From IMG/VR virus record IMGVR_UViG_3300025168_000039, positions 42,895 through 106,894 of that record: DNA of 64,000 bases. One strand, given 5' to 3'. Positions 1 through 64,000 of the stretch are shown one piece after another. The notes beneath the pieces are model-generated. The model worked only from the letters and a program-made list of their open reading frames with translations, searched no databases and was not told where the DNA came from. The position numbers and the translations under genes were made by a program. Source of the stretch: a virus. The stretch's first letter is position 1. The number at the start of each line of letters is the position of its first letter.

Positions 1-344
1 AGTCAGCTATAGATTTAGCTACAGATTATGAGCGTAGACTTTCTTTTCAAGCTAACATTCAAGAGTATGTAGATATGTCTATCTCCAGTACAATTAATCT
101 ACCAGCTTGGGGATCAAAAGATAATAATGAAGACCTTGTAGTTCCCTTCGCTAACACTCTTGCAAAATATGCACACCGTCTTAGAGGATTTACCTGCTAC
201 CCTGATGGTAGTAGAGGAGGACAACCATTAACATGTGTTCCTTATAAAGAAGCGGTAGCTAAATTAGGTGAAGAGTTTGAAGAGAATATTCAAGCGCATG
301 ACATTTGTGAGATTTCTGGAGCGGGAGGTACTTGCGGAGTTTAG
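1..344 (+). CDS. Ribonucleotide reductase, C-terminal part (unit A, cut by window edge)
   Basis: This is the last ~114 codons of an adenosylcobalamin-type ribonucleotide reductase; the reading frame is open from base 3 and the rest lies upstream of the window. The stretch around YVDMSISSTINLP and the end (HDICEISGAGGTCGV) match, with many substitutions, the C-terminus of the complete reductase at 52967-54676. The C-terminal cysteine pair is the kind that re-reduces the active site in this enzyme family. An internal ATG at 75 is not the true start, because the homology continues upstream of it. It is followed by tRNA-Arg, whereas the other copy is followed by an oxygenase gene. Confidence 0.93.
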   Translation, partial: SAIDLATDYERRLSFQANIQEYVDMSISSTINLPAWGSKDNNEDLVVPFANTLAKYAHRLRGFTCYPDGSRGGQPLTCVPYKEAVAKLGEEFEENIQAHDICEISGAGGTCGV

Positions 345-355
345 ATATTATCCTA

Positions 356-432
356 ACTCTCGTAGCTCAACTGGACAGAGCAACAGATTTCTAATCTGTA
401 GGTTGCAGGTTCGAGTCCTGCCGAGAGTGCCA
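356..432 (+). tRNA. tRNA-Arg (anticodon TCT), CCA encoded
   Basis: A full cloverleaf can be drawn. The acceptor stem ACTCTCG (356-362) pairs with CGAGAGT (422-428), followed by discriminator G and an encoded CCA (430-432). The D stem is GCTC/GAGC (365-368/378-381). The anticodon stem ACAGA/TCTGT (383-387/395-399) encloses loop TTTCTAA with anticodon TCT. The T arm carries GTTCGAGTC. It reads AGA, a codon that appears often in these AT-rich phage genes, so a translation-boosting role is the simplest reading. No integrase is seen nearby to suggest that it is an attachment site. Confidence 0.95.
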
Positions 433-441
433 GATAAAATC

Positions 442-471
442 TTGACACAAATATAAAAGTGTGAATATAAT
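442..471 (+). promoter_or_regulatory. Consensus sigma70 promoter upstream of the unit A glycosyltransferase genes
   Basis: TTGACA (442-447) and TATAAT (466-471) are both exact consensus boxes with an 18-base spacer. The site lies between the tRNA and the 49-aa gene and would drive 502-4169. Unit B has a similar, weaker site at the comparable place (55270-55299), also with an 18-base spacer. Confidence 0.82.
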
Positions 472-501
472 GTATGATATTAAAAGAATGCAGGAGTTAT
501 A

Positions 502-651
502 ATGGCGGCTAGAAAGTCAATTGGACTATCAACAAAGGTAAATACAACCAGACATATGAGAACTTCTATCGGTTCTTCCACTAATTCAAGACCTAAAAAT
601 AAAAATACAAAAAGATTACATGGTAAAAAATACAGGGGGCAGGGAATATGA
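502..651 (+). CDS. Small basic protein, 49 aa, unknown function
   Basis: A short ORF preceded by a CAGGAG ribosome site, lying directly downstream of the consensus promoter at 442-471. The product is rich in Lys, Arg, Ser and Thr, has no membrane segment, and ends in a basic tail (KRLHGKKYRGQGI). Its stop codon overlaps the start of the glycosyltransferase gene in an ATGA arrangement at 648-651, which indicates translational coupling and supports a real gene. A nucleic-acid-binding or virion role would fit the charge, but nothing identifies a family. Confidence 0.7.
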   Translation: MAARKSIGLSTKVNTTRHMRTSIGSSTNSRPKNKNTKRLHGKKYRGQGI

Positions 652-1445
652 ATGACATTCCAACAGTTTATATTGGCTACGATAAAAAAGAAGATGATGC
701 TTTTCAAATTTTAAAAGAATCAATTATTGATACCTCTTCCCAACCTGTTAGAGTAGTCCCTTTAGATCAAGAAACATTACGGCGTATTAATTTATATCGT
801 AGATCATTTCAAATTCAAAAAACTGATAACGGTTCTGTTAAAATTGATTGGCAAGATAATAAACCTTTTTCAACTGAGTTCTCTTTCACAAGATTTTTAA
901 TTCCATTTGTTAATAATCTAAAAGGACTTGCTCTTTTTATGGATTCTGATATGATGGTACGGACTGACATAATGGAAGTCTTTAAGTATGCTTCTAGAGA
1001 AGACAAAGCCGTCTGGTGTGTCAAGCATAACTACAATCCATCAGATGATTATAAAATGGATAATCAAGTTCAGACTAGATACAATCGAAAGAATTGGTCT
1101 AGCTTTGTGCTATGGAATTGTGAGCATGAAGCCCACAAAGATTTAACAATTGACGATGTTAATTTAAAGTCAGGTTATTATTTACATAACTTTCAGTGGT
1201 TATCGGATGATCTAATTGGAGATATCCCTGAAGAATGGAACTGGTTAGATGGTCATTCTCCAGAAGAGATAGAAGCAAAGAACGTACACTTCACTACTGG
1301 TGGACCTTGGTTTCCTAAGTGGAAACCTAAGAGATCAATCGATGCTAAGTATGCATTAGAGTGGACTAACTTTAGAGATTCTCTTTCAATAGAAGAGGTG
1401 TTAGGAAAAACAAAAACAATGAAGTGGAATAAAACTTATGAGTAA
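648..1445 (+). CDS. GT8-like glycosyltransferase (unit A)
   Basis: A 265-aa cytoplasmic enzyme expected to transfer a sugar from a nucleotide donor. A DxD-type metal/nucleotide motif (DSD, residues 99-101) follows a hydrophobic strand (LALFM), after a conserved STEFSFTRFLIPF segment. A second conserved block, WNWLDGHSPEE, followed by HFTTGGPW, lies near the C-terminus. It has no signal peptide or membrane helix. It overlaps the following gene by 8 bases and has a clear homologue at 55815-56576 in the same context. The fold assignment rests on motifs. The acceptor is unknown: virion protein, host glycan and DNA are all possible. Confidence 0.8.
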   Translation: MNDIPTVYIGYDKKEDDAFQILKESIIDTSSQPVRVVPLDQETLRRINLYRRSFQIQKTDNGSVKIDWQDNKPFSTEFSFTRFLIPFVNNLKGLALFMDSDMMVRTDIMEVFKYASREDKAVWCVKHNYNPSDDYKMDNQVQTRYNRKNWSSFVLWNCEHEAHKDLTIDDVNLKSGYYLHNFQWLSDDLIGDIPEEWNWLDGHSPEEIEAKNVHFTTGGPWFPKWKPKRSIDAKYALEWTNFRDSLSIEEVLGKTKTMKWNKTYE

Positions 1446-3762
1446 CAAAAATAAAGTGACGGTGGTAACATCCTTTTCGGAGGATGGCTGGGAAACCTAT
1501 GCCGAGAGAATGATTAAGTCTGCTGCAAAATATTGGGAACCGTCCATCAAGCTTGTTGCTTACTACCATGACTTTGATATTAATTCTAAAGACATACCAG
1601 AGTGTGACCATATTGAGTTTAGAAATTTAAATGATCTAGAAGAACTACACCAATTCAGAAATACCTACAAAGATTTTAATGGTACAGGTAAGGATAGTCA
1701 GGGTTATAACTGGCGTATGGATGGTATTAAGTTTAGTCATAAAGTATTTGCTATTGCTGACTGTGCGTTTAATTTAAAGAGCGATAGTGACGAGGCAGAG
1801 GGTGATCATGATCCTGGCTGGTTAGTATGGATGGATGCTGATACGGTTACAGAAAAAAATCTATCAAAGAAAGCCCTTCTTAAATCCTTACCAGAGAAAG
1901 TTAATCTAGTACATCTAGGAAGAAAACATTTTACCTATAGTGAAACTTCTTTTATTGGTTTTAATTTAAATAGCGACACAGCTCTAGAATTTATTGGTGA
2001 CTTTATTGGCGCTTATCTAACAGGAGAAGTTTTTAATTATAGAGAATGGCATGACGGGTTTCTGTTTGAACGACTTTTAATTATCTATAAAGCTCATGGC
2101 TTAAAGTTCCATGATTGGACCGGATCAAAAGATATAAAGTCACAAGTAAAAGGTGAACAAGCCTTTGATTTATTTCCTCTTAGTAGTTATGTAAAACATT
2201 TTAAAGGTAGTAGAAAGAAAGCTTCTTCTCAAGGCGTAGCCCCAGATGTTAATGGACCTCAAAGATATGCTAAGTTAATTGAATTAGTAGAGCTTTACCA
2301 ACCTAGTACTATTGCTGAAACAGGTACATGGAACGGTGGTCGAGCTATTCAAATGTCAGAGGCTGCATTTAAATCTTCATATGAAGTAACTTATTATGGT
2401 TATGATCTCTTTGAGGATGCTACCACAGAGATCGATGAGAAAGAACTGAACAGCAAACAACATAATTTTTTCGCTGCAGTAAACGCAAGACTTAAAGAGT
2501 ATCAAGAGAACTGTAAAAATGCTGGTCGTAAGTTTAACTTCGAATTGTTTAAGGGAGATACAAAAGATACACTTCAAGAAAAGAAAGTTGACTTTGCTTA
2601 CATCGATGGGGGTCACTCTGAAGAAACTGTAACCCATGATTATGAGATGTTAAAAGAAAGTAAGGTTGTTGTCTTCGATGATTATATTTCCAAAGATGAA
2701 AAAGGAAATGATCCAGGCAAAGAATTTTATGGTGTTAATAAACTGATCGAAAAGATTGATCACCGAAAGAAAGTGTTACCATCTGCTGATAGAATTATCG
2801 AAGGAGGTATCACTCACCTAGCTGTAGTTCTAACGGATGATACCCTTGAAGATATTCCAGAAACTCTTGGCCGATCACCTATTATTGTACAGCCTAGAGA
2901 TTGTATGCCTAAAGAAGACATTCTTAAAAATGTTAAAAAGAATACTTCTGTTATTGATACATGGGTTACAAAAGCAAAGCCTCATTCAGAAGTTGCTATT
3001 ATTATTTCTGGTGGAGGCAGCACTGATTGGAAAGAGGTAAAACGTACAATTAGAAAGGTCGGAAAGAAAAGAGCTAAAGTTATTTGTGTTAAGCATTCTT
3101 ATCCAGAGTTATTGAAAAATGACATTAAACCTTTTGGATGTGTCATTCTAGACCCTCGTCCAATTACAGGAACAAGTACTCATGGAGTTGTCCGAAAAGA
3201 TTTGTTTAAAAAGATTGATGATAGTACTTTATTTATGGCAGCATCTATGACTGATCCTTCTGTTATAGACTTACTGCGAAAGAAAACAAAAAACATTGTA
3301 GGGTGGCATGCATATACCAACGCACTACAAGAAAATATTAAAGATCAAGTTAAGAACGATGCCGTAAAAATTGACGAGAAGTTAGGTATCAAAGAAGGAG
3401 CTACGATGATTATCGGTGGTACTTGTGCAGCCATGCGATCAATTGGCATCATGCATACTCTAGGCTTTAGAGAGTTCCATCTCTTTGGATATGACTGTTC
3501 CTTTCCTGAACCTTCTAAAAAAGAACAGAAAGAAACAACGGATGAGGGTAAGCCAAAGTATCTAAAGGTAGGTGTAGGGAATGAGAGCTTCTGGACTACC
3601 GGAGAACTCCTGGCAATGGCACAAGACTGCGAGAAGTTATTCGAGAAGGAAGATGTAAACCTTAGTATAAACTTTCATGGAACTGGTACACTTGTTTCTA
3701 AGCTCTGGGAAATATCTGATACTCATAAGTTACGCACATACAAAGAGGTTCTTTCTTTATAA
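1438..3762 (+). CDS. Three-domain glycan enzyme: glycosyltransferase, SAM methyltransferase, DUF115
   Basis: A 774-aa protein with three recognisable parts. Residues ~1-265 resemble the neighbouring glycosyltransferase, with WMDAD at 131-135. Residues ~275-430 look like a class I SAM-dependent methyltransferase, with ETGTWNGG at 294-301 as the SAM loop and YIDGGH at 388-393. Residues ~510-774 match the DUF115 / Maf-flagellin-like fold, with ISGGG near 523-527, ILDPRP at ~570-575 and a late GGTCAAMRSIG block. DUF115 proteins occur in flagellin glycosylation and in pterin pyrophosphokinases. The domain set suggests building and methylating a glycan on a protein or surface. The homologue is at 56569-58863. 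Its stop overlaps the terminase small subunit start by one base. Confidence 0.8.
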   Translation: MSNKNKVTVVTSFSEDGWETYAERMIKSAAKYWEPSIKLVAYYHDFDINSKDIPECDHIEFRNLNDLEELHQFRNTYKDFNGTGKDSQGYNWRMDGIKFSHKVFAIADCAFNLKSDSDEAEGDHDPGWLVWMDADTVTEKNLSKKALLKSLPEKVNLVHLGRKHFTYSETSFIGFNLNSDTALEFIGDFIGAYLTGEVFNYREWHDGFLFERLLIIYKAHGLKFHDWTGSKDIKSQVKGEQAFDLFPLSSYVKHFKGSRKKASSQGVAPDVNGPQRYAKLIELVELYQPSTIAETGTWNGGRAIQMSEAAFKSSYEVTYYGYDLFEDATTEIDEKELNSKQHNFFAAVNARLKEYQENCKNAGRKFNFELFKGDTKDTLQEKKVDFAYIDGGHSEETVTHDYEMLKESKVVVFDDYISKDEKGNDPGKEFYGVNKLIEKIDHRKKVLPSADRIIEGGITHLAVVLTDDTLEDIPETLGRSPIIVQPRDCMPKEDILKNVKKNTSVIDTWVTKAKPHSEVAIIISGGGSTDWKEVKRTIRKVGKKRAKVICVKHSYPELLKNDIKPFGCVILDPRPITGTSTHGVVRKDLFKKIDDSTLFMAASMTDPSVIDLLRKKTKNIVGWHAYTNALQENIKDQVKNDAVKIDEKLGIKEGATMIIGGTCAAMRSIGIMHTLGFREFHLFGYDCSFPEPSKKEQKETTDEGKPKYLKVGVGNESFWTTGELLAMAQDCEKLFEKEDVNLSINFHGTGTLVSKLWEISDTHKLRTYKEVLSL

Positions 3763-4169
3763 TGCTAACAGAAAAGCAAGAGAAGTTTGCACAGTCATAT
3801 GTACTAAATAATAATGCTACTGATGCAGCAAAGAGTGCAGGGTATTCTGATAGGTCAGCTTACAATCAAGGCTATCGTTTATTACAAAATGACTTTATCG
3901 TAGAAAGAATAGAAGAGCTATCTAGAGAATTAAAAACTAGTGTGGATGTTGTAGCTGAGATTGAAGATCAATATACCTTTGCTAAAACCAATGGTCATGT
4001 GAACAGCGCCATCAAAGCTCTAGAACTTTTATCTAGAGTCAGAGGTAATAAAGTTGAAGATGGAAAGAATGTTAGTAAAGAAGAGTTGATTACTCTTATT
4101 GTTTCAACCTTTGAGGTTCTTGGAAAGGAACAAGTAGAAGATATGGTTAAACGCTGTAAATTCGACTAG
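3762..4169 (+). CDS. Terminase small subunit (Terminase_2 type, unit A)
   Basis: A 135-aa protein with the N-terminal helix-turn-helix pattern of Terminase_2 small subunits (LTEKQEKFAQSYV, then NATDAAKSAGYSD). It is expected to bind the packaging site on phage DNA and recruit the large subunit. The rest is helical and acidic. The start codon overlaps the previous stop (TAATG). It closes the rightward operon, while the large subunit is ~33 kb away on the other strand; in a circular or concatemeric genome both would flank the virion operon. The unit B homologue at 59403-59936 has a longer C-terminal tail. Confidence 0.85.
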   Translation: MLTEKQEKFAQSYVLNNNATDAAKSAGYSDRSAYNQGYRLLQNDFIVERIEELSRELKTSVDVVAEIEDQYTFAKTNGHVNSAIKALELLSRVRGNKVEDGKNVSKEELITLIVSTFEVLGKEQVEDMVKRCKFD

Positions 4170-4172
4170 CAG

Positions 4173-4209
4173 TAAAAAATAAGCCCCTACGTTGACCATT
4201 GAGTAGGGG
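4173..4209 (-). terminator. Rho-independent terminator of the virion operon (unit A)
   Basis: CCCCTAC (4184-4190) and GTAGGGG (4203-4209) form a 7-bp stem. Read on the minus strand, the stem is followed by a T-rich tail (TTATTTTTTA) on its low-coordinate side. It lies ~95 bases past the last virion gene, between convergent operons. On the plus strand the stem lacks a T tract, so it should mainly stop leftward transcripts. Confidence 0.65.
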
Positions 4210-4304
4210 TGAAGACAGTCTCGGCTACCTACCCACCAGGAAGAACCCTAAGTTTACCAGTGATCCTTATACGGTCTTACAGAGCATTTACTAAAAAATA
4301 AGAC

Positions 4305-4466
4305 CTATCTTCCTCTACGACGGTTGGGACCGTTCCTTTTTTTAGGTTGAGGTTGTTTTCTTACAGGAGGGACCAGTGATTTCTTTAGATGCCATCCAAC
4401 TGCTACACCTCCAACATAAGATATTGCAATAAGAGTAAGGTATATTACAAATACAGTGACTGTCAT
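4305..4466 (-). CDS. Small single-span membrane protein with basic tail, 53 aa
   Basis: A short ORF one base after the stop of the 113-aa gene, so probably coupled to it. Residues ~3-25 form one hydrophobic helix (VTVFVIYLTLIAISYVGGVAV), followed by a strongly basic, proline-rich tail (KKRNGPNRRRGR). This shape fits a small lysis or membrane-remodelling protein encoded at the end of a virion operon, but no family is recognised. No equivalent is seen in unit B between 59937 and 60047. Confidence 0.6.
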   Translation of the reverse strand: MTVTVFVIYLTLIAISYVGGVAVGWHLKKSLVPPVRKQPQPKKRNGPNRRRGR

Positions 4467-4467
4467 T

Positions 4468-4809
4468 CTACTTCTCTACAAAAGGGTGGCGGCCATTATG
4501 CATTTTTTGTAATGCTGTAATTTCAGATTCTGTTTTTTTCAATCTTTCAGAAACAAAACCTCTCCATTTATTTTGCCCCTCTAAATTACTCGGACTTAAA
4601 ATATTAGACAAGACTTCTATCTGTTGTTGTAAAACTGCAACAACATTTTTAACACCATCAAACTTTCTGTTTAATTCATCAAAATATTTTCTTTGTTCGT
4701 CTTGTCTTTGTTTTAGAGATGACACTTGATTGCGAACCAATCCCCATGCACCAGCTAATGAAGCTATGACTGCCCCAATCTGGATCGCCATCCTTGCATC
4801 TAGTTCCAT
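4468..4809 (-). CDS. Membrane plus coiled-coil protein, holin/XhlA-like candidate (unit A)
   Basis: 113 aa with a hydrophobic N-terminal segment (residues ~9-25, IQIGAVIASLAGAW) followed by a long heptad-rich coiled coil and a basic, histidine-containing end (LQKMHNGRHP). The layout resembles small phage membrane proteins of lysis cassettes, or an inner-membrane spanin-like protein, but the family is not certain. Its start overlaps the stop of the internal virion protein gene by one base. The homologue at 60047-60403 conserves the central NKWRG-VSERLKKTE region, which argues for a fixed function next to the giant internal protein. Confidence 0.6.
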   Translation of the reverse strand: MELDARMAIQIGAVIASLAGAWGLVRNQVSSLKQRQDEQRKYFDELNRKFDGVKNVVAVLQQQIEVLSNILSPSNLEGQNKWRGFVSERLKKTESEITALQKMHNGRHPFVEK

Positions 4810-7800
4810 TATTTCTCTACCTCTACCAAAGGCTTCTGAATATATTCTACAAATATATTAGTTAACCCATCTTGTAATTTACTAGATAGTTCAGGGCTAA
4901 CCTGTCTATCTTCTAAAGCTTTAAATATACTCATATCCCCAATTAAATTATCAGGCATAAACACACCACTTTCTACACTGCTTGCGACATCTGCAATTAA
5001 TGGTAAAATTAATTCGTCGTTAGCAGTATACCAGAACTTATTTGTAGCTGCTTCTAAAACTCCACTTATACCTAATATTTTTGGCTTAGTTAAATCAGCT
5101 TCAGATTTACCTTTTGGTATTTCATAGTATTCAACATTTTTAAATTCATTAAGTCTCTTTGTAAATTTTTGCATACCTTTATATTTACGGTCTTGTAAAT
5201 TTTTATAGCTTTTTAAAAGCTGGTCTATATCTTCATTAGTTATTTCTCTTCTAGGAAGTTTTCTTACATCAGCTAAAAAATTATCTTTTGTTTTAGCTAT
5301 AGCTTTTAATCTACTAGACATGTCATAACCCATAGACTTTTGTACGTCTACGGTTATTGGTCGAATACCTGTCTTAACATAAAATTTTAAATCCGTAGAA
5401 CTTAATGGAAAGCCAGAAGCTCTTTGCCCCTGTCCTTCTCCTAAGAGTTCTTCTGAACTTACAGACTCCGCATATTGTCTAATAGCTTTAATAGTTCCTG
5501 GCTCTAAAAATTTTCCAATCTCCGTTAATGCTGATATAACTTTATCTTTAGTTGTGACACCTACTGCATCATCGTAAATTGGTTTACCTGTTTTCAGATT
5601 TGTTCCGCTTACAACATTAACTAATGCTTCTGTTAAAAACTTAGGAGATAGATATGCACCAGCAAGTCCCTTTGTTGCATTACCTACAGCATCATCTATT
5701 TCAGAGTCAGAAACAAATCCATTCTTCATTAACTTAGCTTGAAGCAAACGAAGAGGTGATTTAAGTACATCAAAAGTATCAGCAGATGTAGAGCCAATAT
5801 ACCTAGATGTTATTCTAGGGTCTGCTTGATTGTTATCTTTAACAAATGGTTGAAGCCAAAACTGTTTCGCACCCTTTGTCCAATCTGGAGATACAGCATT
5901 TACAAACTTTTTATTAGCTTCTGTTATTTGATAAGCATCTTCATTTTGACTAGCAACCATATCCCAACCACCAGCAACAACTCCGGCACCTGCGAATCTT
6001 CTTGCCCCATGTGCAATCAATGCAGGGTTTCCTGTTTTCGTTCCCTCCACTATGTCTTTCACACTAGTCTTTAAAATATTTTTAGTATTTCTTATTACCT
6101 CACTGGGAAACAATACATAGTTACCTATCAAAGGAGTCTTGGCTATTTCTCTAGCTAGTGGAGCAGCATCGCCATATGTAGGCATAGTCTCTCTAACATA
6201 TCTAGCAGCTCTTTCATCTAAATCATTATCATATATTTTTTTAGCTGCCTTACGTTTAATACTACGCTCTTTCATAATATTACTTATTGTTGGTCCTTCT
6301 TTAAATATCTTTTTTAAAGCTGCTCTTTCACTTTCATAAGCAACTAATTTTAGATAGGCATCAGGTTGACCATACAAAGAACCTAGCTTACTCATTGTTT
6401 TTCGATAAGCTTTGCTTACTGTGCCAGTGGCATTTTGCATTTGAGAAGCACCAGCCTTTATTAGTTCTCCAGTAACATCTTGCTCAATAACACCAAGCCT
6501 TCTTAGCTTTGCTAATTTTGCAACAGCTACAGGATTTTTTAAAGTAAGCTGATTTCCTAAAGTTCCTATTTCTTTTACTGCTGCTTTATAAGCAATCGGA
6601 TTTAAGAAGTGACCATTTGCAATAAGACTTTGAGTGCCACCAATAAGGTTTAGTGCATACGCAGGTAGATCAAGCAAAGTCTCTTTTGCCTGTGCTAGTG
6701 ATGCAGCATTAACCCAAATACTTCTAATTCTACCAGAGCTATTAAATAACTCAAGACCTTGATTAATAGCCCTACCCATCTCAGGACTTGTGTAGATATC
6801 TTTTAGTATTTGCCTTGAGTCACCTCCAAATTTTCCAATTGAATCTTTAGCAACTTGCTCTAAACCAAATTCAATATTTGGAGCAGAACCTTTTTGAAAG
6901 GTTGTTTTTACTGATGGTAATATAGGAAAGAAACCTTTTAAATCTACTTCTTTTCCTACATTTTCTCTAGCAAATTTTTCTACATCTTTTAAATATTTTA
7001 ATTCTGCTATTAATTTATTCTGTTGAATTAAACTAGTAGCAAGATTTTGTTTACCAGATTTATTTTGACCAAGCAAATCTAATACAGAATCATCTAAGTC
7101 TTGTTTTTTTCTTAAAACTTTTATAGTTGCGGGACGATATCCCTGTTGTGCAGTCCCACTAAATATTTTATCTATCAGAGGTCTATCCTCTTTAGACAAT
7201 CTATAAACCATGTTAGTAATAACACTATCAACATCAGCAGAATCAACTCCCTGCTTTTTTAAATATGATCTTGCGTTCTCTACCTTCGTAAGAAAAACAG
7301 GATCAGGAGATTTATCTAGAAGTGCCTTTTTAATTTCAGCATAATATTTAGGATTATTAGCAGATTGAAAAGTTCTAGATAAGTAGAAACCGTTTCGATC
7401 TCTATTAACTCCAATTTTTGCATTACCTGTTAATCCTAATTGAGTATTAATTAATGTTTCATTACTATTAATTTGTTTTTTAATATTATCTACTTGATCT
7501 AATACAGTATCAGGGATACCCCTTTCGACAAATGATTGTCTATTTTTAGCGCCAGAATTTATATATTCATTTAAAATATCTTCATCAACATCACTATCTT
7601 TAATTGATCGTTCTAAATCTTTTATCTGTTTTTTAATTTCAATTTCAGAACCAGCCTTTGACCTAGTTCTTTTTCTTGCAGCATCCGCTAAATCTTGCGA
7701 AAGATTAGCATCAGACCGTAATAGTTTTCCTGCAGCGGTATTTATTTTAGCAATCGGATCTTTTAATGGACGAAATAAGTTTCCTGCCCCAGTTTTTAAT

Positions 7801-9035
7801 CTAGCAATATTTTGCGTCGTAAAAAGTTTTTTAGCTCCAACTCCTATTGTTTTAAATGCCGCTGCACCAACAGCAGTGTCTGCTATCGCTCCAAAATATT
7901 TAAGAAGTTCGTCTTTTCTAGTAGTTGAATTTGGATTTACTCTAAACTTTTTAATTTCCTCTACTACAGATTCAGGTAAACTGTCTACCAATCCTAGATC
8001 AGCATTGGTTGCAAAGTCAATAAGTAGCCCTTGTTGTCCTTCGTTAAAATCTGTAATTTGTACAAAGCCTTGAACCACCCCTACGTTTGCACCACTAGCT
8101 TTTACTAATCTTTCTACTCTTTTAGAAAAATCTTTTCCTCTACGCTTTGCTATATAAGCAAGTCCTTTTCTAGCAAGTTTTGCGCCTATGCCAGCTATAG
8201 AAGCTAAAGCTATTAACTCGCTAACCATTTTCTCTTCATCGTTTAAATTAGGTTCTAATATTTCATTAACTTTTGCCACCGCTTTACCAAAAGGAGATTC
8301 TTTTAGTAGTTTAGCTGTTGCTGGATCTGTAATTGTTATTACAGACATTGCTATTTCACCGGGTGTTTTCCCTATTTCCAAAGCTGCTTTGCCGAAAATT
8401 CTTGCCGCTTGTCCTTGTCCATATACATTCATATAAATAGCTAAAAGTTTTCTTTCAGGTATTGTAAGAGATGCTGGGTCTTTCTTAGCTTTGTCCTGTA
8501 ATTTTTTTAGTAATTCAGTTCCTGCTTTACCTGCAACCTCAAGTGGTTTATTTTCTGTCTGCTCTGGAGTAGAGACTCCTTCTACTGAACCTTCTCCAGA
8601 TTTAATTGACTCTGAAAATATAATTCCAAATTCATTAGGCGTTTCTACTTCTGAAGAAACTCCAGCACCTTCTATTGGCACAGAGGTAGCCTCAACAGGA
8701 GGAGTAGCCTCAACAGGAGGAGTAGCCTGGACAGGGGGAGCCGTTTCAACAGGAGTAGATATAGATTGATCTACTGCTGAAATAAGTTCTTGAGGAGGAA
8801 CTTTTATAGGATTTGCTTTTATTAAAGGAACTTCAGGTTCTTTTACATCTACAGAAGGAGCTTCAGGTTCTTCTTTAGGTTTAAGCATATTAGAAGGAAC
8901 TTCTTTCCATTCCGCTCCGTTATATAAATACACCTGTCCTGTATCAGGATTTACTGCTTTTTCAGTTGGAATGTATTCTTTACCTTCCAACCTATGTCCC
9001 TCTCCATTATCTGGATTATAGGTTATTTCAGACAT
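4809..9035 (-). CDS. Giant internal virion (DNA ejection) protein, 1408 aa (unit A)
   Basis: A very large, mostly helical protein late in the virion operon, where short-tailed phages encode internal core/ejection proteins such as T7 gp16. The first ~170 residues are low-complexity, rich in Pro, Glu and Val, with a short repeat (ATPPVEATPPVEATS). The next region has amphipathic alanine-rich helices. The C-terminal third contains the SGFPLSSTDLKFYV block, which is also recognisable in unit B (RSSSGFPLRPSDKAARFL). No catalytic motif was recognised. Position and size suggest that it enters the host envelope with the DNA. The exact role is inferred. Confidence 0.65.
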   Translation of the reverse strand: MSEITYNPDNGEGHRLEGKEYIPTEKAVNPDTGQVYLYNGAEWKEVPSNMLKPKEEPEAPSVDVKEPEVPLIKANPIKVPPQELISAVDQSISTPVETAPPVQATPPVEATPPVEATSVPIEGAGVSSEVETPNEFGIIFSESIKSGEGSVEGVSTPEQTENKPLEVAGKAGTELLKKLQDKAKKDPASLTIPERKLLAIYMNVYGQGQAARIFGKAALEIGKTPGEIAMSVITITDPATAKLLKESPFGKAVAKVNEILEPNLNDEEKMVSELIALASIAGIGAKLARKGLAYIAKRRGKDFSKRVERLVKASGANVGVVQGFVQITDFNEGQQGLLIDFATNADLGLVDSLPESVVEEIKKFRVNPNSTTRKDELLKYFGAIADTAVGAAAFKTIGVGAKKLFTTQNIARLKTGAGNLFRPLKDPIAKINTAAGKLLRSDANLSQDLADAARKRTRSKAGSEIEIKKQIKDLERSIKDSDVDEDILNEYINSGAKNRQSFVERGIPDTVLDQVDNIKKQINSNETLINTQLGLTGNAKIGVNRDRNGFYLSRTFQSANNPKYYAEIKKALLDKSPDPVFLTKVENARSYLKKQGVDSADVDSVITNMVYRLSKEDRPLIDKIFSGTAQQGYRPATIKVLRKKQDLDDSVLDLLGQNKSGKQNLATSLIQQNKLIAELKYLKDVEKFARENVGKEVDLKGFFPILPSVKTTFQKGSAPNIEFGLEQVAKDSIGKFGGDSRQILKDIYTSPEMGRAINQGLELFNSSGRIRSIWVNAASLAQAKETLLDLPAYALNLIGGTQSLIANGHFLNPIAYKAAVKEIGTLGNQLTLKNPVAVAKLAKLRRLGVIEQDVTGELIKAGASQMQNATGTVSKAYRKTMSKLGSLYGQPDAYLKLVAYESERAALKKIFKEGPTISNIMKERSIKRKAAKKIYDNDLDERAARYVRETMPTYGDAAPLAREIAKTPLIGNYVLFPSEVIRNTKNILKTSVKDIVEGTKTGNPALIAHGARRFAGAGVVAGGWDMVASQNEDAYQITEANKKFVNAVSPDWTKGAKQFWLQPFVKDNNQADPRITSRYIGSTSADTFDVLKSPLRLLQAKLMKNGFVSDSEIDDAVGNATKGLAGAYLSPKFLTEALVNVVSGTNLKTGKPIYDDAVGVTTKDKVISALTEIGKFLEPGTIKAIRQYAESVSSEELLGEGQGQRASGFPLSSTDLKFYVKTGIRPITVDVQKSMGYDMSSRLKAIAKTKDNFLADVRKLPRREITNEDIDQLLKSYKNLQDRKYKGMQKFTKRLNEFKNVEYYEIPKGKSEADLTKPKILGISGVLEAATNKFWYTANDELILPLIADVASSVESGVFMPDNLIGDMSIFKALEDRQVSPELSSKLQDGLTNIFVEYIQKPLVEVEK

Positions 9036-9056
9036 TTAATATTCCTATTTAATAAT

Positions 9057-11405
9057 CTATCGAGTGGAAGTGGGTACTATGTTAGAACCAGTAGGCGGGG
9101 TAGGCATTAGACTAGGAGGTTTCTCGCCCATTAGCCTTGTATATTCTGCTATTATTTTTTCTTTACTACCTAATAATATAGGATCATTTAATACTTTACC
9201 AGCAAAGATTACCGCAACCGAAGAATCTCTTTTTGCTGCAGCATCACCCATTAAAGCTTGAACAGTTGCAATATTCTGTTCTATAGTTGCTGCGTCTTGT
9301 TCGTTGTCAGTTGCATAAACTTTCAGTTGACCTTTATTGATTCTGGTTCCTATAACCCTTCCCTGATCATTTGCAATAGGCAGCATAAAGGGAAGACCCG
9401 AAACCATTTTTGGGGCAACCTGTCCAATAACAAACTTTCTTCTGTCCCGTTTACTTTTATTCTTATTATCATGTGCTTTAGCAGCAGCTTTCGCCCCAGC
9501 CGTCAATCTATCTGCTTGCTGTTCATGTATTTTGAGAGCAACATTAGCAACTCTAGTACTTGCCTCATCCACTGTTTTGGCTAAACGATCTTTATCACCA
9601 GTACTATCTATCTGTAGATTTAATCCAGCTATCTTACCCTGCCTCACTTGTTTAGCTTGAGCTTCTGTGATATTAGATATTCCGGCTAAGTTAGCTAACT
9701 CTTTATCTTTAATACCTTGTAAGTTTTTTCTCTTTTCTCTTAATAATTTTCTTTCATCTTTATAACTACCTCGTAAATCACTCAATGCTTTTGAATCTAG
9801 AAAGCCAGATGCTACTGCTTGAAGAGGAGTCTTACCAGCAGGGTCTGCTCCTAGTATACCAAGACCTCCCTTGATAAGAGCAAAGTATTTTTCTCTACTA
9901 AGATCGTCTTTTTCTTTATCATACGCTTCTGTTAGATCAGTTCTTCGTTTACCAAAATCAACATTCTTTAAAGCTTCTAAATAATCTTTACGCTCTTGAG
10001 TTTGGGTTGGTGTTAATAATGGGTTTATCTTACCTCTTATAGCTTCTCTCTGTCTTGCTGATTCTAATCGTCTATCAACCATATCTTTTTGAGTTCTTTG
10101 GTATGCGCTTAAAAAAGATTCTGGGTCTGGACCAACTGGAAGAATTGGTTGCATTGCATAGCCTTTATAAGGGTCTACACTAGGATCACCATAAATAGAA
10201 GTCGTTTGGCGACTACCAGCTATATTTCTAGGATTACCTACATTGCCAGCCTGTGCATATTTACCAATCTTACCACCATTAGCAAGACCAACAAGCCCAC
10301 CTTCTTTTTTACTAAAAGCTCCAAAAGCACCAGCCGTACCTAAAGCAGCTAAACCAAGACCTCCTATCTGTTGAAAGGCAGATGGAGTTGCAGTTGTTCC
10401 TGTATCTCTTTTAACTGTACTAGCAGGAATTGGTGCAGAATAACCTCTAATAATAGATTGATAATCTTGAAGAGTTCTTTCAGGAAAAGTTCTTGCAACT
10501 TCATATTCTTGTTGTGCAATATCCAATGCCTGTTGTCCAACACCTCTTCGTTGAGCGCCGGTAGTTTCAAGTGCTGTTAGTTCTCGCATAGTTTGGCCTG
10601 GAACAGCCGTAGCTAAAGAACCAAACTGTGATCCAGCACTTCTCTCTCTGTTTCTTTGTTGAGCAAGTCTATTCTGTGCATCTTCAAATGCCGCTGCTTG
10701 TCCCTTCGCTTGAATATCTCCCAACCTTTGTTGTAAATTTCTATTTGCTTCAGCCTCTAAAATCCCTTGTCGAGAACCTCCAAATGCTCCAGCGGCAACA
10801 GCCTTCTGTCCTATTCTTTGTCTCTCAACATCACCTGTTCTTTCAAGTTCTCTCTTTTGAATGTCAATTACATTTTGAATATAGGGATTCATAAACTGAC
10901 CAACAGATGCAGCATTAGGTGCTAATGCACTTGAGGCAGTTAAAGCTTCTGCTGTTCTAAAGTAAGGTTGACTTGCTCCTTGTAGATTTTGAACCCCTGC
11001 AAATGCTTGTTCTTGCTCTGGACTAAAGGAAGCAATACGAGGGCCAGCAAAGGGAACATAGCCTTCTTCTTCTCTTCTCTCTGATAGAGCTTTTGATTTT
11101 TCTAGAATATCCGTAACAAATGGTTTTAATTCATCAGGAATAGTTTCCTTCTGAATAGTACTTTGAGAAGGAGCAGGAGCAGAACCTCCACCTGGACTAC
11201 CACCCATGAACTGAATTAATCCTGTATTTGGATTGATTGTACCAGACCCACCCATGTCTCGAAGAACTTGCATTTCTTCAGTATTGACATGAGCTAGTTC
11301 AGTATCTCCTCCTATACCTTCACCAGAAAGATCAGTATATAAACAATTATATAACTCTATCTTTTCAGTTGTAGATAATTTAGAAACAATATTTTTTACA
11401 GACAT
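9057..11405 (-). CDS. Internal virion / structural protein, 782 aa
   Basis: The ATG at 11405 is chosen because GAGGGAA lies just upstream and the previous gene stops at 11407; an ATG at 11450 would overlap that gene by 44 bases and has no such site. The N-terminus carries GDTELAHVNTEEMQVLRDMG and INPNTGLIQF, shared with the lysozyme-bearing protein at 12535-14760. The middle is Ala/Gln/Arg-rich helix (VAAGAFGGSRQGILEAEANR), followed by a glycine-rich FSKKEGGLVGLANGG segment and a charged helical C-terminus. It resembles internal virion proteins of marine podoviruses. No enzyme motif is seen. Confidence 0.62.
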   Translation of the reverse strand: MSVKNIVSKLSTTEKIELYNCLYTDLSGEGIGGDTELAHVNTEEMQVLRDMGGSGTINPNTGLIQFMGGSPGGGSAPAPSQSTIQKETIPDELKPFVTDILEKSKALSERREEEGYVPFAGPRIASFSPEQEQAFAGVQNLQGASQPYFRTAEALTASSALAPNAASVGQFMNPYIQNVIDIQKRELERTGDVERQRIGQKAVAAGAFGGSRQGILEAEANRNLQQRLGDIQAKGQAAAFEDAQNRLAQQRNRERSAGSQFGSLATAVPGQTMRELTALETTGAQRRGVGQQALDIAQQEYEVARTFPERTLQDYQSIIRGYSAPIPASTVKRDTGTTATPSAFQQIGGLGLAALGTAGAFGAFSKKEGGLVGLANGGKIGKYAQAGNVGNPRNIAGSRQTTSIYGDPSVDPYKGYAMQPILPVGPDPESFLSAYQRTQKDMVDRRLESARQREAIRGKINPLLTPTQTQERKDYLEALKNVDFGKRRTDLTEAYDKEKDDLSREKYFALIKGGLGILGADPAGKTPLQAVASGFLDSKALSDLRGSYKDERKLLREKRKNLQGIKDKELANLAGISNITEAQAKQVRQGKIAGLNLQIDSTGDKDRLAKTVDEASTRVANVALKIHEQQADRLTAGAKAAAKAHDNKNKSKRDRRKFVIGQVAPKMVSGLPFMLPIANDQGRVIGTRINKGQLKVYATDNEQDAATIEQNIATVQALMGDAAAKRDSSVAVIFAGKVLNDPILLGSKEKIIAEYTRLMGEKPPSLMPTPPTGSNIVPTSTR

Positions 11406-11406
11406 T

Positions 11407-11835
11407 CTATAGTTCCCTCGTAATAACTGTTGTATATTTTTTAAAATCATATTTAGGTGTAAACTTTAACCAGCCATCTCTAGCATATCCTTCAAGTCTT
11501 TTTACACCTTGTTCTCTTGCAAACTTAATAATAGGAGAATCTTCACTCATTCCATAATCAAACCATTTATGAAGTGTGTGAGACTTCGTTCCAATGTAAG
11601 GCATTGCTAAAACTTTATACTGTGGAAAAGTAATAAGTTGTGTTATGCAAATTCCTAAGATACCATCTTCTTCATCTGCACCTACCCAAAGTTGTAAGTA
11701 ATCACCTAATAACTCTTTGTAGATATCATTTAAATCTTTTTCCCCTTGAGTTCTTTTTAAAGGTTTTTCTATAAACTCAACAACATGAGGCCATGTTACA
11801 TCAACACAGTTAGGTTCAATTTTTATTAACTTCAA
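11407..11835 (-). CDS. GNAT-like protein in the virion operon
   Basis: A 142-aa soluble protein with the alternating strand/helix pattern of an acetyltransferase-like fold: a central strand (DYLQLWVGADEEDGILGICITQL), a strand-rich middle, and a C-terminal KRLEGYARDGWLKFTPKYDFK segment resembling the last GNAT strands. T7-type phages have a similarly placed small protein, gp13, near the internal core genes. Here it may help assemble the internal proteins or modify a virion component. A clear acetyl-CoA loop (RxxGxG/A) is not obvious, so activity is doubtful. Confidence 0.5.
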   Translation of the reverse strand: MKLIKIEPNCVDVTWPHVVEFIEKPLKRTQGEKDLNDIYKELLGDYLQLWVGADEEDGILGICITQLITFPQYKVLAMPYIGTKSHTLHKWFDYGMSEDSPIIKFAREQGVKRLEGYARDGWLKFTPKYDFKKYTTVITREL

Positions 11836-11838
11836 TTT

Positions 11839-12525
11839 TTAATCACCGCCTGAGTCGTAATCGTCCTCTGGCTCTATAATTGGCGCTCCGGCTTTTGGCG
11901 CTCTAATGTCTTCATCACTTTGCACTTCTTCAACTGGCCCTTCTACAAGTGATCCTGGTTGAATAGATCGAGATAAATCTCCAAGAGACTGCCTACTATC
12001 CTCTGCCGCTTTTATATAACTATCTAAATAACCTGAACCACTAGCAGTATTACCTGTATCATATACAATAGGTGTATATGCAGGAGAGAATAAACTATAA
12101 ATTCCTCTGTCTGGTAATGTTGTTCTTCCTGATCCTTTACCTCCCGAAGTAGGATTAGTTCCTTGAGGAGGAGAAGCATTTACTGCATCAAAAGGAGAGC
12201 GTTCTATACTTGTAACAGGAGGTATAGGTAGATTAGGTGGAGTACCAAGAACAATTGATCGACCATCACCAATTGGATCAGAAGGCTGATTAACTGGGGG
12301 TTGATCTCCTACAAAACCTGTTGGAGAAATAGGAATAGATGAAAGTCCACCTCCTGCTGCAGAGGCATTAACCGCATCAAAAGGAGATCGTTGTATACTA
12401 GTTACAGGAACTGGAGATGCAATCGCTGGCTGTACAGTTGGTACACCATTGATAAACTGCTGCGAAGGAGTAGTCTGCCCTGTATCTTGTAAATATTGTT
12501 GTTGCTCACTAGTAAGAACTGCCAT
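11839..12525 (-). CDS. Proline/serine/glycine-rich virion-operon protein with internal repeat
   Basis: 228 aa, mostly disordered in appearance. Two copies of a segment built on PVTSI-RSPFDAVNAS occur about 60 residues apart (first and second halves of the N-terminal 130 residues), each preceded by a proline-rich linker, showing internal duplication. The C-terminus is acidic (EPEDDYDSGGD). It starts 9 bases after the lysozyme-bearing gene and stops 4 bases before the GNAT-like gene. A linker or minor virion protein is plausible, but no family is recognised. Confidence 0.5.
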   Translation of the reverse strand: MAVLTSEQQQYLQDTGQTTPSQQFINGVPTVQPAIASPVPVTSIQRSPFDAVNASAAGGGLSSIPISPTGFVGDQPPVNQPSDPIGDGRSIVLGTPPNLPIPPVTSIERSPFDAVNASPPQGTNPTSGGKGSGRTTLPDRGIYSLFSPAYTPIVYDTGNTASGSGYLDSYIKAAEDSRQSLGDLSRSIQPGSLVEGPVEEVQSDEDIRAPKAGAPIIEPEDDYDSGGD

Positions 12526-12534
12526 AACTTAATC

Positions 12535-14760
12535 CTATGCTAAAAATGATTCTAAGCCCTGTTTAATAGGCTTCTGCTGTTTTTTATTTCCTGTTGCTTT
12601 ATGTCTTATGTTTTTAACAAAACCATCTAACTTCTTTGCACCTGAAGTAGAAGACCCACTTCCTATCATAGCAACTGTATCTGCAGGTATAACATATTCA
12701 TCTGGACTTAATAAAGCCATATCAGGATTATCACCTTCTACTTCAAATAAAACTTGATCTGATTGTCCATCTCCAGGTCCAATTACTTTACCTTCGAAGT
12801 ATTGTCCAATCCCTCCTCCTTTATTATAAAGTTCGACATCAGGAATCCGATGAAACATATTTAAACTTTCTTCCATTCGTCTTTCTATGTGAGGTACTCC
12901 AGGACGTAAAAAAAGATCTGATATAGCTTTAGCTCTATCTTCTACTGCTCCCATTCCTTTACCTAATAAAATTTTTCTTAGCCTTTGTCTATTTCCTGGA
13001 CCAGCATCATATGGAAGTACTCCTTCTCCTTCAGTACTAGTCATTTGTTCATGGGCATATTCCATTTGATTTTGTTCATTATTTGGTAATTTATTATCTT
13101 TTAGATATCTTTTATAATCTTTCTGTCTACCTTGTGTAAATTGAAACAAGCCCAGACCTTGATTTAATCCTTTTTTCTTTCCACTCTCTCTTTGAGTACC
13201 TTTAAAGGTAGGTGCCTCAACTGCTATATTACCCATAATAGCAGCTATGCTTTCACTAGGATACTTTTTTTCTTTATAAAAATCATAAACTACTTTTTGT
13301 TTAGGAGTAAAAGAATTTTTTTTTGAGCCATTGCGGGGAGTACCCCCATTAGCAAGGCCAATAAGACCACCTTTATTAAACCCGAAATCTGCTCCAACAT
13401 TAAAACCATCTCCTCCTTGACCATAAGGTGTAGCGATAGCTCCAGGGTCTTGATTTACCTGTCCTACCATAGCATTTAATGTTGCTCCACCTACTGCATC
13501 CGAAATAAATTTATCAACTTCCGATGCTGCTTTCTTCTTCTGTAAAATTTCTTCTTCTTTTCTTTTATTTTCTGAATCAACCGTTTCTTCTTCGACAACT
13601 GTATCGGTTTCTTCTACAGCCACTTCACCTCCTTCAGCTAATGTAACTGTATCATCATCAACATATCTAAATGGTGTTAAGCCTTGGCTAATCCCACCTT
13701 CTAAAGCAAGTCTAGTATAATCTTCTTGTGTAAAACCTTCTTGAGTAGGTTCACCACCTTCTAGGCGTAAAGGTCTACGAGTATATGTATCTTCTAATGC
13801 AGCTAAACCTCCATCTGCATTAGGATCAAATTCTGGAGGAGTCATCACAGCTTCCATCGCACCAAATGCTAGAGGAGTATAGGTTGATGGTCTTTGCAGT
13901 AATGCACCTGCCATTTGAGTAGTTGTTAGTGGTGCCCCACCCGCTTGTTCTAAAGCTTTTTGAGCAGCCACCGCACCTTTTATGCCAAAGTCTCTAACAA
14001 ATGTTGTTGCTGGAATATTTTGACCAGCAGCAAATGGGGCAGCATAGGCGACTCCTGATTGTTTAGCTATTTCTGCAGTAACAGGAACCGTTTGAAATCC
14101 TTGTGATGCACCTGCCATTTGAGTAGTTGTTAGTGGTGCCTGACCCGCTGCCGGGAAAAAGGATGGTGATACTGGTCCCACAGATACTGGTCCCATGTTT
14201 GAAAGAGCCGTTCCAGCATTTGCTCCTGCAGAAGCAACATTAGTACCAGTTTGAAGTCCTTGTGAAGTTAGTGCCTGATTAGATGCCTGTTGTGCTGCTG
14301 CTGTAGAAGCACCTTCAACGCCAAGTCCTGCTTCTAATGCAGCCGAACTTGGACCCATCATACCTGTCATAACACCAGCGGTAGCACCAGATATTAAACC
14401 ACCTACAAGAGCATCAGTTGGTGATTGACCTGCCGCAAGTCCACCAGCAAATGAACCAACACCAGCACCAACACCAGCACCGGCAGCAGCACCAAAAGCA
14501 CTACCTCCAAATGCTGTACCAAGACCCGGACCAAGCAATACAGTACCAGCAATCGCACCTACGGCTGGTAACAATGATCTAAAATTAAAAGCTTCTGGTA
14601 ATCCCGTTTCTGGATTTACAGTTAGTTGGCCCATACTAGATAGACCAGCTAATTCATCTGGGCGCACATGCAACAGTTCTGTATCACCATACCGTCCTTG
14701 CGCAGCCATTAGCCCTGCTATGCCACTATACGGAGCCTCTTGATTCCTCATCGCTACCAT
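12535..14760 (-). CDS. Virion-associated protein with phage-lysozyme-like domain, 741 aa
   Basis: N-terminal DTELLHVRPDELAGLSSMG is shared with the protein at 9057. It is followed by a long Ala/Gly-rich hydrophobic stretch (residues ~50-135, many small-residue glycine-zipper motifs) that could insert in membranes. Around residues 475-585 a block (YPSESIAAIMGNIAVE, GLGLFQFTQGRQKDY) matches the phage tail lysozyme pattern, suggesting local peptidoglycan cleavage during ejection. The C-terminal region (IGPGDGQSDQVLFEVEG, LSPDEYVIPADTVAMIG) is a motif I associate with marine phage virion proteins. It also has a KGGLIGLANGG segment. A promoter lies just upstream (14788-14816). Confidence 0.65.
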   Translation of the reverse strand: MVAMRNQEAPYSGIAGLMAAQGRYGDTELLHVRPDELAGLSSMGQLTVNPETGLPEAFNFRSLLPAVGAIAGTVLLGPGLGTAFGGSAFGAAAGAGVGAGVGSFAGGLAAGQSPTDALVGGLISGATAGVMTGMMGPSSAALEAGLGVEGASTAAAQQASNQALTSQGLQTGTNVASAGANAGTALSNMGPVSVGPVSPSFFPAAGQAPLTTTQMAGASQGFQTVPVTAEIAKQSGVAYAAPFAAGQNIPATTFVRDFGIKGAVAAQKALEQAGGAPLTTTQMAGALLQRPSTYTPLAFGAMEAVMTPPEFDPNADGGLAALEDTYTRRPLRLEGGEPTQEGFTQEDYTRLALEGGISQGLTPFRYVDDDTVTLAEGGEVAVEETDTVVEEETVDSENKRKEEEILQKKKAASEVDKFISDAVGGATLNAMVGQVNQDPGAIATPYGQGGDGFNVGADFGFNKGGLIGLANGGTPRNGSKKNSFTPKQKVVYDFYKEKKYPSESIAAIMGNIAVEAPTFKGTQRESGKKKGLNQGLGLFQFTQGRQKDYKRYLKDNKLPNNEQNQMEYAHEQMTSTEGEGVLPYDAGPGNRQRLRKILLGKGMGAVEDRAKAISDLFLRPGVPHIERRMEESLNMFHRIPDVELYNKGGGIGQYFEGKVIGPGDGQSDQVLFEVEGDNPDMALLSPDEYVIPADTVAMIGSGSSTSGAKKLDGFVKNIRHKATGNKKQQKPIKQGLESFLA

Positions 14761-14787
14761 TTATAATTCTCCAAGTTAGATTTGTAT

Positions 14788-14816
14788 ATTATACAATAAA
14801 AATAAGTTCAGTGCAA
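14788..14816 (-). promoter_or_regulatory. Internal late promoter before the lysozyme-bearing virion gene
   Basis: On the minus strand, TTGCAC (14816-14811), a 17-base spacer and an exact TATAAT (14793-14788) precede the ATG at 14760. The same box pair and spacing recur at 33067-33039, and close variants at 37070-37042 and 38790-38762. Confidence 0.72.
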
Positions 14817-14818
14817 AA

Positions 14819-15094
14819 TTAATTAAAGTTTACCCAACCAGTACCGCCTACATATCCTTTAAACTTTCCAGTACTTGCGGAATATGCTACATCTCCACTT
14901 GCTGGTCTTCCTATTTCATTTACACTAACAACAGAATAAATTTTAGTTGATGGTGAAGATTCAATCTCTATATCTCTACTCTCTAATAAAAACTTTATCT
15001 CTGATGCCCATGAATTAATATCATTATATAGTTGACGTAATTCGTCATTTGTAATATTATAATTAACAGAGAAGTTAGGATAAGAAAAAGACAT
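14819..15094 (-). CDS. Small tail-associated protein, 91 aa, unknown
   Basis: A soluble 91-aa protein with an N-terminal helical half (ELRQLYNDINSWASEIKFLLE) and a strand-rich C-terminal half ending in KFKGYVGGTGWVNFN, a short motif reminiscent of the ends of tail-fibre and hub accessory proteins. The start overlaps the stop of the hub-like gene by one base, so the two are likely made together. A chaperone or cap for the tail hub is possible. No family is recognised. Confidence 0.55.
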   Translation of the reverse strand: MSFSYPNFSVNYNITNDELRQLYNDINSWASEIKFLLESRDIEIESSPSTKIYSVVSVNEIGRPASGDVAYSASTGKFKGYVGGTGWVNFN

Positions 15095-16980
15095 TACCTT
15101 TTACCTGCTGGTTGAATAGCTACTCGAACACTACCCCATTTCCAAGATGTATTTAAATCAGATGTTGATACTCTAAAATTAGCCTGTCTTCCTCTTGCTC
15201 TCATGTCAATTTTTTGTGTAGCATCTGTTATATCAAAGGGACCAATCTCTTTTGTAGTTCCTGCAGGATAATCTTTTATATTAATTGAAAATTTAATTGT
15301 ACCCGTATTAATATCATAATCAGGAATAATCTTATCAATAAACATAATATCATCACCATCACCTATATCGATATCAGCACTCTCAATAAATGATGTTAGT
15401 GGTTGATTGTTACCAGAGAATACAGAAGTTGGTTCATTATACCAAATAAACTGTGGGTTAGTTGCTGAAACATTTCCAGTTACTGCTCCTGTAGCAATAG
15501 TGTTAAGAAATACTGAGTCATCAATAAAAGTTGTATAGAAGTTAGAACCATAGACCCAAGTATTTTCCATGTAGTTATATATTACATAACTATCTGGTTC
15601 ATTAGACCCAGACTTTGGATATAACCAAATGATCTCATGGAACTCTGAATTAAGACCAGCAAACACTTTAGATTTTTGAGTCATATTAAAATCGTCATAT
15701 AGATATCTACGAATAGTACAATCTAATTTTTTAACTGAACCATCGAACATAAAGAAGTCTGTGTCACCCATCCAATATGTTCTACCCCCTACATCAATAG
15801 CTGCATGTGATCCTATCAAGCCACAGTTTGTACCGACTTGAGACATTCTAAATATAAAGGGAGGACCAACAAATTGCAGAGTATAAAGAGCATTATCTGT
15901 ATAAACTAGAATTGCATTACGTCCTCGTACACCACCAACAATTCTAGTACCATCAATAAGTTGAAGCTCACCTGATGTAGATGATACTGAAGGAATCCAG
16001 TTAGCATAATCTTCTTGATCTGACCATCTTACAAGAAGAGGATTAAAGACTGATGTTGCAAACTCTTCTGTTCCAAGAGCAATCACATGACGATCATTAG
16101 GAGATATAACAATACTATTAATTTTTGATGGTGCAGTACCCACAACAGAAGACCTAACCGGCGCTAAACTTGCATTAGCGTCCCAATGAATTAAGTTTCC
16201 TCCTTGTCTAGCAGCAAGTAAATCTTCACCAAAGTTATCTAAAGACCACTGTGTTCCTAAGAAAATAATGTTAGAAGATTCTGCTGGTTGATTCCAAGCT
16301 CTTTCTCCTGTCGCTGAAACACCCGCATTATATATACCTGCACCATATCCCAATCCTTGAATTGGATTTGATTGACCTGTAGCTAAAAGAAAGAAAGCAA
16401 TACCTGAACCCTGATTTGATTCTGTACTAGCGGCTACACTAGTTACACTAATAAAAAAGTTATTTACTCCTTGAACACTTACTACTTCAAATGTAGGTCC
16501 ACCAAATGAAGATACAGAAAAATCTAGTCCGTTTGTGGTAAAACCGTTAATAGAAGTATTAGAAAACTCAACGTAATCTCCGACGTTTCTTCCATTATTA
16601 TTAGAACTAACCTCAATTAAAGGAGAGCCAGCAGCCGTATCAAAACTCCCTGCACTCCCTAAGTTACCAATACTAACTGTACTAACTACTGGTGTTATAT
16701 CATAAGGATAATCATTATAAACAACATATAATTTACTTTCAGTACCATAACCTAAAAGTTTTTCTGTATTATTATTTGTCCAGGCAAGTAAATCTCTAGC
16801 AGTTCCGGTAAAAGAAGTATCAATAAATTTTTGATATCCTCTTAAATTTTCAGGCTTACCTTCTCGAAAGCGTACTCGATCTCCATCAAACCATTTACCT
16901 TCCTCAGAATACTGAGTAGACTCACGGTGAAATCCCGGCTTTAAATTTAATTTTTGTAATTTAGAAAGAGTAGAGGCCAT
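15094..16980 (-). CDS. Tail hub / DNA-stabilisation beta-propeller-like protein (P22 gp10 / T7 gp12 type)
   Basis: 628 aa, rich in beta strands with repeated aromatic-glycine blocks. The N-terminus (KPGFHRESTQYSEEGKW, FDGDRVRFREGKPENLRGY) and the later segments YWMGDTDFFMFDGSVKKLD and EIIWLYPKSGSNEPDSYVIY are typical of the propeller-like tail hub proteins that close the portal channel of short-tailed phages. It lies between the fibre genes and the internal virion protein genes, as expected for the nozzle. Whether it is closer to the P22 or the T7 version cannot be settled by eye. Confidence 0.68.
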   Translation of the reverse strand: MASTLSKLQKLNLKPGFHRESTQYSEEGKWFDGDRVRFREGKPENLRGYQKFIDTSFTGTARDLLAWTNNNTEKLLGYGTESKLYVVYNDYPYDITPVVSTVSIGNLGSAGSFDTAAGSPLIEVSSNNNGRNVGDYVEFSNTSINGFTTNGLDFSVSSFGGPTFEVVSVQGVNNFFISVTSVAASTESNQGSGIAFFLLATGQSNPIQGLGYGAGIYNAGVSATGERAWNQPAESSNIIFLGTQWSLDNFGEDLLAARQGGNLIHWDANASLAPVRSSVVGTAPSKINSIVISPNDRHVIALGTEEFATSVFNPLLVRWSDQEDYANWIPSVSSTSGELQLIDGTRIVGGVRGRNAILVYTDNALYTLQFVGPPFIFRMSQVGTNCGLIGSHAAIDVGGRTYWMGDTDFFMFDGSVKKLDCTIRRYLYDDFNMTQKSKVFAGLNSEFHEIIWLYPKSGSNEPDSYVIYNYMENTWVYGSNFYTTFIDDSVFLNTIATGAVTGNVSATNPQFIWYNEPTSVFSGNNQPLTSFIESADIDIGDGDDIMFIDKIIPDYDINTGTIKFSINIKDYPAGTTKEIGPFDITDATQKIDMRARGRQANFRVSTSDLNTSWKWGSVRVAIQPAGKR

Positions 16981-16986
16981 ATGCTT

Positions 16987-17961
16987 TTATCCAAATGAAG
17001 AAACTAAAATCATATCAATAGCACTAACGCCTCGTACATTGTATACCAACATATCAACAGCACTAGCTACTGTAGACAATACAGGAACTTCTGCATCAGG
17101 GAAATTATAACTATTCCCATAAGACAATGTTCTTGATCCAGTACCGTCTTGAAAAACATAAATAAATCCACTTTGTCCTGGCTGGGCATTAGCACCATTT
17201 CCAAGTGTTCTATTACCTGCTAAAGAAACAAAGAATGTTGTTGCTGTAGATAAGTCTAAAGCAATTGAAGCAGCATCTGTAAGTGTAACCGGAGGTATAA
17301 CTAGCTGACCACTAAAAGTTGCTGTAGAAACAAACGTAGCAGGACCATTAACGCAGACATCTGCAGTAAATAATGCACTAGATACTTGCATTGAATTAGC
17401 AGCTATTGAAGTTACAAATATATTTGTTGCTGAAACACTTGTTGCAAAACCAACAGCAGATGCAAAGGCAACTGCCTTATTAAAAGTATTTGCTTCAGTA
17501 AAAGTATTTGCTACAGAGAGTTTTGCAAAACCTGTAGTTGTATCTGCAGTTAAATAATCTAAACCAAAAACAGATACAGTATCACATAAGAACATCTTTC
17601 TACTACCAGCAGCAACAGTACTGCCTGTACCCGCTGCTGTTTTTAATGTAATAGCTGCAGAATTTTGTCTGGTTGTTTTATCATTAATAACATAACTCTT
17701 TGACTTTTGTGGAACAAGAACATTTAGACTAGCAGAGACTGTTCCTGAAAGTTCAAGAAAAGGACTGCGAGATTGATCTGTTGTTCCGTCATTAGCTGTT
17801 AGAGTTACATCTGCACTAGATACAACAACTGTCGTATAAGCAGCAATAGCTTCGTCTACTAGATCAATAACATTTTGATTTAAAACTGTACCCCAGCTAT
17901 TAGGATTTTCTCCATCTCCCTGCTTCTCTAGTCTAATCCTAGTTGTGTAACTACTTACCAT
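16987..17961 (-). CDS. Tail fibre-like protein, 324 aa
   Basis: The N-terminus (YTTRIRLEKQGDGENPNSWGTVLNQNVIDLVDEAIA) is a tail-fibre attachment-type domain. It is followed by Ala/Ser/Thr/Val-rich beta repeats (TFTEANTFNKAVAFASAV) and a C-terminal domain (ATTFFVSLAGNRTLGNGAN, QPGQSGFIYVFQDGTGSRTL) that I associate with phage fibre tips. The composition resembles the long fibre at 22291-24165. It is likely a trimeric fibre binding near the hub gene upstream. Confidence 0.62.
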   Translation of the reverse strand: MVSSYTTRIRLEKQGDGENPNSWGTVLNQNVIDLVDEAIAAYTTVVVSSADVTLTANDGTTDQSRSPFLELSGTVSASLNVLVPQKSKSYVINDKTTRQNSAAITLKTAAGTGSTVAAGSRKMFLCDTVSVFGLDYLTADTTTGFAKLSVANTFTEANTFNKAVAFASAVGFATSVSATNIFVTSIAANSMQVSSALFTADVCVNGPATFVSTATFSGQLVIPPVTLTDAASIALDLSTATTFFVSLAGNRTLGNGANAQPGQSGFIYVFQDGTGSRTLSYGNSYNFPDAEVPVLSTVASAVDMLVYNVRGVSAIDMILVSSFG

Positions 17962-17963
17962 TC

Positions 17964-18302
17964 TTATATTCCTTTTTCATTCTCTAAAACTATTGTGTAA
18001 ACTTCTATACCTCCAAGAAGTAAAACCTTTCTAAGACTAAAAAGTCTTCCTTGTGTGTCTACAAAATTATTATACATTGTATTTGTTATTCCTGGAATAG
18101 GTTCTTCGTTAAATACACACTCACCTTCTATAAGATATTTTCTAAGAACATAGTGATAATCTTCTTCTGATACTGTTTGTGATTCTGCTATTGATACAAT
18201 AGCTTCTTCAGAACGACAAAAATTCCAAATTAAAACATCATGATGTGCATTAGCAACAGAAGTTGTTAAGAATACCATTAAAAAAATTATATATTTTATC
18301 AT
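17964..18302 (-). CDS. Secreted protein with signal peptide, 112 aa, unknown
   Basis: The chosen start (ATG at 18302) gives a clean signal peptide: MIKYIIFLMVFLTTSVANA, cleavage expected after ANA. An upstream ATG at 18350 would put 16 extra residues before it and overlap the PP-loop gene. The mature part has two cysteines (FCRSEE and GECVF), which could form a disulfide in the periplasm, and a conserved-looking C-terminal segment (RKVLLLGGIEVYTIVLENE). Exported proteins are unusual inside a virion operon. It follows the asparagine-synthetase-like gene by 16 bases and may be part of the same accessory cassette. Confidence 0.6.
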   Translation of the reverse strand: MIKYIIFLMVFLTTSVANAHHDVLIWNFCRSEEAIVSIAESQTVSEEDYHYVLRKYLIEGECVFNEEPIPGITNTMYNNFVDTQGRLFSLRKVLLLGGIEVYTIVLENEKGI

Positions 18303-18318
18303 TGTAATCAGCTTTATA

Positions 18319-20025
18319 TTAGTTAATAAACTTTTGTAAAGAATCTCCATATTTATCTTTAAGTAGACTAGTATTAGTAGAAGTATCTCCTGCGTAAATA
18401 ATATTATTTTTATTATCTATTCCTAAAGAATGACCCCATCTAACTTTTAATGAACCAATTTTTAGTTTATTGTCTCTATAATCTTCATCAGATGTATAAT
18501 CATATATATAATCTTTTGCCGTAAACTTATAGCTTTTCAATGTATCTTTAAGTTTTTTATCAGGATTCATTACAGACCACTTTTGAAAATTATCTGTTCT
18601 AAAGAAATGACGAACATTATTAATATTATTACTATTTTTAACCATAGCTAATGAACGATAAGATACTTCTTCCCATTTTAAATTAAAATTCCACCACCAA
18701 AATAAATCTTTAATAGACGATATTGTATATGGACATTTAGAATTAAACAATTTGATATCCTCAATATCATTAGGATATTTATTTTTAATAAACTCATCTA
18801 CTGTCATTTTTAATATTTCAGGATGAGATATAAATCCTGATGATCCAAAAAGTTGATCACCACATTCTCCTGTAATTGTTAAACCTTTATTTAAATTATC
18901 CGCAATATGTCTTATAACTGGAGAATAAAAAGGTTTATCCATATAATATTTATTAGCATCTCTCTCTGTCATTAAGACTTCTTCTGTTTGAATTTTATCT
19001 TTAATATAATTATTCCAAAATAAAGGATACTCTTCAATAGAATTTAAAGTATAGATAATTTTTAATTTATCATGCCAATCAGAAGGTTTACTTTTTAGTA
19101 AACTTACCAGAGCTACTGTACTATCTATTCCTCCGCTCCAATATACTTTTAATTCTTTATCTTCATTCCAAAGCTCTACACCTTTTTCATCTGCTACTTC
19201 TGCAAAGGATTTTGTAAATCCTGTTGCATCAGGTATAGGACTTGCTTCTAATTTTAAGTTACTTGTTAAAGTATTTGTTCTATCATTTGGAGTCCAAAGA
19301 CAATGAATAGCTTCTCCGATTAAATCTAGTGTTGTTTTTTTATATTCTCCTGATCCAACTCTTAAAAAATCTGGACGAGCAATAATAAGTTTATCACCTA
19401 ATATATCTGTTGACTTATCTACTGAAGATGTATTTTCAAAATTAAATATACTTGTAAATTTATCTAAAACTTTAATGCTACAATCAATATCTAAATAATT
19501 AAACACATTTCTAATTTGTCCTACACCTACGGCAGTATGTAAAAGAACTGAACATTCTACACATTCCTCTTCAGGCACAGGATTAATAAATATATCTTGA
19601 TCATTCAATATGTCTACACAAGTTTGCGGGTCAGAAGCATTTAAAATTTCTTGTCTTTTAGTTTTATATAATTCTTCAACAAATAATCTAGATGCATTTT
19701 TTTTAAACTGATCTAATGCATCAGTAGCTTTATCTTCTACTGTATCTCCTAAAATAGTAGTCGCTTGATCTTTAGTTATTTCTGATCGAAGAAACTGTTC
19801 AACTTGTGTCATGCTCTTAGGCTCTGGAAAATACCAATTTATATTTCTTACATATTGATCATCAAATCTTTCTAACACAACTTTTTTAACAGTCGCTAAA
19901 TCTTTCCACTGCTCTTCAAAAGCTGTCTTAGCTTCATTAAGAACCATAACTTTTAAACCAATATCAGAAGGTGACTTGTCACTTCCTGGTAAAGGATTGT
20001 CCCTTTTTTTTAATACTAGACTCAT
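18319..20025 (-). CDS. Asparagine-synthetase-like PP-loop enzyme, 568 aa
   Basis: An ATP-pyrophosphatase (PP-loop) protein. SGGIDST at about residues 296-302 is the ATP loop and ITGECGDQLFGSSG matches the GDxxDELFGG block of asparagine synthetases. The first ~285 residues do not look like the glutamine-hydrolysing domain: no Cys follows the start Met. It probably adenylates a carboxylate and uses free ammonia or another amine. The C-terminal block (FFRTDNFQKW) is shared with the smaller PP-loop protein at 27558-28679. Its start overlaps the 46-aa gene's stop (ATGA at 20022-20025). Substrate unknown. Confidence 0.72.
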   Translation of the reverse strand: MSLVLKKRDNPLPGSDKSPSDIGLKVMVLNEAKTAFEEQWKDLATVKKVVLERFDDQYVRNINWYFPEPKSMTQVEQFLRSEITKDQATTILGDTVEDKATDALDQFKKNASRLFVEELYKTKRQEILNASDPQTCVDILNDQDIFINPVPEEECVECSVLLHTAVGVGQIRNVFNYLDIDCSIKVLDKFTSIFNFENTSSVDKSTDILGDKLIIARPDFLRVGSGEYKKTTLDLIGEAIHCLWTPNDRTNTLTSNLKLEASPIPDATGFTKSFAEVADEKGVELWNEDKELKVYWSGGIDSTVALVSLLKSKPSDWHDKLKIIYTLNSIEEYPLFWNNYIKDKIQTEEVLMTERDANKYYMDKPFYSPVIRHIADNLNKGLTITGECGDQLFGSSGFISHPEILKMTVDEFIKNKYPNDIEDIKLFNSKCPYTISSIKDLFWWWNFNLKWEEVSYRSLAMVKNSNNINNVRHFFRTDNFQKWSVMNPDKKLKDTLKSYKFTAKDYIYDYTSDEDYRDNKLKIGSLKVRWGHSLGIDNKNNIIYAGDTSTNTSLLKDKYGDSLQKFIN

Positions 20026-20162
20026 TTTGTAAAACTTTCTTCCAGTTGATGAAGTTGAACTATTACTCTAACCTGTTCTGTAGAATATGCAAAACAACCA
20101 TAAAAGGCAAAACACAAACCTAAAACTTTAAACGTATTTATTATATATTTTTTATACTGCAT
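20022..20162 (-). CDS. Small exported peptide, 46 aa
   Basis: A short ORF that overlaps the cupin gene's stop by 11 bases and shares an ATGA with the PP-loop gene start, so it is locked between them by translational coupling. It begins MQYKKYIINTFKVLGLCF, a basic start plus hydrophobic core, with a plausible cleavage after FAYS. The mature part would be only ~18 residues (TEQVRVIVQLHQLEESFTK). It could be a substrate or partner of the adjacent enzyme, but this is speculation. Confidence 0.6.
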   Translation of the reverse strand: MQYKKYIINTFKVLGLCFAFYGCFAYSTEQVRVIVQLHQLEESFTK

Positions 20163-20736
20163 GAGTTCCTAACATCATAGGATGGTTAAACTCGTCATTA
20201 GTACTAGACCATATATGCATTGGAACAACAATTAAATCTTGGTTATCTGTTTCAAAGTGATGTGGCTCCATAGCATCTAAGATTAAAGTTTTTCCTTCAA
20301 TTAATTTATGTTTCTCTGTATTAGAACCTACACCTGAAACTGCTGTACCGCTTCCTGATAAAACATATACCACTCTATCTGTCGAATGAATATGATGTTT
20401 TTGTTCTGAACATCCGGCGGGTATCTTTAATAGTTGCATACAAGGATCACCAGATCGAATTGGAGGTAAAATATTGTTAGTGCTGCATCCATTAATATAT
20501 GGTAGATAAGTGTTTAAATTAATTTCAGCAGTTCTGTTTGGTGGTATATACCCGTATATAGTAATAATAACTCTACCAAAACATACGCCCCAATTTTTGA
20601 CTGATACACTTTCTTTATTTATAATCCATGCTGAACTATTTTTAGGTATTTTATATTCGTTTCCTGAAGTATCTACTTCGTAGTAGTATAAACTATTTTG
20701 TTTTGGAATGTAACTACGATTATTTAAAAATAACAT
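20152..20736 (-). CDS. Cupin-domain protein, 194 aa
   Basis: The C-terminal ~95 residues form a cupin barrel. Metal-ligand motif 1 reads KHHIHSTDRVVYVLSGSG and motif 2 reads ILDAMEPHHFETDN, giving several histidines for metal binding. The N-terminal half is strand-rich with no recognised motif. Cupins range from sugar epimerases to dioxygenases and plain binding proteins, so the reaction cannot be told. It stands directly after the poly-glycine adhesin genes and before the coupled exported peptide and PP-loop enzyme, suggesting a small accessory cassette in the fibre region. Confidence 0.68.
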   Translation of the reverse strand: MLFLNNRSYIPKQNSLYYYEVDTSGNEYKIPKNSSAWIINKESVSVKNWGVCFGRVIITIYGYIPPNRTAEINLNTYLPYINGCSTNNILPPIRSGDPCMQLLKIPAGCSEQKHHIHSTDRVVYVLSGSGTAVSGVGSNTEKHKLIEGKTLILDAMEPHHFETDNQDLIVVPMHIWSSTNDEFNHPMMLGTHAV

Positions 20737-21492
20737 CTATGATGTAGCTCCAAAAACATTTCCACTATTTGTTACATTTACTGTTGCACCTGAATTTAAT
20801 CTAACTGCTTTTCCTGCTGCTCCTCCTGATCCACCTGAGCCAGCGACTCTACAGTTTGCATTTCCACCAGGACCACTACCACCAGCGCCGCCATTACCTA
20901 CATTACCCCAAGTTCCCCCAGTTCCTCCTGTTGAGGCTCCACCTGAAGAACCACTAGTTGCACTATTTGTGGGAGGATCATTAATACTTGCACCAGCACC
21001 TCCATTACCTCCTGTTAAATTAGTGCAATCACTACAACTCTGCGCTTCAGAATCATAGGTAGTACAACTACGGTAGCCACCACCACCACCGCCGCCTCCA
21101 CCACCGCCAGCAATGTTTGCACCAGAATTATTTCTAACACTTGCTGAAATATTTTCTAAGCTAATTGCATCTCCACCGTCTCCAGCAGCACCGCCATTAC
21201 TACCACTACCACCACCACCACCTGCACTACCTCCTCTACCAATAATATTACCATTATTAATTAAAGTAAAATTACTACCGGCAACAAGATGAGCAGTTAA
21301 AGCTGGTACATTACTAAGCTGACTAAAAACATTTACACCACTATTAACAATAACTGTTGCATCAATAGGGTCTATACCGTTCCAATCGTAACTACCTTGC
21401 AACACATTAGACAGATTATAATTTTCTGTATCTGAAGATATAATTAATGATTGACCTGTAGGTCTTCTGTTTGCAAAAAATAAAAATGGCAT
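20737..21492 (-). CDS. Glycine-rich adhesin (poly-glycine type), 251 aa
   Basis: The N-terminal ~80 residues (NYNLSNVLQGSYDWNG) form a conserved base. They are followed by a glycine-rich domain with an 11-glycine run (129-139) and many GGxGG segments alternating with variable loops carrying cysteines. It ends GNVFGATS, identical to the end of its neighbour. This architecture resembles gp38-type tip adhesins of T-even-like phages, whose poly-glycine-II helices display hypervariable receptor-binding loops. It is a tandem paralogue of 21507-22289. It very likely helps to recognise the host surface. Confidence 0.7.
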   Translation of the reverse strand: MPFLFFANRRPTGQSLIISSDTENYNLSNVLQGSYDWNGIDPIDATVIVNSGVNVFSQLSNVPALTAHLVAGSNFTLINNGNIIGRGGSAGGGGGSGSNGGAAGDGGDAISLENISASVRNNSGANIAGGGGGGGGGGGYRSCTTYDSEAQSCSDCTNLTGGNGGAGASINDPPTNSATSGSSGGASTGGTGGTWGNVGNGGAGGSGPGGNANCRVAGSGGSGGAAGKAVRLNSGATVNVTNSGNVFGATS

Positions 21493-21506
21493 TAATTAAT
21501 TCCTAT

Positions 21507-22289
21507 TTAACTTGTAGCCCCGAAAACATTTCCAGAATTATTAAAAGTATTAGTCGCACCTGAGCCAACATTAATCGCTTTACCCGCTGCTCCTCCAGCA
21601 CCACCTGCCTGATTTGTTTTACAGGATGCTGGGTTCGATGCAGAACCTGCTGCACCTGCTGATCCTGTAGCCCCCCAACCGCCACCAGCACCGCCCGTAC
21701 CGCCTGTACCGCCTCCTGAACCACCTGAAGAACCATTTGTCGGTGTATTGGTAGCAGGAGTATCAGAACTTGCTCCTATCCCACCGTTACCACCAGTAAA
21801 ACTTGATTGACCACTACATGCGCCAGTTTCTTCATTGTGACTTCCTGCGCCTCGACCACCGCCGCCTCCTCCGCCGCCACCGCCTCCTCCAGCAATATTA
21901 GCTCCTGAAGCATTATTAATTATTCCAGTTAGATTACTCAATTCTATAGCGTTACCACCAGCCGCACCTGCGGCACCAGCCGCATTAGCACCACCACCAG
22001 TACCTTGTACTCCACCATGAGCAGCTATAGTTCCTGAGTTATTTATAGTTAGATTACTACCGGATACTAATATGGCTGCAATAGCAGGTGTAGAGGCTAC
22101 AGATGCTCTAATGTTTACACCTGAATTAATATTGAGTATAACATCAATAGCAGTAGACCCATCCCAACTATAATTATTTGTAAGGTCATTAGCTAAATTA
22201 TAATTAGTTGCATTAGAAGAAAGTGTAATAACAGTTCCGCTAGAAAATACTGTAGTACCACCTTGAACTATAGGTAGTGGAAAAGTCAT
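21507..22289 (-). CDS. Glycine-rich adhesin paralogue, 260 aa
   Basis: Same plan as the following adhesin gene: conserved N-terminal base (NYNLANDLTNNYSWDG), glycine-rich domain with an 11-glycine run (134-144), a cysteine-bearing loop (TGACSGQSSFTGGNGG), then GGAGGAAGKAINVGSGA and the end GNVFGATS. The loops differ from the neighbour's while the frame is kept, as expected for duplicated receptor-binding modules. It starts one base after the stop of the long tail fibre gene, on which such adhesins usually sit. Confidence 0.7.
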   Translation of the reverse strand: MTFPLPIVQGGTTVFSSGTVITLSSNATNYNLANDLTNNYSWDGSTAIDVILNINSGVNIRASVASTPAIAAILVSGSNLTINNSGTIAAHGGVQGTGGGANAAGAAGAAGGNAIELSNLTGIINNASGANIAGGGGGGGGGGGGRGAGSHNEETGACSGQSSFTGGNGGIGASSDTPATNTPTNGSSGGSGGGTGGTGGAGGGWGATGSAGAAGSASNPASCKTNQAGGAGGAAGKAINVGSGATNTFNNSGNVFGATS

Positions 22290-22290
22290 G

Positions 22291-24165
22291 TTACTGTAAT
22301 GCCTTTACGGTTAGCATTGAAAATGTAGTTGAACCATCATTTATTCTTGTAATATAGAAAAAGAACTCATGTCCATTTGTAGTTGTTAAACTATCTCCAT
22401 CTGTAACAGTATAACCAGAAGTAGTTATAGTTCCTGCACTTCCATTATTTTTATATAAAATTATCATTGTACAGTTTTTAGCAGGAACAGCTAATGTATG
22501 TGCGCCACCATTAATTGCATGTTGGAAGTTTCCGTCGTCAACATCAGGTGTATAAGTGCCGCTAGACTTTGTACCTGCACTATGAGCAGCAGCACTAAAG
22601 CCAGCGGTTAATTCATCCGCCTCATCTGCTTTTAAAATATCAGCATTAAAAGCTTCAACATTACTTCCAATTGCTACTCCAAGATTTGTTCTAGCCGTAC
22701 TAGCATTATTTAAATCTGAAAGGTTACTAGCAATAACTAATCTAGTTCCAATACTTGTTGCTAGTGTTGCAGATAAGGCTACCGCAAAGTTACTAACAGA
22801 AGTTATACGAGTATTAGCTGTTCCAATGCTGGTTGCAAGGGTGGCAGAAAGATTTGTAATAACTGTATTGACAGATGTTATAGCTCCTGTTCTATTATTA
22901 ATACTTGTAGCCAGAGTTGCAGACAGTGCAACTGCATAATCACTAACAGAAGTTATACGAGTGTTTGCAGTTCCAATGCTTGTAGCAAGAGCAGCAGATA
23001 CAGTAGCTAATTGTGAAGGTGTTACAAAACCTGAACCATTTCCAACAACACCATTAATAGAAGTAATAGCAGCAGTTCTATTTCCAATACTGGTAGCCAT
23101 TGTAGCTGAAAGAGCTACTGCATAATCACTAACAGAAGTTATACGAGTGTTTGCAGTTCCTATACTAGTAGCCATTGTAGCTGAAAGAGCTACTGCATAA
23201 TCACTTACAGATGTTATGCGAGTATTAGCTGTTCCTATACTAGTAGCCATTGTAGCTGAGAGAGCAACTGCAAAGTCACTAACAGATGTTATTCTTGTAT
23301 TAGCTGTAGCAATACTAGTGGCTAAAGCAGCAGATACGGTTGCTAGTTCTGCACTGGTAGCATAATTTCCACCATCACCTATAATAGAATTAATACTTGT
23401 GATAGCATTAAGATTAGTTTTTGTAAGAGCAGATACAGCAGCAACTTCTGTTACATTTGCGGCTGATACTCCTGCCATTAATAGTTCGTCAGAATCAATA
23501 TTAGTAGCACTTAAAATTCCAAAGACTGCGGAGCCTGTTGCTACAAAAGCAGTACTAACAGAAACTGTACCAAAGTTTTGATTGGCAGAGACAGCCACAA
23601 CACCACTAACAGGAATAGAACTAGATACAGCACCACCTACAGTCATTTTAATACCTGTACCAGCGTCTACTCGTTTCATAGTACCACCTTCTGCTGATGG
23701 AACATTTATTAGATTACGTCCATCTCCTACAAAAAATGCAGCAGAAACAATTCCTGTAATCGTTGCTGCAGATGCAGAAACTTTAGCAACATGAATTGTA
23801 GTACCAGATAGGCTAACAGCAAAAGTTGGATTACCTTCTGTACCATTTGCATTTGTAATTGCAATACCTGCTCCGGCAGTTAGTGTTCTACCTAAAGCAT
23901 TACCGCCACTAACTGCAACAATACCTGTTATACCTGTAAGATCAGTAATAGCATTAATAGCTGATGCATTAGCTGTAATCGCTTGACCATTAAGTTTAAA
24001 TGTTCCATTAACATCTACAGCACTCTTACTTAACTTTAAAGCTGAGTTTTCTCCTGATCCATCTTGAACATATTGTTCTGTCGAGGTTAAACCATCATTA
24101 CCTGATCCAACTTGCAGGAGTTGTTTATATGTGTTTGCAATTAAATTTCCAGTAAGTGTACTCAT
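22291..24165 (-). CDS. Long tail fibre with tandem repeats, 624 aa
   Basis: The start at 24165 (TAATG overlap with the upstream stop, CAGG just before) is preferred to the ATG at 24180, which has no ribosome site. The N-terminus (LTGNLIANTYKQLLQVGSGNDGL) is a fibre attachment-like domain. The middle is Ala/Ser/Thr/Val-rich with tandem ~25-residue repeats containing TANTRITSVSDYAVALSATM. The C-terminus (GTYTPDVDDGNFQHAINGG) resembles fibre tips. It is likely a trimeric fibre carrying the two adhesins encoded next. Confidence 0.72.
   Translation of the reverse strand: MSTLTGNLIANTYKQLLQVGSGNDGLTSTEQYVQDGSGENSALKLSKSAVDVNGTFKLNGQAITANASAINAITDLTGITGIVAVSGGNALGRTLTAGAGIAITNANGTEGNPTFAVSLSGTTIHVAKVSASAATITGIVSAAFFVGDGRNLINVPSAEGGTMKRVDAGTGIKMTVGGAVSSSIPVSGVVAVSANQNFGTVSVSTAFVATGSAVFGILSATNIDSDELLMAGVSAANVTEVAAVSALTKTNLNAITSINSIIGDGGNYATSAELATVSAALATSIATANTRITSVSDFAVALSATMATSIGTANTRITSVSDYAVALSATMATSIGTANTRITSVSDYAVALSATMATSIGNRTAAITSINGVVGNGSGFVTPSQLATVSAALATSIGTANTRITSVSDYAVALSATLATSINNRTGAITSVNTVITNLSATLATSIGTANTRITSVSNFAVALSATLATSIGTRLVIASNLSDLNNASTARTNLGVAIGSNVEAFNADILKADEADELTAGFSAAAHSAGTKSSGTYTPDVDDGNFQHAINGGAHTLAVPAKNCTMIILYKNNGSAGTITTSGYTVTDGDSLTTTNGHEFFFYITRINDGSTTFSMLTVKALQ
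22741..23340 (-). repeat. Tandem coding repeats in the tail fibre gene
   Basis: Several ~75-base units encode variants of TSI-TANTRITSVS-YAVALSAT. Adjacent units at ~23090-23290 are nearly identical at the DNA level (TATACTAGTAGCCATTGTAG recurs), which suggests recent expansion. Units nearer both ends are more diverged. Repeat number could vary between strains and change fibre length. Confidence 0.75.
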
Positions 24166-24443
24166 TAAACCTGATTCCATTCAGTTGTTTCATTTTCCCA
24201 TTCAGTACCCGCTGCTTGCCAAGCAATATTTCTATCATTATTAGATGGGGGTCTGGGATTACGAAGTGTTTCGTCATCTCTTACATTAGGTGTTTTATTT
24301 TGTGGATGGTTTTTTAAATCATACTGACCTTCCCAATCAGTTGGACAAACCATCATTCCATAACTATTCTTTTTTAATACTCTAAGAGGATATTGAAATC
24401 CACAAGTATCGCAAATTGCTTTAGCATTTTTATTTGTTGCCAT
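24165..24443 (-). CDS. Small zinc-ribbon-like structural protein, 92 aa
   Basis: The N-terminal half has a CDTCG pair (residues ~11-14) and a later single Cys (MVCPTDWEG), suggesting an incomplete zinc ribbon. The C-terminal half is proline- and tryptophan-containing, probably flexible. It sits between the adaptor gene and the fibre gene and is translationally linked to the latter. A small tail or head-tail joining component is plausible. The family is not known to me. Confidence 0.5.
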   Translation of the reverse strand: MATNKNAKAICDTCGFQYPLRVLKKNSYGMMVCPTDWEGQYDLKNHPQNKTPNVRDDETLRNPRPPSNNDRNIAWQAAGTEWENETTEWNQV

Positions 24444-24457
24444 ATTAAAGACTCGCT

Positions 24458-25132
24458 CTAAATATAACCAAGTCTAGGTCTAATATACATACTAGCTCTT
24501 TCTCTATCTTCAACATTTGCTCGTTCAAGAAGTTCCTCATAGTTTTGTTTTAGCATAGTTATTCTACCTGGATCAATCTTTGGTCTTTTCATTGACATAT
24601 AATATGCAAGACCCGCTGTTAAACAAGGAAGAAATCTTTTAGAGATATCAGCATTCTGTCCTGCAGATTTATTAATATCTTGAAACTCGCTAATCTTTTC
24701 TACTTTTAAAGTATCTGTTGAATTTTCAGGAATAGGCCAAAGAAATATAGTTGGGTTATCTCTGTTTCTCTTTACAGTAAACTGTGTTGGTCTACCTGTC
24801 TGTCCCTTTCTTGGAACTTGTAAATATTCTTCAAAAGAAATACGAGTTAAAGGAAGATCAGTATTATCTCTATTTAATATAACTTGAAGAGTATCAATAG
24901 TTGAATCACTAAGAGGATATGCGGTGGTGCTAGTTGTAAGGGAAATAACAGATGTCTCTGTTGTCCATAAAAGAATTTCTCTATTCTGCCAATCTTTTAA
25001 CATTAGATTTAAAGAGCGACGAGCAGAAGCTGGTTCATGGCCTAGCGTTTGCTCTCCACCAATCATCTCTATTGCTTCTTGAATAACGTCATCAATATCT
25101 AAATTGAACGTAAATGTTTCACTAGTCGCCAT
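24458..25132 (-). CDS. Head-tail adaptor / tail tube-like protein A, 224 aa
   Basis: A mixed helical protein with the features of podovirus head-completion or tail-tube A proteins (T7 gp11, P22 gp4 class): helical N-terminus (DIDDVIQEAIEMIGGEQTLG), RSLNLMLKDWQNREILLWT, strand-rich core (TSTTAYPLSDSTIDTLQVIL), PTIFLWPIPE and a helical C-terminus (LLERANVEDRERA). A second protein of similar style is at 28891-29550, so the portal may bear two adaptor layers. Assignment rests on pattern and position. Confidence 0.6.
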   Translation of the reverse strand: MATSETFTFNLDIDDVIQEAIEMIGGEQTLGHEPASARRSLNLMLKDWQNREILLWTTETSVISLTTSTTAYPLSDSTIDTLQVILNRDNTDLPLTRISFEEYLQVPRKGQTGRPTQFTVKRNRDNPTIFLWPIPENSTDTLKVEKISEFQDINKSAGQNADISKRFLPCLTAGLAYYMSMKRPKIDPGRITMLKQNYEELLERANVEDRERASMYIRPRLGYI

Positions 25133-25137
25133 TTAAC

Positions 25138-25350
25138 TTATCCCTTTTTACTTTTAACTTTATACATAGCTTTTGCCATTTTGCCACCTGCTTTGTTTTT
25201 AGCAGCATTAGACAAGTCCTTAAAGTGCATCACCTTCTTTGATGCTTTAGTATGTGTTTTGCCACTATGGATTGATTGGTCCGGCATCTTATGAACTTCA
25301 CCATAGTAGGGTGTACCATCTTTAATAAAATGTGTCTTGCCTTTAGCCAT
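25138..25350 (-). CDS. Lysine-rich small protein, 70 aa
   Basis: A basic, Lys/Gly/His-rich protein (KGKTHFIKDGTPYYGEVHKM, TKASKKVMHFKDLSNAAKNK, end KVKSKKG). It is the first met 5' of the adaptor gene in a run of five very basic proteins (25138-27548). It has no membrane segment or catalytic motif. The charge and location suggest a packaged DNA- or RNA-binding virion component. Not assigned to a family. Confidence 0.6.
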   Translation of the reverse strand: MAKGKTHFIKDGTPYYGEVHKMPDQSIHSGKTHTKASKKVMHFKDLSNAAKNKAGGKMAKAMYKVKSKKG

Positions 25351-25662
25351 CTAACACTTCCATCTTTTTCTAGCTTGCCTAAGTCTTGAGTTAGGATTCT
25401 TAGCTGCTTTGGGAAATTTTTTCATTTGTCCTGCTGATCTAGCACAGTAACTTTTACGTCTTGTTGCTCTCTTACCAGTAGGTTTAGATTCAGTAACGGC
25501 TGTTTTAAGTTTACTACCAGGATTTTGTCTACGATACTTAGCTACTCCTTTAGCCGTTAGACCAGCACCAGACTTAGTAGGACGTTTATGACCACCACCG
25601 ATAGTCATCCCTTTCATGCCTGTGCCTTTCCGTACACTTTTCTTTTTTGTTCTTATTGCCAT
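25351..25662 (-). CDS. Arg/Lys-rich small protein, 103 aa
   Basis: A strongly basic protein with a recognisable central segment (GLTAKGVAKYRRQNPGSKL, then RRKSYCARSAGQMKKFPKAA, and RLRQARKRWKC at the end). This KxYRxxNPGSKLxTAVT pattern recurs in small proteins of marine phages; the function is unknown. Two cysteines could allow metal binding or a disulfide. It shares one boundary base with the next gene and belongs to the five-gene basic cluster. Confidence 0.65.
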   Translation of the reverse strand: MAIRTKKKSVRKGTGMKGMTIGGGHKRPTKSGAGLTAKGVAKYRRQNPGSKLKTAVTESKPTGKRATRRKSYCARSAGQMKKFPKAAKNPNSRLRQARKRWKC

Positions 25663-25669
25663 TCTGTAC

Positions 25670-26137
25670 CTATTTATCTTTCATAGCTTTACCAAAACCT
25701 TTTTTAGCTACTCCACATCCTCTAGGTTTAATTGAACCACCTTTAGATTTAAAAGTTTTAACCATCGTAGGTTTACCTCCTACACCTTGAGGTTTACTTC
25801 TTTTTCTTTTAACAGCAGATTTTTTTTCTGAAGCCGTCATGTTTTTTGCTTTAGCAAGTGGTACACACTTAGGATATTTTCTTTTACTTTCTTTAGTAGA
25901 CTTTCTACCACAAGGTTGATACTTACCATTCTTTTTAGGAGCGCCTATGTCTACCCACTTCTCGCCTACCCATTCTCTAAGACCGCCTCCTTTTTTCTTC
26001 TTAACAACCTTTTTCTTTCCACCAGGAGTTACTTTGCCACTACAAACTGCAGACGCATACATATTAGCATAAGCTGATGGGTAAACATCAAACTTTCTTT
26101 TTGCTGCTGCTTTTCCTTTTGGACAAAGTTTAGCCAT
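25670..26137 (-). CDS. Lysine-rich protein with GCG-type C-terminal tail, 155 aa
   Basis: The ATG at 26137 (with AAGGA just upstream) is preferred to 26194, which would overlap the previous gene. The N-terminus MAKLCPKGKAAAKRKFDVYP is followed by SAYANMYASAVCSGK, a block seen in small marine phage proteins. The rest is Lys/Gly-rich with CGRKSTKESKRKYPKCVPL. It ends with RGCGVAKKGFGKAMKDK, a tail shared in form with the next two basic proteins. Probably a nucleic-acid-condensing virion protein; this is inference from charge. Confidence 0.6.
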   Translation of the reverse strand: MAKLCPKGKAAAKRKFDVYPSAYANMYASAVCSGKVTPGGKKKVVKKKKGGGLREWVGEKWVDIGAPKKNGKYQPCGRKSTKESKRKYPKCVPLAKAKNMTASEKKSAVKRKRSKPQGVGGKPTMVKTFKSKGGSIKPRGCGVAKKGFGKAMKDK

Positions 26138-26147
26138 TTTACATTCC

Positions 26148-26864
26148 TTACTTCTTATATGGTCCTTTACCAAAACCTCTTTGTGCTTTTCCACAGCCTA
26201 CTGGTTTTAATGTTTTTCCTACTCTACCTCCTTTATTATAATCAGCTACAGGAACTCTAGGAGACTTTTTACTTTTACCAGATGATGATCTCTGTTTATC
26301 TTGAGCTTGTTGTAACAAATCTTTTTGAACATCTATTTCTCTTTTTATCTTTTGAGCATTCCCTATTCTTCTGCCGGGACTAACATTTTTATCAGCAGTA
26401 GAATCTTTTAATTTAACTTTTAGTTCATCTAATCTTTTATTAATTCTTTCTTGTGCTTTTATAGCTTGTCGTGTAGCTTTTTCATTTATAAGTCTACGTT
26501 GTCTAGTAGCTTGCATAACAGAAGTGCCACCACCTTGAGTAACTCTTTCCCCTTGTGTTCCTACTTCATTCATCTTAGAATAGTTAGGTTCAGAAACTAT
26601 GGATCGTTTTTCAAGTTTTTCTGCTCTTCTTCTAGTTGGACTATCTGCTGCAAGCACATCAGAGTCTTCGCCTTTTCTAGACTTACCCTTTTTAGAAACA
26701 CCTTGTTGATTAAACAAAGCTCCTCCAGTGATTCCCTTTTTACCATTACCGGGAGGTCTTTTTCCACCTGCTGCTGCTGGTCTAGGCTTACTCTTCTTAC
26801 CAACTCCTTTTCGGGGTTTCATAGTTTTTGATTTTATTGCAGCCCTTATTAAACTTTTAACCAT
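26148..26864 (-). CDS. Lysine-rich protein with GCG-type C-terminal tail, 238 aa
   Basis: Histone-like composition: MVKSLIRAAIKSKTMKPRKG, followed by GKKSKPRPAAAGGKRPPG. A central helical region (RLINEKATRQAIKAQERINK) could be a coiled coil. It ends VGCGKAQRGFGKGPYKK, the same tail type as its neighbours. The N-terminal MVKS start is shared with the gene upstream (MVKSIVAAVLKR). A ribosome site GGGAGAT precedes the ATG. No known family is recognised. Confidence 0.6.
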   Translation of the reverse strand: MVKSLIRAAIKSKTMKPRKGVGKKSKPRPAAAGGKRPPGNGKKGITGGALFNQQGVSKKGKSRKGEDSDVLAADSPTRRRAEKLEKRSIVSEPNYSKMNEVGTQGERVTQGGGTSVMQATRQRRLINEKATRQAIKAQERINKRLDELKVKLKDSTADKNVSPGRRIGNAQKIKREIDVQKDLLQQAQDKQRSSSGKSKKSPRVPVADYNKGGRVGKTLKPVGCGKAQRGFGKGPYKK

Positions 26865-26876
26865 CTTATATCTCCC

Positions 26877-27548
26877 TTAATCTTTTCTAACAGCACCGGC
26901 ACCTCGCATGGCTTTGCCACACCCTTTGCCAATACCCTTACCTTTACCCTTACCAACTTTTCCACCTTTGAAAAGTCCTTCAAAGCCACCTAATTCTCGT
27001 AACTCATCTTCTAAAGCTTTAGTATTAACATTACCATCACCGCCTCGCATCATTCTTTGACCTACATCTGCACCAGATGAGTAGGTTCCTTTATTAGTAA
27101 CTTGACCTTTATTTCCAATACCTGCTAAACCAGACGTTACCATACGTCTAAGTTGTGCAGAAGACATATCTTCTCTTACTGGAGGAAGTTCTTTTGATCT
27201 TGCGGGAGCATTAATTGAAAGTCTTTCTTCAGAGGTTGAACCTGCTCTAGGCGTTTCGATTCCACTGCTTTCAGACATGTCTCGTTTCTGCTGTTTAACC
27301 AAACGATTCAACTCGCCTTGTTCAGACTTGCTTCTTTTTGGTTCATCTTTCTTCTTAGCTGTTTTCTTCTTAGCTGTTTTTTTCTTAACAGATTTCTTTT
27401 TAGAAGAAGATTCTTTCTTTACAAGCTTCTCAGCTTCTGCACGGGAGATGTCTTTTGATTCCATTAACTCTTTAACTTTATTAGAAGGACGACCTTTTTT
27501 ACTCTTTCGACCTCTTTTTAACACTGCGGCTACTATACTTTTTACCAT
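26877..27548 (-). CDS. Histone H1-like lysine-rich protein, 223 aa
   Basis: The ATG at 27548 with GGAGG upstream is chosen over a TTG at 27551. The N-terminal third is dominated by Lys/Ala repeats (KKKSVKKKTAKKKTAKKKDEP), like bacterial and viral H1-type tails, and is preceded by a short SKAR-like helix (KVKELMESKDISRAEAEKL). The C-terminus is Gly/Lys-rich and ends KGCGKAMRGAGAVRKD. It may compact or organise DNA in the capsid or bind host nucleic acid. It is the first translated of the five-gene basic cluster. Confidence 0.62.
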   Translation of the reverse strand: MVKSIVAAVLKRGRKSKKGRPSNKVKELMESKDISRAEAEKLVKKESSSKKKSVKKKTAKKKTAKKKDEPKRSKSEQGELNRLVKQQKRDMSESSGIETPRAGSTSEERLSINAPARSKELPPVREDMSSAQLRRMVTSGLAGIGNKGQVTNKGTYSSGADVGQRMMRGGDGNVNTKALEDELRELGGFEGLFKGGKVGKGKGKGIGKGCGKAMRGAGAVRKD

Positions 27549-27557
27549 CAATACCTC

Positions 27558-28679
27558 CTATTGATAAAATATTTCTTTAATTGAATTATAGTTATCTAAA
27601 AAAGTTTCTTTAGATAAAACTTTACCATTATTTAATCTAATCACTCCTCGACTTTGACCTTTATGAACTTCGCCTTTTTGATGAGGTAGTTGATTAGAGT
27701 AGTCAATAAGAGATTGATCTTTATAAAAAGATAACATATACTTAATCATTTCTGTATTACGACCATGTTCTGGCTTAATATATTTTCCCTGTTCTAAACA
27801 AGTATGCATCATGTATTTTTGAAACTGATCACTATGGTAAAAAGAAAAAACATTATCTGCTCTATCAACTGAAATTTCGTTCATTAAATACCAAGGTCCG
27901 ATAACTCTGTCTGTATATGCAAAATTAAATTTAATCCACCATAAAGTTTTTAACGGATCATTCTTAATACTTATTGGTGCTGCTTCAATAAAATTATTTA
28001 ATTCCTCAACAACTGTTTCACTATGACACTCTGATATTTCGTCTGCAATATCTTTTATTAATTCTTGCCAAGACTTATTCTTATATACGTCATTTAAAAT
28101 ATCAGGCCATTTATCTGTTATTAAACCATGATAATAACTATCATTATGAACTGTACCGTTTGATAATGTATTACCAGGATGACCTATAATTGATACAGAA
28201 TCTTCTGGATGAAGCTCAGTGTTATTAAGCAATCTATAATTATGATTATTATCAACTATAAATTTATACAAAGCAGGATTGAATTGATTTAAAGCCTTTC
28301 TATTTTTTGTATCCTTATCAAAAGTAAATACCGCTCTAATTTTATTTTTATTACAATTCTGTAAAAATCCTGCGTACATTACTGCAGAATCAAAACCACC
28401 TGAAAGAAAAACATCAATATATTTATTATTAGATAAAGAATTAATTATGTTAATTTTATCTTCAATACAGTTAATTAAGCTTACTTCTTCTATTTCTGTT
28501 GGTATCTGAAGTTTATATTTAGGATCAACCTTATATAAGTTCTTTAAAGTTCCTGTTCTATCAAGAGGCTCAGATGGTGATCTACCTAATAAATATATTA
28601 AAAATTTATACCATTCTGGTGTTTTAAAATAATGATATAAAGCTTTAGAGTGTAGCTTAATAACTGCTAGTTCAGACAT
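27558..28679 (-). CDS. Asparagine-synthetase-like PP-loop protein, 373 aa
   Basis: A shorter relative of the 568-aa enzyme. SGGFDSA at about residues 92-98 is the ATP-binding PP-loop. LKTLWWIKFNFAYTDRV and FYHSDQFQKYMMH match the corresponding C-terminal blocks of the larger protein (LFWWWNFNLKWEEV; RTDNFQKW). The GECGDQLFG block is replaced by a weaker IIGHPGNTLSN, so it may be catalytically altered. It sits between the basic-protein cluster and a small unknown gene, in the same operon as capsid and fibre genes. The substrate is unknown, but pairing of two such enzymes is notable. Confidence 0.65.
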   Translation of the reverse strand: MSELAVIKLHSKALYHYFKTPEWYKFLIYLLGRSPSEPLDRTGTLKNLYKVDPKYKLQIPTEIEEVSLINCIEDKINIINSLSNNKYIDVFLSGGFDSAVMYAGFLQNCNKNKIRAVFTFDKDTKNRKALNQFNPALYKFIVDNNHNYRLLNNTELHPEDSVSIIGHPGNTLSNGTVHNDSYYHGLITDKWPDILNDVYKNKSWQELIKDIADEISECHSETVVEELNNFIEAAPISIKNDPLKTLWWIKFNFAYTDRVIGPWYLMNEISVDRADNVFSFYHSDQFQKYMMHTCLEQGKYIKPEHGRNTEMIKYMLSFYKDQSLIDYSNQLPHQKGEVHKGQSRGVIRLNNGKVLSKETFLDNYNSIKEIFYQ

Positions 28680-28681
28680 AG

Positions 28682-28879
28682 CTAAACAGAATAATCATAT
28701 TCCTTATCGTCAATAACAACTGGACTTGTCGTAACAGCAGTCTTATTAGCAGCCGGTCCCTTTCTAGCCGCACCATAACCTTGCCCAGTAGGTCTACCTG
28801 TACATTCTATCTTCTCTTCTTTATAACGCTTAAAACCTTTTGCGTCATAAGAATAAATTTTATTATTAATAAGTGGCAT
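28682..28879 (-). CDS. Small unknown virion-operon protein, 65 aa
   Basis: A soluble protein with Lys, Gly and Tyr residues (YDAKGFKRYKEEKIEC, TGRPTGQGYGAARKG) and an acidic end (DDKEYDYSV). It lies 3 bases from the PP-loop gene start and 11 bases from the adaptor gene, so it is co-translated with them. The GRPTGQGYGAARKGPAA segment suggests a basic linker. No family is recognised. Confidence 0.5.
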   Translation of the reverse strand: MPLINNKIYSYDAKGFKRYKEEKIECTGRPTGQGYGAARKGPAANKTAVTTSPVVIDDKEYDYSV

Positions 28880-28890
28880 AAGTATTCTCC

Positions 28891-29550
28891 TTAGTTAGAC
28901 CCTTGGACTAAAGTATTAGCTGATCCATCAGGGTTCGCATTGTTCTCCATATTATCTTGACGATTTCTTCTAGCTTGATTGCGTAGTCCTTCTATAGCGC
29001 CTCTGTACTCATTTGTAAAAATAGCACTGAAGTTTGAATCTTTCATAAATAAACATGCTTCAATCATAGAAGCATAAAATAAAGCATCATAGCAGAAGTC
29101 TGTAAAATAATTTGTGGGGGCTGCAGAAGTAAGTGTGGTTGGTCTTGCTACATAGAGAACTTCACCCTGATAAGCCGAAGTCGGTGTAGGAGCCACATGT
29201 ATAACTGAGTTATTACGAATTGAATAGTACTTTGGAACTCCTGTTGATGTATTAGCATAAGGCCAAAAATCATTTAAAAATTCTTCAGTCCGTTGAAGTA
29301 AATTAATTTTACTTCCACTTGCTCTTAGATTAACATGCCTAATAATTCTTGTATCGTCTGAAACAGAAACAACTTGACTACTCACAGCACAAGCAATAGA
29401 AACAGATGTATTCAAACCAATATCATCTAATTCTTTTATTAATCTGTTCTCTGCCTTGTTTACAAATCTTGGAATCTGGTCAACAAAATCTGTGCCTGTA
29501 TTTTCAGACGTATTAATAATATCATTTACAAGATAGGTATAATCAACCAT
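28891..29550 (-). CDS. Tail tubular A-like / head-tail adaptor protein, 219 aa
   Basis: It resembles the T7 gp11-type tail tube A or adaptor proteins: an N-terminal helix pair (DFVDQIPRFVNKAENRLIKEL), strands with SVSDDTRIIRHVNL, a conserved LNDFWPYAN and GVPKYYSIRNNSVIHVAPTP segment, and a helical C-terminal half (FYASMIEACLFMKD). It sits directly after the capsid block in the operon. Together with 24458-25132 it makes two adaptor-like proteins. Confidence 0.62.
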   Translation of the reverse strand: MVDYTYLVNDIINTSENTGTDFVDQIPRFVNKAENRLIKELDDIGLNTSVSIACAVSSQVVSVSDDTRIIRHVNLRASGSKINLLQRTEEFLNDFWPYANTSTGVPKYYSIRNNSVIHVAPTPTSAYQGEVLYVARPTTLTSAAPTNYFTDFCYDALFYASMIEACLFMKDSNFSAIFTNEYRGAIEGLRNQARRNRQDNMENNANPDGSANTLVQGSN

Positions 29551-29555
29551 AAGCT

Positions 29556-29852
29556 TTATCCATAGTAAATATAAAATTTGCCACCAGCACTAGATCCAGC
29601 CAATGACACTTTACCACTACACTTAACACCCACTTCATTTAGATATACATTATCCATTACGTTAGTACCTAGTGCAGCATGTTTTATTTTAGGTCCGTTT
29701 TGATCACCTACAATTATTTCAGATGCTGTTGATACAGCCAAGGAATAAACCTGTATTCTAGTATCAGCAATCGTAACACTTGATATAGTATCTACAAAAA
29801 TACCATTTCCTCCGGCACCCCCTGTAACTTGAGCTAATCGAATATTTGACAT
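29556..29852 (-). CDS. Small beta-rich virion protein, 98 aa
   Basis: The start at 29852 (GGAG upstream) is preferred to 29864. It is strand-rich and neutral, with small residues (TGGAGGNGIFVDTISSVTI, VSLAGSSAGGKFYIYYG). It follows the capsid gene and a hairpin and precedes the adaptor. A head decoration or joining protein is plausible by position. No family is recognised. Confidence 0.5.
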   Translation of the reverse strand: MSNIRLAQVTGGAGGNGIFVDTISSVTIADTRIQVYSLAVSTASEIIVGDQNGPKIKHAALGTNVMDNVYLNEVGVKCSGKVSLAGSSAGGKFYIYYG

Positions 29853-29872
29853 ATTTATCTCCAATCAGAATA

Positions 29873-29896
29873 AGAGGAGAGATTTCTCCCTCCTCT
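29873..29896 (-). terminator. Hairpin after the capsid gene, possible partial terminator
   Basis: AGAGGAG (29873-29879) and CTCCTCT (29890-29896) pair over 7 bp in the 54-base gap following the capsid gene on the minus strand. The T-rich tail is weak (TTATTCTGATT), so read-through to the next gene is likely. It may protect or attenuate the capsid message. Confidence 0.5.
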
Positions 29897-29906
29897 CACC
29901 CTAGTT

Positions 29907-30857
29907 TTAGTTACCTTGATTACCAAAGAAACCTCTCCAATCGGACCAACCAAAACTATAACGCTCTCTAGCTTTAAAGCGAAGGTTGCCGGTATCGAAG
30001 TCAGGCTCCATCTTAGTTTGCAACGGTGAACGAACAAACATCTTAGTACCGTTTGGAACATTCGTCTTAATGAACCAAGCGTCTGCATCAGTGAATCGAC
30101 GGTTAATAAACACACCCTTCGGAAGCATAGACATGCTTTGAATGGAGTTCACATCATTCCACCCTGCTGGGTTGGTAGCAGCTTGTGATCCGCCAAGAGC
30201 GGAAACCGTACCAGAAGCAGGAATAAGAGTGGAGTTCAATAACGAGTTCGACGTTGCCCAGTTATCAGGAGCAACATGAAGTGATTCTGCACTTCCACCT
30301 GTCAAAATGCCCCGATCATCCTTAATCTTTTGGATAGTCGTAAGCGCCGCTTCAAGAGAAGCGAAAGACAAATCAGCCGCAGAAAGTACGTTAGTTTGTG
30401 TACCGTCTACAGTTGGATGGGACGCACTAAAAAGTGGTTGTCCGTCACCTCCTGCATAAGAGGTGTTAAAGCCTTGGTTGAAAACATCCGCACCTTTTAC
30501 TTGCTTAGTATTACCCATTGCTCTCGCAAGAGACTTAGAGCGCAACTTTGCAAACGTATCATACAGATTGTCTTCCATAGCTTCTTCCGTAACGGCAAAA
30601 GCAAGCGAAATCGTTTCGTTAGTATAACGAGCAACATAGCTTTCACTAGCCTCGTCATATGTAACAGCAGCGCCTTCCGCTTTTACTGGAGCATTACCGA
30701 AGCCCGTAAACAAGACTTCTTCTTCAAATGCACGATCTGAATTTTCAATTTCAAACAAAGGTGCATGTTCATTTTCTACTTCGCCATATTCTAAACCAAA
30801 AATAGCATTTAGACCAGGAAGTAGTTCTTTAGAAATACTAGCTCTATTAATAGCCAT
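29907..30857 (-). CDS. Major capsid protein, 316 aa
   Basis: A protein of typical HK97-fold length. The N-terminal KELLPGLNAIFGLEYGE, the E-loop-like EEVLFTGFGNAPVKAEGAAV, FAVTEEAMEDNLYD, and the spine-helix/P-domain region (GQPLFSASHPTVDG, LHVAPDNWATSNSLLN, DADAWFIKTN) match the Mu gpT/HK97-type heads of marine phages. The codons look GC-richer than in neighbouring genes, as expected of the most highly expressed virion gene. It lies downstream of scaffold and decoration genes and is followed by a hairpin. Confidence 0.85.
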   Translation of the reverse strand: MAINRASISKELLPGLNAIFGLEYGEVENEHAPLFEIENSDRAFEEEVLFTGFGNAPVKAEGAAVTYDEASESYVARYTNETISLAFAVTEEAMEDNLYDTFAKLRSKSLARAMGNTKQVKGADVFNQGFNTSYAGGDGQPLFSASHPTVDGTQTNVLSAADLSFASLEAALTTIQKIKDDRGILTGGSAESLHVAPDNWATSNSLLNSTLIPASGTVSALGGSQAATNPAGWNDVNSIQSMSMLPKGVFINRRFTDADAWFIKTNVPNGTKMFVRSPLQTKMEPDFDTGNLRFKARERYSFGWSDWRGFFGNQGN

Positions 30858-30872
30858 GATTAAACCTCCTTA

Positions 30873-31454
30873 CTAGATGCCAGCCGGTGCGGAAAGCATC
30901 GCATCGACATGTTTAACAATACGAACTTCAACAACCGGAAATGCTCTTTCAGTAGCAATATCGATATCATTCCCTGGAACATCCTCAACACCAATAGCTC
31001 TTACTGGAAGAATGGCGTCGTTACGAGTTGCAGCCTTAATACCAAAGCCTGACTGACCTGTAAAGGTACTGCCAGCGCCAAGAGTTAGACCGAAGTTTAG
31101 AGTATTGATATCGCCTGAACTAATTGTAGCATCCGCTTGGATGAAATACGTTGTGGCGGGGTTAGTGTTTACCACTGCTTTAATATTAGAAGCACTGGTA
31201 TTCGCTGGCCAATATTGTGAGAAATTAGGCTCACCATTGGCTTCGTAGTAGACTCCCTGAAAGACACCAACTGCAAAGTCAGCATCTGCCGAAACGGGTT
31301 CAATATTACCAAGAGAGGTTTTTACCAAGTCACCCGTGAAGATTGATCTAGCATCGCCGGAAGCAATGGGAAGTTCGTCAACACCAGTGGAGTTAGTACC
31401 TGAACCACGTTTACGAGCGGGAAGGAAACCACGAAGATTTTTTGTAGTTGACAT
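30873..31454 (-). CDS. Capsid-associated (decoration-like) protein, 193 aa
   Basis: Beta-rich, neutral protein (GFLPARKRGSGTNSTGV, TGDLVKTSLGNIEPVSAD, VGVFQGVYYEANGEP). It lies just before the capsid gene in the operon, a usual place for head decoration or cement proteins; the composition, like the capsid's, is GC-richer than average here. An AGGAAAGGAT ribosome site precedes its start. No motif identifies its fold with certainty. Confidence 0.6.
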   Translation of the reverse strand: MSTTKNLRGFLPARKRGSGTNSTGVDELPIASGDARSIFTGDLVKTSLGNIEPVSADADFAVGVFQGVYYEANGEPNFSQYWPANTSASNIKAVVNTNPATTYFIQADATISSGDINTLNFGLTLGAGSTFTGQSGFGIKAATRNDAILPVRAIGVEDVPGNDIDIATERAFPVVEVRIVKHVDAMLSAPAGI

Positions 31455-31491
31455 ATTGTCTATCCTTTCCTAAGTTATACCGTTCTCTGTT

Positions 31492-31992
31492 TTAGTCTTG
31501 AAAGCTTGGTCGCCTTCCTCTAGTAACAGATGAACGATTGTTGTTTGTAATGGGCATACGGGAATCAGAAGCGCCTTCTAGTTGCGAATTAACCGCATCT
31601 ATAAGTTCTTTACTCTTCGTCTCATAATACCGTTTACGAGCAGCAAGCTTGCCAAGGGGCATTTTAGCCAAAGCTAAGTCTCCACGACAGACTGTACCAG
31701 CATACCGCCCACCCTCTTGAACGATAGAGGACATGGATAGTTCAGGAACTTCTTCAGGGTCTACAAAAGTCCAACCTTCTGACTGTTTCTTACCAACATT
31801 TTGATAATCGTCTTGGTTGCGTAATGTAATGCGAATCCATCGTAGACCCATTCCTTCATTTTCAAAGCGTCTATATACGCTATCAGGAATCTCTAGAGCA
31901 TTTGGCTCTTCATAAGTCCACTCTGTTTCTTCTCTTGAATTTTGTTCTCTCGTATCAATGCTACGTTCTTTAGTTTCTTTCCGTGTATTCAT
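31492..31992 (-). CDS. Conserved-type capsid-operon protein, 166 aa
   Basis: The start at 31992 (GGAG 9 bases upstream) is preferred to 32007, which overlaps the scaffold gene. The N-terminus is charged (NTRKETKERSIDTREQNSRE), followed by SVYRRFENEGMGLRWIRITL, a segment with GWTFVDPEEVPEL, and a helical part (LALAKMPLGKLAARKRYYE). It lies between scaffold and decoration-like genes, so a head assembly role is likely, but its function is unknown. Confidence 0.6.
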   Translation of the reverse strand: MNTRKETKERSIDTREQNSREETEWTYEEPNALEIPDSVYRRFENEGMGLRWIRITLRNQDDYQNVGKKQSEGWTFVDPEEVPELSMSSIVQEGGRYAGTVCRGDLALAKMPLGKLAARKRYYETKSKELIDAVNSQLEGASDSRMPITNNNRSSVTRGRRPSFQD

Positions 31993-31996
31993 TTTA

Positions 31997-32989
31997 CTAT
32001 ACTCCACGCTTAAATGTTATATCTGTATATTCACCATCTGATTTATCAACTTTTAGTTTTTCAGCGGCATATACCTCAAGTGGTATGTTCCATTTCTGTG
32101 CAAGCCTTACGTCTTCTTTAGACAACTTTACTTTCTTATTAGAACTGGAGGGACTGCGTGATGTTCCAGCCACCACCTGAGAGGGTTGTTGAATTGTTCC
32201 GGTATCAACACTCCCGTTATTTTCTTCTTGACTAAACTTCTGAGGAAATTCAGTTCTCAATCGTCGGTCAATCTCATTATAAAAATCCTGTTCGTGAGGA
32301 TCATAACCTATTTGTTTTAATTCTGCATCAATTGTATAAGCTGCTGCCGTCATAATAGAATCTTTTCCAAACCATTCATTCTCTTCCGCCCAATCTACAG
32401 CCATTGCATCTGGCTTTTGAGGAGCTTGAGCAGCTTGTGGTTGCGCAGCACCAGCTTCTTGTTTCTTCTCATAATCTTCTAAAGCATACTGATGTCGTTT
32501 AATATCATCAATATTAGTAGATGCTCTTTGAAGAACATCTAAAGCTGCTAGAGTTCTTTCAGGATCACCTGAATTATAAGCTTCAACGTAATCATTTTTA
32601 GCTAATGATATCTGTTCTTCTAATTGTTTTTGTGAAACAGAGCTATTAACTTTTTGTGTATCAACGTAGGTTCTTTCCATGCTCTTTAGATTTGTTTCTA
32701 AATTTTCTTTTTCTTGTAGAAGAGCTTGGATACGTTCATCTCTCTCTTTTCTTTGTCGAACAAGATTTCTTATTCTTTTCTGTGCACCTGATGTTTGTAT
32801 TCCATCAAGTTCTTGAATAGATTCTTTCTTCGTTTCTTCTAATTCTTGTTTAGGTTTTTCGATCTCCTCTGCTGTTTTAATTTCAGTAGATGTCTCGATC
32901 ACCTCCTTTTCTTTAGAATCATTCTCAACTTCAAAATCAACCTGATCTGGGACAGTAACGTCTCCCCATTCCGTTTCGTCTTTACTCAT
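31997..32989 (-). CDS. Scaffolding protein, 330 aa
   Basis: The ATG at 32989 follows AAAGGA by about 8 bases; the ATG at 33019 has no such site. The protein is highly charged and almost entirely helical, with a long coiled coil (residues ~70-190, NLVRQRKERDERIQALLQEKENLE), an acidic N-terminus, and a C-terminal part (PHEQDFYNEIDRRLRTEFPQ) followed by a basic end. This is the standard profile of internal scaffolds that guide HK97-type capsid assembly. A consensus promoter lies immediately upstream (33039-33067). Confidence 0.75.
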   Translation of the reverse strand: MSKDETEWGDVTVPDQVDFEVENDSKEKEVIETSTEIKTAEEIEKPKQELEETKKESIQELDGIQTSGAQKRIRNLVRQRKERDERIQALLQEKENLETNLKSMERTYVDTQKVNSSVSQKQLEEQISLAKNDYVEAYNSGDPERTLAALDVLQRASTNIDDIKRHQYALEDYEKKQEAGAAQPQAAQAPQKPDAMAVDWAEENEWFGKDSIMTAAAYTIDAELKQIGYDPHEQDFYNEIDRRLRTEFPQKFSQEENNGSVDTGTIQQPSQVVAGTSRSPSSSNKKVKLSKEDVRLAQKWNIPLEVYAAEKLKVDKSDGEYTDITFKRGV

Positions 32990-33038
32990 TAAATTTTCCT
33001 TTATACGCTGCTTCGACACAGGCGGTTACGAATAACTA

Positions 33039-33067
33039 ATTATACAATATAATTGTAATTGGTGCAA
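33039..33067 (-). promoter_or_regulatory. Internal late promoter before the scaffold-capsid block
   Basis: On the minus strand TTGCAC (33067-33062), 17 bases and TATAAT (33044-33039). It would boost scaffold and capsid transcripts. The same hexamer pair and spacing occurs at 14816-14788. Confidence 0.75.
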
Positions 33068-33072
33068 CTATT

Positions 33073-33495
33073 CTAGCAAGATAAATTAAAAGTAGGGTCT
33101 AAATCTTTTGGATTTTCAACTCGCATAATAATTTGATCATCATACAAAAGAAGTAATTTAATTCCTTTGTAATGAAGTTTAATACCTGCATTTTTTCCGT
33201 AGCATACATATTCATCTTCTTTACACCACGGTGGTCCGGTAAACTTACTAACATCTTTATATGCTTGCTCACCGACTTTTAAAACCTTTCCAACAGTTGT
33301 TAGATAGGCAATATCATCTCTTGTAGAGTCTGGTAAATAGATACCCCCTTTAGTTACTGGCTTAACTGAGATAGGTCTAATTAAAACATGGAAACCAGGA
33401 ATATCTGGTAGTACTTTAGGATCAGGAATTTCTTCTTCAAATCCTGTAATCCATTGATCATTCTGAATAGCTTTATTTAAAGCTTGAACTTGCAT
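33073..33495 (-). CDS. GroES-like co-chaperonin, 140 aa
   Basis: The core (residues ~33-130) follows the 10-kDa chaperonin pattern: FHVLIRPISVKPVTKGGIYLPDS at the start, TVGKVLKVGEQAY in the middle, YVCYGKNAGIKLHYKGIKLLLLYDDQIIMRV at the end. A mobile-loop-like segment lies at PVTKGGIYLP. At 140 aa it is longer than the ~97 aa of bacterial GroES, with extra N- and C-terminal segments. Like T4 gp31, it may replace host GroES on GroEL to fold the capsid protein. It precedes the scaffold-capsid genes. Confidence 0.78.
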   Translation of the reverse strand: MQVQALNKAIQNDQWITGFEEEIPDPKVLPDIPGFHVLIRPISVKPVTKGGIYLPDSTRDDIAYLTTVGKVLKVGEQAYKDVSKFTGPPWCKEDEYVCYGKNAGIKLHYKGIKLLLLYDDQIIMRVENPKDLDPTFNLSC

Positions 33496-33497
33496 GG

Positions 33498-33692
33498 TTA
33501 ACTCTCCTCATTATCATAGTATCGTTTTTTTACAATTGAAAGAATATTACTTTTTGCCCATGAAATTCCAGAATGGAACCCTACTAATTCTTTATATGTT
33601 GCGTAATCGGAAGCTGATCCCTCCGATAAATTACTTCTCACTGATTCTAATTCTTTGTCATATGAATCAACAATCTCATCCCATAAATTCAT
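33498..33692 (-). CDS. Small acidic protein, 64 aa
   Basis: A soluble, helical, acidic protein (LWDEIVDSYDKELESVRSNL) with a central YKELVGFHSGISWAKSNIL. It overlaps nothing, but sits 2 bases from the GroES-like gene and directly adjoins the membrane protein gene. No family is recognised. Confidence 0.5.
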   Translation of the reverse strand: MNLWDEIVDSYDKELESVRSNLSEGSASDYATYKELVGFHSGISWAKSNILSIVKKRYYDNEES

Positions 33693-33875
33693 TTATACAA
33701 CTATAGCTCCAGTAATGAATGATGCTGCACCTACAATTAAAACTTTTTTCCATATACCACAAGGAGCTTGATGTCCTATAGGTAGGCAGTTACAGGAACC
33801 GCATCCCACAACATTTTTAAATTTATTACAATACTTATTAATTTTATTTTTAATTTTTCTAATTTGTTTTTCCAT
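33693..33875 (-). CDS. Cysteine-rich small membrane protein, 60 aa
   Basis: It overlaps the 3' end of the portal gene by 17 bases. A very basic N-terminus (EKQIRKIKNKINKYCNKFK) leads to a cysteine cluster (CGSCNCLPIGHQAPCG) and a C-terminal hydrophobic helix (VLIVGAASFITGAIVV). The cysteines could bind a metal or anchor disulfides. A lysis or membrane-associated role is possible. No homologue is recognised. Confidence 0.5.
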   Translation of the reverse strand: MEKQIRKIKNKINKYCNKFKNVVGCGSCNCLPIGHQAPCGIWKKVLIVGAASFITGAIVV

Positions 33876-36423
33876 TACTTAAGTCCTTTATAAGATTTGT
33901 AACAGTTTTCATGCTTTCCGATTCTATTTTTGTATCAGATGACATTTTATTTCCAGCTAATCTTGTAAGAAGTTCTGCAGCTTTATACGCATTATTATCG
34001 TCTAGCTTCTGTTCCTCTAAGGCTCCCTTCAATAAAGTCTCAATAGCTTTAATAGCATGGTCAGATTGATTCATCTCCATATCGGCTGCAAGTTTCTGTT
34101 GCTCCTTAGTGCCTTCTCCAATATACTTAATAACAATTTCATTCTCGTCAATATCTAATTCTCTATTTTTCAATGCAGCACTAGCAGCATCTTTAGCCAT
34201 CTGTGCTTGTAGCTTATCTCGTTCAACTTCAAGCTTCATAGTTTCAATTTGAACAAGCTGTTGTTCTGGTGTTGGTTGCATCATCTGTGGATTATTAGCT
34301 TGAAGAACTTGTTGTGCAGCTTGAGCCATAGCAAACTCAATCATATCTGATGTAATAGGCTGACCTTCTGGTACTTGATCTTTCATAGTTAGAGCAACAC
34401 CTTCAACCTGTTCCTTATACTTCATAACAGTATGTTCTTGAATATTAGCTTGTAGTACAGGAATAACTGATGCCATTAAAGGCTGACCACCACCCATAGG
34501 GTCTTGCATGAAAGACATCTTAACTTGAATATGTGCATCATGATTTTGGCCTGGAAAAGCTCCAATAGGTTTACCTTTAATTGCAACTTGAATATCTGAT
34601 AAAGGATCAAGAGGTTTAGGTTTTGTTTCAGGTGGAAGTATTAGATCAAGATTAGGCATGTTAGCTGCTTGGAGAATTGTTCTATTCAACTCTTCCATAT
34701 TAAACATACCAGGAGGAGCTTGTTGGGCTAACTGTAAAGCTAGCTGAGACAACATCATCCGATGAGCATTAGAAGGAATATTTGGGTCACTTACTGGGAC
34801 AATATCTACTCTTCCATCAAAATCTCTTTTTAGAACTTGTCGTGATACTCCCGGAACCTCAAATGGATATTCATTAGGCAGATAGTCATAATTAATCTGC
34901 GCTAATATTTTTAATTCTTCTCGTTGTGCGTTGTGAAGCCTTTTATGAATAGCTGAGAAAAATTTACTACTGGCTTCCAGCAGCGCCATCGTAGTACCTA
35001 CGGGACCATAAGAGGCGGCATCAGATACTACCTGTTCTGTTGAGTCAGCAAACTTCTGTCCAGCACCAATAACAAAATTGAGCATAGAAAGAAGAGTATT
35101 GGACGGCTCTTTATAAGGCAGCGGAACAATAGACTTAGATAAGTCCATTCCCGTTGCCTCAACTTCTTTAAACTCACCAGGAGATATCGGATCATTATCA
35201 CCAACAATTCTAACTCCTTTGGCTTTAAACCCTCCTGGCAGATTAGCAAATTGACCCGCATCCACTAACGCTCTCATAGCTGCCGTAGCAGTCATCGTTA
35301 GATTACCAAGGAAATGGATCAAGCCTAACCCATAGAAACCAAAGCCCGGAACATATTTGTAATGAACAAAGTGCATTACTTTTTGTCTTGTTTTATCGTC
35401 AGGTCTATAGTTTCTACGAATACTTAGAATTTGTTTTGATTGTTCTTCTAGTGTCACAATATAAGGAAGGGACACACCCTCTTCATGTTCAGAGTCTTCT
35501 GATAATTCAAGATAACAGTGCTGCTCTAGAAGAACATACTGATAATCAGAATCGGTTGTTTGAGCAAGACCTAAGACTGTATCTAACTTAGTTGCCATGG
35601 ATGATTGTTCAGGAACATAAGCTTCTGGTAAATCAATATCCCGATACATACCCACATCAATTTCCTTGATGAGGTCAGTTGGACTTCTATAAATTACATG
35701 AGTATATCTATCTGCTTTCCTTAGATTACTTGCATAGTATGATACATAGAATTGATCAATAGGAACAAACTCAGATACAGGACGCTCTAATGCAGCATCA
35801 TAATATGTTTTCTTAAAAGCGGAACCGATAATAGGTAGATGAAACAATAGCCGTTCTGATTCGTCAAAGTATTCCGGCATCTGTTCAGTTAGCTGATAGT
35901 TCATAAATTCTTGTACACGATTAGCCTGTTCCATCTTATCAGGAGTCTCGATACCTATTACTTGCGACTTAACTGGACCGGCTGCTGGAAATAATTCAAG
36001 CGAAGCCTTTGCCTGAAACTTAACGGCTGATTCAATAAGGAGAGGATGGACAGCGGTACAGGCTCCCTCAAAAGGTTCTGACGCATCTTGAAGCTTTAAT
36101 CCTAAAAGATCAAAGCCCCGTTCAAACATACTCTCCCATTCACTTCTAGAATCTCTATCAGATTCAAAGTTATCAAAAACTTTATTAGCTATTTCTTCTA
36201 GACCGTTATCGTCAACCTTATCTGCTAGGTCTTCAAACCATTCTTTAATATCTGGTTTAGCTTCTACCTCTATACCTTCTTCAAAATTTACAACTACCCC
36301 ACCGTCAGAATCAAGATCAAAACTTACATTATTTTCTATATCAATAGATGCACCATTACTTGTATCAAGCTCAATAATTTCTGCATCACCTTTTTGATCG
36401 AAGGGGTTTCGTTCAATCGCCAT
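33859..36423 (-). CDS. Portal protein, 854 aa
   Basis: The twelve-fold vertex through which DNA enters and leaves. Recognisable segments include AEPFEGACTAVHPLLIES-like motifs (residues ~115-130), QEFMNYQLTEQMPEYFDE, YRSPTDLIKEIDVGMY, FVHYKYVPGFGFYGLGLIHFL and, near the middle, SMLNFVIGAGQKFADSTEQV. The C-terminal part is Gln-rich helix (MAQAAQQVLQANNPQM). This matches the large P22/T7-like podovirus portals. It lies three genes downstream of the terminase large subunit. Its start overlaps the 52-aa gene stop by 11 bases. Confidence 0.85.
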   Translation of the reverse strand: MAIERNPFDQKGDAEIIELDTSNGASIDIENNVSFDLDSDGGVVVNFEEGIEVEAKPDIKEWFEDLADKVDDNGLEEIANKVFDNFESDRDSRSEWESMFERGFDLLGLKLQDASEPFEGACTAVHPLLIESAVKFQAKASLELFPAAGPVKSQVIGIETPDKMEQANRVQEFMNYQLTEQMPEYFDESERLLFHLPIIGSAFKKTYYDAALERPVSEFVPIDQFYVSYYASNLRKADRYTHVIYRSPTDLIKEIDVGMYRDIDLPEAYVPEQSSMATKLDTVLGLAQTTDSDYQYVLLEQHCYLELSEDSEHEEGVSLPYIVTLEEQSKQILSIRRNYRPDDKTRQKVMHFVHYKYVPGFGFYGLGLIHFLGNLTMTATAAMRALVDAGQFANLPGGFKAKGVRIVGDNDPISPGEFKEVEATGMDLSKSIVPLPYKEPSNTLLSMLNFVIGAGQKFADSTEQVVSDAASYGPVGTTMALLEASSKFFSAIHKRLHNAQREELKILAQINYDYLPNEYPFEVPGVSRQVLKRDFDGRVDIVPVSDPNIPSNAHRMMLSQLALQLAQQAPPGMFNMEELNRTILQAANMPNLDLILPPETKPKPLDPLSDIQVAIKGKPIGAFPGQNHDAHIQVKMSFMQDPMGGGQPLMASVIPVLQANIQEHTVMKYKEQVEGVALTMKDQVPEGQPITSDMIEFAMAQAAQQVLQANNPQMMQPTPEQQLVQIETMKLEVERDKLQAQMAKDAASAALKNRELDIDENEIVIKYIGEGTKEQQKLAADMEMNQSDHAIKAIETLLKGALEEQKLDDNNAYKAAELLTRLAGNKMSSDTKIESESMKTVTNLIKDLSNGKTN

Positions 36424-36571
36424 TTTTTCTTGTATCCTTATACTTCAAGTAAAGATAGTTACTTAATTCTTTCCAGTATGATTCAAAAGATTTAAAATCT
36501 TTCTGATTTGGTCTGATCAGATTATGATCTATTCCTTTTTCAAAATCCCACACAACAAGTCCTAACATCAT
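36413..36571 (-). CDS. Small protein before portal, 52 aa
   Basis: A short ORF beginning one base before the holin-like gene's stop and ending inside the portal start region (11-base overlap), filling an otherwise empty 150-base gap. The predicted protein (MMLGLVVWDFEKGIDHNLIR, then PNQKDFKSFESYWKELSNYL) is soluble with a basic C-terminus. Tight coupling on both sides argues for a real gene. No family is recognised. Confidence 0.62.
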   Translation of the reverse strand: MMLGLVVWDFEKGIDHNLIRPNQKDFKSFESYWKELSNYLYLKYKDTRKNGD

Positions 36572-37012
36572 TTATCTTGAGTTTTTAACAATAGATGCAC
36601 CAAAGTAGAGTCCTACAATAGCAGATACTAGATGAGTGTCAAGAGGTGTTAGAACTAAACCTCGTAAAGCTTGCCATTTTATTATTTCTTTTCCTTCAGT
36701 CACAAAGAAAAAGCCAGGATTAAATTCTGTATAACCTACTGTTACCAAAATATCAGGCCAGAATACTGCTACAACTTTAGGCCAAACAATAATGGCTAAC
36801 ACAGCAGAGATTGCAATAGCTCTTCTTGTAATCTGAAATCCGGTATTCTCGTAACGTCGAGCAAGGTCTGTTGCTTTTGATTGTTCTTGTAATCCTTCTA
36901 TAGCCCTGTTGAAAACTTCTTGTTTTGCTTTCATACTTTGTGACCAAATAGCCATAACTCCAGATAATAATCCAGAGCCAAGCATTGTTACAAGTTCTAA
37001 TGGAAAGCCCAT
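36572..37012 (-). CDS. Holin-like membrane protein, 146 aa
   Basis: Three hydrophobic segments are visible: residues ~6-24 (VTMLGSGLLSGVMAIW), ~65-86 (AIAISAVLAIIVWPKVVAVF) and ~120-140 (HLVSAIVGLYFGASIV), with a charged coiled-coil-like loop (KAKQEVFNRAIEGLQEQSKA) after the first. The plan fits phage 3-TM holins. It is preceded by its own consensus promoter inside the terminase gene end. A holin would be expected late with lysis genes, so its place beside portal and terminase is worth noting. Confidence 0.6.
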   Translation of the reverse strand: MGFPLELVTMLGSGLLSGVMAIWSQSMKAKQEVFNRAIEGLQEQSKATDLARRYENTGFQITRRAIAISAVLAIIVWPKVVAVFWPDILVTVGYTEFNPGFFFVTEGKEIIKWQALRGLVLTPLDTHLVSAIVGLYFGASIVKNSR

Positions 37013-37041
37013 TCGGTTACACCTCTTGCTGTTAGAAAATA

Positions 37042-37070
37042 ATTATACCACTAAACTCTCCAGTATGCAA
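37042..37070 (-). promoter_or_regulatory. Internal late promoter for holin-like/portal genes
   Basis: On the minus strand TTGCAT (37070-37065), a 17-base spacer and TATAAT (37047-37042). The -35 box lies in the terminase coding end, 3' of which the holin-like gene starts at 37012. Confidence 0.7.
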
Positions 37071-38616
37071 CTTTCTTTTGTCTACGGGGATTTACATCAT
37101 CTTCCCAGCTAGGATCATCTGGATGAGTTAGATGCCATGACTCTTTCATGTAATGCACAGCCATAGCTAAAGCATCTACCTGATCATCATGTCTACCGTT
37201 AGGAAAACTTAGTAGTTCTTCAATCAGATCATCTGCCCATTTTTTATTCTTCGGTATCCACAAGCGTCCCGCTTCTAACACCGGAGTTGCTGCGTATACT
37301 CTAGCTACCTTGTCTCTATCTGGTGTGTACTCTAGAATAGGCAAACCACCTCGTCGTAAATCTTGTATCAGTGATTGACCACTAGCTTTCTTTTCCACAA
37401 TACAAATATCAGGTCTATACTCTTCATGTAGATTTTGAGCTATCTTTCGGAGATCAGGATATTCAAATCTTCCTCTGGTATTTCCTAGTAGAATAAGATT
37501 ACTAGCAATATACTCTTCTCCTTCGTAGCTTTCTTCGGGCATCTGAAAGATACCCCATGTTTGAATAACGGAGAAGTCAGCACTACTCTTTGTCGAGAAG
37601 GCTGTATCTAATGTTTGAATAACAAAGTCACAGGTGGGAGGATCATCATATTCCCATCTTTGTATCCATCTCTTTTTTATTATTCCACCTTCTTCTGGTG
37701 TAGGATTCTGCATATACAATGAATCCCAGTACCTTGACCCATTACTTGCAATGATCTCTTCTTCATCAACTCGTAATACTTCATCAGGTTTCCACTCAGG
37801 AAAGTAAGAACTTCCTACAGGTAAGTCCAGAAGCTTTGATGCTTCTTCATCTATCCATGCAGGAATACGAACTACCTCCCATTTATGAGTGGCTTCCATA
37901 TCCATTACTTCTTGTTGTTTTAATAACCAACCACAAAGATCATCATGGTGGTATCGGGTATTCACAATTACAATAGACCCGTTAGGCATGATACGAGTAC
38001 GCAAACCTGCAGGATACCATTCCTTAATATACCGCCTACCCGCTTCAGAGAAACTATCTTCCTCTGACATAGCATCATCTAGTATTGCTATATGTGCTCC
38101 TCGTCCCGCAATCTGTGATCTAACACCAGCAGCATAGTAGGTTCCATTAAGATTTGTTTTCCATTTACCTGCCGCCCGTACATCCTGCCGTATTTGAACA
38201 TTAGGAAATATATTTTGAAACTGATCAGTGTTTACTACATCTCGAACTGATCTACCAAAGTCACTAGCTAACTGATCACTATGAGATATAGACATAATCT
38301 CATGTGTAGGATTATTACCTATATACCATGCTGGGAATATCTTGGAGCATATGACAGACTTGGAAGAGCGAGGAGGAAGAAAGATCATAAGTCTTTTAAT
38401 CTCTCCGTCCTTTACTCTCTGAAGTTTATCAGAAAGTAGCTTTATGTGTCTACCCATCTTCCAATCAGACACAAGAGTAGGAGCAACCATACGGACAAAG
38501 GACAAAAAGCTATCCTGTGATTCCTTTAAAACAAGATCATCCATTAATGTACTTAATGTCATCAATGTATTTACAGGATTTTCTTGATCCTTTATGTATT
38601 CTTCATTAATCTCCAT
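37051..38616 (-). CDS. Terminase large subunit, 521 aa
   Basis: The packaging motor ATPase and nuclease. A Walker A-like loop LPPRSSKS lies at residues 80-87 and Walker B IAILDD at 176-181, followed by EED. The coupling region (TRYHHDDLCGWLL) and the C-terminal RNase H-like nuclease (QTLDTAFSTK and later HDDQVDALAMAVHYM) complete the pattern. It begins the leftward virion operon from the promoter at 38762-38790. The matching small subunit lies ~33 kb away in coordinates on the plus strand, at the end of the early arm. Confidence 0.93.
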   Translation of the reverse strand: MEINEEYIKDQENPVNTLMTLSTLMDDLVLKESQDSFLSFVRMVAPTLVSDWKMGRHIKLLSDKLQRVKDGEIKRLMIFLPPRSSKSVICSKIFPAWYIGNNPTHEIMSISHSDQLASDFGRSVRDVVNTDQFQNIFPNVQIRQDVRAAGKWKTNLNGTYYAAGVRSQIAGRGAHIAILDDAMSEEDSFSEAGRRYIKEWYPAGLRTRIMPNGSIVIVNTRYHHDDLCGWLLKQQEVMDMEATHKWEVVRIPAWIDEEASKLLDLPVGSSYFPEWKPDEVLRVDEEEIIASNGSRYWDSLYMQNPTPEEGGIIKKRWIQRWEYDDPPTCDFVIQTLDTAFSTKSSADFSVIQTWGIFQMPEESYEGEEYIASNLILLGNTRGRFEYPDLRKIAQNLHEEYRPDICIVEKKASGQSLIQDLRRGGLPILEYTPDRDKVARVYAATPVLEAGRLWIPKNKKWADDLIEELLSFPNGRHDDQVDALAMAVHYMKESWHLTHPDDPSWEDDVNPRRQKKVAYWRV

Positions 38617-38632
38617 AGATACTCTTTAGTAT

Positions 38633-38653
38633 CTCTATAGAGTCTCTATAGAG
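38633..38653. repeat. Twin 10-bp palindromes CTCTATAGAG
   Basis: CTCTATAGAG occurs at 38633-38642 and again at 38644-38653, each a perfect palindrome and separated by one base. They lie in the leader of the terminase large subunit transcript, just before its start codon. They share their core with palindromes at 38748-38761 and 38931-38956. Confidence 0.75.
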
Positions 38654-38677
38654 ATAACATAAAACCTTTTAAAAATT

Positions 38678-38718
38678 ATTATTAATAATAAACATTATAA
38701 CAATTATTAATAATAAAC
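38678..38718. repeat. 16-bp direct repeats in AT-rich tract
   Basis: ATTATTAATAATAAAC is present at 38678-38693 and 38703-38718, a 25-base period. The surrounding ~90 bases are almost pure A+T. Iteron-like spacing and easy melting make this a candidate origin element, but only two copies are seen. Confidence 0.7.
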
Positions 38719-38747
38719 GATAATAATAACTAATAACTGTTTGTTCG

Positions 38748-38761
38748 AATCTCTAGAGATT
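38748..38761. promoter_or_regulatory. Palindrome at the late transcription start, operator-like
   Basis: AATCTCTAGAGATT (38748-38761) is a perfect 14-bp palindrome that abuts the -10 box of the late promoter and covers the expected start site. A protein bound here would block or time the virion operon. Related palindromes flank it on both sides. Confidence 0.55.
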
Positions 38762-38790
38762 ATTATACAGGAGTATATAGATTCTGTCAA
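38762..38790 (-). promoter_or_regulatory. Main late promoter (perfect sigma70 consensus)
   Basis: On the minus strand TTGACA (38790-38785), a 17-base spacer and TATAAT (38767-38762). Both boxes and the spacing are ideal for a host sigma70-type polymerase. It precedes the terminase large subunit by ~140 bases and no phage RNA polymerase gene is present in the window. Confidence 0.85.
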
Positions 38791-38930
38791 GGCTCCCGCC
38801 TAAAATAATTAGGTTTAAATCATCATAATTTTATATAGATGAAATGACCCTCTTATTTTTGGTAAGTATATGGGGGGAGGGGTATATATATTATATAGCT
38901 GAGTCAATTTTTTTGGTGGGGGGTCGTATA

Positions 38931-38956
38931 TTAAATAATCTCTATAGATTATTTAA
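38931..38956. repeat. Perfect inverted repeat TTAAATAATCT / AGATTATTTAA
   Basis: Eleven-base arms (38931-38941 and 38946-38956) around CTAT. The centre reads ATCTCTATAGAT, similar to the other palindromes in this region. It could be a hairpin in RNA or an operator in DNA. Confidence 0.7.
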
Positions 38957-38960
38957 AGAC

Positions 38961-39003
38961 ATGTGACATATCTGCAACACCCCCATGCGAATATGTGACA
39001 TAT
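38961..39003. repeat. Direct repeats ATGTGACATAT
   Basis: Two 11-base copies at 38961-38971 and 38993-39003, separated by a GC-richer spacer (CTGCAACACCCCCATGCGA). ATGTGACATAT is itself nearly palindromic (ATGTcACAT-like), which is consistent with a dimeric regulator site. Confidence 0.6.
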
Positions 39004-39016
39004 ACATCACATCCAG

Positions 39017-39056
39017 GAAGATTCTTACAGAATCTATGAAGATTCTTACAGAATCT
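39017..39056. repeat. Tandem hairpins AGATTCTTACAGAATCT
   Basis: GAAGATTCTTACAGAATCT occurs twice in tandem (39017-39035, 39038-39056). Each contains a perfect 7-bp inverted repeat AGATTCT/AGAATCT around TAC. Two identical hairpins in series could act in the early leader RNA or as protein sites. Confidence 0.75.
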
Positions 39057-39177
39057 TTGGAGATAAAAAGAAATATCACCTTGCAAGGTTTTATTTTTTA
39101 TATTTAGAGAGATCAAAGTGATCTCTAAAGATAAAAAATAATATTAGATATCAACCGACTAACTACCAAACCCTGAC

Positions 39178-39195
39178 TGTTGCAGTAATGCAACA
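39178..39195 (+). repeat. Hairpin TGTTGCA-GTAA-TGCAACA
   Basis: Perfect 7-bp stem with a GTAA tetraloop (GNRA type in RNA), in the early leader ~130 bases ahead of the first small gene. A structured leader element is likely; its function is not clear. Confidence 0.6.
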
Positions 39196-39229
39196 ACTGA
39201 TGAGATTCGAATAAACTTTGATGAAGTTC

Positions 39230-39259
39230 TTGACAGTCTATGATGAAACTAATTAATAA
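39230..39259 (+). promoter_or_regulatory. Probable early promoter
   Basis: TTGACA (39230-39235) with TAATAA (39254-39259) after 18 bases. The -35 box is exact and the -10 box weak. The -10 region overlaps the left arm of the first intergenic hairpin (39250-39301), so promoter and hairpin may interact. Confidence 0.5.
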
Positions 39260-39301
39260 TCTATCTAGTGAGTTCTTACGAACTAGCTAGATGATTAATT
39301 A
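39250..39301 (+). repeat. Intergenic hairpin family, member 1
   Basis: Left arm TAATTAATAATCTATCTAGT pairs with right arm ACTAGCTAGATGATTAATTA around loop GAGTTCTTACGA, ~18 of 20 positions matching. The outer part TAATTAAT-ATC/GAT-ATTAATTA is shared with members 2, 4 and, with changes, 3 and 5; the inner core differs but still pairs. It precedes the first early small gene. Confidence 0.85.
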
Positions 39302-39322
39302 AAACTTAATTGGAGCAACCTG

Positions 39323-39490
39323 ATGACCAATATTCAATCCCTCAATTTCTATTTCTCCGAGCTAGACATGGAAGTATCTTCCTTCAATGGAGGTTATGAC
39401 CTCCACAATACAATTACCGGAGACCACATCACAACTTGTGATGATCTATGTGAAGCTGAGTATTTTCTATCTGCCATCCGTCAAAACTAA
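39323..39490 (+). CDS. Early small protein, 55 aa
   Basis: The first gene of the early arm, with TTGGAG upstream of the ATG. The product (NIQSLNFYFSELDMEVSSFN, then GGYDLHNTITGDHITTCDD) is acidic and soluble with two cysteines. Its stop codon TAA is the first triplet of hairpin 2. No family is recognised; early small proteins of this sort often act on host functions, which is inference. Confidence 0.62.
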   Translation: MTNIQSLNFYFSELDMEVSSFNGGYDLHNTITGDHITTCDDLCEAEYFLSAIRQN

Positions 39491-39539
39491 TTAATAATCT
39501 ACTACTTAGCTTTCTTTGAAAGCAGTAGATGATTAATTA
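39488..39539 (+). repeat. Intergenic hairpin family, member 2
   Basis: Arms TAATTAATAATCTACT and AGTAGATGATTAATTA pair with one mismatch, with an inner hairpin GCTTTC-TTT-GAAAGC. Its first three bases are the stop codon of the preceding gene. Confidence 0.85.
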
Positions 39540-39557
39540 AATAACTGGAAAATGATT

Positions 39558-39731
39558 ATGAAAATCCAAATGAATATGCGTTCTGACTATGGTCAGTACC
39601 GTTACTATCCAGCTTGTGACAAATCAAAGCTCTTAACAGAGCTTACAAATCAAAAGACGTTAACACCTGCCAATATGAGAACTATACAGAAACTCGGCAT
39701 CGAAGTTGAAATGCTAAGTCACAAACTGTAA
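39558..39731 (+). CDS. Early small basic protein, 57 aa
   Basis: The ATG at 39558 (GGA eight bases before) is favoured; an in-frame ATG at 39552 is too near that site. The protein (KIQMNMRSDYGQYRYYPACD, later TPANMRTIQKLGIEVEMLS) is mildly basic with no membrane segment. It stands alone between hairpins 2 and 3. No family is recognised. Confidence 0.62.
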   Translation: MKIQMNMRSDYGQYRYYPACDKSKLLTELTNQKTLTPANMRTIQKLGIEVEMLSHKL

Positions 39732-39734
39732 GGG

Positions 39735-39787
39735 TAATTAAATATATTCTGGTAGACTATCTTAGGATACCAGAATATTATTAATTA
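39735..39787 (+). repeat. Intergenic hairpin family, member 3
   Basis: TAATTAAATATATTCTGGTA pairs with TACCAGAATATTATTAATTA around loop GACTATCTTAGGA. It has a different inner core from its relatives with intact pairing, and begins three bases after the preceding stop. Confidence 0.85.
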
Positions 39788-39822
39788 TCTTTTAACCAAC
39801 CGCCAACCGATAGGAGATTATC

Positions 39823-40041
39823 ATGGCAAAACGTACCGAGAAGATTACCCAAGCTTTCCGCAAAACCCGTTGGGTTAAGTTGAAAGAAGGCTATGAAGTT
39901 TATAAACAAGCCGTCGAAGACGGCCTACCAATCCGAGTAGTTCACCCTTCCGGTTCTTTTAAAGTTATAAAGAACACCGAGAACCTTCCGAAGGAAGAAG
40001 GTCTTAGATTTAAAGCTGGGGAAGTCGAGGCGGTAGCCTAA
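39823..40041 (+). CDS. Early small basic protein, 72 aa
   Basis: Preceded by AGGAG. Basic N-terminus (AKRTEKITQAFRKTRWVKL), strand-rich middle (DGLPIRVVHPSGSFKVIKN), acidic end (KEEGLRFKAGEVEAVA). No helix-turn-helix or membrane segment is apparent. It lies between hairpins 3 and 4 and so would be an isolated cistron if the hairpins are processed. The GC content appears a little higher than in its neighbours. Confidence 0.65.
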   Translation: MAKRTEKITQAFRKTRWVKLKEGYEVYKQAVEDGLPIRVVHPSGSFKVIKNTENLPKEEGLRFKAGEVEAVA

Positions 40042-40048
40042 CCTCGGG

Positions 40049-40099
40049 TAATTAATAATCCCCTAGTAGACTATAAGGATACTAGGGGATGATTAATTA
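40049..40099 (+). repeat. Intergenic hairpin family, member 4
   Basis: TAATTAATAATCCCCTAGTA pairs with TACTAGGGGATGATTAATTA around loop GACTATAAGGA; only one position is unpaired (A opposite G), the same position as in members 1 and 2. It is the most stable looking core (CCCC/GGGG). Confidence 0.88.
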
Positions 40100-40135
40100 T
40101 CTGAGACATTAATAACTTGATTAATGGAGATTATT

Positions 40136-40291
40136 ATGACTATTCCAGATGATATGAACGTACCCTTAAATCGTAGAGATTTAAGTAAACCGGAGAATAT
40201 TCGTTGGCTAGTTCGTAATCTAGCAGTCAAAAACAGGGAACATCCTAGCTTTAATAAAATAATCAAAGAGTTAATAAATAGGAGTAAATAA
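40136..40291 (+). CDS. Early small protein, 51 aa
   Basis: ATGGAG lies upstream of the start. Sequence MTIPDDMNVPLNRRDLSKPE followed by NIRWLVRNLAVKNREHPSFN; basic C-terminus. It resembles a compact helical DNA-binding or adaptor protein, but this is a guess. The next small gene starts four bases after its stop. Confidence 0.55.
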   Translation: MTIPDDMNVPLNRRDLSKPENIRWLVRNLAVKNREHPSFNKIIKELINRSK

Positions 40292-40295
40292 TATT

Positions 40296-40385
40296 ATGAC
40301 TTTCCCAATTGTGGTATCGACAATACTATTTATTGTATTCGTGGGAATAGCATATATACTATACAAAGATATTAAAAAACTTTAG
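40296..40385 (+). CDS. Tiny membrane protein, 29 aa
   Basis: MTFPIVVSTILFIVFVGIAY is almost one complete transmembrane helix, then YKDIKKL. GGAG at 40281 is its likely ribosome site, 11 bases upstream. Small membrane peptides are common in early phage regions, but the length leaves some doubt. Confidence 0.42.
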   Translation: MTFPIVVSTILFIVFVGIAYILYKDIKKL

Positions 40386-40439
40386 GGTTACGCTAGGCAT
40401 ACACTCAATATCTGAATACTTTTTAAATGGAGTTTAAAA

Positions 40440-40607
40440 ATGAGTTTAGAGAAAGATGCGGAAAAATATGTGAAGGCTTTAAATAGTCCCGCAAATGGTT
40501 GGGGACAGTACATCATTAATGGTGAGCAGAGCCATGTATTCTTAGGTAAAATGTTTGAACAATATGGACAAGATGAAGTTAATAACTTTCTAGATAAGGA
40601 TAATTAA
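40440..40607 (+). CDS. Early small acidic protein, 55 aa
   Basis: TGGAG upstream of the ATG. The product (SLEKDAEKYVKALNSPANGW, then FLGKMFEQYGQDEVNNFLDK) is helical and acidic. Its stop is two bases before the 233-aa gene, suggesting joint translation. No family is recognised. Confidence 0.6.
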   Translation: MSLEKDAEKYVKALNSPANGWGQYIINGEQSHVFLGKMFEQYGQDEVNNFLDKDN

Positions 40608-40609
40608 GC

Positions 40610-41311
40610 ATGTCCACACTATCCCCAGACCATAATGCTATTGTTAATAGCACTACTTTGTACCAGAAAAATATACATGAAGTTGATAGTTATCCACATA
40701 AAGTTATTAAAGCAAGCACCAATAAGAAGCTTGGCCGAAAAGTATTACGAGGTAAACTAAACGGCTATCCAATGTATACATTGACTTTAGTGGAAAGAGA
40801 GACTTGCACTAATGCTTGTGAGCATTGGGCTGATTGCTATGGGAACAATATGCCATTCGGTCATAGATTTAAAACTAAAGGACTAATGCCAAGGCTCAAG
40901 TTAGAGCTTGATGCTTTAGATAAAAAGCATCCCAATGGATACCTTGTTAGGCTGCACATTCTAGGGGACTTTTACAGTGTTCTATATGTAAAGTTTTGGG
41001 AAACCCAGCTACATAATAGACCGGCTTTAAATATCTATGGATATTCCCGTCATCACTATGGCTCTACTAATACCAGCAAACCATCAAGAAATATTGGACA
41101 AGCTTTGCTTGATCTGAGGGATAACATAGGCTTTGAAAGATTTGCTGTACGATTTAGCTCTCTGCCTTCCGATACCTTATCGGCCAATACAGAACACAAC
41201 TCGACAGCTAATGCTATTACTTGTCTAGTACAAGTAGATAAGAGTGATAGTTGTGGTGACTGTACACTGTGCTGGACTACTAAAAAACCTATTACTTTTC
41301 TTGATCACTAA
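40610..41311 (+). CDS. GP88-like cysteine-containing protein, 233 aa
   Basis: Cysteines in ETCTNACEHWADCYGNNMPF and a distal DSCGDCTLCW cluster suggest metal or Fe-S binding. The ETC-NAC-CYG pattern and the following RFKTKGL, LHILGDFYSVLYVKFWETQL and YGYSRH segments resemble the uncharacterised phage GP88-type family, a family assignment from memory. No catalytic function is known. It lies amid small early genes on the plus strand. No signal peptide. Confidence 0.5.
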   Translation: MSTLSPDHNAIVNSTTLYQKNIHEVDSYPHKVIKASTNKKLGRKVLRGKLNGYPMYTLTLVERETCTNACEHWADCYGNNMPFGHRFKTKGLMPRLKLELDALDKKHPNGYLVRLHILGDFYSVLYVKFWETQLHNRPALNIYGYSRHHYGSTNTSKPSRNIGQALLDLRDNIGFERFAVRFSSLPSDTLSANTEHNSTANAITCLVQVDKSDSCGDCTLCWTTKKPITFLDH

Positions 41312-41391
41312 TGCTTTAATAAGGAAAAATTATGGTTAAATTAAATCCTGCTTATATTATTACTGTTGTTTCTTGTTAGGAATATAAAACT

Positions 41392-41538
41392 ATGACAAAA
41401 TATACCGAATTAGAACTGAGAGAAGTCATGTTCTACATGGATTTTAAAACAGTTTTAGAGGCTAGGGAATATATGGAAAACAATGACGCTGAATTATCCA
41501 TTCAAAACGAAACGGAATTTCGCCCCGGTAACATGTAA
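41392..41538 (+). CDS. Early small protein, 48 aa
   Basis: MTKYTELELREVMFYMDFKT, then helical VLEAREYMENNDAELSI and a polar end. Soluble and acidic. TAGGAATATAAAACT precedes its ATG; the same GGAATATAAAACT precedes the next gene's ATG at 41568, suggesting a duplicated leader. No family is recognised. Confidence 0.55.
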   Translation: MTKYTELELREVMFYMDFKTVLEAREYMENNDAELSIQNETEFRPGNM

Positions 41539-41567
41539 CCACATACTTTTAAAGGGAATATAAAACT

Positions 41568-41690
41568 ATGATAAATGTAATTATAAAAGCTACACTTTTA
41601 ACTTTTCTTTTAGGAGCAGGTATATTATATTTCGATATGATCTTTAGCACTTCGAATACCCTGTTAACCAATATTAATTATTCTAAGTAG
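41568..41690 (+). CDS. Tiny membrane protein, 40 aa
   Basis: Hydrophobic segment NVIIKATLLTFLLGAGILYF (residues ~3-22) then a polar tail that ends inside the left arm of hairpin 5. GGGAATATAAAACT precedes the ATG. It could be a small membrane or exported peptide. The shared stop with the hairpin arm is similar to member 2. Confidence 0.5.
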   Translation: MINVIIKATLLTFLLGAGILYFDMIFSTSNTLLTNINYSK

Positions 41691-41722
41691 AGTTATCTTA
41701 CGATACTTAGAATGATTAATAT
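41671..41722 (+). repeat. Intergenic hairpin family, member 5
   Basis: ATATTAATTATTCTAAGTA pairs with TACTTAGAATGATTAATAT around loop GAGTTATCTTACGA, which is almost the loop of member 1 (GAGTTCTTACGA). The position unpaired in the others is a potential G-U pair here. Confidence 0.85.
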
Positions 41723-41753
41723 AAAGTATCTCAACCACATTGGAGTGAATACA

Positions 41754-41951
41754 ATGTCTTTAACTACCATAATGCAACATGATGTTAAGTCTATTAATAC
41801 AACGCAAAGAAATCATCAGGATTTTACAACAGTCTCTGTCCGTTTTGTAACGGAGGAAGGTGACGGCGGAGAAATTACTTTCTTTATAGATAATAAAGAA
41901 AATTTAGATAATATAGACCTAGCTCCTTCCGAGATTATAGTAGTAGACTAA
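41754..41951 (+). CDS. Early small acidic protein, 65 aa
   Basis: The ATG at 41754 with TTGGAG upstream is preferred to one at 41712 inside the hairpin. The protein (MQHDVKSINTTQRNHQDFTT, then VSVRFVTEEGDGGEITFFID) is beta-rich and ends acidic (APSEIIVVD). The next gene begins on its last base. No family is recognised. Confidence 0.6.
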   Translation: MSLTTIMQHDVKSINTTQRNHQDFTTVSVRFVTEEGDGGEITFFIDNKENLDNIDLAPSEIIVVD

Positions 41952-42133
41952 TGTCTATTTCAGTCTACGACTTTGTATTAATTAGAAAAGATGTCAGACA
42001 AAAACAAGGTCGCTGGACTATGGAAGATGACATCCGAATGGATATGCTAGAAGCTGGCTACAATCCGGCCAGCCGTCTAGACATAGAAGAATACTGGAAA
42101 GAAATATTTGGAGAAGATGAAAATGAAATATAA
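41951..42133 (+). CDS. Small acidic protein, 60 aa
   Basis: TAATG overlap with the previous stop. Sequence SISVYDFVLIRKDVRQKQGR, then WTMEDDIRMDMLEAGYNPAS and an acidic end. Probably helical. Its last codons overlap the lipoprotein gene start. No family is recognised. Confidence 0.55.
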   Translation: MSISVYDFVLIRKDVRQKQGRWTMEDDIRMDMLEAGYNPASRLDIEEYWKEIFGEDENEI

Positions 42134-42371
42134 AATATTAATTATACTATGCGCTGCTTTTCTTGGAGGATGTGCCGCTCCGCCTATAGTTCTATTATCG
42201 GCTGGTGCTACCGCTGGAGTAAAAGGGGTGGTAGACGATATCGAACAAGATGTTAAAATTAAAAAGTTACAAAACAGAGCAGAACACCTTGAGAAAGCTA
42301 TGAAATTTTACTTAACTACAATGGCATCAGAAAGAGATGAAAACCTATGTTATCTCTTAGATGCAGAATAA
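42123..42371 (+). CDS. Small lipoprotein, 82 aa
   Basis: The ATG at 42123 (GGAG nine bases upstream) gives MKYKILIILCAAFLGGCAAP, a signal peptide with lipobox LGGC. The mature part has a hydrophobic-alanine stretch (VLLSAGATAGVKGVV), then a charged coiled coil (KKLQNRAEHLEKAMKFYL) and a final Cys. It could be an outer membrane lysis (o-spanin-like) or exclusion lipoprotein; context does not settle this. Confidence 0.65.
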   Translation: MKYKILIILCAAFLGGCAAPPIVLLSAGATAGVKGVVDDIEQDVKIKKLQNRAEHLEKAMKFYLTTMASERDENLCYLLDAE

Positions 42372-42394
42372 ATAACTTAAACTAGGAGACTAAA

Positions 42395-43357
42395 ATGTTT
42401 GATACCAATAGATTTTCTACATCATCTTTCGCCGCTTCACTTGCTCAAAAAGGGTATAATATGTTAGATCACCTCACCACCACTAATAATCGATCTATCT
42501 TTTTTAAAGTAAATGAGCAACAAGTTTCTGGACATTCTACAGGAACTGTAGCAGAGAAGTACAAGATGCTTTCCCGTGGCACCCCACCCTTGCAACCAGA
42601 AGAATGTTTATCGATAGTTAACAAAAACTATCGTGTGGTAGAAAATGAAGAGATTATTATGCCAATGCAAGAGCAGATGGTTAATCACTTTGATCCCTCT
42701 GTTTTAGCAGACATTCAAATAAAAGATCACATTGCTAAAAATGGTTCTGTATGCTTTGCGGAATACATTTTACCTAAAATGAAAGGTACTGTTGAAACAA
42801 AAACAGGACATAAAACAGAGGTTGGACTTAGATTTATTCTAAAAAATACCTTTGATGGATCGTCAAGTGTTGTGTTCTATGGTGGTGTTATTGACTTCTT
42901 CTGCACCAATGGTATGATCAGTGGTGAATATGATGTAACAAAGAAACGTCATACTAAAAACTTTAGTGTCGATGGCTTCCTTAGTGCATTTGATAGTGCT
43001 ATTGCCCGTCATGGTTGGATGGTTGATAAGTATCAGAAGTGGGCTGACCAAGGGATAAATAATACTATGAAAGTCCAAGAGTTATTTCGTACTCTAACGA
43101 GTGGTAGTACCGACGAACCTAAAAAGAAAAATACTTTATCTGATAGATTGTTTGCTCAATATATAGATGAGACACATGAACGAGGCAGCAATGTATTCTC
43201 TTTAGTATCTGCTATGACCCACTATGGTAGTCATGGGGATGGTAGGTTTAACTTGCGTAAAAACTCTGGACCTGATACACTGTTTAAGCGTCAACAAAGT
43301 GTCAGTAAATGGATAAACTCTGAGGCTTTTGAAAACTTTCTTGAGGTAGCTGCATGA
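42395..43357 (+). CDS. DUF932-type protein, 320 aa
   Basis: The central part (FILKNTFDGSSSVVFYGGVID, FFCTNGMISGEYDVTKKRH) is the phage/plasmid DUF932 pattern; the N-terminus has FFKVNEQQVSGHSTGTVAEKYK, and the C-terminus is basic (MTHYGSHGDGRFNLRK). The function of DUF932 is unknown, and it is found in phages and plasmids close to replication genes. It is preceded by AGGAG and followed by a 4-base overlap with the lipoprotein gene. Confidence 0.7.
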   Translation: MFDTNRFSTSSFAASLAQKGYNMLDHLTTTNNRSIFFKVNEQQVSGHSTGTVAEKYKMLSRGTPPLQPEECLSIVNKNYRVVENEEIIMPMQEQMVNHFDPSVLADIQIKDHIAKNGSVCFAEYILPKMKGTVETKTGHKTEVGLRFILKNTFDGSSSVVFYGGVIDFFCTNGMISGEYDVTKKRHTKNFSVDGFLSAFDSAIARHGWMVDKYQKWADQGINNTMKVQELFRTLTSGSTDEPKKKNTLSDRLFAQYIDETHERGSNVFSLVSAMTHYGSHGDGRFNLRKNSGPDTLFKRQQSVSKWINSEAFENFLEVAA

Positions 43358-43572
43358 AAAGAAAAACTAAAACGATTTTTCAATTAACATTTATAACTGT
43401 TGCTATAATTTTAGCTGCAGTTGCATGTGGTAAAGAGGAGAGTGGGGTTATCCCACCTCCTTTACCTCCCTCTTTCTATAATAAACCTGATAAGGTTGTA
43501 CCACCTGTACCACCTGTACCACCTGTAGTACCTGTAGAACGTACTGTATTTTGTTGTCAAATGGGTTTATGA
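43354..43572 (+). CDS. Proline-rich small lipoprotein, 72 aa
   Basis: Basic start KRKTKTIFQLTF, hydrophobic core and lipobox AVAC at about residues 22-25, then a low-complexity proline tail (PPVPPVPPVVPV) ending FCCQMGL. The 4-base ATGA overlap with the DUF932 gene and another with the next gene (43569-43572) show coupling. A proline-rich lipoprotein is suggestive of an o-spanin (Rz1-like), but the neighbouring gene does not look like a typical Rz. Confidence 0.62.
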   Translation: MKRKTKTIFQLTFITVAIILAAVACGKEESGVIPPPLPPSFYNKPDKVVPPVPPVPPVVPVERTVFCCQMGL

Positions 43573-43826
43573 TTATGGATAAAGTAACTCCAACCCACAC
43601 TAAAGATTGGTATATCAAATGGTTAGCTAGTATTATACTGATCTTTGGTATGATTCTTAGTAGTAACAATATATATCCTGAGAATATTATTGCTCAAGCA
43701 ACAGGAGCATTCGGCTGGCTAGTTGTCGGCCTACTATGGCACGATAGAGCAATAATAATTATTAATGCAATAGCATTTGCCATACTGTTTAGTGGTATAG
43801 TACAGTATTACATGAGGAGTGGGTAA
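43569..43826 (+). CDS. Small membrane protein, 85 aa
   Basis: Start at the ATGA overlap (43569). Segments at residues ~16-33 (WLASIILIFGMILSSNN), ~43-58 (ATGAFGWLVVGLLWHD) and ~60-78 (IIIINAIAFAILFSGIVQYY) give three membrane helices. This W-K--AS-ILI / LW-DRAII-NA pattern is familiar from small marine phage membrane proteins, of unknown function. Confidence 0.6.
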   Translation: MIMDKVTPTHTKDWYIKWLASIILIFGMILSSNNIYPENIIAQATGAFGWLVVGLLWHDRAIIIINAIAFAILFSGIVQYYMRSG

Positions 43827-44045
43827 ATGGACGTTATAACACACACCCTACTAGCTGTTATGGCTATGGGAGCATGCTATTGGTGGGGGCGATACCTTTC
43901 CAAGAATGAAATTTTTGAGGGCGTAGTTGGAACCATGTTGGATCGACTCGAAAAAGATGGGTTTATTCGCACTGCAGAGGGTGAAGACGGTGATATGGAA
44001 CTGGTTCCTATCTCTGAAATAATTAAAGACGGTGACTCGGTTTAA
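43827..44045 (+). CDS. Small membrane-anchored protein, 72 aa
   Basis: It begins immediately after the preceding stop. An N-terminal helix (HTLLAVMAMGACYWWGRYL, residues ~6-24) anchors a charged domain (FEGVVGTMLDRLEKDGFIRT) with a C-terminal acidic region. A type II membrane topology is likely. No family is recognised. Confidence 0.58.
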   Translation: MDVITHTLLAVMAMGACYWWGRYLSKNEIFEGVVGTMLDRLEKDGFIRTAEGEDGDMELVPISEIIKDGDSV

Positions 44046-44291
44046 ATGGCTCAATTTAAGGCGGTTTTGGTCGAATGGGTTGATATTGTGACTCGCTCGG
44101 CAGCATGGGAAAGTCCTGCAAACTGCAAGACGGCGGCGATTACGTCTATTGGCTGGCTATGCTTCGAAAGCAAAACTCACATTGTCATAAGTCAAGGCTA
44201 CGAGGCATCAGACCCTGATGGGGATGTACTATCGCCAGTATCGATCCCAAGGGGCTGCATAACATCCATTAAGACATTAAAAATTAAATAG
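44046..44291 (+). CDS. Small conserved-type phage protein, 81 aa
   Basis: Starts right after the previous stop. Strand-rich with AAWESPANC and SIGWLCFESKTHIVISQ, then YEASDPDGDVLSPVSIPRGC. Two or more cysteines. The profile (V-W-D-----AAW, SIGWL, P-GCI) recurs in uncharacterised phage proteins in my memory. The GC content is higher than in the neighbouring small genes. Function unknown. Confidence 0.6.
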   Translation: MAQFKAVLVEWVDIVTRSAAWESPANCKTAAITSIGWLCFESKTHIVISQGYEASDPDGDVLSPVSIPRGCITSIKTLKIK

Positions 44292-44332
44292 CTTTATTGT
44301 ATCCCTTGATAACAAATGAGAGGAAATGTAAA

Positions 44333-44524
44333 ATGACAATAAACAAATATAGTTTTACAAATCATTCAGAAATACCAGGACATATACAAATCTATCTTCT
44401 GGATGTTGCAAATGCGGTGAGTATTGAGGAACTTGTAATAGATGATATTAATGATTTTATGAATGGTCTAGATACTTGGGAAACAGAACAAATTTTTCAA
44501 GAAAGTTCAAAGCATATTCATTAG
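44333..44524 (+). CDS. Small acidic protein, 63 aa
   Basis: The ATG at 44333 (GAGAGGAAATGTAAA upstream) is preferred to 44297. Helical acidic product (NHSEIPGHIQIYLLDVANAV, SIEELVIDDINDFMNGLDT). No family is recognised. It lies 23 bases before another acidic small gene. Confidence 0.55.
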   Translation: MTINKYSFTNHSEIPGHIQIYLLDVANAVSIEELVIDDINDFMNGLDTWETEQIFQESSKHIH

Positions 44525-44547
44525 TTGTTATGAAAGAGAATTGTTAG

Positions 44548-44724
44548 ATGAGTAAGATAAAAAATTATATGATGGATATTCAAGAGTTCTGTGATGGATA
44601 CTACTATGATGGTATGAATGATTTTCCCATTGATGAGGTAGTTGAAGATGCTGGTATATATTTTAAGAGCAACGAAGCAAAAAAGTATGCCCGACAATAT
44701 TTAACAACACAGTTAGGAAAGTAA
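44548..44724 (+). CDS. Small acidic protein, 58 aa
   Basis: MSKIKNYMMDIQEFCDGYYY, then DGMNDFPIDEVVEDAGIYFK, basic tail. Similar in composition to the previous gene but not an obvious paralogue. The FPIDEVVEDAG-Y motif suggests a helical pair. Weak ribosome site. Function unknown. Confidence 0.52.
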   Translation: MSKIKNYMMDIQEFCDGYYYDGMNDFPIDEVVEDAGIYFKSNEAKKYARQYLTTQLGK

Positions 44725-44752
44725 ACCTTCTAGTGTATGGAATGAAAGTTAA

Positions 44753-45313
44753 ATGAAAACATACAAAGTCTATGATAGTGCTATAGAAAAAGAACATTGT
44801 AATAATATAATTAAGTTTATAAAAGATTTAGATTTAAATAACTCAAAAATAAACGAGGGTGAGGGTGATGTTGTTAACGAAGAAAAGCGGCAATCCCAAA
44901 CTGCTTTTTTAAATTCAAAAGAATTTGTAGATATTTTTAGTTTGTATACTGGCTTTGCTAAAGAAGAATGTATGTGGAATTATAATATAACTAATTATGA
45001 TACACCTCAAGTAAGTATATATTCTAAGAATGATAAGTACACTTGGCACCATGACATGCTTCCTGATAGTGATGGACTTGTACGCAAGTTGAGTGTATGT
45101 ATAACCTTAAATGATAATTTTAAGGGAGGAGACTTTCAGATACAGAAATTTGTTTCTCCAGTTGAGAAGAAAAGATTTACTACAGTAAAAGAGATGCGAA
45201 ATGCAGGGAGCATTATTGTGTTTCCTTCTTTTATGTGGCATCAAATAACTCCAGTTAAGTACGGCGACAGATATTCTATTGTCTGTTGGTACAAAGGACC
45301 ACAATTTATGTGA
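44753..45313 (+). CDS. 2-oxoglutarate/Fe(II) oxygenase (prolyl-hydroxylase type), 186 aa
   Basis: The iron-binding facial triad is visible: H-x-D in YTWHHDMLPDS (about residues 101-103) and a distal His in FPSFMWHQITPV, with an Arg (GDRYSIVCW) for 2-oxoglutarate. The core SVCITLNDNFKGGDFQIQ is typical of this double-stranded beta-helix. It probably hydroxylates a residue or small molecule; substrate unknown. A diverged second copy is at 54677-55243, after the reductase. Confidence 0.8.
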   Translation: MKTYKVYDSAIEKEHCNNIIKFIKDLDLNNSKINEGEGDVVNEEKRQSQTAFLNSKEFVDIFSLYTGFAKEECMWNYNITNYDTPQVSIYSKNDKYTWHHDMLPDSDGLVRKLSVCITLNDNFKGGDFQIQKFVSPVEKKRFTTVKEMRNAGSIIVFPSFMWHQITPVKYGDRYSIVCWYKGPQFM

Positions 45314-45319
45314 GGGATT

Positions 45320-45619
45320 ATGTTACAGTCATTAAAAAATATTACTAAGGATATTAAATTAAAAGAAAAAGAGTTAAGTGGACGACCTGTTGGGATATTC
45401 TTATCATCAGCAAAGAGTTCGGAGCTATTTAACGAACTAAATAAAATAGATGAGCGGTTAGAACAGGACTTAATCTATTATAGAAAAACAATTATAGATA
45501 TATTAGATGATGTTAATTCTATTAAGTTTTTAAATTTAAATCAGGAACGGTCCTTACATAAAGTAGCAACACAATTAAATGTTTTGTTTGACGAAATAAC
45601 TGCATCGCAGGATTCATAA
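45320..45619 (+). CDS. Helical small protein, 99 aa
   Basis: A predominantly helical, charged protein (LKNITKDIKLKEKELSGRPV, LFNELNKIDERLEQDLIYYR), without a membrane segment, preceded by GAGGG. It lies two bases before the next small gene. A coiled-coil accessory of replication is possible. No family is recognised. Confidence 0.55.
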   Translation: MLQSLKNITKDIKLKEKELSGRPVGIFLSSAKSSELFNELNKIDERLEQDLIYYRKTIIDILDDVNSIKFLNLNQERSLHKVATQLNVLFDEITASQDS

Positions 45620-45620
45620 A

Positions 45621-45854
45621 ATGGATGACTTAGATATTTTAAAAAGAAATGTACTTGAGTTGAATACACAATTATTTGGTGAACGTAACCCAACGATTAC
45701 AGTCAAGACATACAAGACTAACACCTACGCCCATGAAGTTGAGATACTCGGACCAAGCAAAGTTATTTACTCGCCAGATAAACCATTATCGTGTGGTGCT
45801 AGGTTGTGGATTGAAACACATAGCGAGGTTGTGGCTGACGGACAGTCAGTTTAA
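45621..45854 (+). CDS. Small protein, 77 aa
   Basis: N-terminal helix (DDLDILKRNVLELNTQLFGE), then strands (TITVKTYKTNTYAHEVEIL) and LSCGARLWIETH. It is between the helical protein and the tiny gene before DNA polymerase. Soluble. No family is recognised. Confidence 0.55.
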   Translation: MDDLDILKRNVLELNTQLFGERNPTITVKTYKTNTYAHEVEILGPSKVIYSPDKPLSCGARLWIETHSEVVADGQSV

Positions 45855-45872
45855 TTGTTGTGTGAGATAAAA

Positions 45873-45992
45873 ATGTATGAATTAAAAGTAAAAACCGGAA
45901 CATATAGATCAGATACTTTATTTTCATTAATGTGGGTTGTATTTTATCATAGGCTACATCATTGGAAAAAGGGTGAGGGGTTTGTAGATTAG
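45873..45992 (+). CDS. Tiny protein before DNA polymerase, 39 aa
   Basis: MYELKVKTGTYRSDTLFSLM, then WVVFYHRLHHWKKGEGFVD. A His/Trp-rich short hydrophobic part could associate with a membrane. Ends 2 bases before the polymerase start. Its GTGAG site and tight fit support it modestly. Confidence 0.48.
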   Translation: MYELKVKTGTYRSDTLFSLMWVVFYHRLHHWKKGEGFVD

Positions 45993-45994
45993 AA

Positions 45995-47719
45995 ATGGAA
46001 GTTGTCTTAGACATTGAGACTGATGGCTTAGATGCAACAGAAATATTCTGTATCGTAGCCAAGGAACGTGAGTCAGGTAAGATACATGTCTGGAAAGAGC
46101 AACAATGTTATGAAACATTTCCTTTGTTCGCAAAGCGTGTGTCTAAATTCATCATGCACAACGGCATATCTTTTGACGCCTATGTTCTTAACAACCTTAC
46201 TTCAGTTGATATTGATATAGATCGTATTGAGGATACTCTAATCTTATCCCAGCTTACATCTCCTGTAAGAGATGGCGGTCATTCCCTGGAATCTTGGGGG
46301 CAAAGGTTAGGCTTCGATAAGATAGACTTCCATGACTTCTCTTGTCTCACTCAAGAGATGGTGGACTATTGTATTCGAGATGTAGAACTTACCGAGAGAG
46401 TTTACATTGCGCTTCAGACAGACGTGAAGTCTATTCGGAGACAGTGTATAGATTTAGAATACGAAGTTAGGAAGTTAGTTTCTCAACAAGAGAGGAACGG
46501 CTTCACCTTGGATATGCAAAAGGCTACTTGTCTTGTTGCTAAATTAAAAGATCAATCAGATCAAATTGAAAAAGATGTTACAGATATGTTCCCGCCTATA
46601 CCTGTACTTGTCAGGGAAGTCATACCTAAAATTAAAAAAGATGGTAGCTTATCTACGGTTGGGCTAAGACACATAGAAGATATATCTACTGTGGGTGGTG
46701 TTCACTCTGCTATCGACTATCAAGAATTTAACCTGTCTTCCAGGCAACAGATAGTTAAAAGACTTTTATCTAAAGGTTGGAAGCCTAAGAAGTTTACAGA
46801 GAAAGGTCATCCGATTGTTGATGAGGGTGTGCTGAAGGATGTAGATTTACCTGAAGCAAAAAAGATAGCAGAGTTTCTCATGCTTCGTAAAAGGATAGCA
46901 CAGATACAATCGTGGATAGATGCTGTTAAAGATGATGGAAAGGTACATGGACAAGTTCTTACGCTACGTGCAATCTCTGGAAGAATGGCGCATCATTCTC
47001 CGAATATGGCGCAGGTTCCAGCTAGTTACTCACCGTATGGTAAGGAATGCAGAGAATGCTGGACTGCTGGGGATTCACCTAGTCTTGTACTTGTTGGCTG
47101 TGATGCTTCTTCTTTGGAACTACGTGCGCTGGCACATTATTTAAACGATAGTAAGTTCACCAGTGATGTTGTTGATGGTGACATACACACCGCCAACCAA
47201 CATGCGGCAGGGTTAGAGACACGCGATCAAGCTAAGACATTTATCTATGCGTTTATCTATGGTGCAGGGGCAGCTAAAATCGGCTCTGTGGTAGGCGGTA
47301 CAGCACAAGATGGTCAGAGACTAATAGATACCTTCTTGTCTAACGTGCCAGCCTTGGCAACGCTTAGAGCGAAAGTAGATGCTGCCTCTAACAGAGGATA
47401 TCTTATCGGTTTGGATGGTAGGAAACTCATGGTGAGGAACAAACACTCGGCAGTAAATCTTTTAGTACAAGGTGCGGGTGCAGTAATATGTAAGCAATGG
47501 TTAGTTGACATACATGATTCACTCTCCTACACTGAAATGAAGGCGCGTCTTGTTGCGTCAATACATGATGAATACCAACATGAAATTAATAAAGATCAGG
47601 CTGAAGAATTTGGAGAGCTAACCAAATTGGCTATGAGAAAAACTCAAGAAAGGTTAGGTATCAAATGCCCACTGGACAGCGAATACAAAGTCGGCCACAA
47701 CTGGTCACTGACGCATTAA
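45995..47719 (+). CDS. DNA polymerase, family A, with 3'-5' exonuclease, 574 aa
   Basis: The exonuclease domain starts at once: VLDIETDGLD (Asp6, Glu8), MHNGISFDAYVLN and YCIRDVELT. The polymerase domain carries motif A (VGCDASSLELRAL, about 367-379), motif B (RDQAKTFIYAFIYG, about 410-423) and motif C (SIHDEYQHE, about 522-530). It is shorter than T7 gp5 (704 aa) and should replicate the phage genome with a partner processivity factor and a helicase not seen here. No 5'-nuclease domain. Confidence 0.93.
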   Translation: MEVVLDIETDGLDATEIFCIVAKERESGKIHVWKEQQCYETFPLFAKRVSKFIMHNGISFDAYVLNNLTSVDIDIDRIEDTLILSQLTSPVRDGGHSLESWGQRLGFDKIDFHDFSCLTQEMVDYCIRDVELTERVYIALQTDVKSIRRQCIDLEYEVRKLVSQQERNGFTLDMQKATCLVAKLKDQSDQIEKDVTDMFPPIPVLVREVIPKIKKDGSLSTVGLRHIEDISTVGGVHSAIDYQEFNLSSRQQIVKRLLSKGWKPKKFTEKGHPIVDEGVLKDVDLPEAKKIAEFLMLRKRIAQIQSWIDAVKDDGKVHGQVLTLRAISGRMAHHSPNMAQVPASYSPYGKECRECWTAGDSPSLVLVGCDASSLELRALAHYLNDSKFTSDVVDGDIHTANQHAAGLETRDQAKTFIYAFIYGAGAAKIGSVVGGTAQDGQRLIDTFLSNVPALATLRAKVDAASNRGYLIGLDGRKLMVRNKHSAVNLLVQGAGAVICKQWLVDIHDSLSYTEMKARLVASIHDEYQHEINKDQAEEFGELTKLAMRKTQERLGIKCPLDSEYKVGHNWSLTH

Positions 47720-48231
47720 TAACTTTAACAACTGCAGAGTTAAGGACCAGTGCGTTCATTGGTAAGTCGCGTAATAAAAAGAGTAGAGGTGCTGGGGTAT
47801 TTGATAGCTCTGTTGCAGATACTAACATGATAGATATCATAGGCGCAGAGGCTGAGTTAGCTTTTGCAAAACTATGCAACTTATATCCGACAGACTTTAT
47901 GATACTCGGCCCGCATTCAAAAGCTAAAGGGACTGATGATGGTGATCTAAATATAGATGGTGTTTGTGTTGATGTTAAAACCACAACCCATGAGAATGGG
48001 ATGTTGCTCTGCACTTCAAAACACCTTTCTGGTATAGATTTATTTGCTTTAATAATAAAGAAAGGAGAAGACACGTTTCAATTAAAAGGCTTCATGCTTG
48101 CGACTGAACTTATAGCTGAAGATAGGTTTGGTAGAGCGGAAGGTAAACTTAAAAGACCTGCATATGTGGCTAAACAAGATGAACTATATTGTTATAAAAC
48201 TGCTATGCAAAAGTTAAAAAAAATATCTTGA
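47665..48231 (+). CDS. PD-(D/E)XK nuclease-like protein, 188 aa
   Basis: Overlaps the end of the polymerase gene by 55 bases. IGAEAELAFAKLCNLYPTDF is followed by DDGDLNIDGVCVDVKTT, which gives an E...GD..(I)D...DVK arrangement of a restriction-endonuclease-like catalytic core (Asp and Lys in VDVKTT). Its strand-rich C-terminal part is YKTAMQKLKK. It is likely a repair, recombination or nucleotide-salvage nuclease. The start might be internal. Confidence 0.65.
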   Translation: MPTGQRIQSRPQLVTDALITLTTAELRTSAFIGKSRNKKSRGAGVFDSSVADTNMIDIIGAEAELAFAKLCNLYPTDFMILGPHSKAKGTDDGDLNIDGVCVDVKTTTHENGMLLCTSKHLSGIDLFALIIKKGEDTFQLKGFMLATELIAEDRFGRAEGKLKRPAYVAKQDELYCYKTAMQKLKKIS

Positions 48232-48256
48232 CACTATAAAATTATACCTGTATTTT
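48228..48256 (+). promoter_or_regulatory. Promoter upstream of SSB
   Basis: TTGACA (48228-48233), 17-base spacer, TATTTT (48251-48256). The exact -35 and close -10 boxes lie ~60 bases before the SSB ATG. The -35 box sits over the 3' end of the nuclease gene. Confidence 0.65.
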
Positions 48257-48315
48257 ATAAACTCAACTATCAAACTAAGTAGTTAGACTTAGTAAATTGT
48301 AAAGGAGAATGTACT

Positions 48316-48783
48316 ATGGATGCTCATATTATTTCTGGTAAAGCTTACTGGGCAAGCGTTGTTAAACCAAACACAACTTACGAAGGTGCATGGCAAGTTG
48401 ATGTTTGCCTTGATGAGGACAATAAAAGTATGGTCGAAAGTCTTGGTCTTACTGTTCAGAACAAAGGCGATGAGAAAGGTGACTTTGTAAAAATTAAGCG
48501 TAAGGTAAACAAGCTTGATGGTTCACAACGCACTGCTCCTATTGTTAAAGATTCTAATAATAACGATTGGGATGATAGGCTTATCGGAAATGGTAGTCTG
48601 GTCAATGTTAAATTTTCTACTTATGATTGGAACTACAACAATAAAAAAGGTAAAGCCTCTTTTCTTCTTGCTGTTCAGGTAGTTGACTTAGTTCCCTACG
48701 GTGGCGGTGGTTCAGAATTTGAACCTGTTAAAGATGGCTTCGTAGTTGGTGGTGGTGAGGCTGTTCAAGAAGCTCCTTTCTAG
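48316..48783 (+). CDS. Single-stranded DNA-binding protein (T7 gp2.5-like), 155 aa
   Basis: The fold is an OB-type barrel: HIISGKAYWASVVKPNTTYEG, DFVKIKRKVNKLDGS, VNVKFSTYDWNYNNKKGKAS. The C-terminus is disordered, glycine-rich and acidic, ending QEAPF, the kind of tail that recruits polymerase in T7 gp2.5. It coats single strands at the fork. A dedicated promoter precedes the gene, and GGAG its ATG. Confidence 0.78.
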   Translation: MDAHIISGKAYWASVVKPNTTYEGAWQVDVCLDEDNKSMVESLGLTVQNKGDEKGDFVKIKRKVNKLDGSQRTAPIVKDSNNNDWDDRLIGNGSLVNVKFSTYDWNYNNKKGKASFLLAVQVVDLVPYGGGGSEFEPVKDGFVVGGGEAVQEAPF

Positions 48784-48796
48784 AACAGATCACAAT

Positions 48797-48871
48797 AAGG
48801 GGTTGCCTCTCTGGGTAAAATGCGGCAACTAAGTTAGTAGTGCGGGAGGGAGACTAACACTTTTAAGGAAA
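48797..48871 (+). other. Two hairpins between SSB and the GDP-mannose dehydratase gene
   Basis: In the 93-base gap GTTGCC pairs with GGCAAC and, next to it, GTTAGT with ACTAAC. The first could end SSB transcripts (no T tract seen), the second could act on the leader of the sugar genes. Nothing is certain. Confidence 0.4.
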
Positions 48872-48876
48872 TAACT

Positions 48877-49956
48877 ATGTCAAAACATGCTTTGATTACA
48901 GGACTTACTGGACAAGATGGCTCTTATCTAGCTGAATTACTCCTATCAAAAAACTATCATGTTCATGGTTTGGTCAGGCGTAGCTCAACACCTAACACAA
49001 AAAATATAGAACATATTCTAGACAACGCCAACATCTCCATACATGTAGGAGACATGACTGATAGCGCTGGTTTAACCAAGATAGTAAACAACATCAAACC
49101 TGTTGAAGTCTATAACCTAGCTGCACAAAGCCATGTAAAAATATCTTTCGATACTCCTGTATGTACGGGAGACATAAACGCTCTTGGTTCAATGCGTTTG
49201 CTTGAGGCATGTAGGAATATAAAAGATTGTCCTCAACCAAAGTTTTATCAAGCTTCATCTAGCGAGTTGTTTGGAAAGATACAGGAGCCAATTCAAAATG
49301 AAACAACTCCAATGTATCCTCGCTCACCATATGGCGTAGCAAAACACTATGCTTACTGGGCAGTAAAAAATTATCGAGAAGCCTACAACATGTTTGCTTG
49401 TAACGGCATCCTGTTCAACCATGAAAGTCCTAGACGGGGAGAAGAGTTTGTCACTAGAAAAGTAACTAAGTATGTGGCTAACTGGCATCCAAATTCTAAA
49501 CCACTTGAGTTAGGAAACCTTTCTAGTCTGCGAGATTGGGGACATGCTAAAGATTATGTTAAGGGCATGTGGCTTATGCTACAAGCGCCAGAGGCTGACG
49601 ACTATGTGTTAGCTACAGGTAAGAAGAACAGTGTTCGCGAACTGGTAGAAAGTTGTTTCTTGATAGCTTGTAATAGGACTGTTGTCTGGGAAGGAGAAGG
49701 GGTTGATGAGAAGGGGTATGTTTTTTTCACTGATGTATACAACAAACCTCAAAAACATTTAGTGGTTGTAGTTAATCCTGATTTTTATAGGCCGTCTGAA
49801 GTAGATGTTCTATGTGGAGATTCCACCAAGGCTAAGACAAAATTAAAATGGACTTGTGATTATACTTTTATATCTCTAATAAAAGAGATGTTACTAGCAG
49901 ATAAACCAGAAAAAGATTGGTTTACAAACGGAGGTGAATTACCTAATGGTTACTGA
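48877..49956 (+). CDS. gmd: GDP-mannose 4,6-dehydratase
   Basis: A short-chain dehydrogenase-family enzyme making GDP-4-keto-6-deoxy-D-mannose from GDP-D-mannose. The NADP loop is GLTGQDGSYLAE (residues 9-20), the active-site Ser region is YQASSSELFG, and the YxxxK pair is in SPYGVAKHYAYW (about 152-156). The block RRGEEFVTRKVTKYVANW is diagnostic of GMD. At 359 aa it is full length. The following gene, an aminotransferase-fold dehydratase, uses this same product. Confidence 0.9.
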   Translation: MSKHALITGLTGQDGSYLAELLLSKNYHVHGLVRRSSTPNTKNIEHILDNANISIHVGDMTDSAGLTKIVNNIKPVEVYNLAAQSHVKISFDTPVCTGDINALGSMRLLEACRNIKDCPQPKFYQASSSELFGKIQEPIQNETTPMYPRSPYGVAKHYAYWAVKNYREAYNMFACNGILFNHESPRRGEEFVTRKVTKYVANWHPNSKPLELGNLSSLRDWGHAKDYVKGMWLMLQAPEADDYVLATGKKNSVRELVESCFLIACNRTVVWEGEGVDEKGYVFFTDVYNKPQKHLVVVVNPDFYRPSEVDVLCGDSTKAKTKLKWTCDYTFISLIKEMLLADKPEKDWFTNGGELPNGY

Positions 49957-51127
49957 AATTAACTGGCCTTTAGCCCATGACACTTGGGACAATAAAGAAC
50001 GAGATGCAATGCATGAAGTTATTGCTTCTGGTAGATTTACTTTCGGAGAAAAAGTAAAAAAGTTTGAGGATGAATTTTGTGAGTACTTTGGATTTCCTTA
50101 CGCTGTTCAAGTTAACAGTGGTGGCAGCGCTAACCTTTTAATGGTGGCTGCTGCTGTTGAAAGAGGATGGATATCCAAGGGAGATAAAGTTATTGTACCT
50201 GCCGTTGGTTGGAGTACATCTTACTTCCCGTTTATTCAGTACGGCATTGACTTAATTTTTGTAGATGTTGATAAAGATACTTGGAACATTAATGTAGATC
50301 AAATTGAGGACAACATAGAGGACGATGTAAAGGGTATCCTTGCTATCAATATTTTAGGTAATCCTTGTGACTTTAAAACACTCAACTCTCTGTGTAATAA
50401 ATATGATTTAATATTGTTTGAAGACAACTGCGAGTCTATGGGTGCAAAGCAAGGAGACGCTTACTGTGGTGGGTTTGGTGATATAGGTACGTTCAGTACA
50501 TTCTTCAGTCACCACATACAAACTATGGAAGGCGGTATGGTTGTCTGTAATGATCCTGAGACATATAACAAGCTGTTAAGTCTTAGGTCACATGGATGGA
50601 CAAGAGGTACAAAGTACTACACAAACAATCCTTTTGAGTTTGTTACGCTAGGATATAATGTACGGCCAGGAGAATTGAACGGTGCTTTAGGTTCTGTCCA
50701 GCTAAATAAATTAGATGACATGAACAACCAAAGAATTAAAAACGCAGATACATTTATAAAATATTTTGATAACAAAGACTACTGTAGGATTCAAAAGGTG
50801 GAGGATAATAGTCTTTCCTCATGGTTTGGTTTTGGTCTTGTCTTTGATCGTAACTCGTTCAGGCAAAGAACAAAACAAATACTCGAAGAGTATTCTATTG
50901 ATAACAGACCTATATGTACTGGTAATTTTTTCAATCAGCCTGTATGTAAAAAGTATTATAAGAACATTGAGAGAGGAGCAGTACTGGTCGAAGCGCGTAA
51001 ACTTGATGACAATGGTTTGTTCTTAGGAAACAACCCTATGGATTTAGAGCCAGCTATAAAAAGCCTTAGTAAAATTTTAGACCACGAGTTTGGTGAGAAA
51101 AGTATTTCAAATTCAGGATCATTATAA
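49946..51127 (+). CDS. ColD-like PLP enzyme (GDP-4-keto-6-deoxymannose 3-dehydratase type)
   Basis: The ATG at 49946 with GGAGGTGA upstream is chosen over a GTG at 49934. DegT/DnrJ/EryC1 fold: VNSGGSANLL at the start, DNCESMG, and FFSHHIQTMEGG where the PLP-binding lysine of normal sugar aminotransferases is replaced by His189 (numbered from this start). In ColD and RfbH such a His-for-Lys swap switches the enzyme from amination to 3-deoxygenation. Paired with GMD it would make GDP-4-keto-3,6-dideoxymannose, the route to colitose. A ColC-like epimerase/reductase is not seen. Confidence 0.78.
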   Translation: MVTEINWPLAHDTWDNKERDAMHEVIASGRFTFGEKVKKFEDEFCEYFGFPYAVQVNSGGSANLLMVAAAVERGWISKGDKVIVPAVGWSTSYFPFIQYGIDLIFVDVDKDTWNINVDQIEDNIEDDVKGILAINILGNPCDFKTLNSLCNKYDLILFEDNCESMGAKQGDAYCGGFGDIGTFSTFFSHHIQTMEGGMVVCNDPETYNKLLSLRSHGWTRGTKYYTNNPFEFVTLGYNVRPGELNGALGSVQLNKLDDMNNQRIKNADTFIKYFDNKDYCRIQKVEDNSLSSWFGFGLVFDRNSFRQRTKQILEEYSIDNRPICTGNFFNQPVCKKYYKNIERGAVLVEARKLDDNGLFLGNNPMDLEPAIKSLSKILDHEFGEKSISNSGSL

Positions 51128-51991
51128 ATGACAAAAACTATAGATACTATTGTTGAAGATATCTACAACATTTTTGAATGTGCTGAAGAGGTTAAGGTAA
51201 AGAAAGAAGACTTAGATGAATTAGCAAAAGGTATAGTAGATGCTGTTACTGGCTCCATTAAAGAGAGAGAAAGATCAAGAGGTAATTTAAGGTTGTCTCT
51301 TATTGGTCACCCTGACAGAAAGATTTGGTACACTGTTAGAGATGGAGACAAGATTGGTAAGGAAAAGTTAAAGGGACAAGACAAAATAAAGTTCTTGTAT
51401 GGCCATATCCTAGAGTGTCTTCTTGTCTTTCTCTCTCGTACTGCCGGTCATACAGTTACTGATGAACAGAAAACTGTTACTGTTAATGGGGTGGTCGGTC
51501 ATCAAGATGCCATAGTTGATGATGTTCTTGTTGACTTCAAGAGTGCATCAAGTTATGGGTTTAAGAAATTTAAAGAAAATAAAATTCATTCAGATGATCC
51601 GTTTGGTTACATAGCACAAATATCTGCTTATGCTAAAGCAAATAACTTAGATAAGGCTGGTTTCGTAGTAATAGATAAATCATCAGGTGAACTTTGTTAC
51701 TGTCCTGTTCATTCTATGGAGATGATAAATGCAGAAGAAAGGATTGAGTCTCTTAAACAGATTGTTAAATCTGATATTGCTCCCTCTCGCTGTTATAGCG
51801 ATATTCCTGATGGTAAGTCTGGGAACCATAAGCTTCATATTGGTTGCGTCTATTGTTCTTTTAAGCATGTTTGTTGGTCTGATGCTAACGGGGGTGCGGG
51901 TCTTAAAAAATTCAATTACTCTACTGGTCCGAGGTACTTAACCAGGATAGGCCGCACGCCTGATGTAGAGGAAATACATGAAGAGATTTAG
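51128..51991 (+). CDS. PD-(D/E)XK exonuclease, possibly Fe-S containing, 287 aa
   Basis: The catalytic core is GHILECLLVFLSR, then GHQDAIVDDVLVDFKSAS (Asp and FKS positions give D...DxK) and DPFGYIAQISAYAKA, matching phage Cas4/RecB-like exonucleases. A C-terminal cluster GCVYCSFKHVCW (CxxCxxxxxC) with an upstream cysteine in SRCYSD could hold an Fe-S cluster as in Cas4/AddB. In T7-type phages the equivalent step is done by gp6. It overlaps the endonuclease I gene by 14 bases. Confidence 0.78.
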   Translation: MTKTIDTIVEDIYNIFECAEEVKVKKEDLDELAKGIVDAVTGSIKERERSRGNLRLSLIGHPDRKIWYTVRDGDKIGKEKLKGQDKIKFLYGHILECLLVFLSRTAGHTVTDEQKTVTVNGVVGHQDAIVDDVLVDFKSASSYGFKKFKENKIHSDDPFGYIAQISAYAKANNLDKAGFVVIDKSSGELCYCPVHSMEMINAEERIESLKQIVKSDIAPSRCYSDIPDGKSGNHKLHIGCVYCSFKHVCWSDANGGAGLKKFNYSTGPRYLTRIGRTPDVEEIHEEI

Positions 51992-52403
51992 ATCCAAGTC
52001 TGAAAAGAAAGCAAATGATTTTTTAAAGGACAAAAAGGTTTCGTTTAAATTTGAACCTTATTATGTTAAATATATGTGGATTGAAAATAAAAAGTATCTG
52101 CCTGATTTTGTTTTAGACAATGAAATTATTTTAGAAGTTAAAGGTAGGTTTACTTTAGATGACAGAAAGAAACATCTCTTTCTTAGAGAGAGTAATCCAG
52201 ATTTGGACGTTAGATTTGTATTCGACAACCCTAATACTAGGCTTTATAAAGGGGCTAAATCAACCTATGCTAACTGGTGTAACAAGCAGGGGTTTTTATT
52301 TTGTAAACTATCTGATGGCATTCCTGAAGGGTGGATAAGTGGAAAAAAAAGAAACAAAAATTCTTCTGGAAATAGAAGAGATAATAAAAAAAAGAAAGGC
52401 TGA
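51978..52403 (+). CDS. Phage endonuclease I (Holliday-junction resolvase), T7 gp3-like
   Basis: The 141-aa sequence follows T7 endonuclease I closely in pattern: RSKSEKKANDFLK, KYLPDFVLDNEIILEVKGRF with catalytic Asp43, Glu53 and Lys55, DRKKHLFLRESNPDLDVRFVF and NTRLYKGAKSTYANWC. The end is basic (KKRNKNSSGNRRDNKKKKG). It should cut branched DNA before packaging and degrade host DNA. The gene overlaps its neighbours on both sides. Confidence 0.88.
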   Translation: MKRFRSKSEKKANDFLKDKKVSFKFEPYYVKYMWIENKKYLPDFVLDNEIILEVKGRFTLDDRKKHLFLRESNPDLDVRFVFDNPNTRLYKGAKSTYANWCNKQGFLFCKLSDGIPEGWISGKKRNKNSSGNRRDNKKKKG

Positions 52404-52683
52404 TCCAGAACAGCTTCTGTTTATGAGTGTTATATTGCAAGCCATGCTTGACGCTACTAAACCGATAACGCCAAAGGAATCAGACGAAGCTATAGCAGCA
52501 AGGGAGACATCTATGTCTTGGTTCTTCTGCTCTGCGGGAGTGACTGCAGATGACTTTACGACTGTCTGTGACATAGCGGATGTTGATCCTGATTATGTAC
52601 GATCATTCGCTCATAAAGTTATACGGTCAAAAGAGATTGACTTTGTGAGAAAAAGAATAAACACTGTCTTAACTTTTAATTAG
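52339..52683 (+). CDS. Conserved-type phage protein, 114 aa (GTG start)
   Basis: Begins with GTG within the end of the endonuclease I gene after AAGGGTGGA. The N-terminus is a basic coiled coil (EKKETKILLEIEEIIKKRKA), then MSWFFCSAGVTADDFTTVCD, a motif similar to small zinc-less DNA-binding proteins, and VRSFAHKVIRSKEIDFVRK. Likely a regulatory or accessory protein of the nuclease genes. No family is recognised. Confidence 0.55.
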   Translation: MEKKETKILLEIEEIIKKRKADPEQLLFMSVILQAMLDATKPITPKESDEAIAARETSMSWFFCSAGVTADDFTTVCDIADVDPDYVRSFAHKVIRSKEIDFVRKRINTVLTFN

Positions 52684-52693
52684 GAAAAGACCC

Positions 52694-52963
52694 ATGTACC
52701 AGTTTGACGAAGAACATTATTTAGAAGAGATACACCACTACGTTGATGAGACTTACAGCCAACACTATGCCCAAGGTAAATATCAAGCGACAGATGTAAT
52801 TTTAGACGCAGGATATGGAGAAGGTTTCTGCATAGGTAACATACTGAAATACTGTAAGAGGTATGGGAAAAAAGCAGGTAGGAATAGAAAAGATTTGTTA
52901 AAGGTAATTCACTATGCAATAATTATGCTCCACATCCATGACCAAAAAGAGGAAGGAAGCTAA
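52694..52963 (+). CDS. DUF3310-like small protein, 89 aa
   Basis: The segment GFCIGNILKYCKRYGKKAGRNR followed by KDLLKVIHYAI is characteristic of DUF3310, a small phage family sometimes described as nucleotide-kinase-like or as a DNA/protein-binding helical hairpin. It is immediately before the ribonucleotide reductase gene, as the first of a nucleotide set. Function remains unknown. Confidence 0.7.
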   Translation: MYQFDEEHYLEEIHHYVDETYSQHYAQGKYQATDVILDAGYGEGFCIGNILKYCKRYGKKAGRNRKDLLKVIHYAIIMLHIHDQKEEGS

Positions 52964-52966
52964 TAT

Positions 52967-54676
52967 ATGTCACAGTTTCGCTCAAATGAAAATCCTATGT
53001 TCCGCTCTAAGTTTAGTGAAGATATCTTTAAACACAAATACGCACATACTGGATGCGAAACGTGGTCAAGTTTAGCCAGCGTTCTAGTGGAAGATGTTTG
53101 CCAAGACAAAATGAGCAAAGAAGATAAGACTGCTCTTGCTAATTACATTACAGAGTTAAAGTTTATTCCTGGTGGCAGATATTTGTATTACGCTGGACGC
53201 ACTAATAAGTTTTTCAATAATTGTTACTTGCTCTGTGCTGAAGAAGATACGAGAGAAGATTGGTCTGACCTATCTTGGAAAGCTGAGTCGTGCCTTATGA
53301 CGGGTGGTGGAATAGGGGTAGACTATTCTATATATAGAGAAGAAGGACGCATACTTGCTGGCACTGGAGGCTTGTCCTCTGGACCTATACCTAAGATGCA
53401 GATGTTGAACGAAATTGGCCGAAGGGTTATGCAAGGTGGTAGTCGGCGTTCAGCCATCTACGCTAGTCTTAATTGGAAACATGCTGACGTAAGTAAATTT
53501 TTAGAATGTAAGAACTGGTATGAAATGCCAGTAGGAAACACAGATTTTTCTCTTGGTCAGATTAAAGAACAAGATTTTAATTTCCCTGCTCCTTTAGACA
53601 TGACAAACATAAGTGTTAACTATGATACTGATTGGCTGTTAAACTATTGGAATACCGGAGATGTAGGAGAAATATTTAAAAAGAATGTTGCTCAAGCACT
53701 AAAGACTGCTGAACCAGGATTTAGTTTCAACTTCTTTGAGAAAGAAAACGAAACATTACGCAATGCTTGTACGGAAGTTACTGCTAACAATTGCTTTGCG
53801 GCTGACGGTGGTGACGATAGTGATGTTTGTAACCTTGGTTCTTTAAATCTAGGCCGGATAGAAACCCTACAAGAACTAAACGATATCACTGAACTAGCGA
53901 CTAAGTTTTTATTGTGCGGAACGCTAAGAGCAAAGCTGCCTTACGATAAGGTTTATAAAGTAAGGGAGAAAAATCGTAGGCTTGGCCTTGGTTTAATGGG
54001 TATCCATGAGTGGCTTATCAAGCGCGGTTACAAGTATGAGGTGACAGAAGAACTTCATCAGTGGCTCTCGGTCTATAAAGGAAAGAGCGATTCAATATCT
54101 AAAGAGACTGCGGATAAGTTCAATATCAGCCGTCCTGTAGCTAACCGTGCCATCGCTCCTACTGGATCAATAGGCATATTGGCTGGCACAAGCACAGGCG
54201 TAGAACCTATATTTGCTGTATCTTATAAGCGCAGATACTTAAAAGGTGGCACACGTTGGCACTATCAATATGTAGTAGATAGCGCAGCACAAGAACTTAT
54301 TGATTTATACGGTACTGATCCTAGCGATATTGAGTCTGCTTTAGACTTAGCAGACGACTACAAGCGTAGGATAAAGTTTCAGGCTGACGTTCAAGATTAT
54401 GTAGACATGTCTATTTCTTCTACAATTAATCTACCATCTTGGGGTAGTAAGACTAACAACGAGGATACTGTAGAAGAATTTACAAACACTCTCGCATCCT
54501 ATGCTCATAGATTAAGAGGCTTCACTGTATATCCTGACTCATGTCGTGGAGGACAGCCCCTAACAAACGTACCTTACTCTGAAGCTGTAGATAAATTAGG
54601 CGAAGAGTTTGAAGAGGGTGTAGAAACACATGATATTTGTGACATTACAGGTCATGGGGGTAGTTGTGGGGTATAA
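52967..54676 (+). CDS. Ribonucleotide reductase, adenosylcobalamin-dependent type (class II, monomeric)
   Basis: A 569-aa reductase of the RTPR (class II) style. NNCYLLC holds the first redox Cys (residue 86), NACTE the thiyl-site C-x-E (Cys268, Glu270), with Cys276 the likely redox partner, then VCNLGSLNLG and APTGSIGILAGTSTGVEP. The C-terminal DICDITGHGGSCGV has the reactivating cysteines. There is no N-terminal ATP-cone domain and it is shorter than bacterial RTPR (~739 aa). It provides deoxynucleotides during phage replication and needs vitamin B12 from the host. Unit A retains only its end (1-344). Confidence 0.9.
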   Translation: MSQFRSNENPMFRSKFSEDIFKHKYAHTGCETWSSLASVLVEDVCQDKMSKEDKTALANYITELKFIPGGRYLYYAGRTNKFFNNCYLLCAEEDTREDWSDLSWKAESCLMTGGGIGVDYSIYREEGRILAGTGGLSSGPIPKMQMLNEIGRRVMQGGSRRSAIYASLNWKHADVSKFLECKNWYEMPVGNTDFSLGQIKEQDFNFPAPLDMTNISVNYDTDWLLNYWNTGDVGEIFKKNVAQALKTAEPGFSFNFFEKENETLRNACTEVTANNCFAADGGDDSDVCNLGSLNLGRIETLQELNDITELATKFLLCGTLRAKLPYDKVYKVREKNRRLGLGLMGIHEWLIKRGYKYEVTEELHQWLSVYKGKSDSISKETADKFNISRPVANRAIAPTGSIGILAGTSTGVEPIFAVSYKRRYLKGGTRWHYQYVVDSAAQELIDLYGTDPSDIESALDLADDYKRRIKFQADVQDYVDMSISSTINLPSWGSKTNNEDTVEEFTNTLASYAHRLRGFTVYPDSCRGGQPLTNVPYSEAVDKLGEEFEEGVETHDICDITGHGGSCGV

Positions 54677-55243
54677 ATGTTAACTCACTATTGCTTCAAG
54701 GAAGTTCTACCAAAGGAATTTTGTGATGGTATGCTTACTGTTGCAAGAGAATTAGATTCTAAAGAGGCAGAAGTTTCTAAAGAAGGCGACGATGTAGTAT
54801 TATCAGAGATAAGAAACAACAGAGTTGCTTGGTTAGCTAATGACGAATTGTCTGAGATACTAGAATTATATGTAGACATAGCTAATGAAAAAGCTGGCTG
54901 GGGTTTTAGTTTAACTTCTTTTGAAGTACCTCAAATATCTTTTTATGGTAAAGGTCAGTTCTATGATTGGCATGTAGATACAGGAGTAGAAAAACAAAGC
55001 GATCCTTACTTTAGAAAATTAGCTATCTCTGTAACACTCAACGATGATTTTAAAGGGGGTGATTTCCAAGTGCAAAATTTTGTTCATCCTCAAGCACCTA
55101 ATAGATTTAAAACTATAAAAGAAATGAGGAGACAAGGAAGTATTGTTGTCTTCCCTTCTTTTATTTTTCACAGAGTAACTAAAGTCAAAGAAGGAGAAAG
55201 GTCTGCTATGACCTGTTGGTTCAGAGGTGAAAAATTTTCTTGA
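54677..55243 (+). CDS. 2-oxoglutarate/Fe(II) oxygenase paralogue, 188 aa
   Basis: ATG immediately after the reductase stop. FYDWHVDTGVE carries H-x-D, the distal His lies in FPSFIFHRVTKV, and an Arg in GERSAMTCW. The core SVTLNDDFKGGDFQVQNF is nearly the same as in 44753-45313. In unit A this position holds tRNA-Arg instead. Likely hydroxylates a peptide residue, perhaps on a virion or host protein. Confidence 0.8.
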   Translation: MLTHYCFKEVLPKEFCDGMLTVARELDSKEAEVSKEGDDVVLSEIRNNRVAWLANDELSEILELYVDIANEKAGWGFSLTSFEVPQISFYGKGQFYDWHVDTGVEKQSDPYFRKLAISVTLNDDFKGGDFQVQNFVHPQAPNRFKTIKEMRRQGSIVVFPSFIFHRVTKVKEGERSAMTCWFRGEKFS

Positions 55244-55269
55244 CTATAGTTTCTTTTTGTAGTAATCTT

Positions 55270-55299
55270 TTTACAGCATGACATAATGTGTGCTATATA
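55270..55299 (+). promoter_or_regulatory. Promoter upstream of Hsp20 and glycosyltransferases (unit B)
   Basis: TTTACA (55270-55275), 18-base spacer, TATATA (55294-55299). Weaker than the unit A promoter at 442-471 but in the equivalent place. CAGGAG then precedes the Hsp20 ATG. Confidence 0.55.
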
Positions 55300-55322
55300 A
55301 CCTTGCTTAACAGGAGAATACT

Positions 55323-55769
55323 ATGAATACAATACTACAAACTGAAAATGTTCAGAATCTATTAAAGAACTTTAGCCTTGGGTTTGAAGATCACCCATCT
55401 TCACCAATGATATCTTTCCACAGAGACAATGCAACTACTTTTCCTTTTCACGATATTAATAAGGACGGAGAGGATGGCTATGTTTTAGAGATTGCTTTAG
55501 CTGGGTATGCAAAAAAAGACATAACAGTAGAAGAAAGAGATGGTTTCTTAACTGTTGCTTCTAGTGATTTTTATAACAATAAAGAAGCTACAGAAGAAAT
55601 TCTAGACTCTATTGTAGTAAGAAATATCTCAAAAAGAAAATTTAAAAGAACATTCGCTTTAAACCCTAACTATGTTGTAGCTGCTGCCGAAATGGTGGAC
55701 GGCTTACTAAAAGTTAGGTTGAAAATGAAAGCAGATGACCAACATAAAAAAGTAATTCCAATAAAATAG
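55323..55769 (+). CDS. Small heat-shock protein (Hsp20/alpha-crystallin type), 148 aa
   Basis: The alpha-crystallin domain is recognisable: GYVLEIALAGYAKKDITVEE, RDGFLTVASSD, and VVRNISKRKFKRTFALNPNY with MVDGLLKVRLKM at the end. It is an ATP-free holdase that keeps unfolding protein soluble, as in T4-like cyanophage Hsp20. It is absent from the corresponding part of unit A. Its own promoter lies upstream. Confidence 0.85.
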   Translation: MNTILQTENVQNLLKNFSLGFEDHPSSPMISFHRDNATTFPFHDINKDGEDGYVLEIALAGYAKKDITVEERDGFLTVASSDFYNNKEATEEILDSIVVRNISKRKFKRTFALNPNYVVAAAEMVDGLLKVRLKMKADDQHKKVIPIK

Positions 55770-55774
55770 GTAGC

Positions 55775-55805
55775 ATAGGGGCGGGGTATTGTCTTCACCC
55801 CCTAT
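55775..55805 (+). terminator. Hairpin after Hsp20 gene, possible weak terminator
   Basis: ATAGGGG (55775-55781) pairs with CCCCTAT (55799-55805). There is no T tract after it, so a true terminator is doubtful; RNA stability or partial termination between Hsp20 and glycosyltransferase genes is possible. Confidence 0.45.
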
Positions 55806-55814
55806 CACATAAAG

Positions 55815-56576
55815 ATGTTAGATAAACCATACAAGATATATGTAGGGTATGACGAAAAAGAAAAGACTTACTTTGATGTTCTGTCCTACAGCATAAGAAA
55901 AAATACAAACCATCCCGTAGATATAATCCCACTAAAGCAAAATGCACTACGAAGAGCAGGTCTTTACTTTAGAGGAAAAGAAATAAACGAAGACAATCAA
56001 TTTGTAGATTGTTTTGATGGTAAACCTTTCTCAACTGAATTTAGTTTCACTAGGTTTTTAGTTCCTTTCTTAAATCAATTTGAAGGGTACGCTTTATTTA
56101 TGGACTGCGATATGTTTGTGAAGACAGACATATCTGAATTGTTTGATGAGTATTGTAATCCTTCCTTTGCTGTTAGTTGTGTGAAACATGATCACGTTAC
56201 CGACGGTGGTTTAAAAATGGACAACCGTGTTCAGTCTAATTATCAGAGAAAGAACTGGTCTAGTTTTGTTATGTGGAACTGTGGACATGAAGCACTAAAA
56301 GATTTTACTGTCCATGATGTAAACACAAGGAATGGTTCTTGGTTACATAGGTTTGCTTTTCTTGAGAGGGAGTATGAGAATAATCTTATAGGGTCTATAC
56401 CTCAAGAGTGGAACTGGTTAGATGGACATTCCCCTGCTAACTCAAAACCTAAGTGTGTCCACTTTACTACAGGCGGCCCGATATACAGCAACTGGGATGG
56501 TCGAAGAACCATAGATAATAAATATGCTATGGAGTGGTCAGAATTATATTCAGAAATGGTTAAAGTAAATGGTTAG
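55815..56576 (+). CDS. GT8-like glycosyltransferase (unit B)
   Basis: 253 aa, homologue of 648-1445. GYALFMDCDMF carries DCD at residues 97-99 (DxD-type motif); PFSTEFSFTRFL and WNWLDGHS are conserved. Overlaps the next gene by 8 bases, the same arrangement as in unit A, which suggests joint expression with the three-domain enzyme. No membrane segment. The acceptor is unknown. Confidence 0.8.
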   Translation: MLDKPYKIYVGYDEKEKTYFDVLSYSIRKNTNHPVDIIPLKQNALRRAGLYFRGKEINEDNQFVDCFDGKPFSTEFSFTRFLVPFLNQFEGYALFMDCDMFVKTDISELFDEYCNPSFAVSCVKHDHVTDGGLKMDNRVQSNYQRKNWSSFVMWNCGHEALKDFTVHDVNTRNGSWLHRFAFLEREYENNLIGSIPQEWNWLDGHSPANSKPKCVHFTTGGPIYSNWDGRRTIDNKYAMEWSELYSEMVKVNG

Positions 56577-58863
56577 ATTTGTAACATCCTTTTCAGGTAA
56601 ACACTACGACATATATGCAAAAAAAATGTTGGAGTCTGTCGTTGAACACTGGGCAGATGACTTAAAACTTATTGTTTATTATGACACTGTAACTGAAGAA
56701 CAGAAGAAAGACTTTCCTAAGTCACCTATTATTGAATACAGAGACTTAGATGAGGTTGAAGACAGAGCTATCTTCTTAGATAAGATGAAAGGCTGTGATG
56801 GTACATCTAACGGTCAGATGCCTTACAACTTTCGTATGGATGCTCTACGCTTCTGTCACAAAGTATACGCTCTCACAGACTACTTTCTTGAGGTATCAGA
56901 GAACGAAGCCAAGGGTGGCTGGCTTATATGGATGGACGCAGATGTACTGACCACATCCCCTTTGTCTGAAGAAATTTTGTTCCAGGCTTTTCCTAAAGAT
57001 TCAGAGTTAATACATTTAGGAAGAACAGATATTGATTTTAGTGAGACAGGGTTTATTGGTTTTAATCTAGATACAATGCACAGTCATTACTTCTTAGCTG
57101 ACATAAGAGGATGCTACGATATAGGCGAAGTGTTGGCCTATCGAGAGTGGACTGATGCTTTTATTATGACTAGGTTCATTAAGATATATGCAGCGCATGG
57201 CATGAAGGTTCATAATTTAAGTGAAGGTGCTTCTGGTCTAGCTGTTTTCCCTCAGTCTAAGCTAGCTGACTTTATGATTCACTACAAAGGTAATTTAAAA
57301 AACACTATAGATGACGACACCGTTACTCCTGATGTAAGTCTACCTCGTTATCATCAGTTAGCTGTTCTTATCAGAGAGTATAAACCTAAAAGAATTGTAG
57401 AGGTAGGGACTTGGAATGGAGGCAGAGCTATAGAAATGGCCTTGGCTGCTTTCGAGAACAGTAAGCGAGTACACTATACTGGTTTTGACTTATTTGAAGA
57501 CGCAACCTTTGAGATAGATCGTAAGGAACAAAACGTCAAACCTCATAATAATTTTGATGCAGTAAAGAAACGTCTTGAAGACTTTGCTGGTAAGATGAAA
57601 GAGGATAAGAAGACGTTCACCTTTACTTTATTAAAAGGTGATTCAAAAGAAACTATGCCTAAGGCAAAGAAAGAGTTAAAGAAGGCTGACTTTGCTTTTA
57701 TAGATGGTGGTCATAGTGAAGAAACTATTTTATCTGATTATGAAAATTTAATACATGTTCCTGTAGTAGTCTTAGATGATTACTATAGTAAGGATATAGA
57801 TGATAAAATTCCTGGTGATGATTTTCTAGGAACTAACCGTCTTGTAGAATCAATGGAGAAGACAAGGATATTTGTCTTGCCTTCTCAAGATAGAGTGAAG
57901 GATGGTGGTACTGTTCACTTGGCCGTTAGGTTAAAAACAGATGACCTTCCTAACCTACCTAAAGAATTAAGTAGAACACCTATTATAATTCAACCTAAAG
58001 ATTGCGTACCTAAAGACGATATACTGGACAACATAAACGATAACGTAGAGTTAATAAAAGATTGGGACTTTGTTCAAAACTGTGACGTTAATAATGAACA
58101 TGTAATTGTAGCATCCGCTGGTCCTTCTATGGACTTTGAAGAATTAAAAGCTGTTCAGAAAAAATATGATGCTAAAATAGTGTGTGTGAAACATAGTTAT
58201 CCTTTACTCTTGGAGGCTGGTATTCAGCCTTGGGCGTGTGTTATACTTGACCCTCGCCCAATAACTGGTACTAGTACACACGGTGTTGTGCGAACAGAGT
58301 TGTTTAAAGAGATTGATCCAGTTACTAAATTCTTTATTGCGTCTATGACTGACCCTAGTGTTACTAAGTTCATACTGGATAAGACAAAGAATGTATATGG
58401 GTGGCACGCTTTCTCTCAAGCTGTTGCTGATATAGTAAGCGGTAAGATTGAGATAGACTATAATTTAAAAATAGACAAGGAAAACGCTACGTTTGTTAGC
58501 GGTGGTACATGTGCGGCAATGCGGTCAATTGGTATGATGCACATATTTGGATTTAGGAACTTCCATCTGTTTGGTTTTGATTGTTCAATAGAAGGTCTTT
58601 CTGATGAACAGAAAAAAGAGAAACTAGATGATGGTGTAAGACCTAAATATATGCCAGTAGAAATAAGCGACTGTCATTTCTGGACTACTGGCGAACTTCT
58701 TGCAATGGCACAAGATTGTGAGAAGTTATTTGATAATCCTCAAGTTGAAATGATGGTCAATTTTTATGGAGAGAATACATTAGTATCTGAGGTTTACAAA
58801 CTTTCTAAGAGAAGTAATCCAACACACTACACTAAATATATAGAAGAGAAACAAGCAACCTAA
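56569..58863 (+). CDS. Three-domain glycan enzyme: glycosyltransferase, SAM methyltransferase, DUF115 (unit B)
   Basis: 764 aa, same domain order as 1438-3762. A WMDAD motif in the first third, EVGTWNGGRAIEM and FIDGGHSEE in the methyltransferase part, and ASAGPSMDFEELKAVQ, CVILDPRPITGTSTHGVV, SGGTCAAMRSIG and FHLFGFDCS in the DUF115 part. Here the glycine loop reads AGPSMD, the standard DUF115 form (unit A has GGGSTD). The GC pair with the GMD/ColD genes is on the same strand ~7 kb upstream, so the sugar donor may be shared. Confidence 0.82.
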   Translation: MVRFVTSFSGKHYDIYAKKMLESVVEHWADDLKLIVYYDTVTEEQKKDFPKSPIIEYRDLDEVEDRAIFLDKMKGCDGTSNGQMPYNFRMDALRFCHKVYALTDYFLEVSENEAKGGWLIWMDADVLTTSPLSEEILFQAFPKDSELIHLGRTDIDFSETGFIGFNLDTMHSHYFLADIRGCYDIGEVLAYREWTDAFIMTRFIKIYAAHGMKVHNLSEGASGLAVFPQSKLADFMIHYKGNLKNTIDDDTVTPDVSLPRYHQLAVLIREYKPKRIVEVGTWNGGRAIEMALAAFENSKRVHYTGFDLFEDATFEIDRKEQNVKPHNNFDAVKKRLEDFAGKMKEDKKTFTFTLLKGDSKETMPKAKKELKKADFAFIDGGHSEETILSDYENLIHVPVVVLDDYYSKDIDDKIPGDDFLGTNRLVESMEKTRIFVLPSQDRVKDGGTVHLAVRLKTDDLPNLPKELSRTPIIIQPKDCVPKDDILDNINDNVELIKDWDFVQNCDVNNEHVIVASAGPSMDFEELKAVQKKYDAKIVCVKHSYPLLLEAGIQPWACVILDPRPITGTSTHGVVRTELFKEIDPVTKFFIASMTDPSVTKFILDKTKNVYGWHAFSQAVADIVSGKIEIDYNLKIDKENATFVSGGTCAAMRSIGMMHIFGFRNFHLFGFDCSIEGLSDEQKKEKLDDGVRPKYMPVEISDCHFWTTGELLAMAQDCEKLFDNPQVEMMVNFYGENTLVSEVYKLSKRSNPTHYTKYIEEKQAT

Positions 58864-58876
58864 GAAAGGATTTAAT

Positions 58877-59059
58877 ATGCTTCAAACTATCCTAGACAAC
58901 AGTGATGTAATTTTAAGTACGTTAACAGGTGTCGTTACCATAGCTAGTATTATTGTAGCTGGTACACGAACACCCTCCCCTGATACTATTATGGGCAAGA
59001 TTTATAAAGCAGTGGAATTTTTGGCTATAACGGTAGGTAAAGCTAAAGAAAAAGGTTAA
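58877..59059 (+). CDS. Holin-like small membrane protein, 60 aa
   Basis: GAAAGGATTTAAT precedes the ATG. A hydrophobic helix (STLTGVVTIASIIVAGTRTP, residues ~14-29) sits between a short acidic N-terminus and a basic C-terminus (VGKAKEKG). Followed by spanin-like genes, so a holin or membrane lysis role is likely. The corresponding part of unit A has no such gene. Confidence 0.62.
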   Translation: MLQTILDNSDVILSTLTGVVTIASIIVAGTRTPSPDTIMGKIYKAVEFLAITVGKAKEKG

Positions 59060-59066
59060 AAATAAA

Positions 59067-59297
59067 ATGCCTGTAATATCTTCTATTGTATCCTCAGTTG
59101 TTAGTATCTTCACTAAAATACTACCTCTTTTATTTGCATATAAAGCAGGTAAGAATAGTGCAGAGAAAAAAGAACTTGAGGATGCAATAGAAAAGAATAG
59201 GAAGAGAGATAAAGTTGAAGAAGATATTGAGCGTCTGTCTAATGACTCTGTTGTTAGCAAGCTGCGTAACCGTTGGGGGAGGAAAGACTTACTGTAG
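59067..59297 (+). CDS. i-spanin (Rz-like), 76 aa
   Basis: N-terminal membrane helix (SSVVSIFTKILPLLFAYKAG, residues ~8-27), then a heptad-rich periplasmic coiled coil (AEKKELEDAIEKNRKRDKVEE). This, together with the out-of-frame lipoprotein gene starting inside its 3' half, is the classic Rz/Rz1 layout for fusing inner and outer membranes at lysis. No protein homology is needed to see the arrangement. Confidence 0.75.
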   Translation: MPVISSIVSSVVSIFTKILPLLFAYKAGKNSAEKKELEDAIEKNRKRDKVEEDIERLSNDSVVSKLRNRWGRKDLL

Positions 59298-59400
59298 TTG
59301 GGTAAAGCCTATCCTTATTTCTGACAATGATAAACTTTCTAACGGAACAGCAAGGCGCATACTTGCTCACAATGAAACATGGGATAAGTTCTGTAATTAA
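59215..59400 (+). CDS. o-spanin (Rz1-like) lipoprotein, 61 aa, nested in Rz frame
   Basis: Starts with TTG at 59215, overlapping the Rz-like gene by 83 bases in another frame. KKILSVCLMTLLLASCVTVG is a lipoprotein signal peptide with lipobox LASC. The mature part has TYCSWVKPILISDNDKLSNG and HNETWDKFCN with two further cysteines, as known for phage outer-membrane spanins. The only ATG in frame at the right place would lose the signal. Expressed with the Rz partner. Confidence 0.72.
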   Translation: MKKILSVCLMTLLLASCVTVGGGKTYCSWVKPILISDNDKLSNGTARRILAHNETWDKFCN

Positions 59401-59402
59401 TT

Positions 59403-59936
59403 ATGACTGAATTAAAGATAAGACAGGAGAAGTTCTGTCAAGCATATGTCCTCTATCGCAACGCAACAGAGTCAGCCAAGATAGCTGGCTACTCTGAAGG
59501 TTCTGCACATACGCAGGGTCATAGACTTATGCAGCGAGGAGACATTAAAGAAAGAATAGAAGAATTAGAGAAAGAAGTAGAGACACGCATTGATGTTGTC
59601 TCTGAAATAGAAAATCAATATACCTACGCAAAGAACAACGGACATACAAACAGCGCCATCAAAGCACTAGAGGTGTTGTCTCGCATACGTTCTGGTAAGG
59701 AAGACGAAGCTCCTAAGAACGTAGCTGAAATAGAAGACGACATAGTTAAGTATCTTGAAATCTTAGGCGAGAAAGAAACATCAAAACTTTTTTTAAAATG
59801 TGATTTCTTTGCTGACGAAGAACAAGAAGAAGACCTTGATGAGGCAGAACACATAAGAAAAAAGATAGAATCTGTTCCCAAAAGGAATGTTAGGAAAGAA
59901 TACCTGGAATCCAGGGAAGGCCATGTACTAAAATAG
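59403..59936 (+). CDS. Terminase small subunit (Terminase_2 type, unit B)
   Basis: 177-aa homologue of 3762-4169: LKIRQEKFCQAYVLYRNATES then AGYSEGSAHTQGHRLMQRGD. The C-terminal ~45 residues (DEEQEEDLDEAEHIRKKIES then basic) are an extension absent in unit A. It follows the nested o-spanin gene by 2 bases. Same role in packaging-site recognition. Confidence 0.85.
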   Translation: MTELKIRQEKFCQAYVLYRNATESAKIAGYSEGSAHTQGHRLMQRGDIKERIEELEKEVETRIDVVSEIENQYTYAKNNGHTNSAIKALEVLSRIRSGKEDEAPKNVAEIEDDIVKYLEILGEKETSKLFLKCDFFADEEQEEDLDEAEHIRKKIESVPKRNVRKEYLESREGHVLK

Positions 59937-60031
59937 CCTAAATCCTTTGTGCGCCTGATAATCAAACACACATAAAGTTAGCTTATATTCTGGTGGCATG
60001 GCAGCAGGGATATTACTTACCTGCACTGTAC

Positions 60032-60056
60032 GGCTAATTTTAAGCCTTATTTTTTA
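60032..60056 (+). terminator. Weak terminator after unit B early arm
   Basis: GGCT (60032-60035) and AGCC (60043-60046) with loop AATTTTA, then TTATTTTTT. The stem is short (4 bp) but the T tract strong. Another 5-bp hairpin GCAGG/CCTGC is at 60004-60024. They would stop the rightward operon before convergent genes. Confidence 0.4.
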
Positions 60057-60403
60057 ATCTGAGTCTCTTCAACAGCGGGATGTCGTCCATTGTGCATTTT
60101 TTGTAATGCCAATATTTCATACTCTGTTTTTTTTAATCTTTCAGAGACTGCGCCTCTCCATTTATTCTGATCTTCAAGATTACCAGGACTTAGAATATCT
60201 GTAAGAACCTTAATCTGACTTCTTAAAACAGACACAGTATTCTCTGCTGTATCTAGTTCTCTGTTTAATTCATCTACATAAGCTTTTATTTCAGTTTGGT
60301 TAGCTTTTAATGTAGATACCTGTGATCTTACTAATGCCCACGCACCAGACAAAGAAGCTATGACGGCTCCAATCTGGAACAGAAATTCTGTGTCCATCTC
60401 CAT
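60047..60403 (-). CDS. Membrane plus coiled-coil protein, holin/XhlA-like candidate (unit B)
   Basis: 118-aa homologue of 4468-4809: FQIGAVIASLSGAWALV membrane segment, coiled coil, NKWRG-VSERLKKTE and ALQKMHNGRHP conserved, with a longer polar end (EETQIKK). Overlaps the giant internal protein gene by one base. Unit A's following 53-aa gene has no counterpart after it. Confidence 0.62.
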   Translation of the reverse strand: MEMDTEFLFQIGAVIASLSGAWALVRSQVSTLKANQTEIKAYVDELNRELDTAENTVSVLRSQIKVLTDILSPGNLEDQNKWRGAVSERLKKTEYEILALQKMHNGRHPAVEETQIKK

Positions 60404-63400
60404 TACATATTACCTGTAGGACTTTGAATTTGTAACAGGGGAGTACCTTTGGCACCGTCTAGTCTCCCTCGTATGTCTATTAAAAATTGAGGAGCAATCT
60501 TTCCTAATTGCTGGCTAAGTCTAGCCATAGCTTTTTGACTTAAAGAAGGAGGTTTGAAACTACCAACAAAGTTTGAACCAGGAATTTTTATCAGTGCTAA
60601 ATTAATATCCTCCTTAAAAGGATACTTTCCTTTTTCAGATAACATCTCTCGTATTTTTCTATCTGTTATGTTATCTCTTATCCCTTCTTTATTTGTGTAC
60701 TTTACTTTCTTAACATCATGCAAAAGAGAAGCAAGTTTTTGTTGGTTGCTATAAGAATTTAGTAACGACCTATCTATTTCTTCTAGTACAGCTTGCTTGT
60801 CTTCTGACGTTAAAGATGCTCCAGTATTATAAACCTTATTGAGTACTCTATTAATTTCTTTATTAGAGTTATTAATTGAACGAGATAATTTACCTACTTT
60901 ATATTGCAAAGATTTATCAAGACTAAAAGTAATTTTTCTTTGGCCTAAAAATCTAGCTGCCTTATCAGAAGGCCGTAATGGAAATCCTGAAGAACTTCTA
61001 CCTACTTCAAATTTACCATCTTTAGGCACTCCCTCACTTAATTTTTCTTCACTTTCCATAGCTTCTACATATTTATAGATTGCTTTTGCTGTTCCCATTT
61101 CTGGTAGAAGTTCTTTACCAATATTTATAATATTTTCAGAAAGAGTATTATCTTCACTTGTTATATCTCTTCCTGTCTTAAAATCTTTGCCAGTTAAAAC
61201 ATTTAATAATTTTTCTGTTCCTAAAGACAACGAAGTAAAAGAGCCAAACACTTCAGCTAAATTGTCACCAAACTGTTCTATGCTATCTGGAGTAAGTTGT
61301 CCTGAGAAAATTAAGTTATCTGTAGCGCGACCAACTTTAATTATAGCTTCTTGAGGATTGACGGCACCTGTATTGAAGAATTTTGTTTCTATCTTTCCTG
61401 TACGAGGATTTTCTTCCATAGGTGAAACAAACTCTCTGCTAGAATTTATATCATAAGGGTTACTTAATTTATTTATAATACTCTCATCATCATTAGATAT
61501 TAAATTCTCAGCTTTATTAGCAAGAAGTTCACTATAGCCAGCATAAGCTACTGCACTAAAAGCAGCTAGTCTCTTCCCTCCTATTTTTGCTAACTCCATA
61601 TTACCTGTTCTAAGTCCTGTCGTAAAATCTCTTAACGCAATAACTGGTACGTTCTTAGCTACACGAAAAGACTCGGCAAGGAAAGAAGGAAAAACACCTA
61701 TGAGAGGAACATCTTGTTGAGCAACTTTAAGAAGTCTAGGTATTCTAGAATATGTAGGTAAAGTATCTAAGACAACATCTCTAGCAAGTTTTTCTACTTC
61801 ATCTATAGAAGCTTTAGGAAAAGCTTTAGAATATTTATCTAATTCAGAATAATAATTAAGAACCTTAAAATAAGTATCTTCTCCTCTATACAACTTTTTA
61901 AAAGGTTCTACTACTTTGTCTATAGGCTTCAGTAAATATTTTTTTATAAAAGACAAAGCACCATCATCAGAATCTTTTATAACATTCTTAAATGTCTGCT
62001 CTAGAAATTCTGCCGTAACACTATTATCTAATAGGCCATACTCTTGTAATTTTTTTAATTCTTCTTTTGATGCTTTAATAGATGTCTCTGATTCTCCTAA
62101 AAGTCTTTTTATCTTAGGAGTTGATTTATATAAATCTGGTACAGACTTAAAAGCTTTAATAAAGTTACCATTAGCAATAGTAAAAATTACATTACCTTTG
62201 AAGTTTATAACATGCGTTGGTTGAGATAAGACAGTAGCACCAGCAGAATTAAGATAGTTATAAAATTTAATCCCTTTAAAAATATTATTTGTAGCACCCT
62301 CTGGATTAAGACCTGCTTCTAAAGTTTTTTTATACGATTTAGTTGTGTATATCTCGGCTAATGGATTAGCTTTAGGACCAAGTTTAGTTATATAACTACT
62401 AGCAAGACTTCCTAAATTATCTACATAACTTGCTTTAGTATCTCTTGCAGAACTAAATAATTTTTGACCATAGGTTGAATCAGCAATATCTTTAATATCA
62501 TTAACAAATTTAAACTCTGTTAAAATATCAGCTTGCTTTTTAATTGTTTGCTCAGTAACTGTTAATGGATCAGTAGTTGCTTTGAGAAAGTTTTTTACTG
62601 GTATAGGAATATCTACACGCTTACTTAATATCTTTCCAAAATTTGGATTACTATATTTCGTGTCTAATTTTTTATTTACATCTACCAGTTGTTTAAAAAA
62701 ATCTTCATCATTGTCCGTTAATTTTTGTACCAAGTCATATAAATTATCCTCTACCTCTACAGCTTTTTTTGCTGCGTCTGTAGTCTTAGATTGAGAACTT
62801 AAATATTTACGCATACCATCTAATACTTGAGATGCTTCTGCGTCATTGACCTTACCCTTAAATGTATCTTTTATTTTTTTCCTATAGGCAGGATTAGTAA
62901 ATACTTCATAAGTAGTATTTGTATAAAGACCTAAATTTTTATCTAAGACTACATCTATGTTAGCAGCATCTGTGTACTTACCTATTTCTTTAGTATAGTC
63001 ATCAATAATAACTCTAGTATTTTTAATTGCTTGTTGTGTAGTTTTAGGTAGAAGTTCTAAGGCTTCTTTCTGCCCTTCTCTAGCTGCCGCGAAAGCAGCA
63101 TTGCCATAGCCATCTAACTTTTTTGTCTCAGCCGCAGTTCTCTTAGCAGGTTTTTTAGCGTAAATCTTTTTTATATTTCTGGGCATATCAGAAGGATCAG
63201 GTGATTTTCCTAATGCAGTTCTTATATTATAAATATCTTTATCAGCTAGTTCATCAATTGATTTATCGAAGTCTGCTTTTATTGCTCCTTCTAATTCTTT
63301 AGCTTGTTCTTTTGCTTGGCTTTTGCTTGCACGTAAACCAGAATCTTTATCGGCAAAAGCTTGGTATGTCTTTCTGTCCATACCCATACGAGAATTAAGC

Positions 63401-64000
63401 CATTTACCAAGAAACCCTGCTTCTTTAGCAACCTCACCTTTAGGTTCAATGAGCGTATCTATAGGCTGTTCTATTGTAACCTTCTGCTCATACTTACCAG
63501 TAGGACTTTGTGTTATCTTAGTTTCTTTAATTTTACCAGCATCTTCATCTATAACTGGTTTTATTACATCTTCATCTATAGCTTGTTTTTTATTCTTTAA
63601 TGATTTGTATCCTCTAGCTGCAGCACCAATAATTTCAGCAGTAGCGCCAATACCTAAAGCTTCTAAAGTTTTCTTTCCTGCTTTAATAGCAAAGGAATCA
63701 TCAGGATCAATAGCTAATGGTTCTAACCATTCTAATGAATCAGGAGCAGCCTCAACTATTGTATTGACTAATCCCTCGTCTTTGTTAGACAACAGTACAT
63801 CTGAAGCAACAAACGCACTAAACTGACCAGATGCTTTTATACGATCAGCAGCTTTCTTACCTACAAATGGAGCAAGGTTAAGAGCATCTACTTTTTTTGA
63901 TAGTGAGCGGCCTGGAATAGCAATAGTAAGTATTTCTGAACCAGCTTTTTCTAGACCAGTCTGGGCAGGATCAAATGTCTCTTGTAAAGCTTTGTAAAGT
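60403..64000 (-). CDS. Giant internal virion protein (unit B), 5' end beyond the window
   Basis: The frame is open through to the window edge (64000) with no stop. A TTG at 63792 gives only an internal start, because a further ~69 codons upstream (LYKALQETFDPAQTGLEKAG to ASDVLL) read in frame with typical alanine-rich composition. The C-terminal SGFPLRPSDKAARFLGQ block, the helical middle and the adjoining membrane protein show that it is the partner of 4809-9035, but the N-terminal parts differ. It is likely ejected into the host with DNA. Confidence 0.7.
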   Translation of the reverse strand, partial: LYKALQETFDPAQTGLEKAGSEILTIAIPGRSLSKKVDALNLAPFVGKKAADRIKASGQFSAFVASDVLLSNKDEGLVNTIVEAAPDSLEWLEPLAIDPDDSFAIKAGKKTLEALGIGATAEIIGAAARGYKSLKNKKQAIDEDVIKPVIDEDAGKIKETKITQSPTGKYEQKVTIEQPIDTLIEPKGEVAKEAGFLGKWLNSRMGMDRKTYQAFADKDSGLRASKSQAKEQAKELEGAIKADFDKSIDELADKDIYNIRTALGKSPDPSDMPRNIKKIYAKKPAKRTAAETKKLDGYGNAAFAAAREGQKEALELLPKTTQQAIKNTRVIIDDYTKEIGKYTDAANIDVVLDKNLGLYTNTTYEVFTNPAYRKKIKDTFKGKVNDAEASQVLDGMRKYLSSQSKTTDAAKKAVEVEDNLYDLVQKLTDNDEDFFKQLVDVNKKLDTKYSNPNFGKILSKRVDIPIPVKNFLKATTDPLTVTEQTIKKQADILTEFKFVNDIKDIADSTYGQKLFSSARDTKASYVDNLGSLASSYITKLGPKANPLAEIYTTKSYKKTLEAGLNPEGATNNIFKGIKFYNYLNSAGATVLSQPTHVINFKGNVIFTIANGNFIKAFKSVPDLYKSTPKIKRLLGESETSIKASKEELKKLQEYGLLDNSVTAEFLEQTFKNVIKDSDDGALSFIKKYLLKPIDKVVEPFKKLYRGEDTYFKVLNYYSELDKYSKAFPKASIDEVEKLARDVVLDTLPTYSRIPRLLKVAQQDVPLIGVFPSFLAESFRVAKNVPVIALRDFTTGLRTGNMELAKIGGKRLAAFSAVAYAGYSELLANKAENLISNDDESIINKLSNPYDINSSREFVSPMEENPRTGKIETKFFNTGAVNPQEAIIKVGRATDNLIFSGQLTPDSIEQFGDNLAEVFGSFTSLSLGTEKLLNVLTGKDFKTGRDITSEDNTLSENIINIGKELLPEMGTAKAIYKYVEAMESEEKLSEGVPKDGKFEVGRSSSGFPLRPSDKAARFLGQRKITFSLDKSLQYKVGKLSRSINNSNKEINRVLNKVYNTGASLTSEDKQAVLEEIDRSLLNSYSNQQKLASLLHDVKKVKYTNKEGIRDNITDRKIREMLSEKGKYPFKEDINLALIKIPGSNFVGSFKPPSLSQKAMARLSQQLGKIAPQFLIDIRGRLDGAKGTPLLQIQSPTGNM

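Follow-up and report, generated by a model that had tools for sequence, protein, structure and literature searches.

The window analysed here, a 64,000-nt stretch of the virus record IMGVR_UViG_3300025168_000039, contains five intergenic hairpins, each followed by a small open reading frame (ORF) on the same strand (Table 1). All five predicted hairpins are present, and each folds more stably than its dinucleotide shuffles (z from −4.8 to −7.8; −5.8 for hairpin 1 and −7.8 for hairpin 5), with none of 200 shuffles equally stable. The stop codon (TAA) of the 55-aa ORF forms the first triplet of hairpin 2. PHROG and Pfam searches with the 72-aa ORF gave no match; an AlphaFold model of its product has a small beta-beta-alpha-beta-beta fold (pLDDT 72.7). 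For the 65-aa ORF, the ORF program lists an in-frame upstream ATG at 41712 as the start.

Table 1. Hairpins, ORFs and a candidate promoter element in the window.
Feature	Position	Strand	Details
TTGACA, candidate −35 of an early promoter (tentative)	39230..39235	+	read in sequence
Hairpin 1	39250..39301	+	arms 39250-39269 / 39282-39301
Hairpin 1 apex			GA 39270-39271 and GA 39280-39281 (tandem GA); apical GT/AC; loop TCTT
ORF after hairpin 1	39323..39490	+	55 aa
Hairpin 2	39488..39539	+	second apex class; outer arm as hairpin 1
Hairpin 2 apex			5-nt 5' bulge ACTTA + GCTTTC/GAAAGC + TTT loop
ORF after hairpin 2	39552..39731	+	59 aa
Hairpin 3	39735..39787	+	GA 39755-39756, 39766-39767; apical CTA/TAG; loop TCT; 11-bp upper helix
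ORF after hairpin 3	39823..40041	+	72 aa
Hairpin 4	40049..40099	+	GA 40069-40070, 40078-40079; apical CT/AG; loop ATA
ORF after hairpin 4	40136..40291	+	51 aa
Hairpin 5	41671..41722	+	GA 41690-41691, 41702-41703; apical GT/AC; loop TATCTT
ORF after hairpin 5	41754..41951	+	65 aa; Shine-Dalgarno TTGGAG precedes 41754

The outer arms are generally of the one type originally described, except in hairpin 5, whose arms are ATATTAAT. Likewise, the description of the five as matching holds for outer arms but not for hairpin 2, which shares only these with the other window hairpins and has an apex that recurs on other outer helices in relatives L008, L045, L049 and G015. A non-Watson-Crick pair at the same arm position in four hairpins was borne out: pair 9 from the base is A·G in hairpins 1, 2 and 4 and U·G in hairpin 5. 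Hairpin 3 has a 2x2 mismatch (A·A, U·U) at pairs 8-9. What had been read as open loops is instead a tandem GA/GA internal loop capped by an apical helix of 2-3 bp and a loop of 3-6 nt.

The training set of a covariance model (R1) included hairpins 1, 3, 4 and 5 but not hairpin 2. Searched against the window, R1 recovered all five hairpins (E 1e-11 to 3e-4), at 48, 33.5, 65.9, 63.1 and 49.7 bits for hairpins 1 to 5, respectively; hairpin 2 thus scored despite its absence from the training set. In IMG/VR viral contigs, R1 found the five window hairpins and 170 same-sense matches at 79 loci. Absence from related phages, the outcome named in advance as evidence against the original prediction, was looked for and did not occur. 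The five hairpins belong to an extensive RNA hairpin family, not catalogued before, that is located between early genes of uncultured ocean phages. Although widespread there, the family lacks a model in Rfam, and neither cultured phages nor sequenced bacterial genomes yielded a member. Pattern scans of 84,980 GTDB genomes revealed no member (one core had 0 matches and the other seven, all chance matches lacking complementary flanks), nor did BLAST against named phages or the covariance model applied to six named marine phages. Rfam release 15 contains phage and marine motifs (manA, wcaG, PhotoRC) that are also structured RNAs of marine phages; the window hairpins matched no Rfam family, with chance-level scores far under the gathering thresholds. 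Literature searches on intergenic or intercistronic phage hairpins and on pelagiphage stem-loops yielded no description of the family.

Across 88 distinct aligned rows, helix pairing was kept in 97.2% of cells versus 67.8% in shuffled controls, with 541 versus 152 double changes and a covariation of 0.728 versus 0.180 (slid controls, ≤0.11). Pairing and double changes uphold the earlier argument that covarying cores reflect selection on structure. Because the stems vary in sequence yet still pair, it is the folded RNA that matters, and the hairpin family is, with near certainty, a selected RNA structure. From the base upward, the consensus begins with an outer helix rich in A and U (6-8 bp), followed by an interruption that is frequently A·G, a variable helix of 11 bp, equal to one A-form turn, and the tandem GA/GA, above which are the covarying apical helix of 2-3 bp and a loop of 3-5 nt; typical length is ~50 nt. 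Of 98 distinct hairpins, 40 have their first unpaired position exactly 11 bp from GA/GA, and 28 of those 40 have A·G there; many members lack the interruption or have it elsewhere. The apical helix occurs as GU/AC, CU/AG, AC/GU, UU/AA, AU/AU and GC/GC with GA/GA constant. In a loose dinucleotide scan GA/GA ranked top, yet we do not rely on this enrichment because it only slightly exceeded AA/AA and others. The minimum free energy fold of hairpin 1, an identical copy of which is common to many loci, has a slipped alternative apex, GUUC-UUAC-GAAC (tetraloop, 5' bulge). This apex was rejected as the common structure, as several members (CUAUAAG, ACUUUAGU, GUAUAAC and UUACUUAA) are unable to form it and retain GA/GA with a paired apical helix. 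It is possibly a slipped state of the GUUCUUAC type.

All 170 aligned matches lie on a single strand within each source. A same-strand Shine-Dalgarno sequence and start codon were found within 66 nt downstream in 112 of 133 cases (median 21.5), compared with 15/133 on the other strand. An upstream stop codon usually falls within ~10 nt of the 5' arm or inside it, such that the usual position is flush after a stop codon and directly ahead of the next Shine-Dalgarno, without overlapping it. Orthologous genes, including those encoding primase/helicase, retain a hairpin with wholly different stems. Relatives of the 55-aa ORF (a 21-gene cluster) keep the upstream hairpin in 13 distinct versions, and the 20-gene cluster of the 72-aa ORF also has 13 distinct hairpins. 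Identical hairpins are also found beside different genes. In approximately 23 of 120 hairpins there is no start codon within 70 nt, 17 of them with and 6 without an upstream gene, and several of these start-less hairpins precede strongly folding non-coding stretches of 150-200 nt. The description of the hairpins as lying between tiny early genes is accurate for the window but too narrow for the family, as copies in relatives also precede a primase/helicase gene and non-coding RNAs. In uncultured marine phages, family members are RNA cis-elements that lie between early-transcript units and invariably read in transcript sense.

The hairpins show no general association with promoters. Among 102 non-redundant hairpin contexts, 10 have an exact TTGACA 19-24 nt upstream; when one mismatch is tolerated, there are 15 sites at −26 to −17 (shuffled mean 5.5, maximum 12). 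The best −10 candidates near TTGACA match at only 3-5 of 6 positions, and the poor −10-like hexamer of the candidate promoter in the window would fall in the 5' arm of hairpin 1. A promoter-hairpin composite was rejected as a family rule, since it fits first-in-array copies at best; an upstream TTGACA is seen in only some of these. Stable intergenic stems might also suggest a terminator or attenuator that functions without a U-tract. We consider this highly improbable: in agreement with the original statement that these are not ordinary terminators, no T-run follows any of the five hairpins and a terminator scan reports none of them. Moreover, their outer stems are AT-rich, and the genes immediately downstream lack obvious promoters of their own.

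Among the closest known elements are the RNase III sites (R-sites) of phage T7. They too are hairpins (~50-60 nt) between a polycistron's early genes, with a long interrupted duplex in transcript sense. The R1.1 site of T7, a hairpin of 60 nt located between genes 1.0 and 1.1, has an asymmetric 4/5-nt internal loop (PMC6121014); the interruption here is A·G and lies 11 bp from the tandem GA/GA apex, which is conserved. The family shares with T7 sites an intercistronic position, a duplex of about two turns and transcript sense, a single polycistron being suggested by gene order; homology was not detected, as R1 had no match up to E = 10 in the T7 early region (positions 1-8000). Promoter-early stem-loops (PeSLs) of T4-like phages are likewise repeated intergenic stem-loops of early regions and have been linked to gene shuffling (PMC4503421, citing Arbiol 2010 and Comeau 2014). 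As outlined in that source, PeSLs are composite promoter-terminator motifs, whereas most copies here are without a promoter close by, and a terminator tail is absent from all of them. Tandem G·A/A·G pairs between two helices also occur in kink-turns and other tandem-GA motifs. A kink-turn includes a 3-nt bulge beside the tandem GA pairs; this bulge is missing from family members, in which the GA/GA loop is symmetric.

Of the three functions originally proposed, RNA processing fits best, with a repressor or operator target as the main rival. Our preferred reading, held tentatively, is that the hairpin is an intercistronic cis-element marking the processing or separation of early transcripts, and it may act like T7 RNase III sites, membership in that class being putative. 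The outer part would form a duplex of roughly 20 bp that is weakened one helical turn beneath an apex of specific shape, and an endoribonuclease, most simply the RNase III of the host, would cleave close to the interruption. Each early unit, whether ORF or structured non-coding RNA, would become an independent RNA with a terminal hairpin. The tandem GA apex could serve in recognition, positioning or end protection. The hairpin may also shield the next ribosome-binding site against upstream pairing; accessibility of the Shine-Dalgarno/start region is 0.50 with native and 0.46 with shuffled arms (p = 1e-4). Start-less hairpins ahead of non-coding stretches argue for separation of units rather than control of ORFs only. 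Counted for the same conclusion is relative L005, where a different hairpin occupies the position of hairpin 4 and an extra non-coding segment of ~200 nt lies exactly between that hairpin and the same gene. If the processing reading is correct, T7-style transcript cutting extends to a large group of ocean phages and employs a new, more specific recognition structure.

RNase III itself is a rather doubtful candidate for the processing enzyme. It is not known to depend on a particular apex, and conservation of GA/GA therefore points to a reader of greater specificity. In the virus record of the window the RNase III profile PF14622 had no match, which means that the enzyme would have to come from the host. 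PF00940 (T7-like RNA polymerase) also had no match in the record, but its control likewise matched nowhere, which makes this negative uninformative. It is conceivable, if unlikely, that a specific nuclease or regulator reads tandem-GA-capped hairpins as a dedicated code, cutting or marking the early transcript into units. Those units would be tiny ORFs as well as structured non-coding RNAs that are in part tRNA-like, and each genome would keep its stems different such that neighbouring copies avoid mispairing or recombination.

The hairpins could instead be post-transcriptional operators, with the tandem-GA apex bound by a protein of phage or host origin that regulates translation or stability across a regulon of early and replication genes. 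Constancy of GA/GA and the 11-bp register while stems drift is what protein shape recognition would produce, and the position directly before a Shine-Dalgarno and the retention at orthologous genes also suit an operator. However, an operator accounts poorly for the start-less hairpins, several ahead of non-coding RNAs, and for Shine-Dalgarno sequences left free of the hairpin. A comparison of carrier gene contents, in which replication genes and small proteins of unknown function predominated, gave no candidate binding protein. We regard an operator as somewhat unlikely; if true, it would define a phage-wide post-transcriptional regulon. Less probable is a passive insulator or stabilizer that frees the next ribosome-binding site and shields RNA ends or stops exonucleases, a role that would involve neither dedicated cleavage nor a dedicated binder. 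A mean stability of −24.0 kcal/mol (sd 3.9, 94 contexts) and the significant gain in accessibility suit this reading, but the gain is just 0.04, and neither a conserved GA/GA apex nor 11-bp spacing would be required.

A DNA-level element, such as a cruciform or single-strand recombination site, a MITE-like repeat or a module-shuffling linker comparable to PeSLs, appears very improbable. In its favour, the DNA of the outer arms is in part palindromic, identical hairpins adjoin different genes, and L005 has, at successive positions, a pair of almost identical hairpins with the hairpin-3 sequence, which points to local copying. Against this stand strict transcript-sense orientation, places held before orthologous genes while stems differ, the lack of a general promoter association and, outside the phage pool, only chance cores in GTDB. 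The MITE-like element of the original prediction is accordingly not favoured: dispersal irrespective of gene orientation was not seen, the position between stop codon and Shine-Dalgarno being fixed, and the one close comparison, window versus L005, revealed a replaced hairpin and an insertion after it, with no clean hairpin insertion.

The family offers a handle on how uncultured marine phages parse early transcripts, and the covariance model can now locate early regions together with the small ORFs and non-coding RNAs between hairpins. A tRNA or tmRNA identity for the downstream non-coding RNAs was rejected, as ARAGORN reported no such gene at these places and Rfam matches were below threshold. 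In one four-member group of these RNAs, 10 pairs show double compensatory changes.

The five hairpins predicted between early genes of the window are present (Table), with fold z-scores of -4.8 to -7.8. They had been taken for one matching set, which holds for four that share an apex class; hairpin 2 has the same outer arms but another apex. The non-Watson-Crick pair expected at a common arm position was found as A.G in hairpins 1, 2 and 4 and as U.G in hairpin 5, and hairpin 3 has a 2x2 mismatch at this site. What the original prediction read as a loop is instead a tandem GA internal loop (GA/GA) between an 11-bp helix and a small capped helix, because GA/GA is invariant and the next two or three pairs change yet stay paired; the terminal loop itself varies in length and sequence. 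The GA pairs would be sheared. One turn of A-form RNA comprises 11 pairs, and the first unpaired position lies exactly 11 bp outward from the apex in 40 of 98 distinct hairpins (A.G in 28 of the 40). From this spacing we infer that the A.G interruption and the GA/GA apex face the same side of the helix. The apex of hairpin 2 (ACTTA bulge, GCTTTC-TTT-GAAAGC) is kept on differing outer helices elsewhere and probably marks a sister hairpin family.

Selection on structure, as proposed earlier, was supported by covariation. In 88 distinct aligned rows, fitted to the covariance model and thus biased towards it, 97.2% of pair cells were paired versus 67.8% after shuffling, with 541 double changes versus 152; ungapped raw sequences gave the same pairing pattern, and sliding of pair partners abolished the signal. 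Carriers of the neighbouring 233-aa gene show the same kind of hairpin with other stems, so the expected presence in related phages was also observed. Three pattern scans of viral contigs yielded 52, 67 and 100 stretches, and complementary arms lie on both sides of almost every occurrence of the core GTAGAGTATCTTRCGATAC, a pattern that leaves arm sequence unspecified. Since these searches relied on exact cores, apex conservation is in part selected for; flanking helices, and variant apices from a free descriptor scan, are free of this effect. The covariance model, trained on 43 members (hairpins 1, 3, 4 and 5 included), recovered all five window hairpins. Aligned matches from two locus sets (150 and 20) totaled 170 in 79 sources, some of which overlap one contig, making the contig number somewhat lower. 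Strand was uniform within every source, and 47 of the 79 held at least two matches. Family matches occurred in 18 of 23 whole virus records and, in records examined more closely, clustered in the early/replication part. A sixth copy lies beyond the window in its own record (bases 35,020-35,069), immediately 5' of a second primase-like gene. Carriers, all metagenomic, include at least two different terminase types (phrog_38, phrog_979). Two scans of GTDB found no real member, BLAST against named phages gave chance-level matches only, a search of T7 1-8000 plus six named marine phages (298 kb) with the covariance model gave no match, and Rfam held no match to the family.

Gene context was strongly oriented. 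A same-strand Shine-Dalgarno sequence and start codon lay downstream in 112 of 133 distinct cases (median distance 21.5 nt), as against 15 of 133 on the opposite strand, and the upstream stop codon was usually either part of the 5' arm or no more than about 10 nt from the hairpin. Downstream proteins formed 51 clusters. Two of these (21 and 20 genes) retained the hairpin with 13 different hairpin sequences each; thus, position and fold are conserved whereas stem sequence is turned over. These data show a selected RNA structure, in transcript sense, at intercistronic positions.

Such hairpins would process or separate early transcript units, by precedent of T7, whose early polycistron is cleaved by host RNase III at five sites (PMC4858673). 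One of these, R1.1, lies between genes 1.0 and 1.1 and consists of a 60-nt hairpin (PMC6121014). Like R1.1, the present hairpins have an interruption between two stacked helices; unlike it, they carry a specific tandem GA apex, suggesting that their reader is more selective. The strongest rival is a protein-operator regulon. Start sites are slightly but significantly more accessible with the hairpin intact (0.50 versus 0.46), a gain that fits an insulating side effect. Terminators and the promoter-early stem-loops (PeSLs) of T4-like phages are the wrong class, because the hairpins have no U-tract and promoter association is limited to first copies in arrays. A weak TTGACA signal 19-24 nt 5' of these first copies suggests that early transcripts may begin within the 5' arm, placing the hairpin at the RNA 5' end; -10 hexamers are poor, and we regard this only as a lead.

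No start codon lay within 70 nt after 17 hairpins that have an upstream gene and six that lack one, and several of these are followed by 150-200 nt with strong predicted folds. At L005:5489-5703, in a related contig, the gene that in the window phage comes directly after hairpin 4 is set apart from the hairpin position by about 200 nt of additional non-coding sequence, inserted precisely between the two. Together, these observations argue for the hairpin as a separator of RNA units in general and weaken a purely translational role. The L005 segment has a CACCA end and a long closing stem. Four aligned RNAs of about 150 nt, directly or shortly 3' of a family hairpin, show compensatory double changes at 10 pairs; their terminal helix is long, and they carry a GGGUUCGAUUCCC hairpin that resembles a T-arm. 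Two tRNA- or tmRNA-like RNAs have an acceptor-like closing stem, a T-arm (GGGUUCGAUUCCC in L096, GUUCGAUUC in L144) and an ACC-like 3' end. The former resembles tmRNA models at scores below threshold, and ARAGORN called no gene there.

Coordinates of hairpins and associated features (L, loci of related viral contigs; G, whole virus records)
Feature	Location	Strand
Hairpins 1-5	window 39250-39301, 39488-39539, 39735-39787, 40049-40099, 41671-41722	+
Second apex class	window 39488-39539; L008:3684-3735; L045:12353-12414; G015:18695-18740	
Structured non-coding RNA, ~150 nt	L096:6256-6406; L138:1534-1684	-
Structured non-coding RNA, ~150 nt	L132:6371-6516; L146:3802-3952	+
tRNA- or tmRNA-like RNA after hairpin	L096:3690-3837; L144:1184-1383	-
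Very long hairpin, ~25 bp	L042:12110-12174; L061:9878-9943; L088:4797-4862; and relatives	
Leader inverted repeats	window 38609-38655, 38676-38716, 39087-39145	
Perfect promoter TTGACA-17-TATAAT, facing structural operon	window 38790-38762	-
Paired gene copies in G000 (example)	G000:21579-23198 and window 37051-38616	
Paired gene copies in G000 (example)	window 1438-3762 and 56569-58863	

Another, very long hairpin has a GAA bulge and a GTTC/GAAC apex varying to GTCAC/GTGAC, and usually adjoins a shorter TTTTA-loop hairpin. In the window, the array starts the rightward early region, with the leftward terminase and structural operon on the opposite side and a leader rich in further inverted repeats at 38600-39250. 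The source record is of IMG/VR type (106,894 bases), and the large terminase of the window phage shares about 40% identity with its counterparts in pelagiphages HTVC023P and HTVC027P. Many phage genes of this record (G000), including terminase, DNA polymerase and structural genes, occur in two divergent copies; the record may therefore be two related ~54-kb phage genomes fused during assembly. A 72-aa early protein (window 39823-40041), conserved across hairpin carriers, had no match in Pfam or PHROG; in L170 it forms the end of a 202-aa protein, and it is predicted to adopt a small beta-beta-alpha-beta-beta fold (pLDDT 73).
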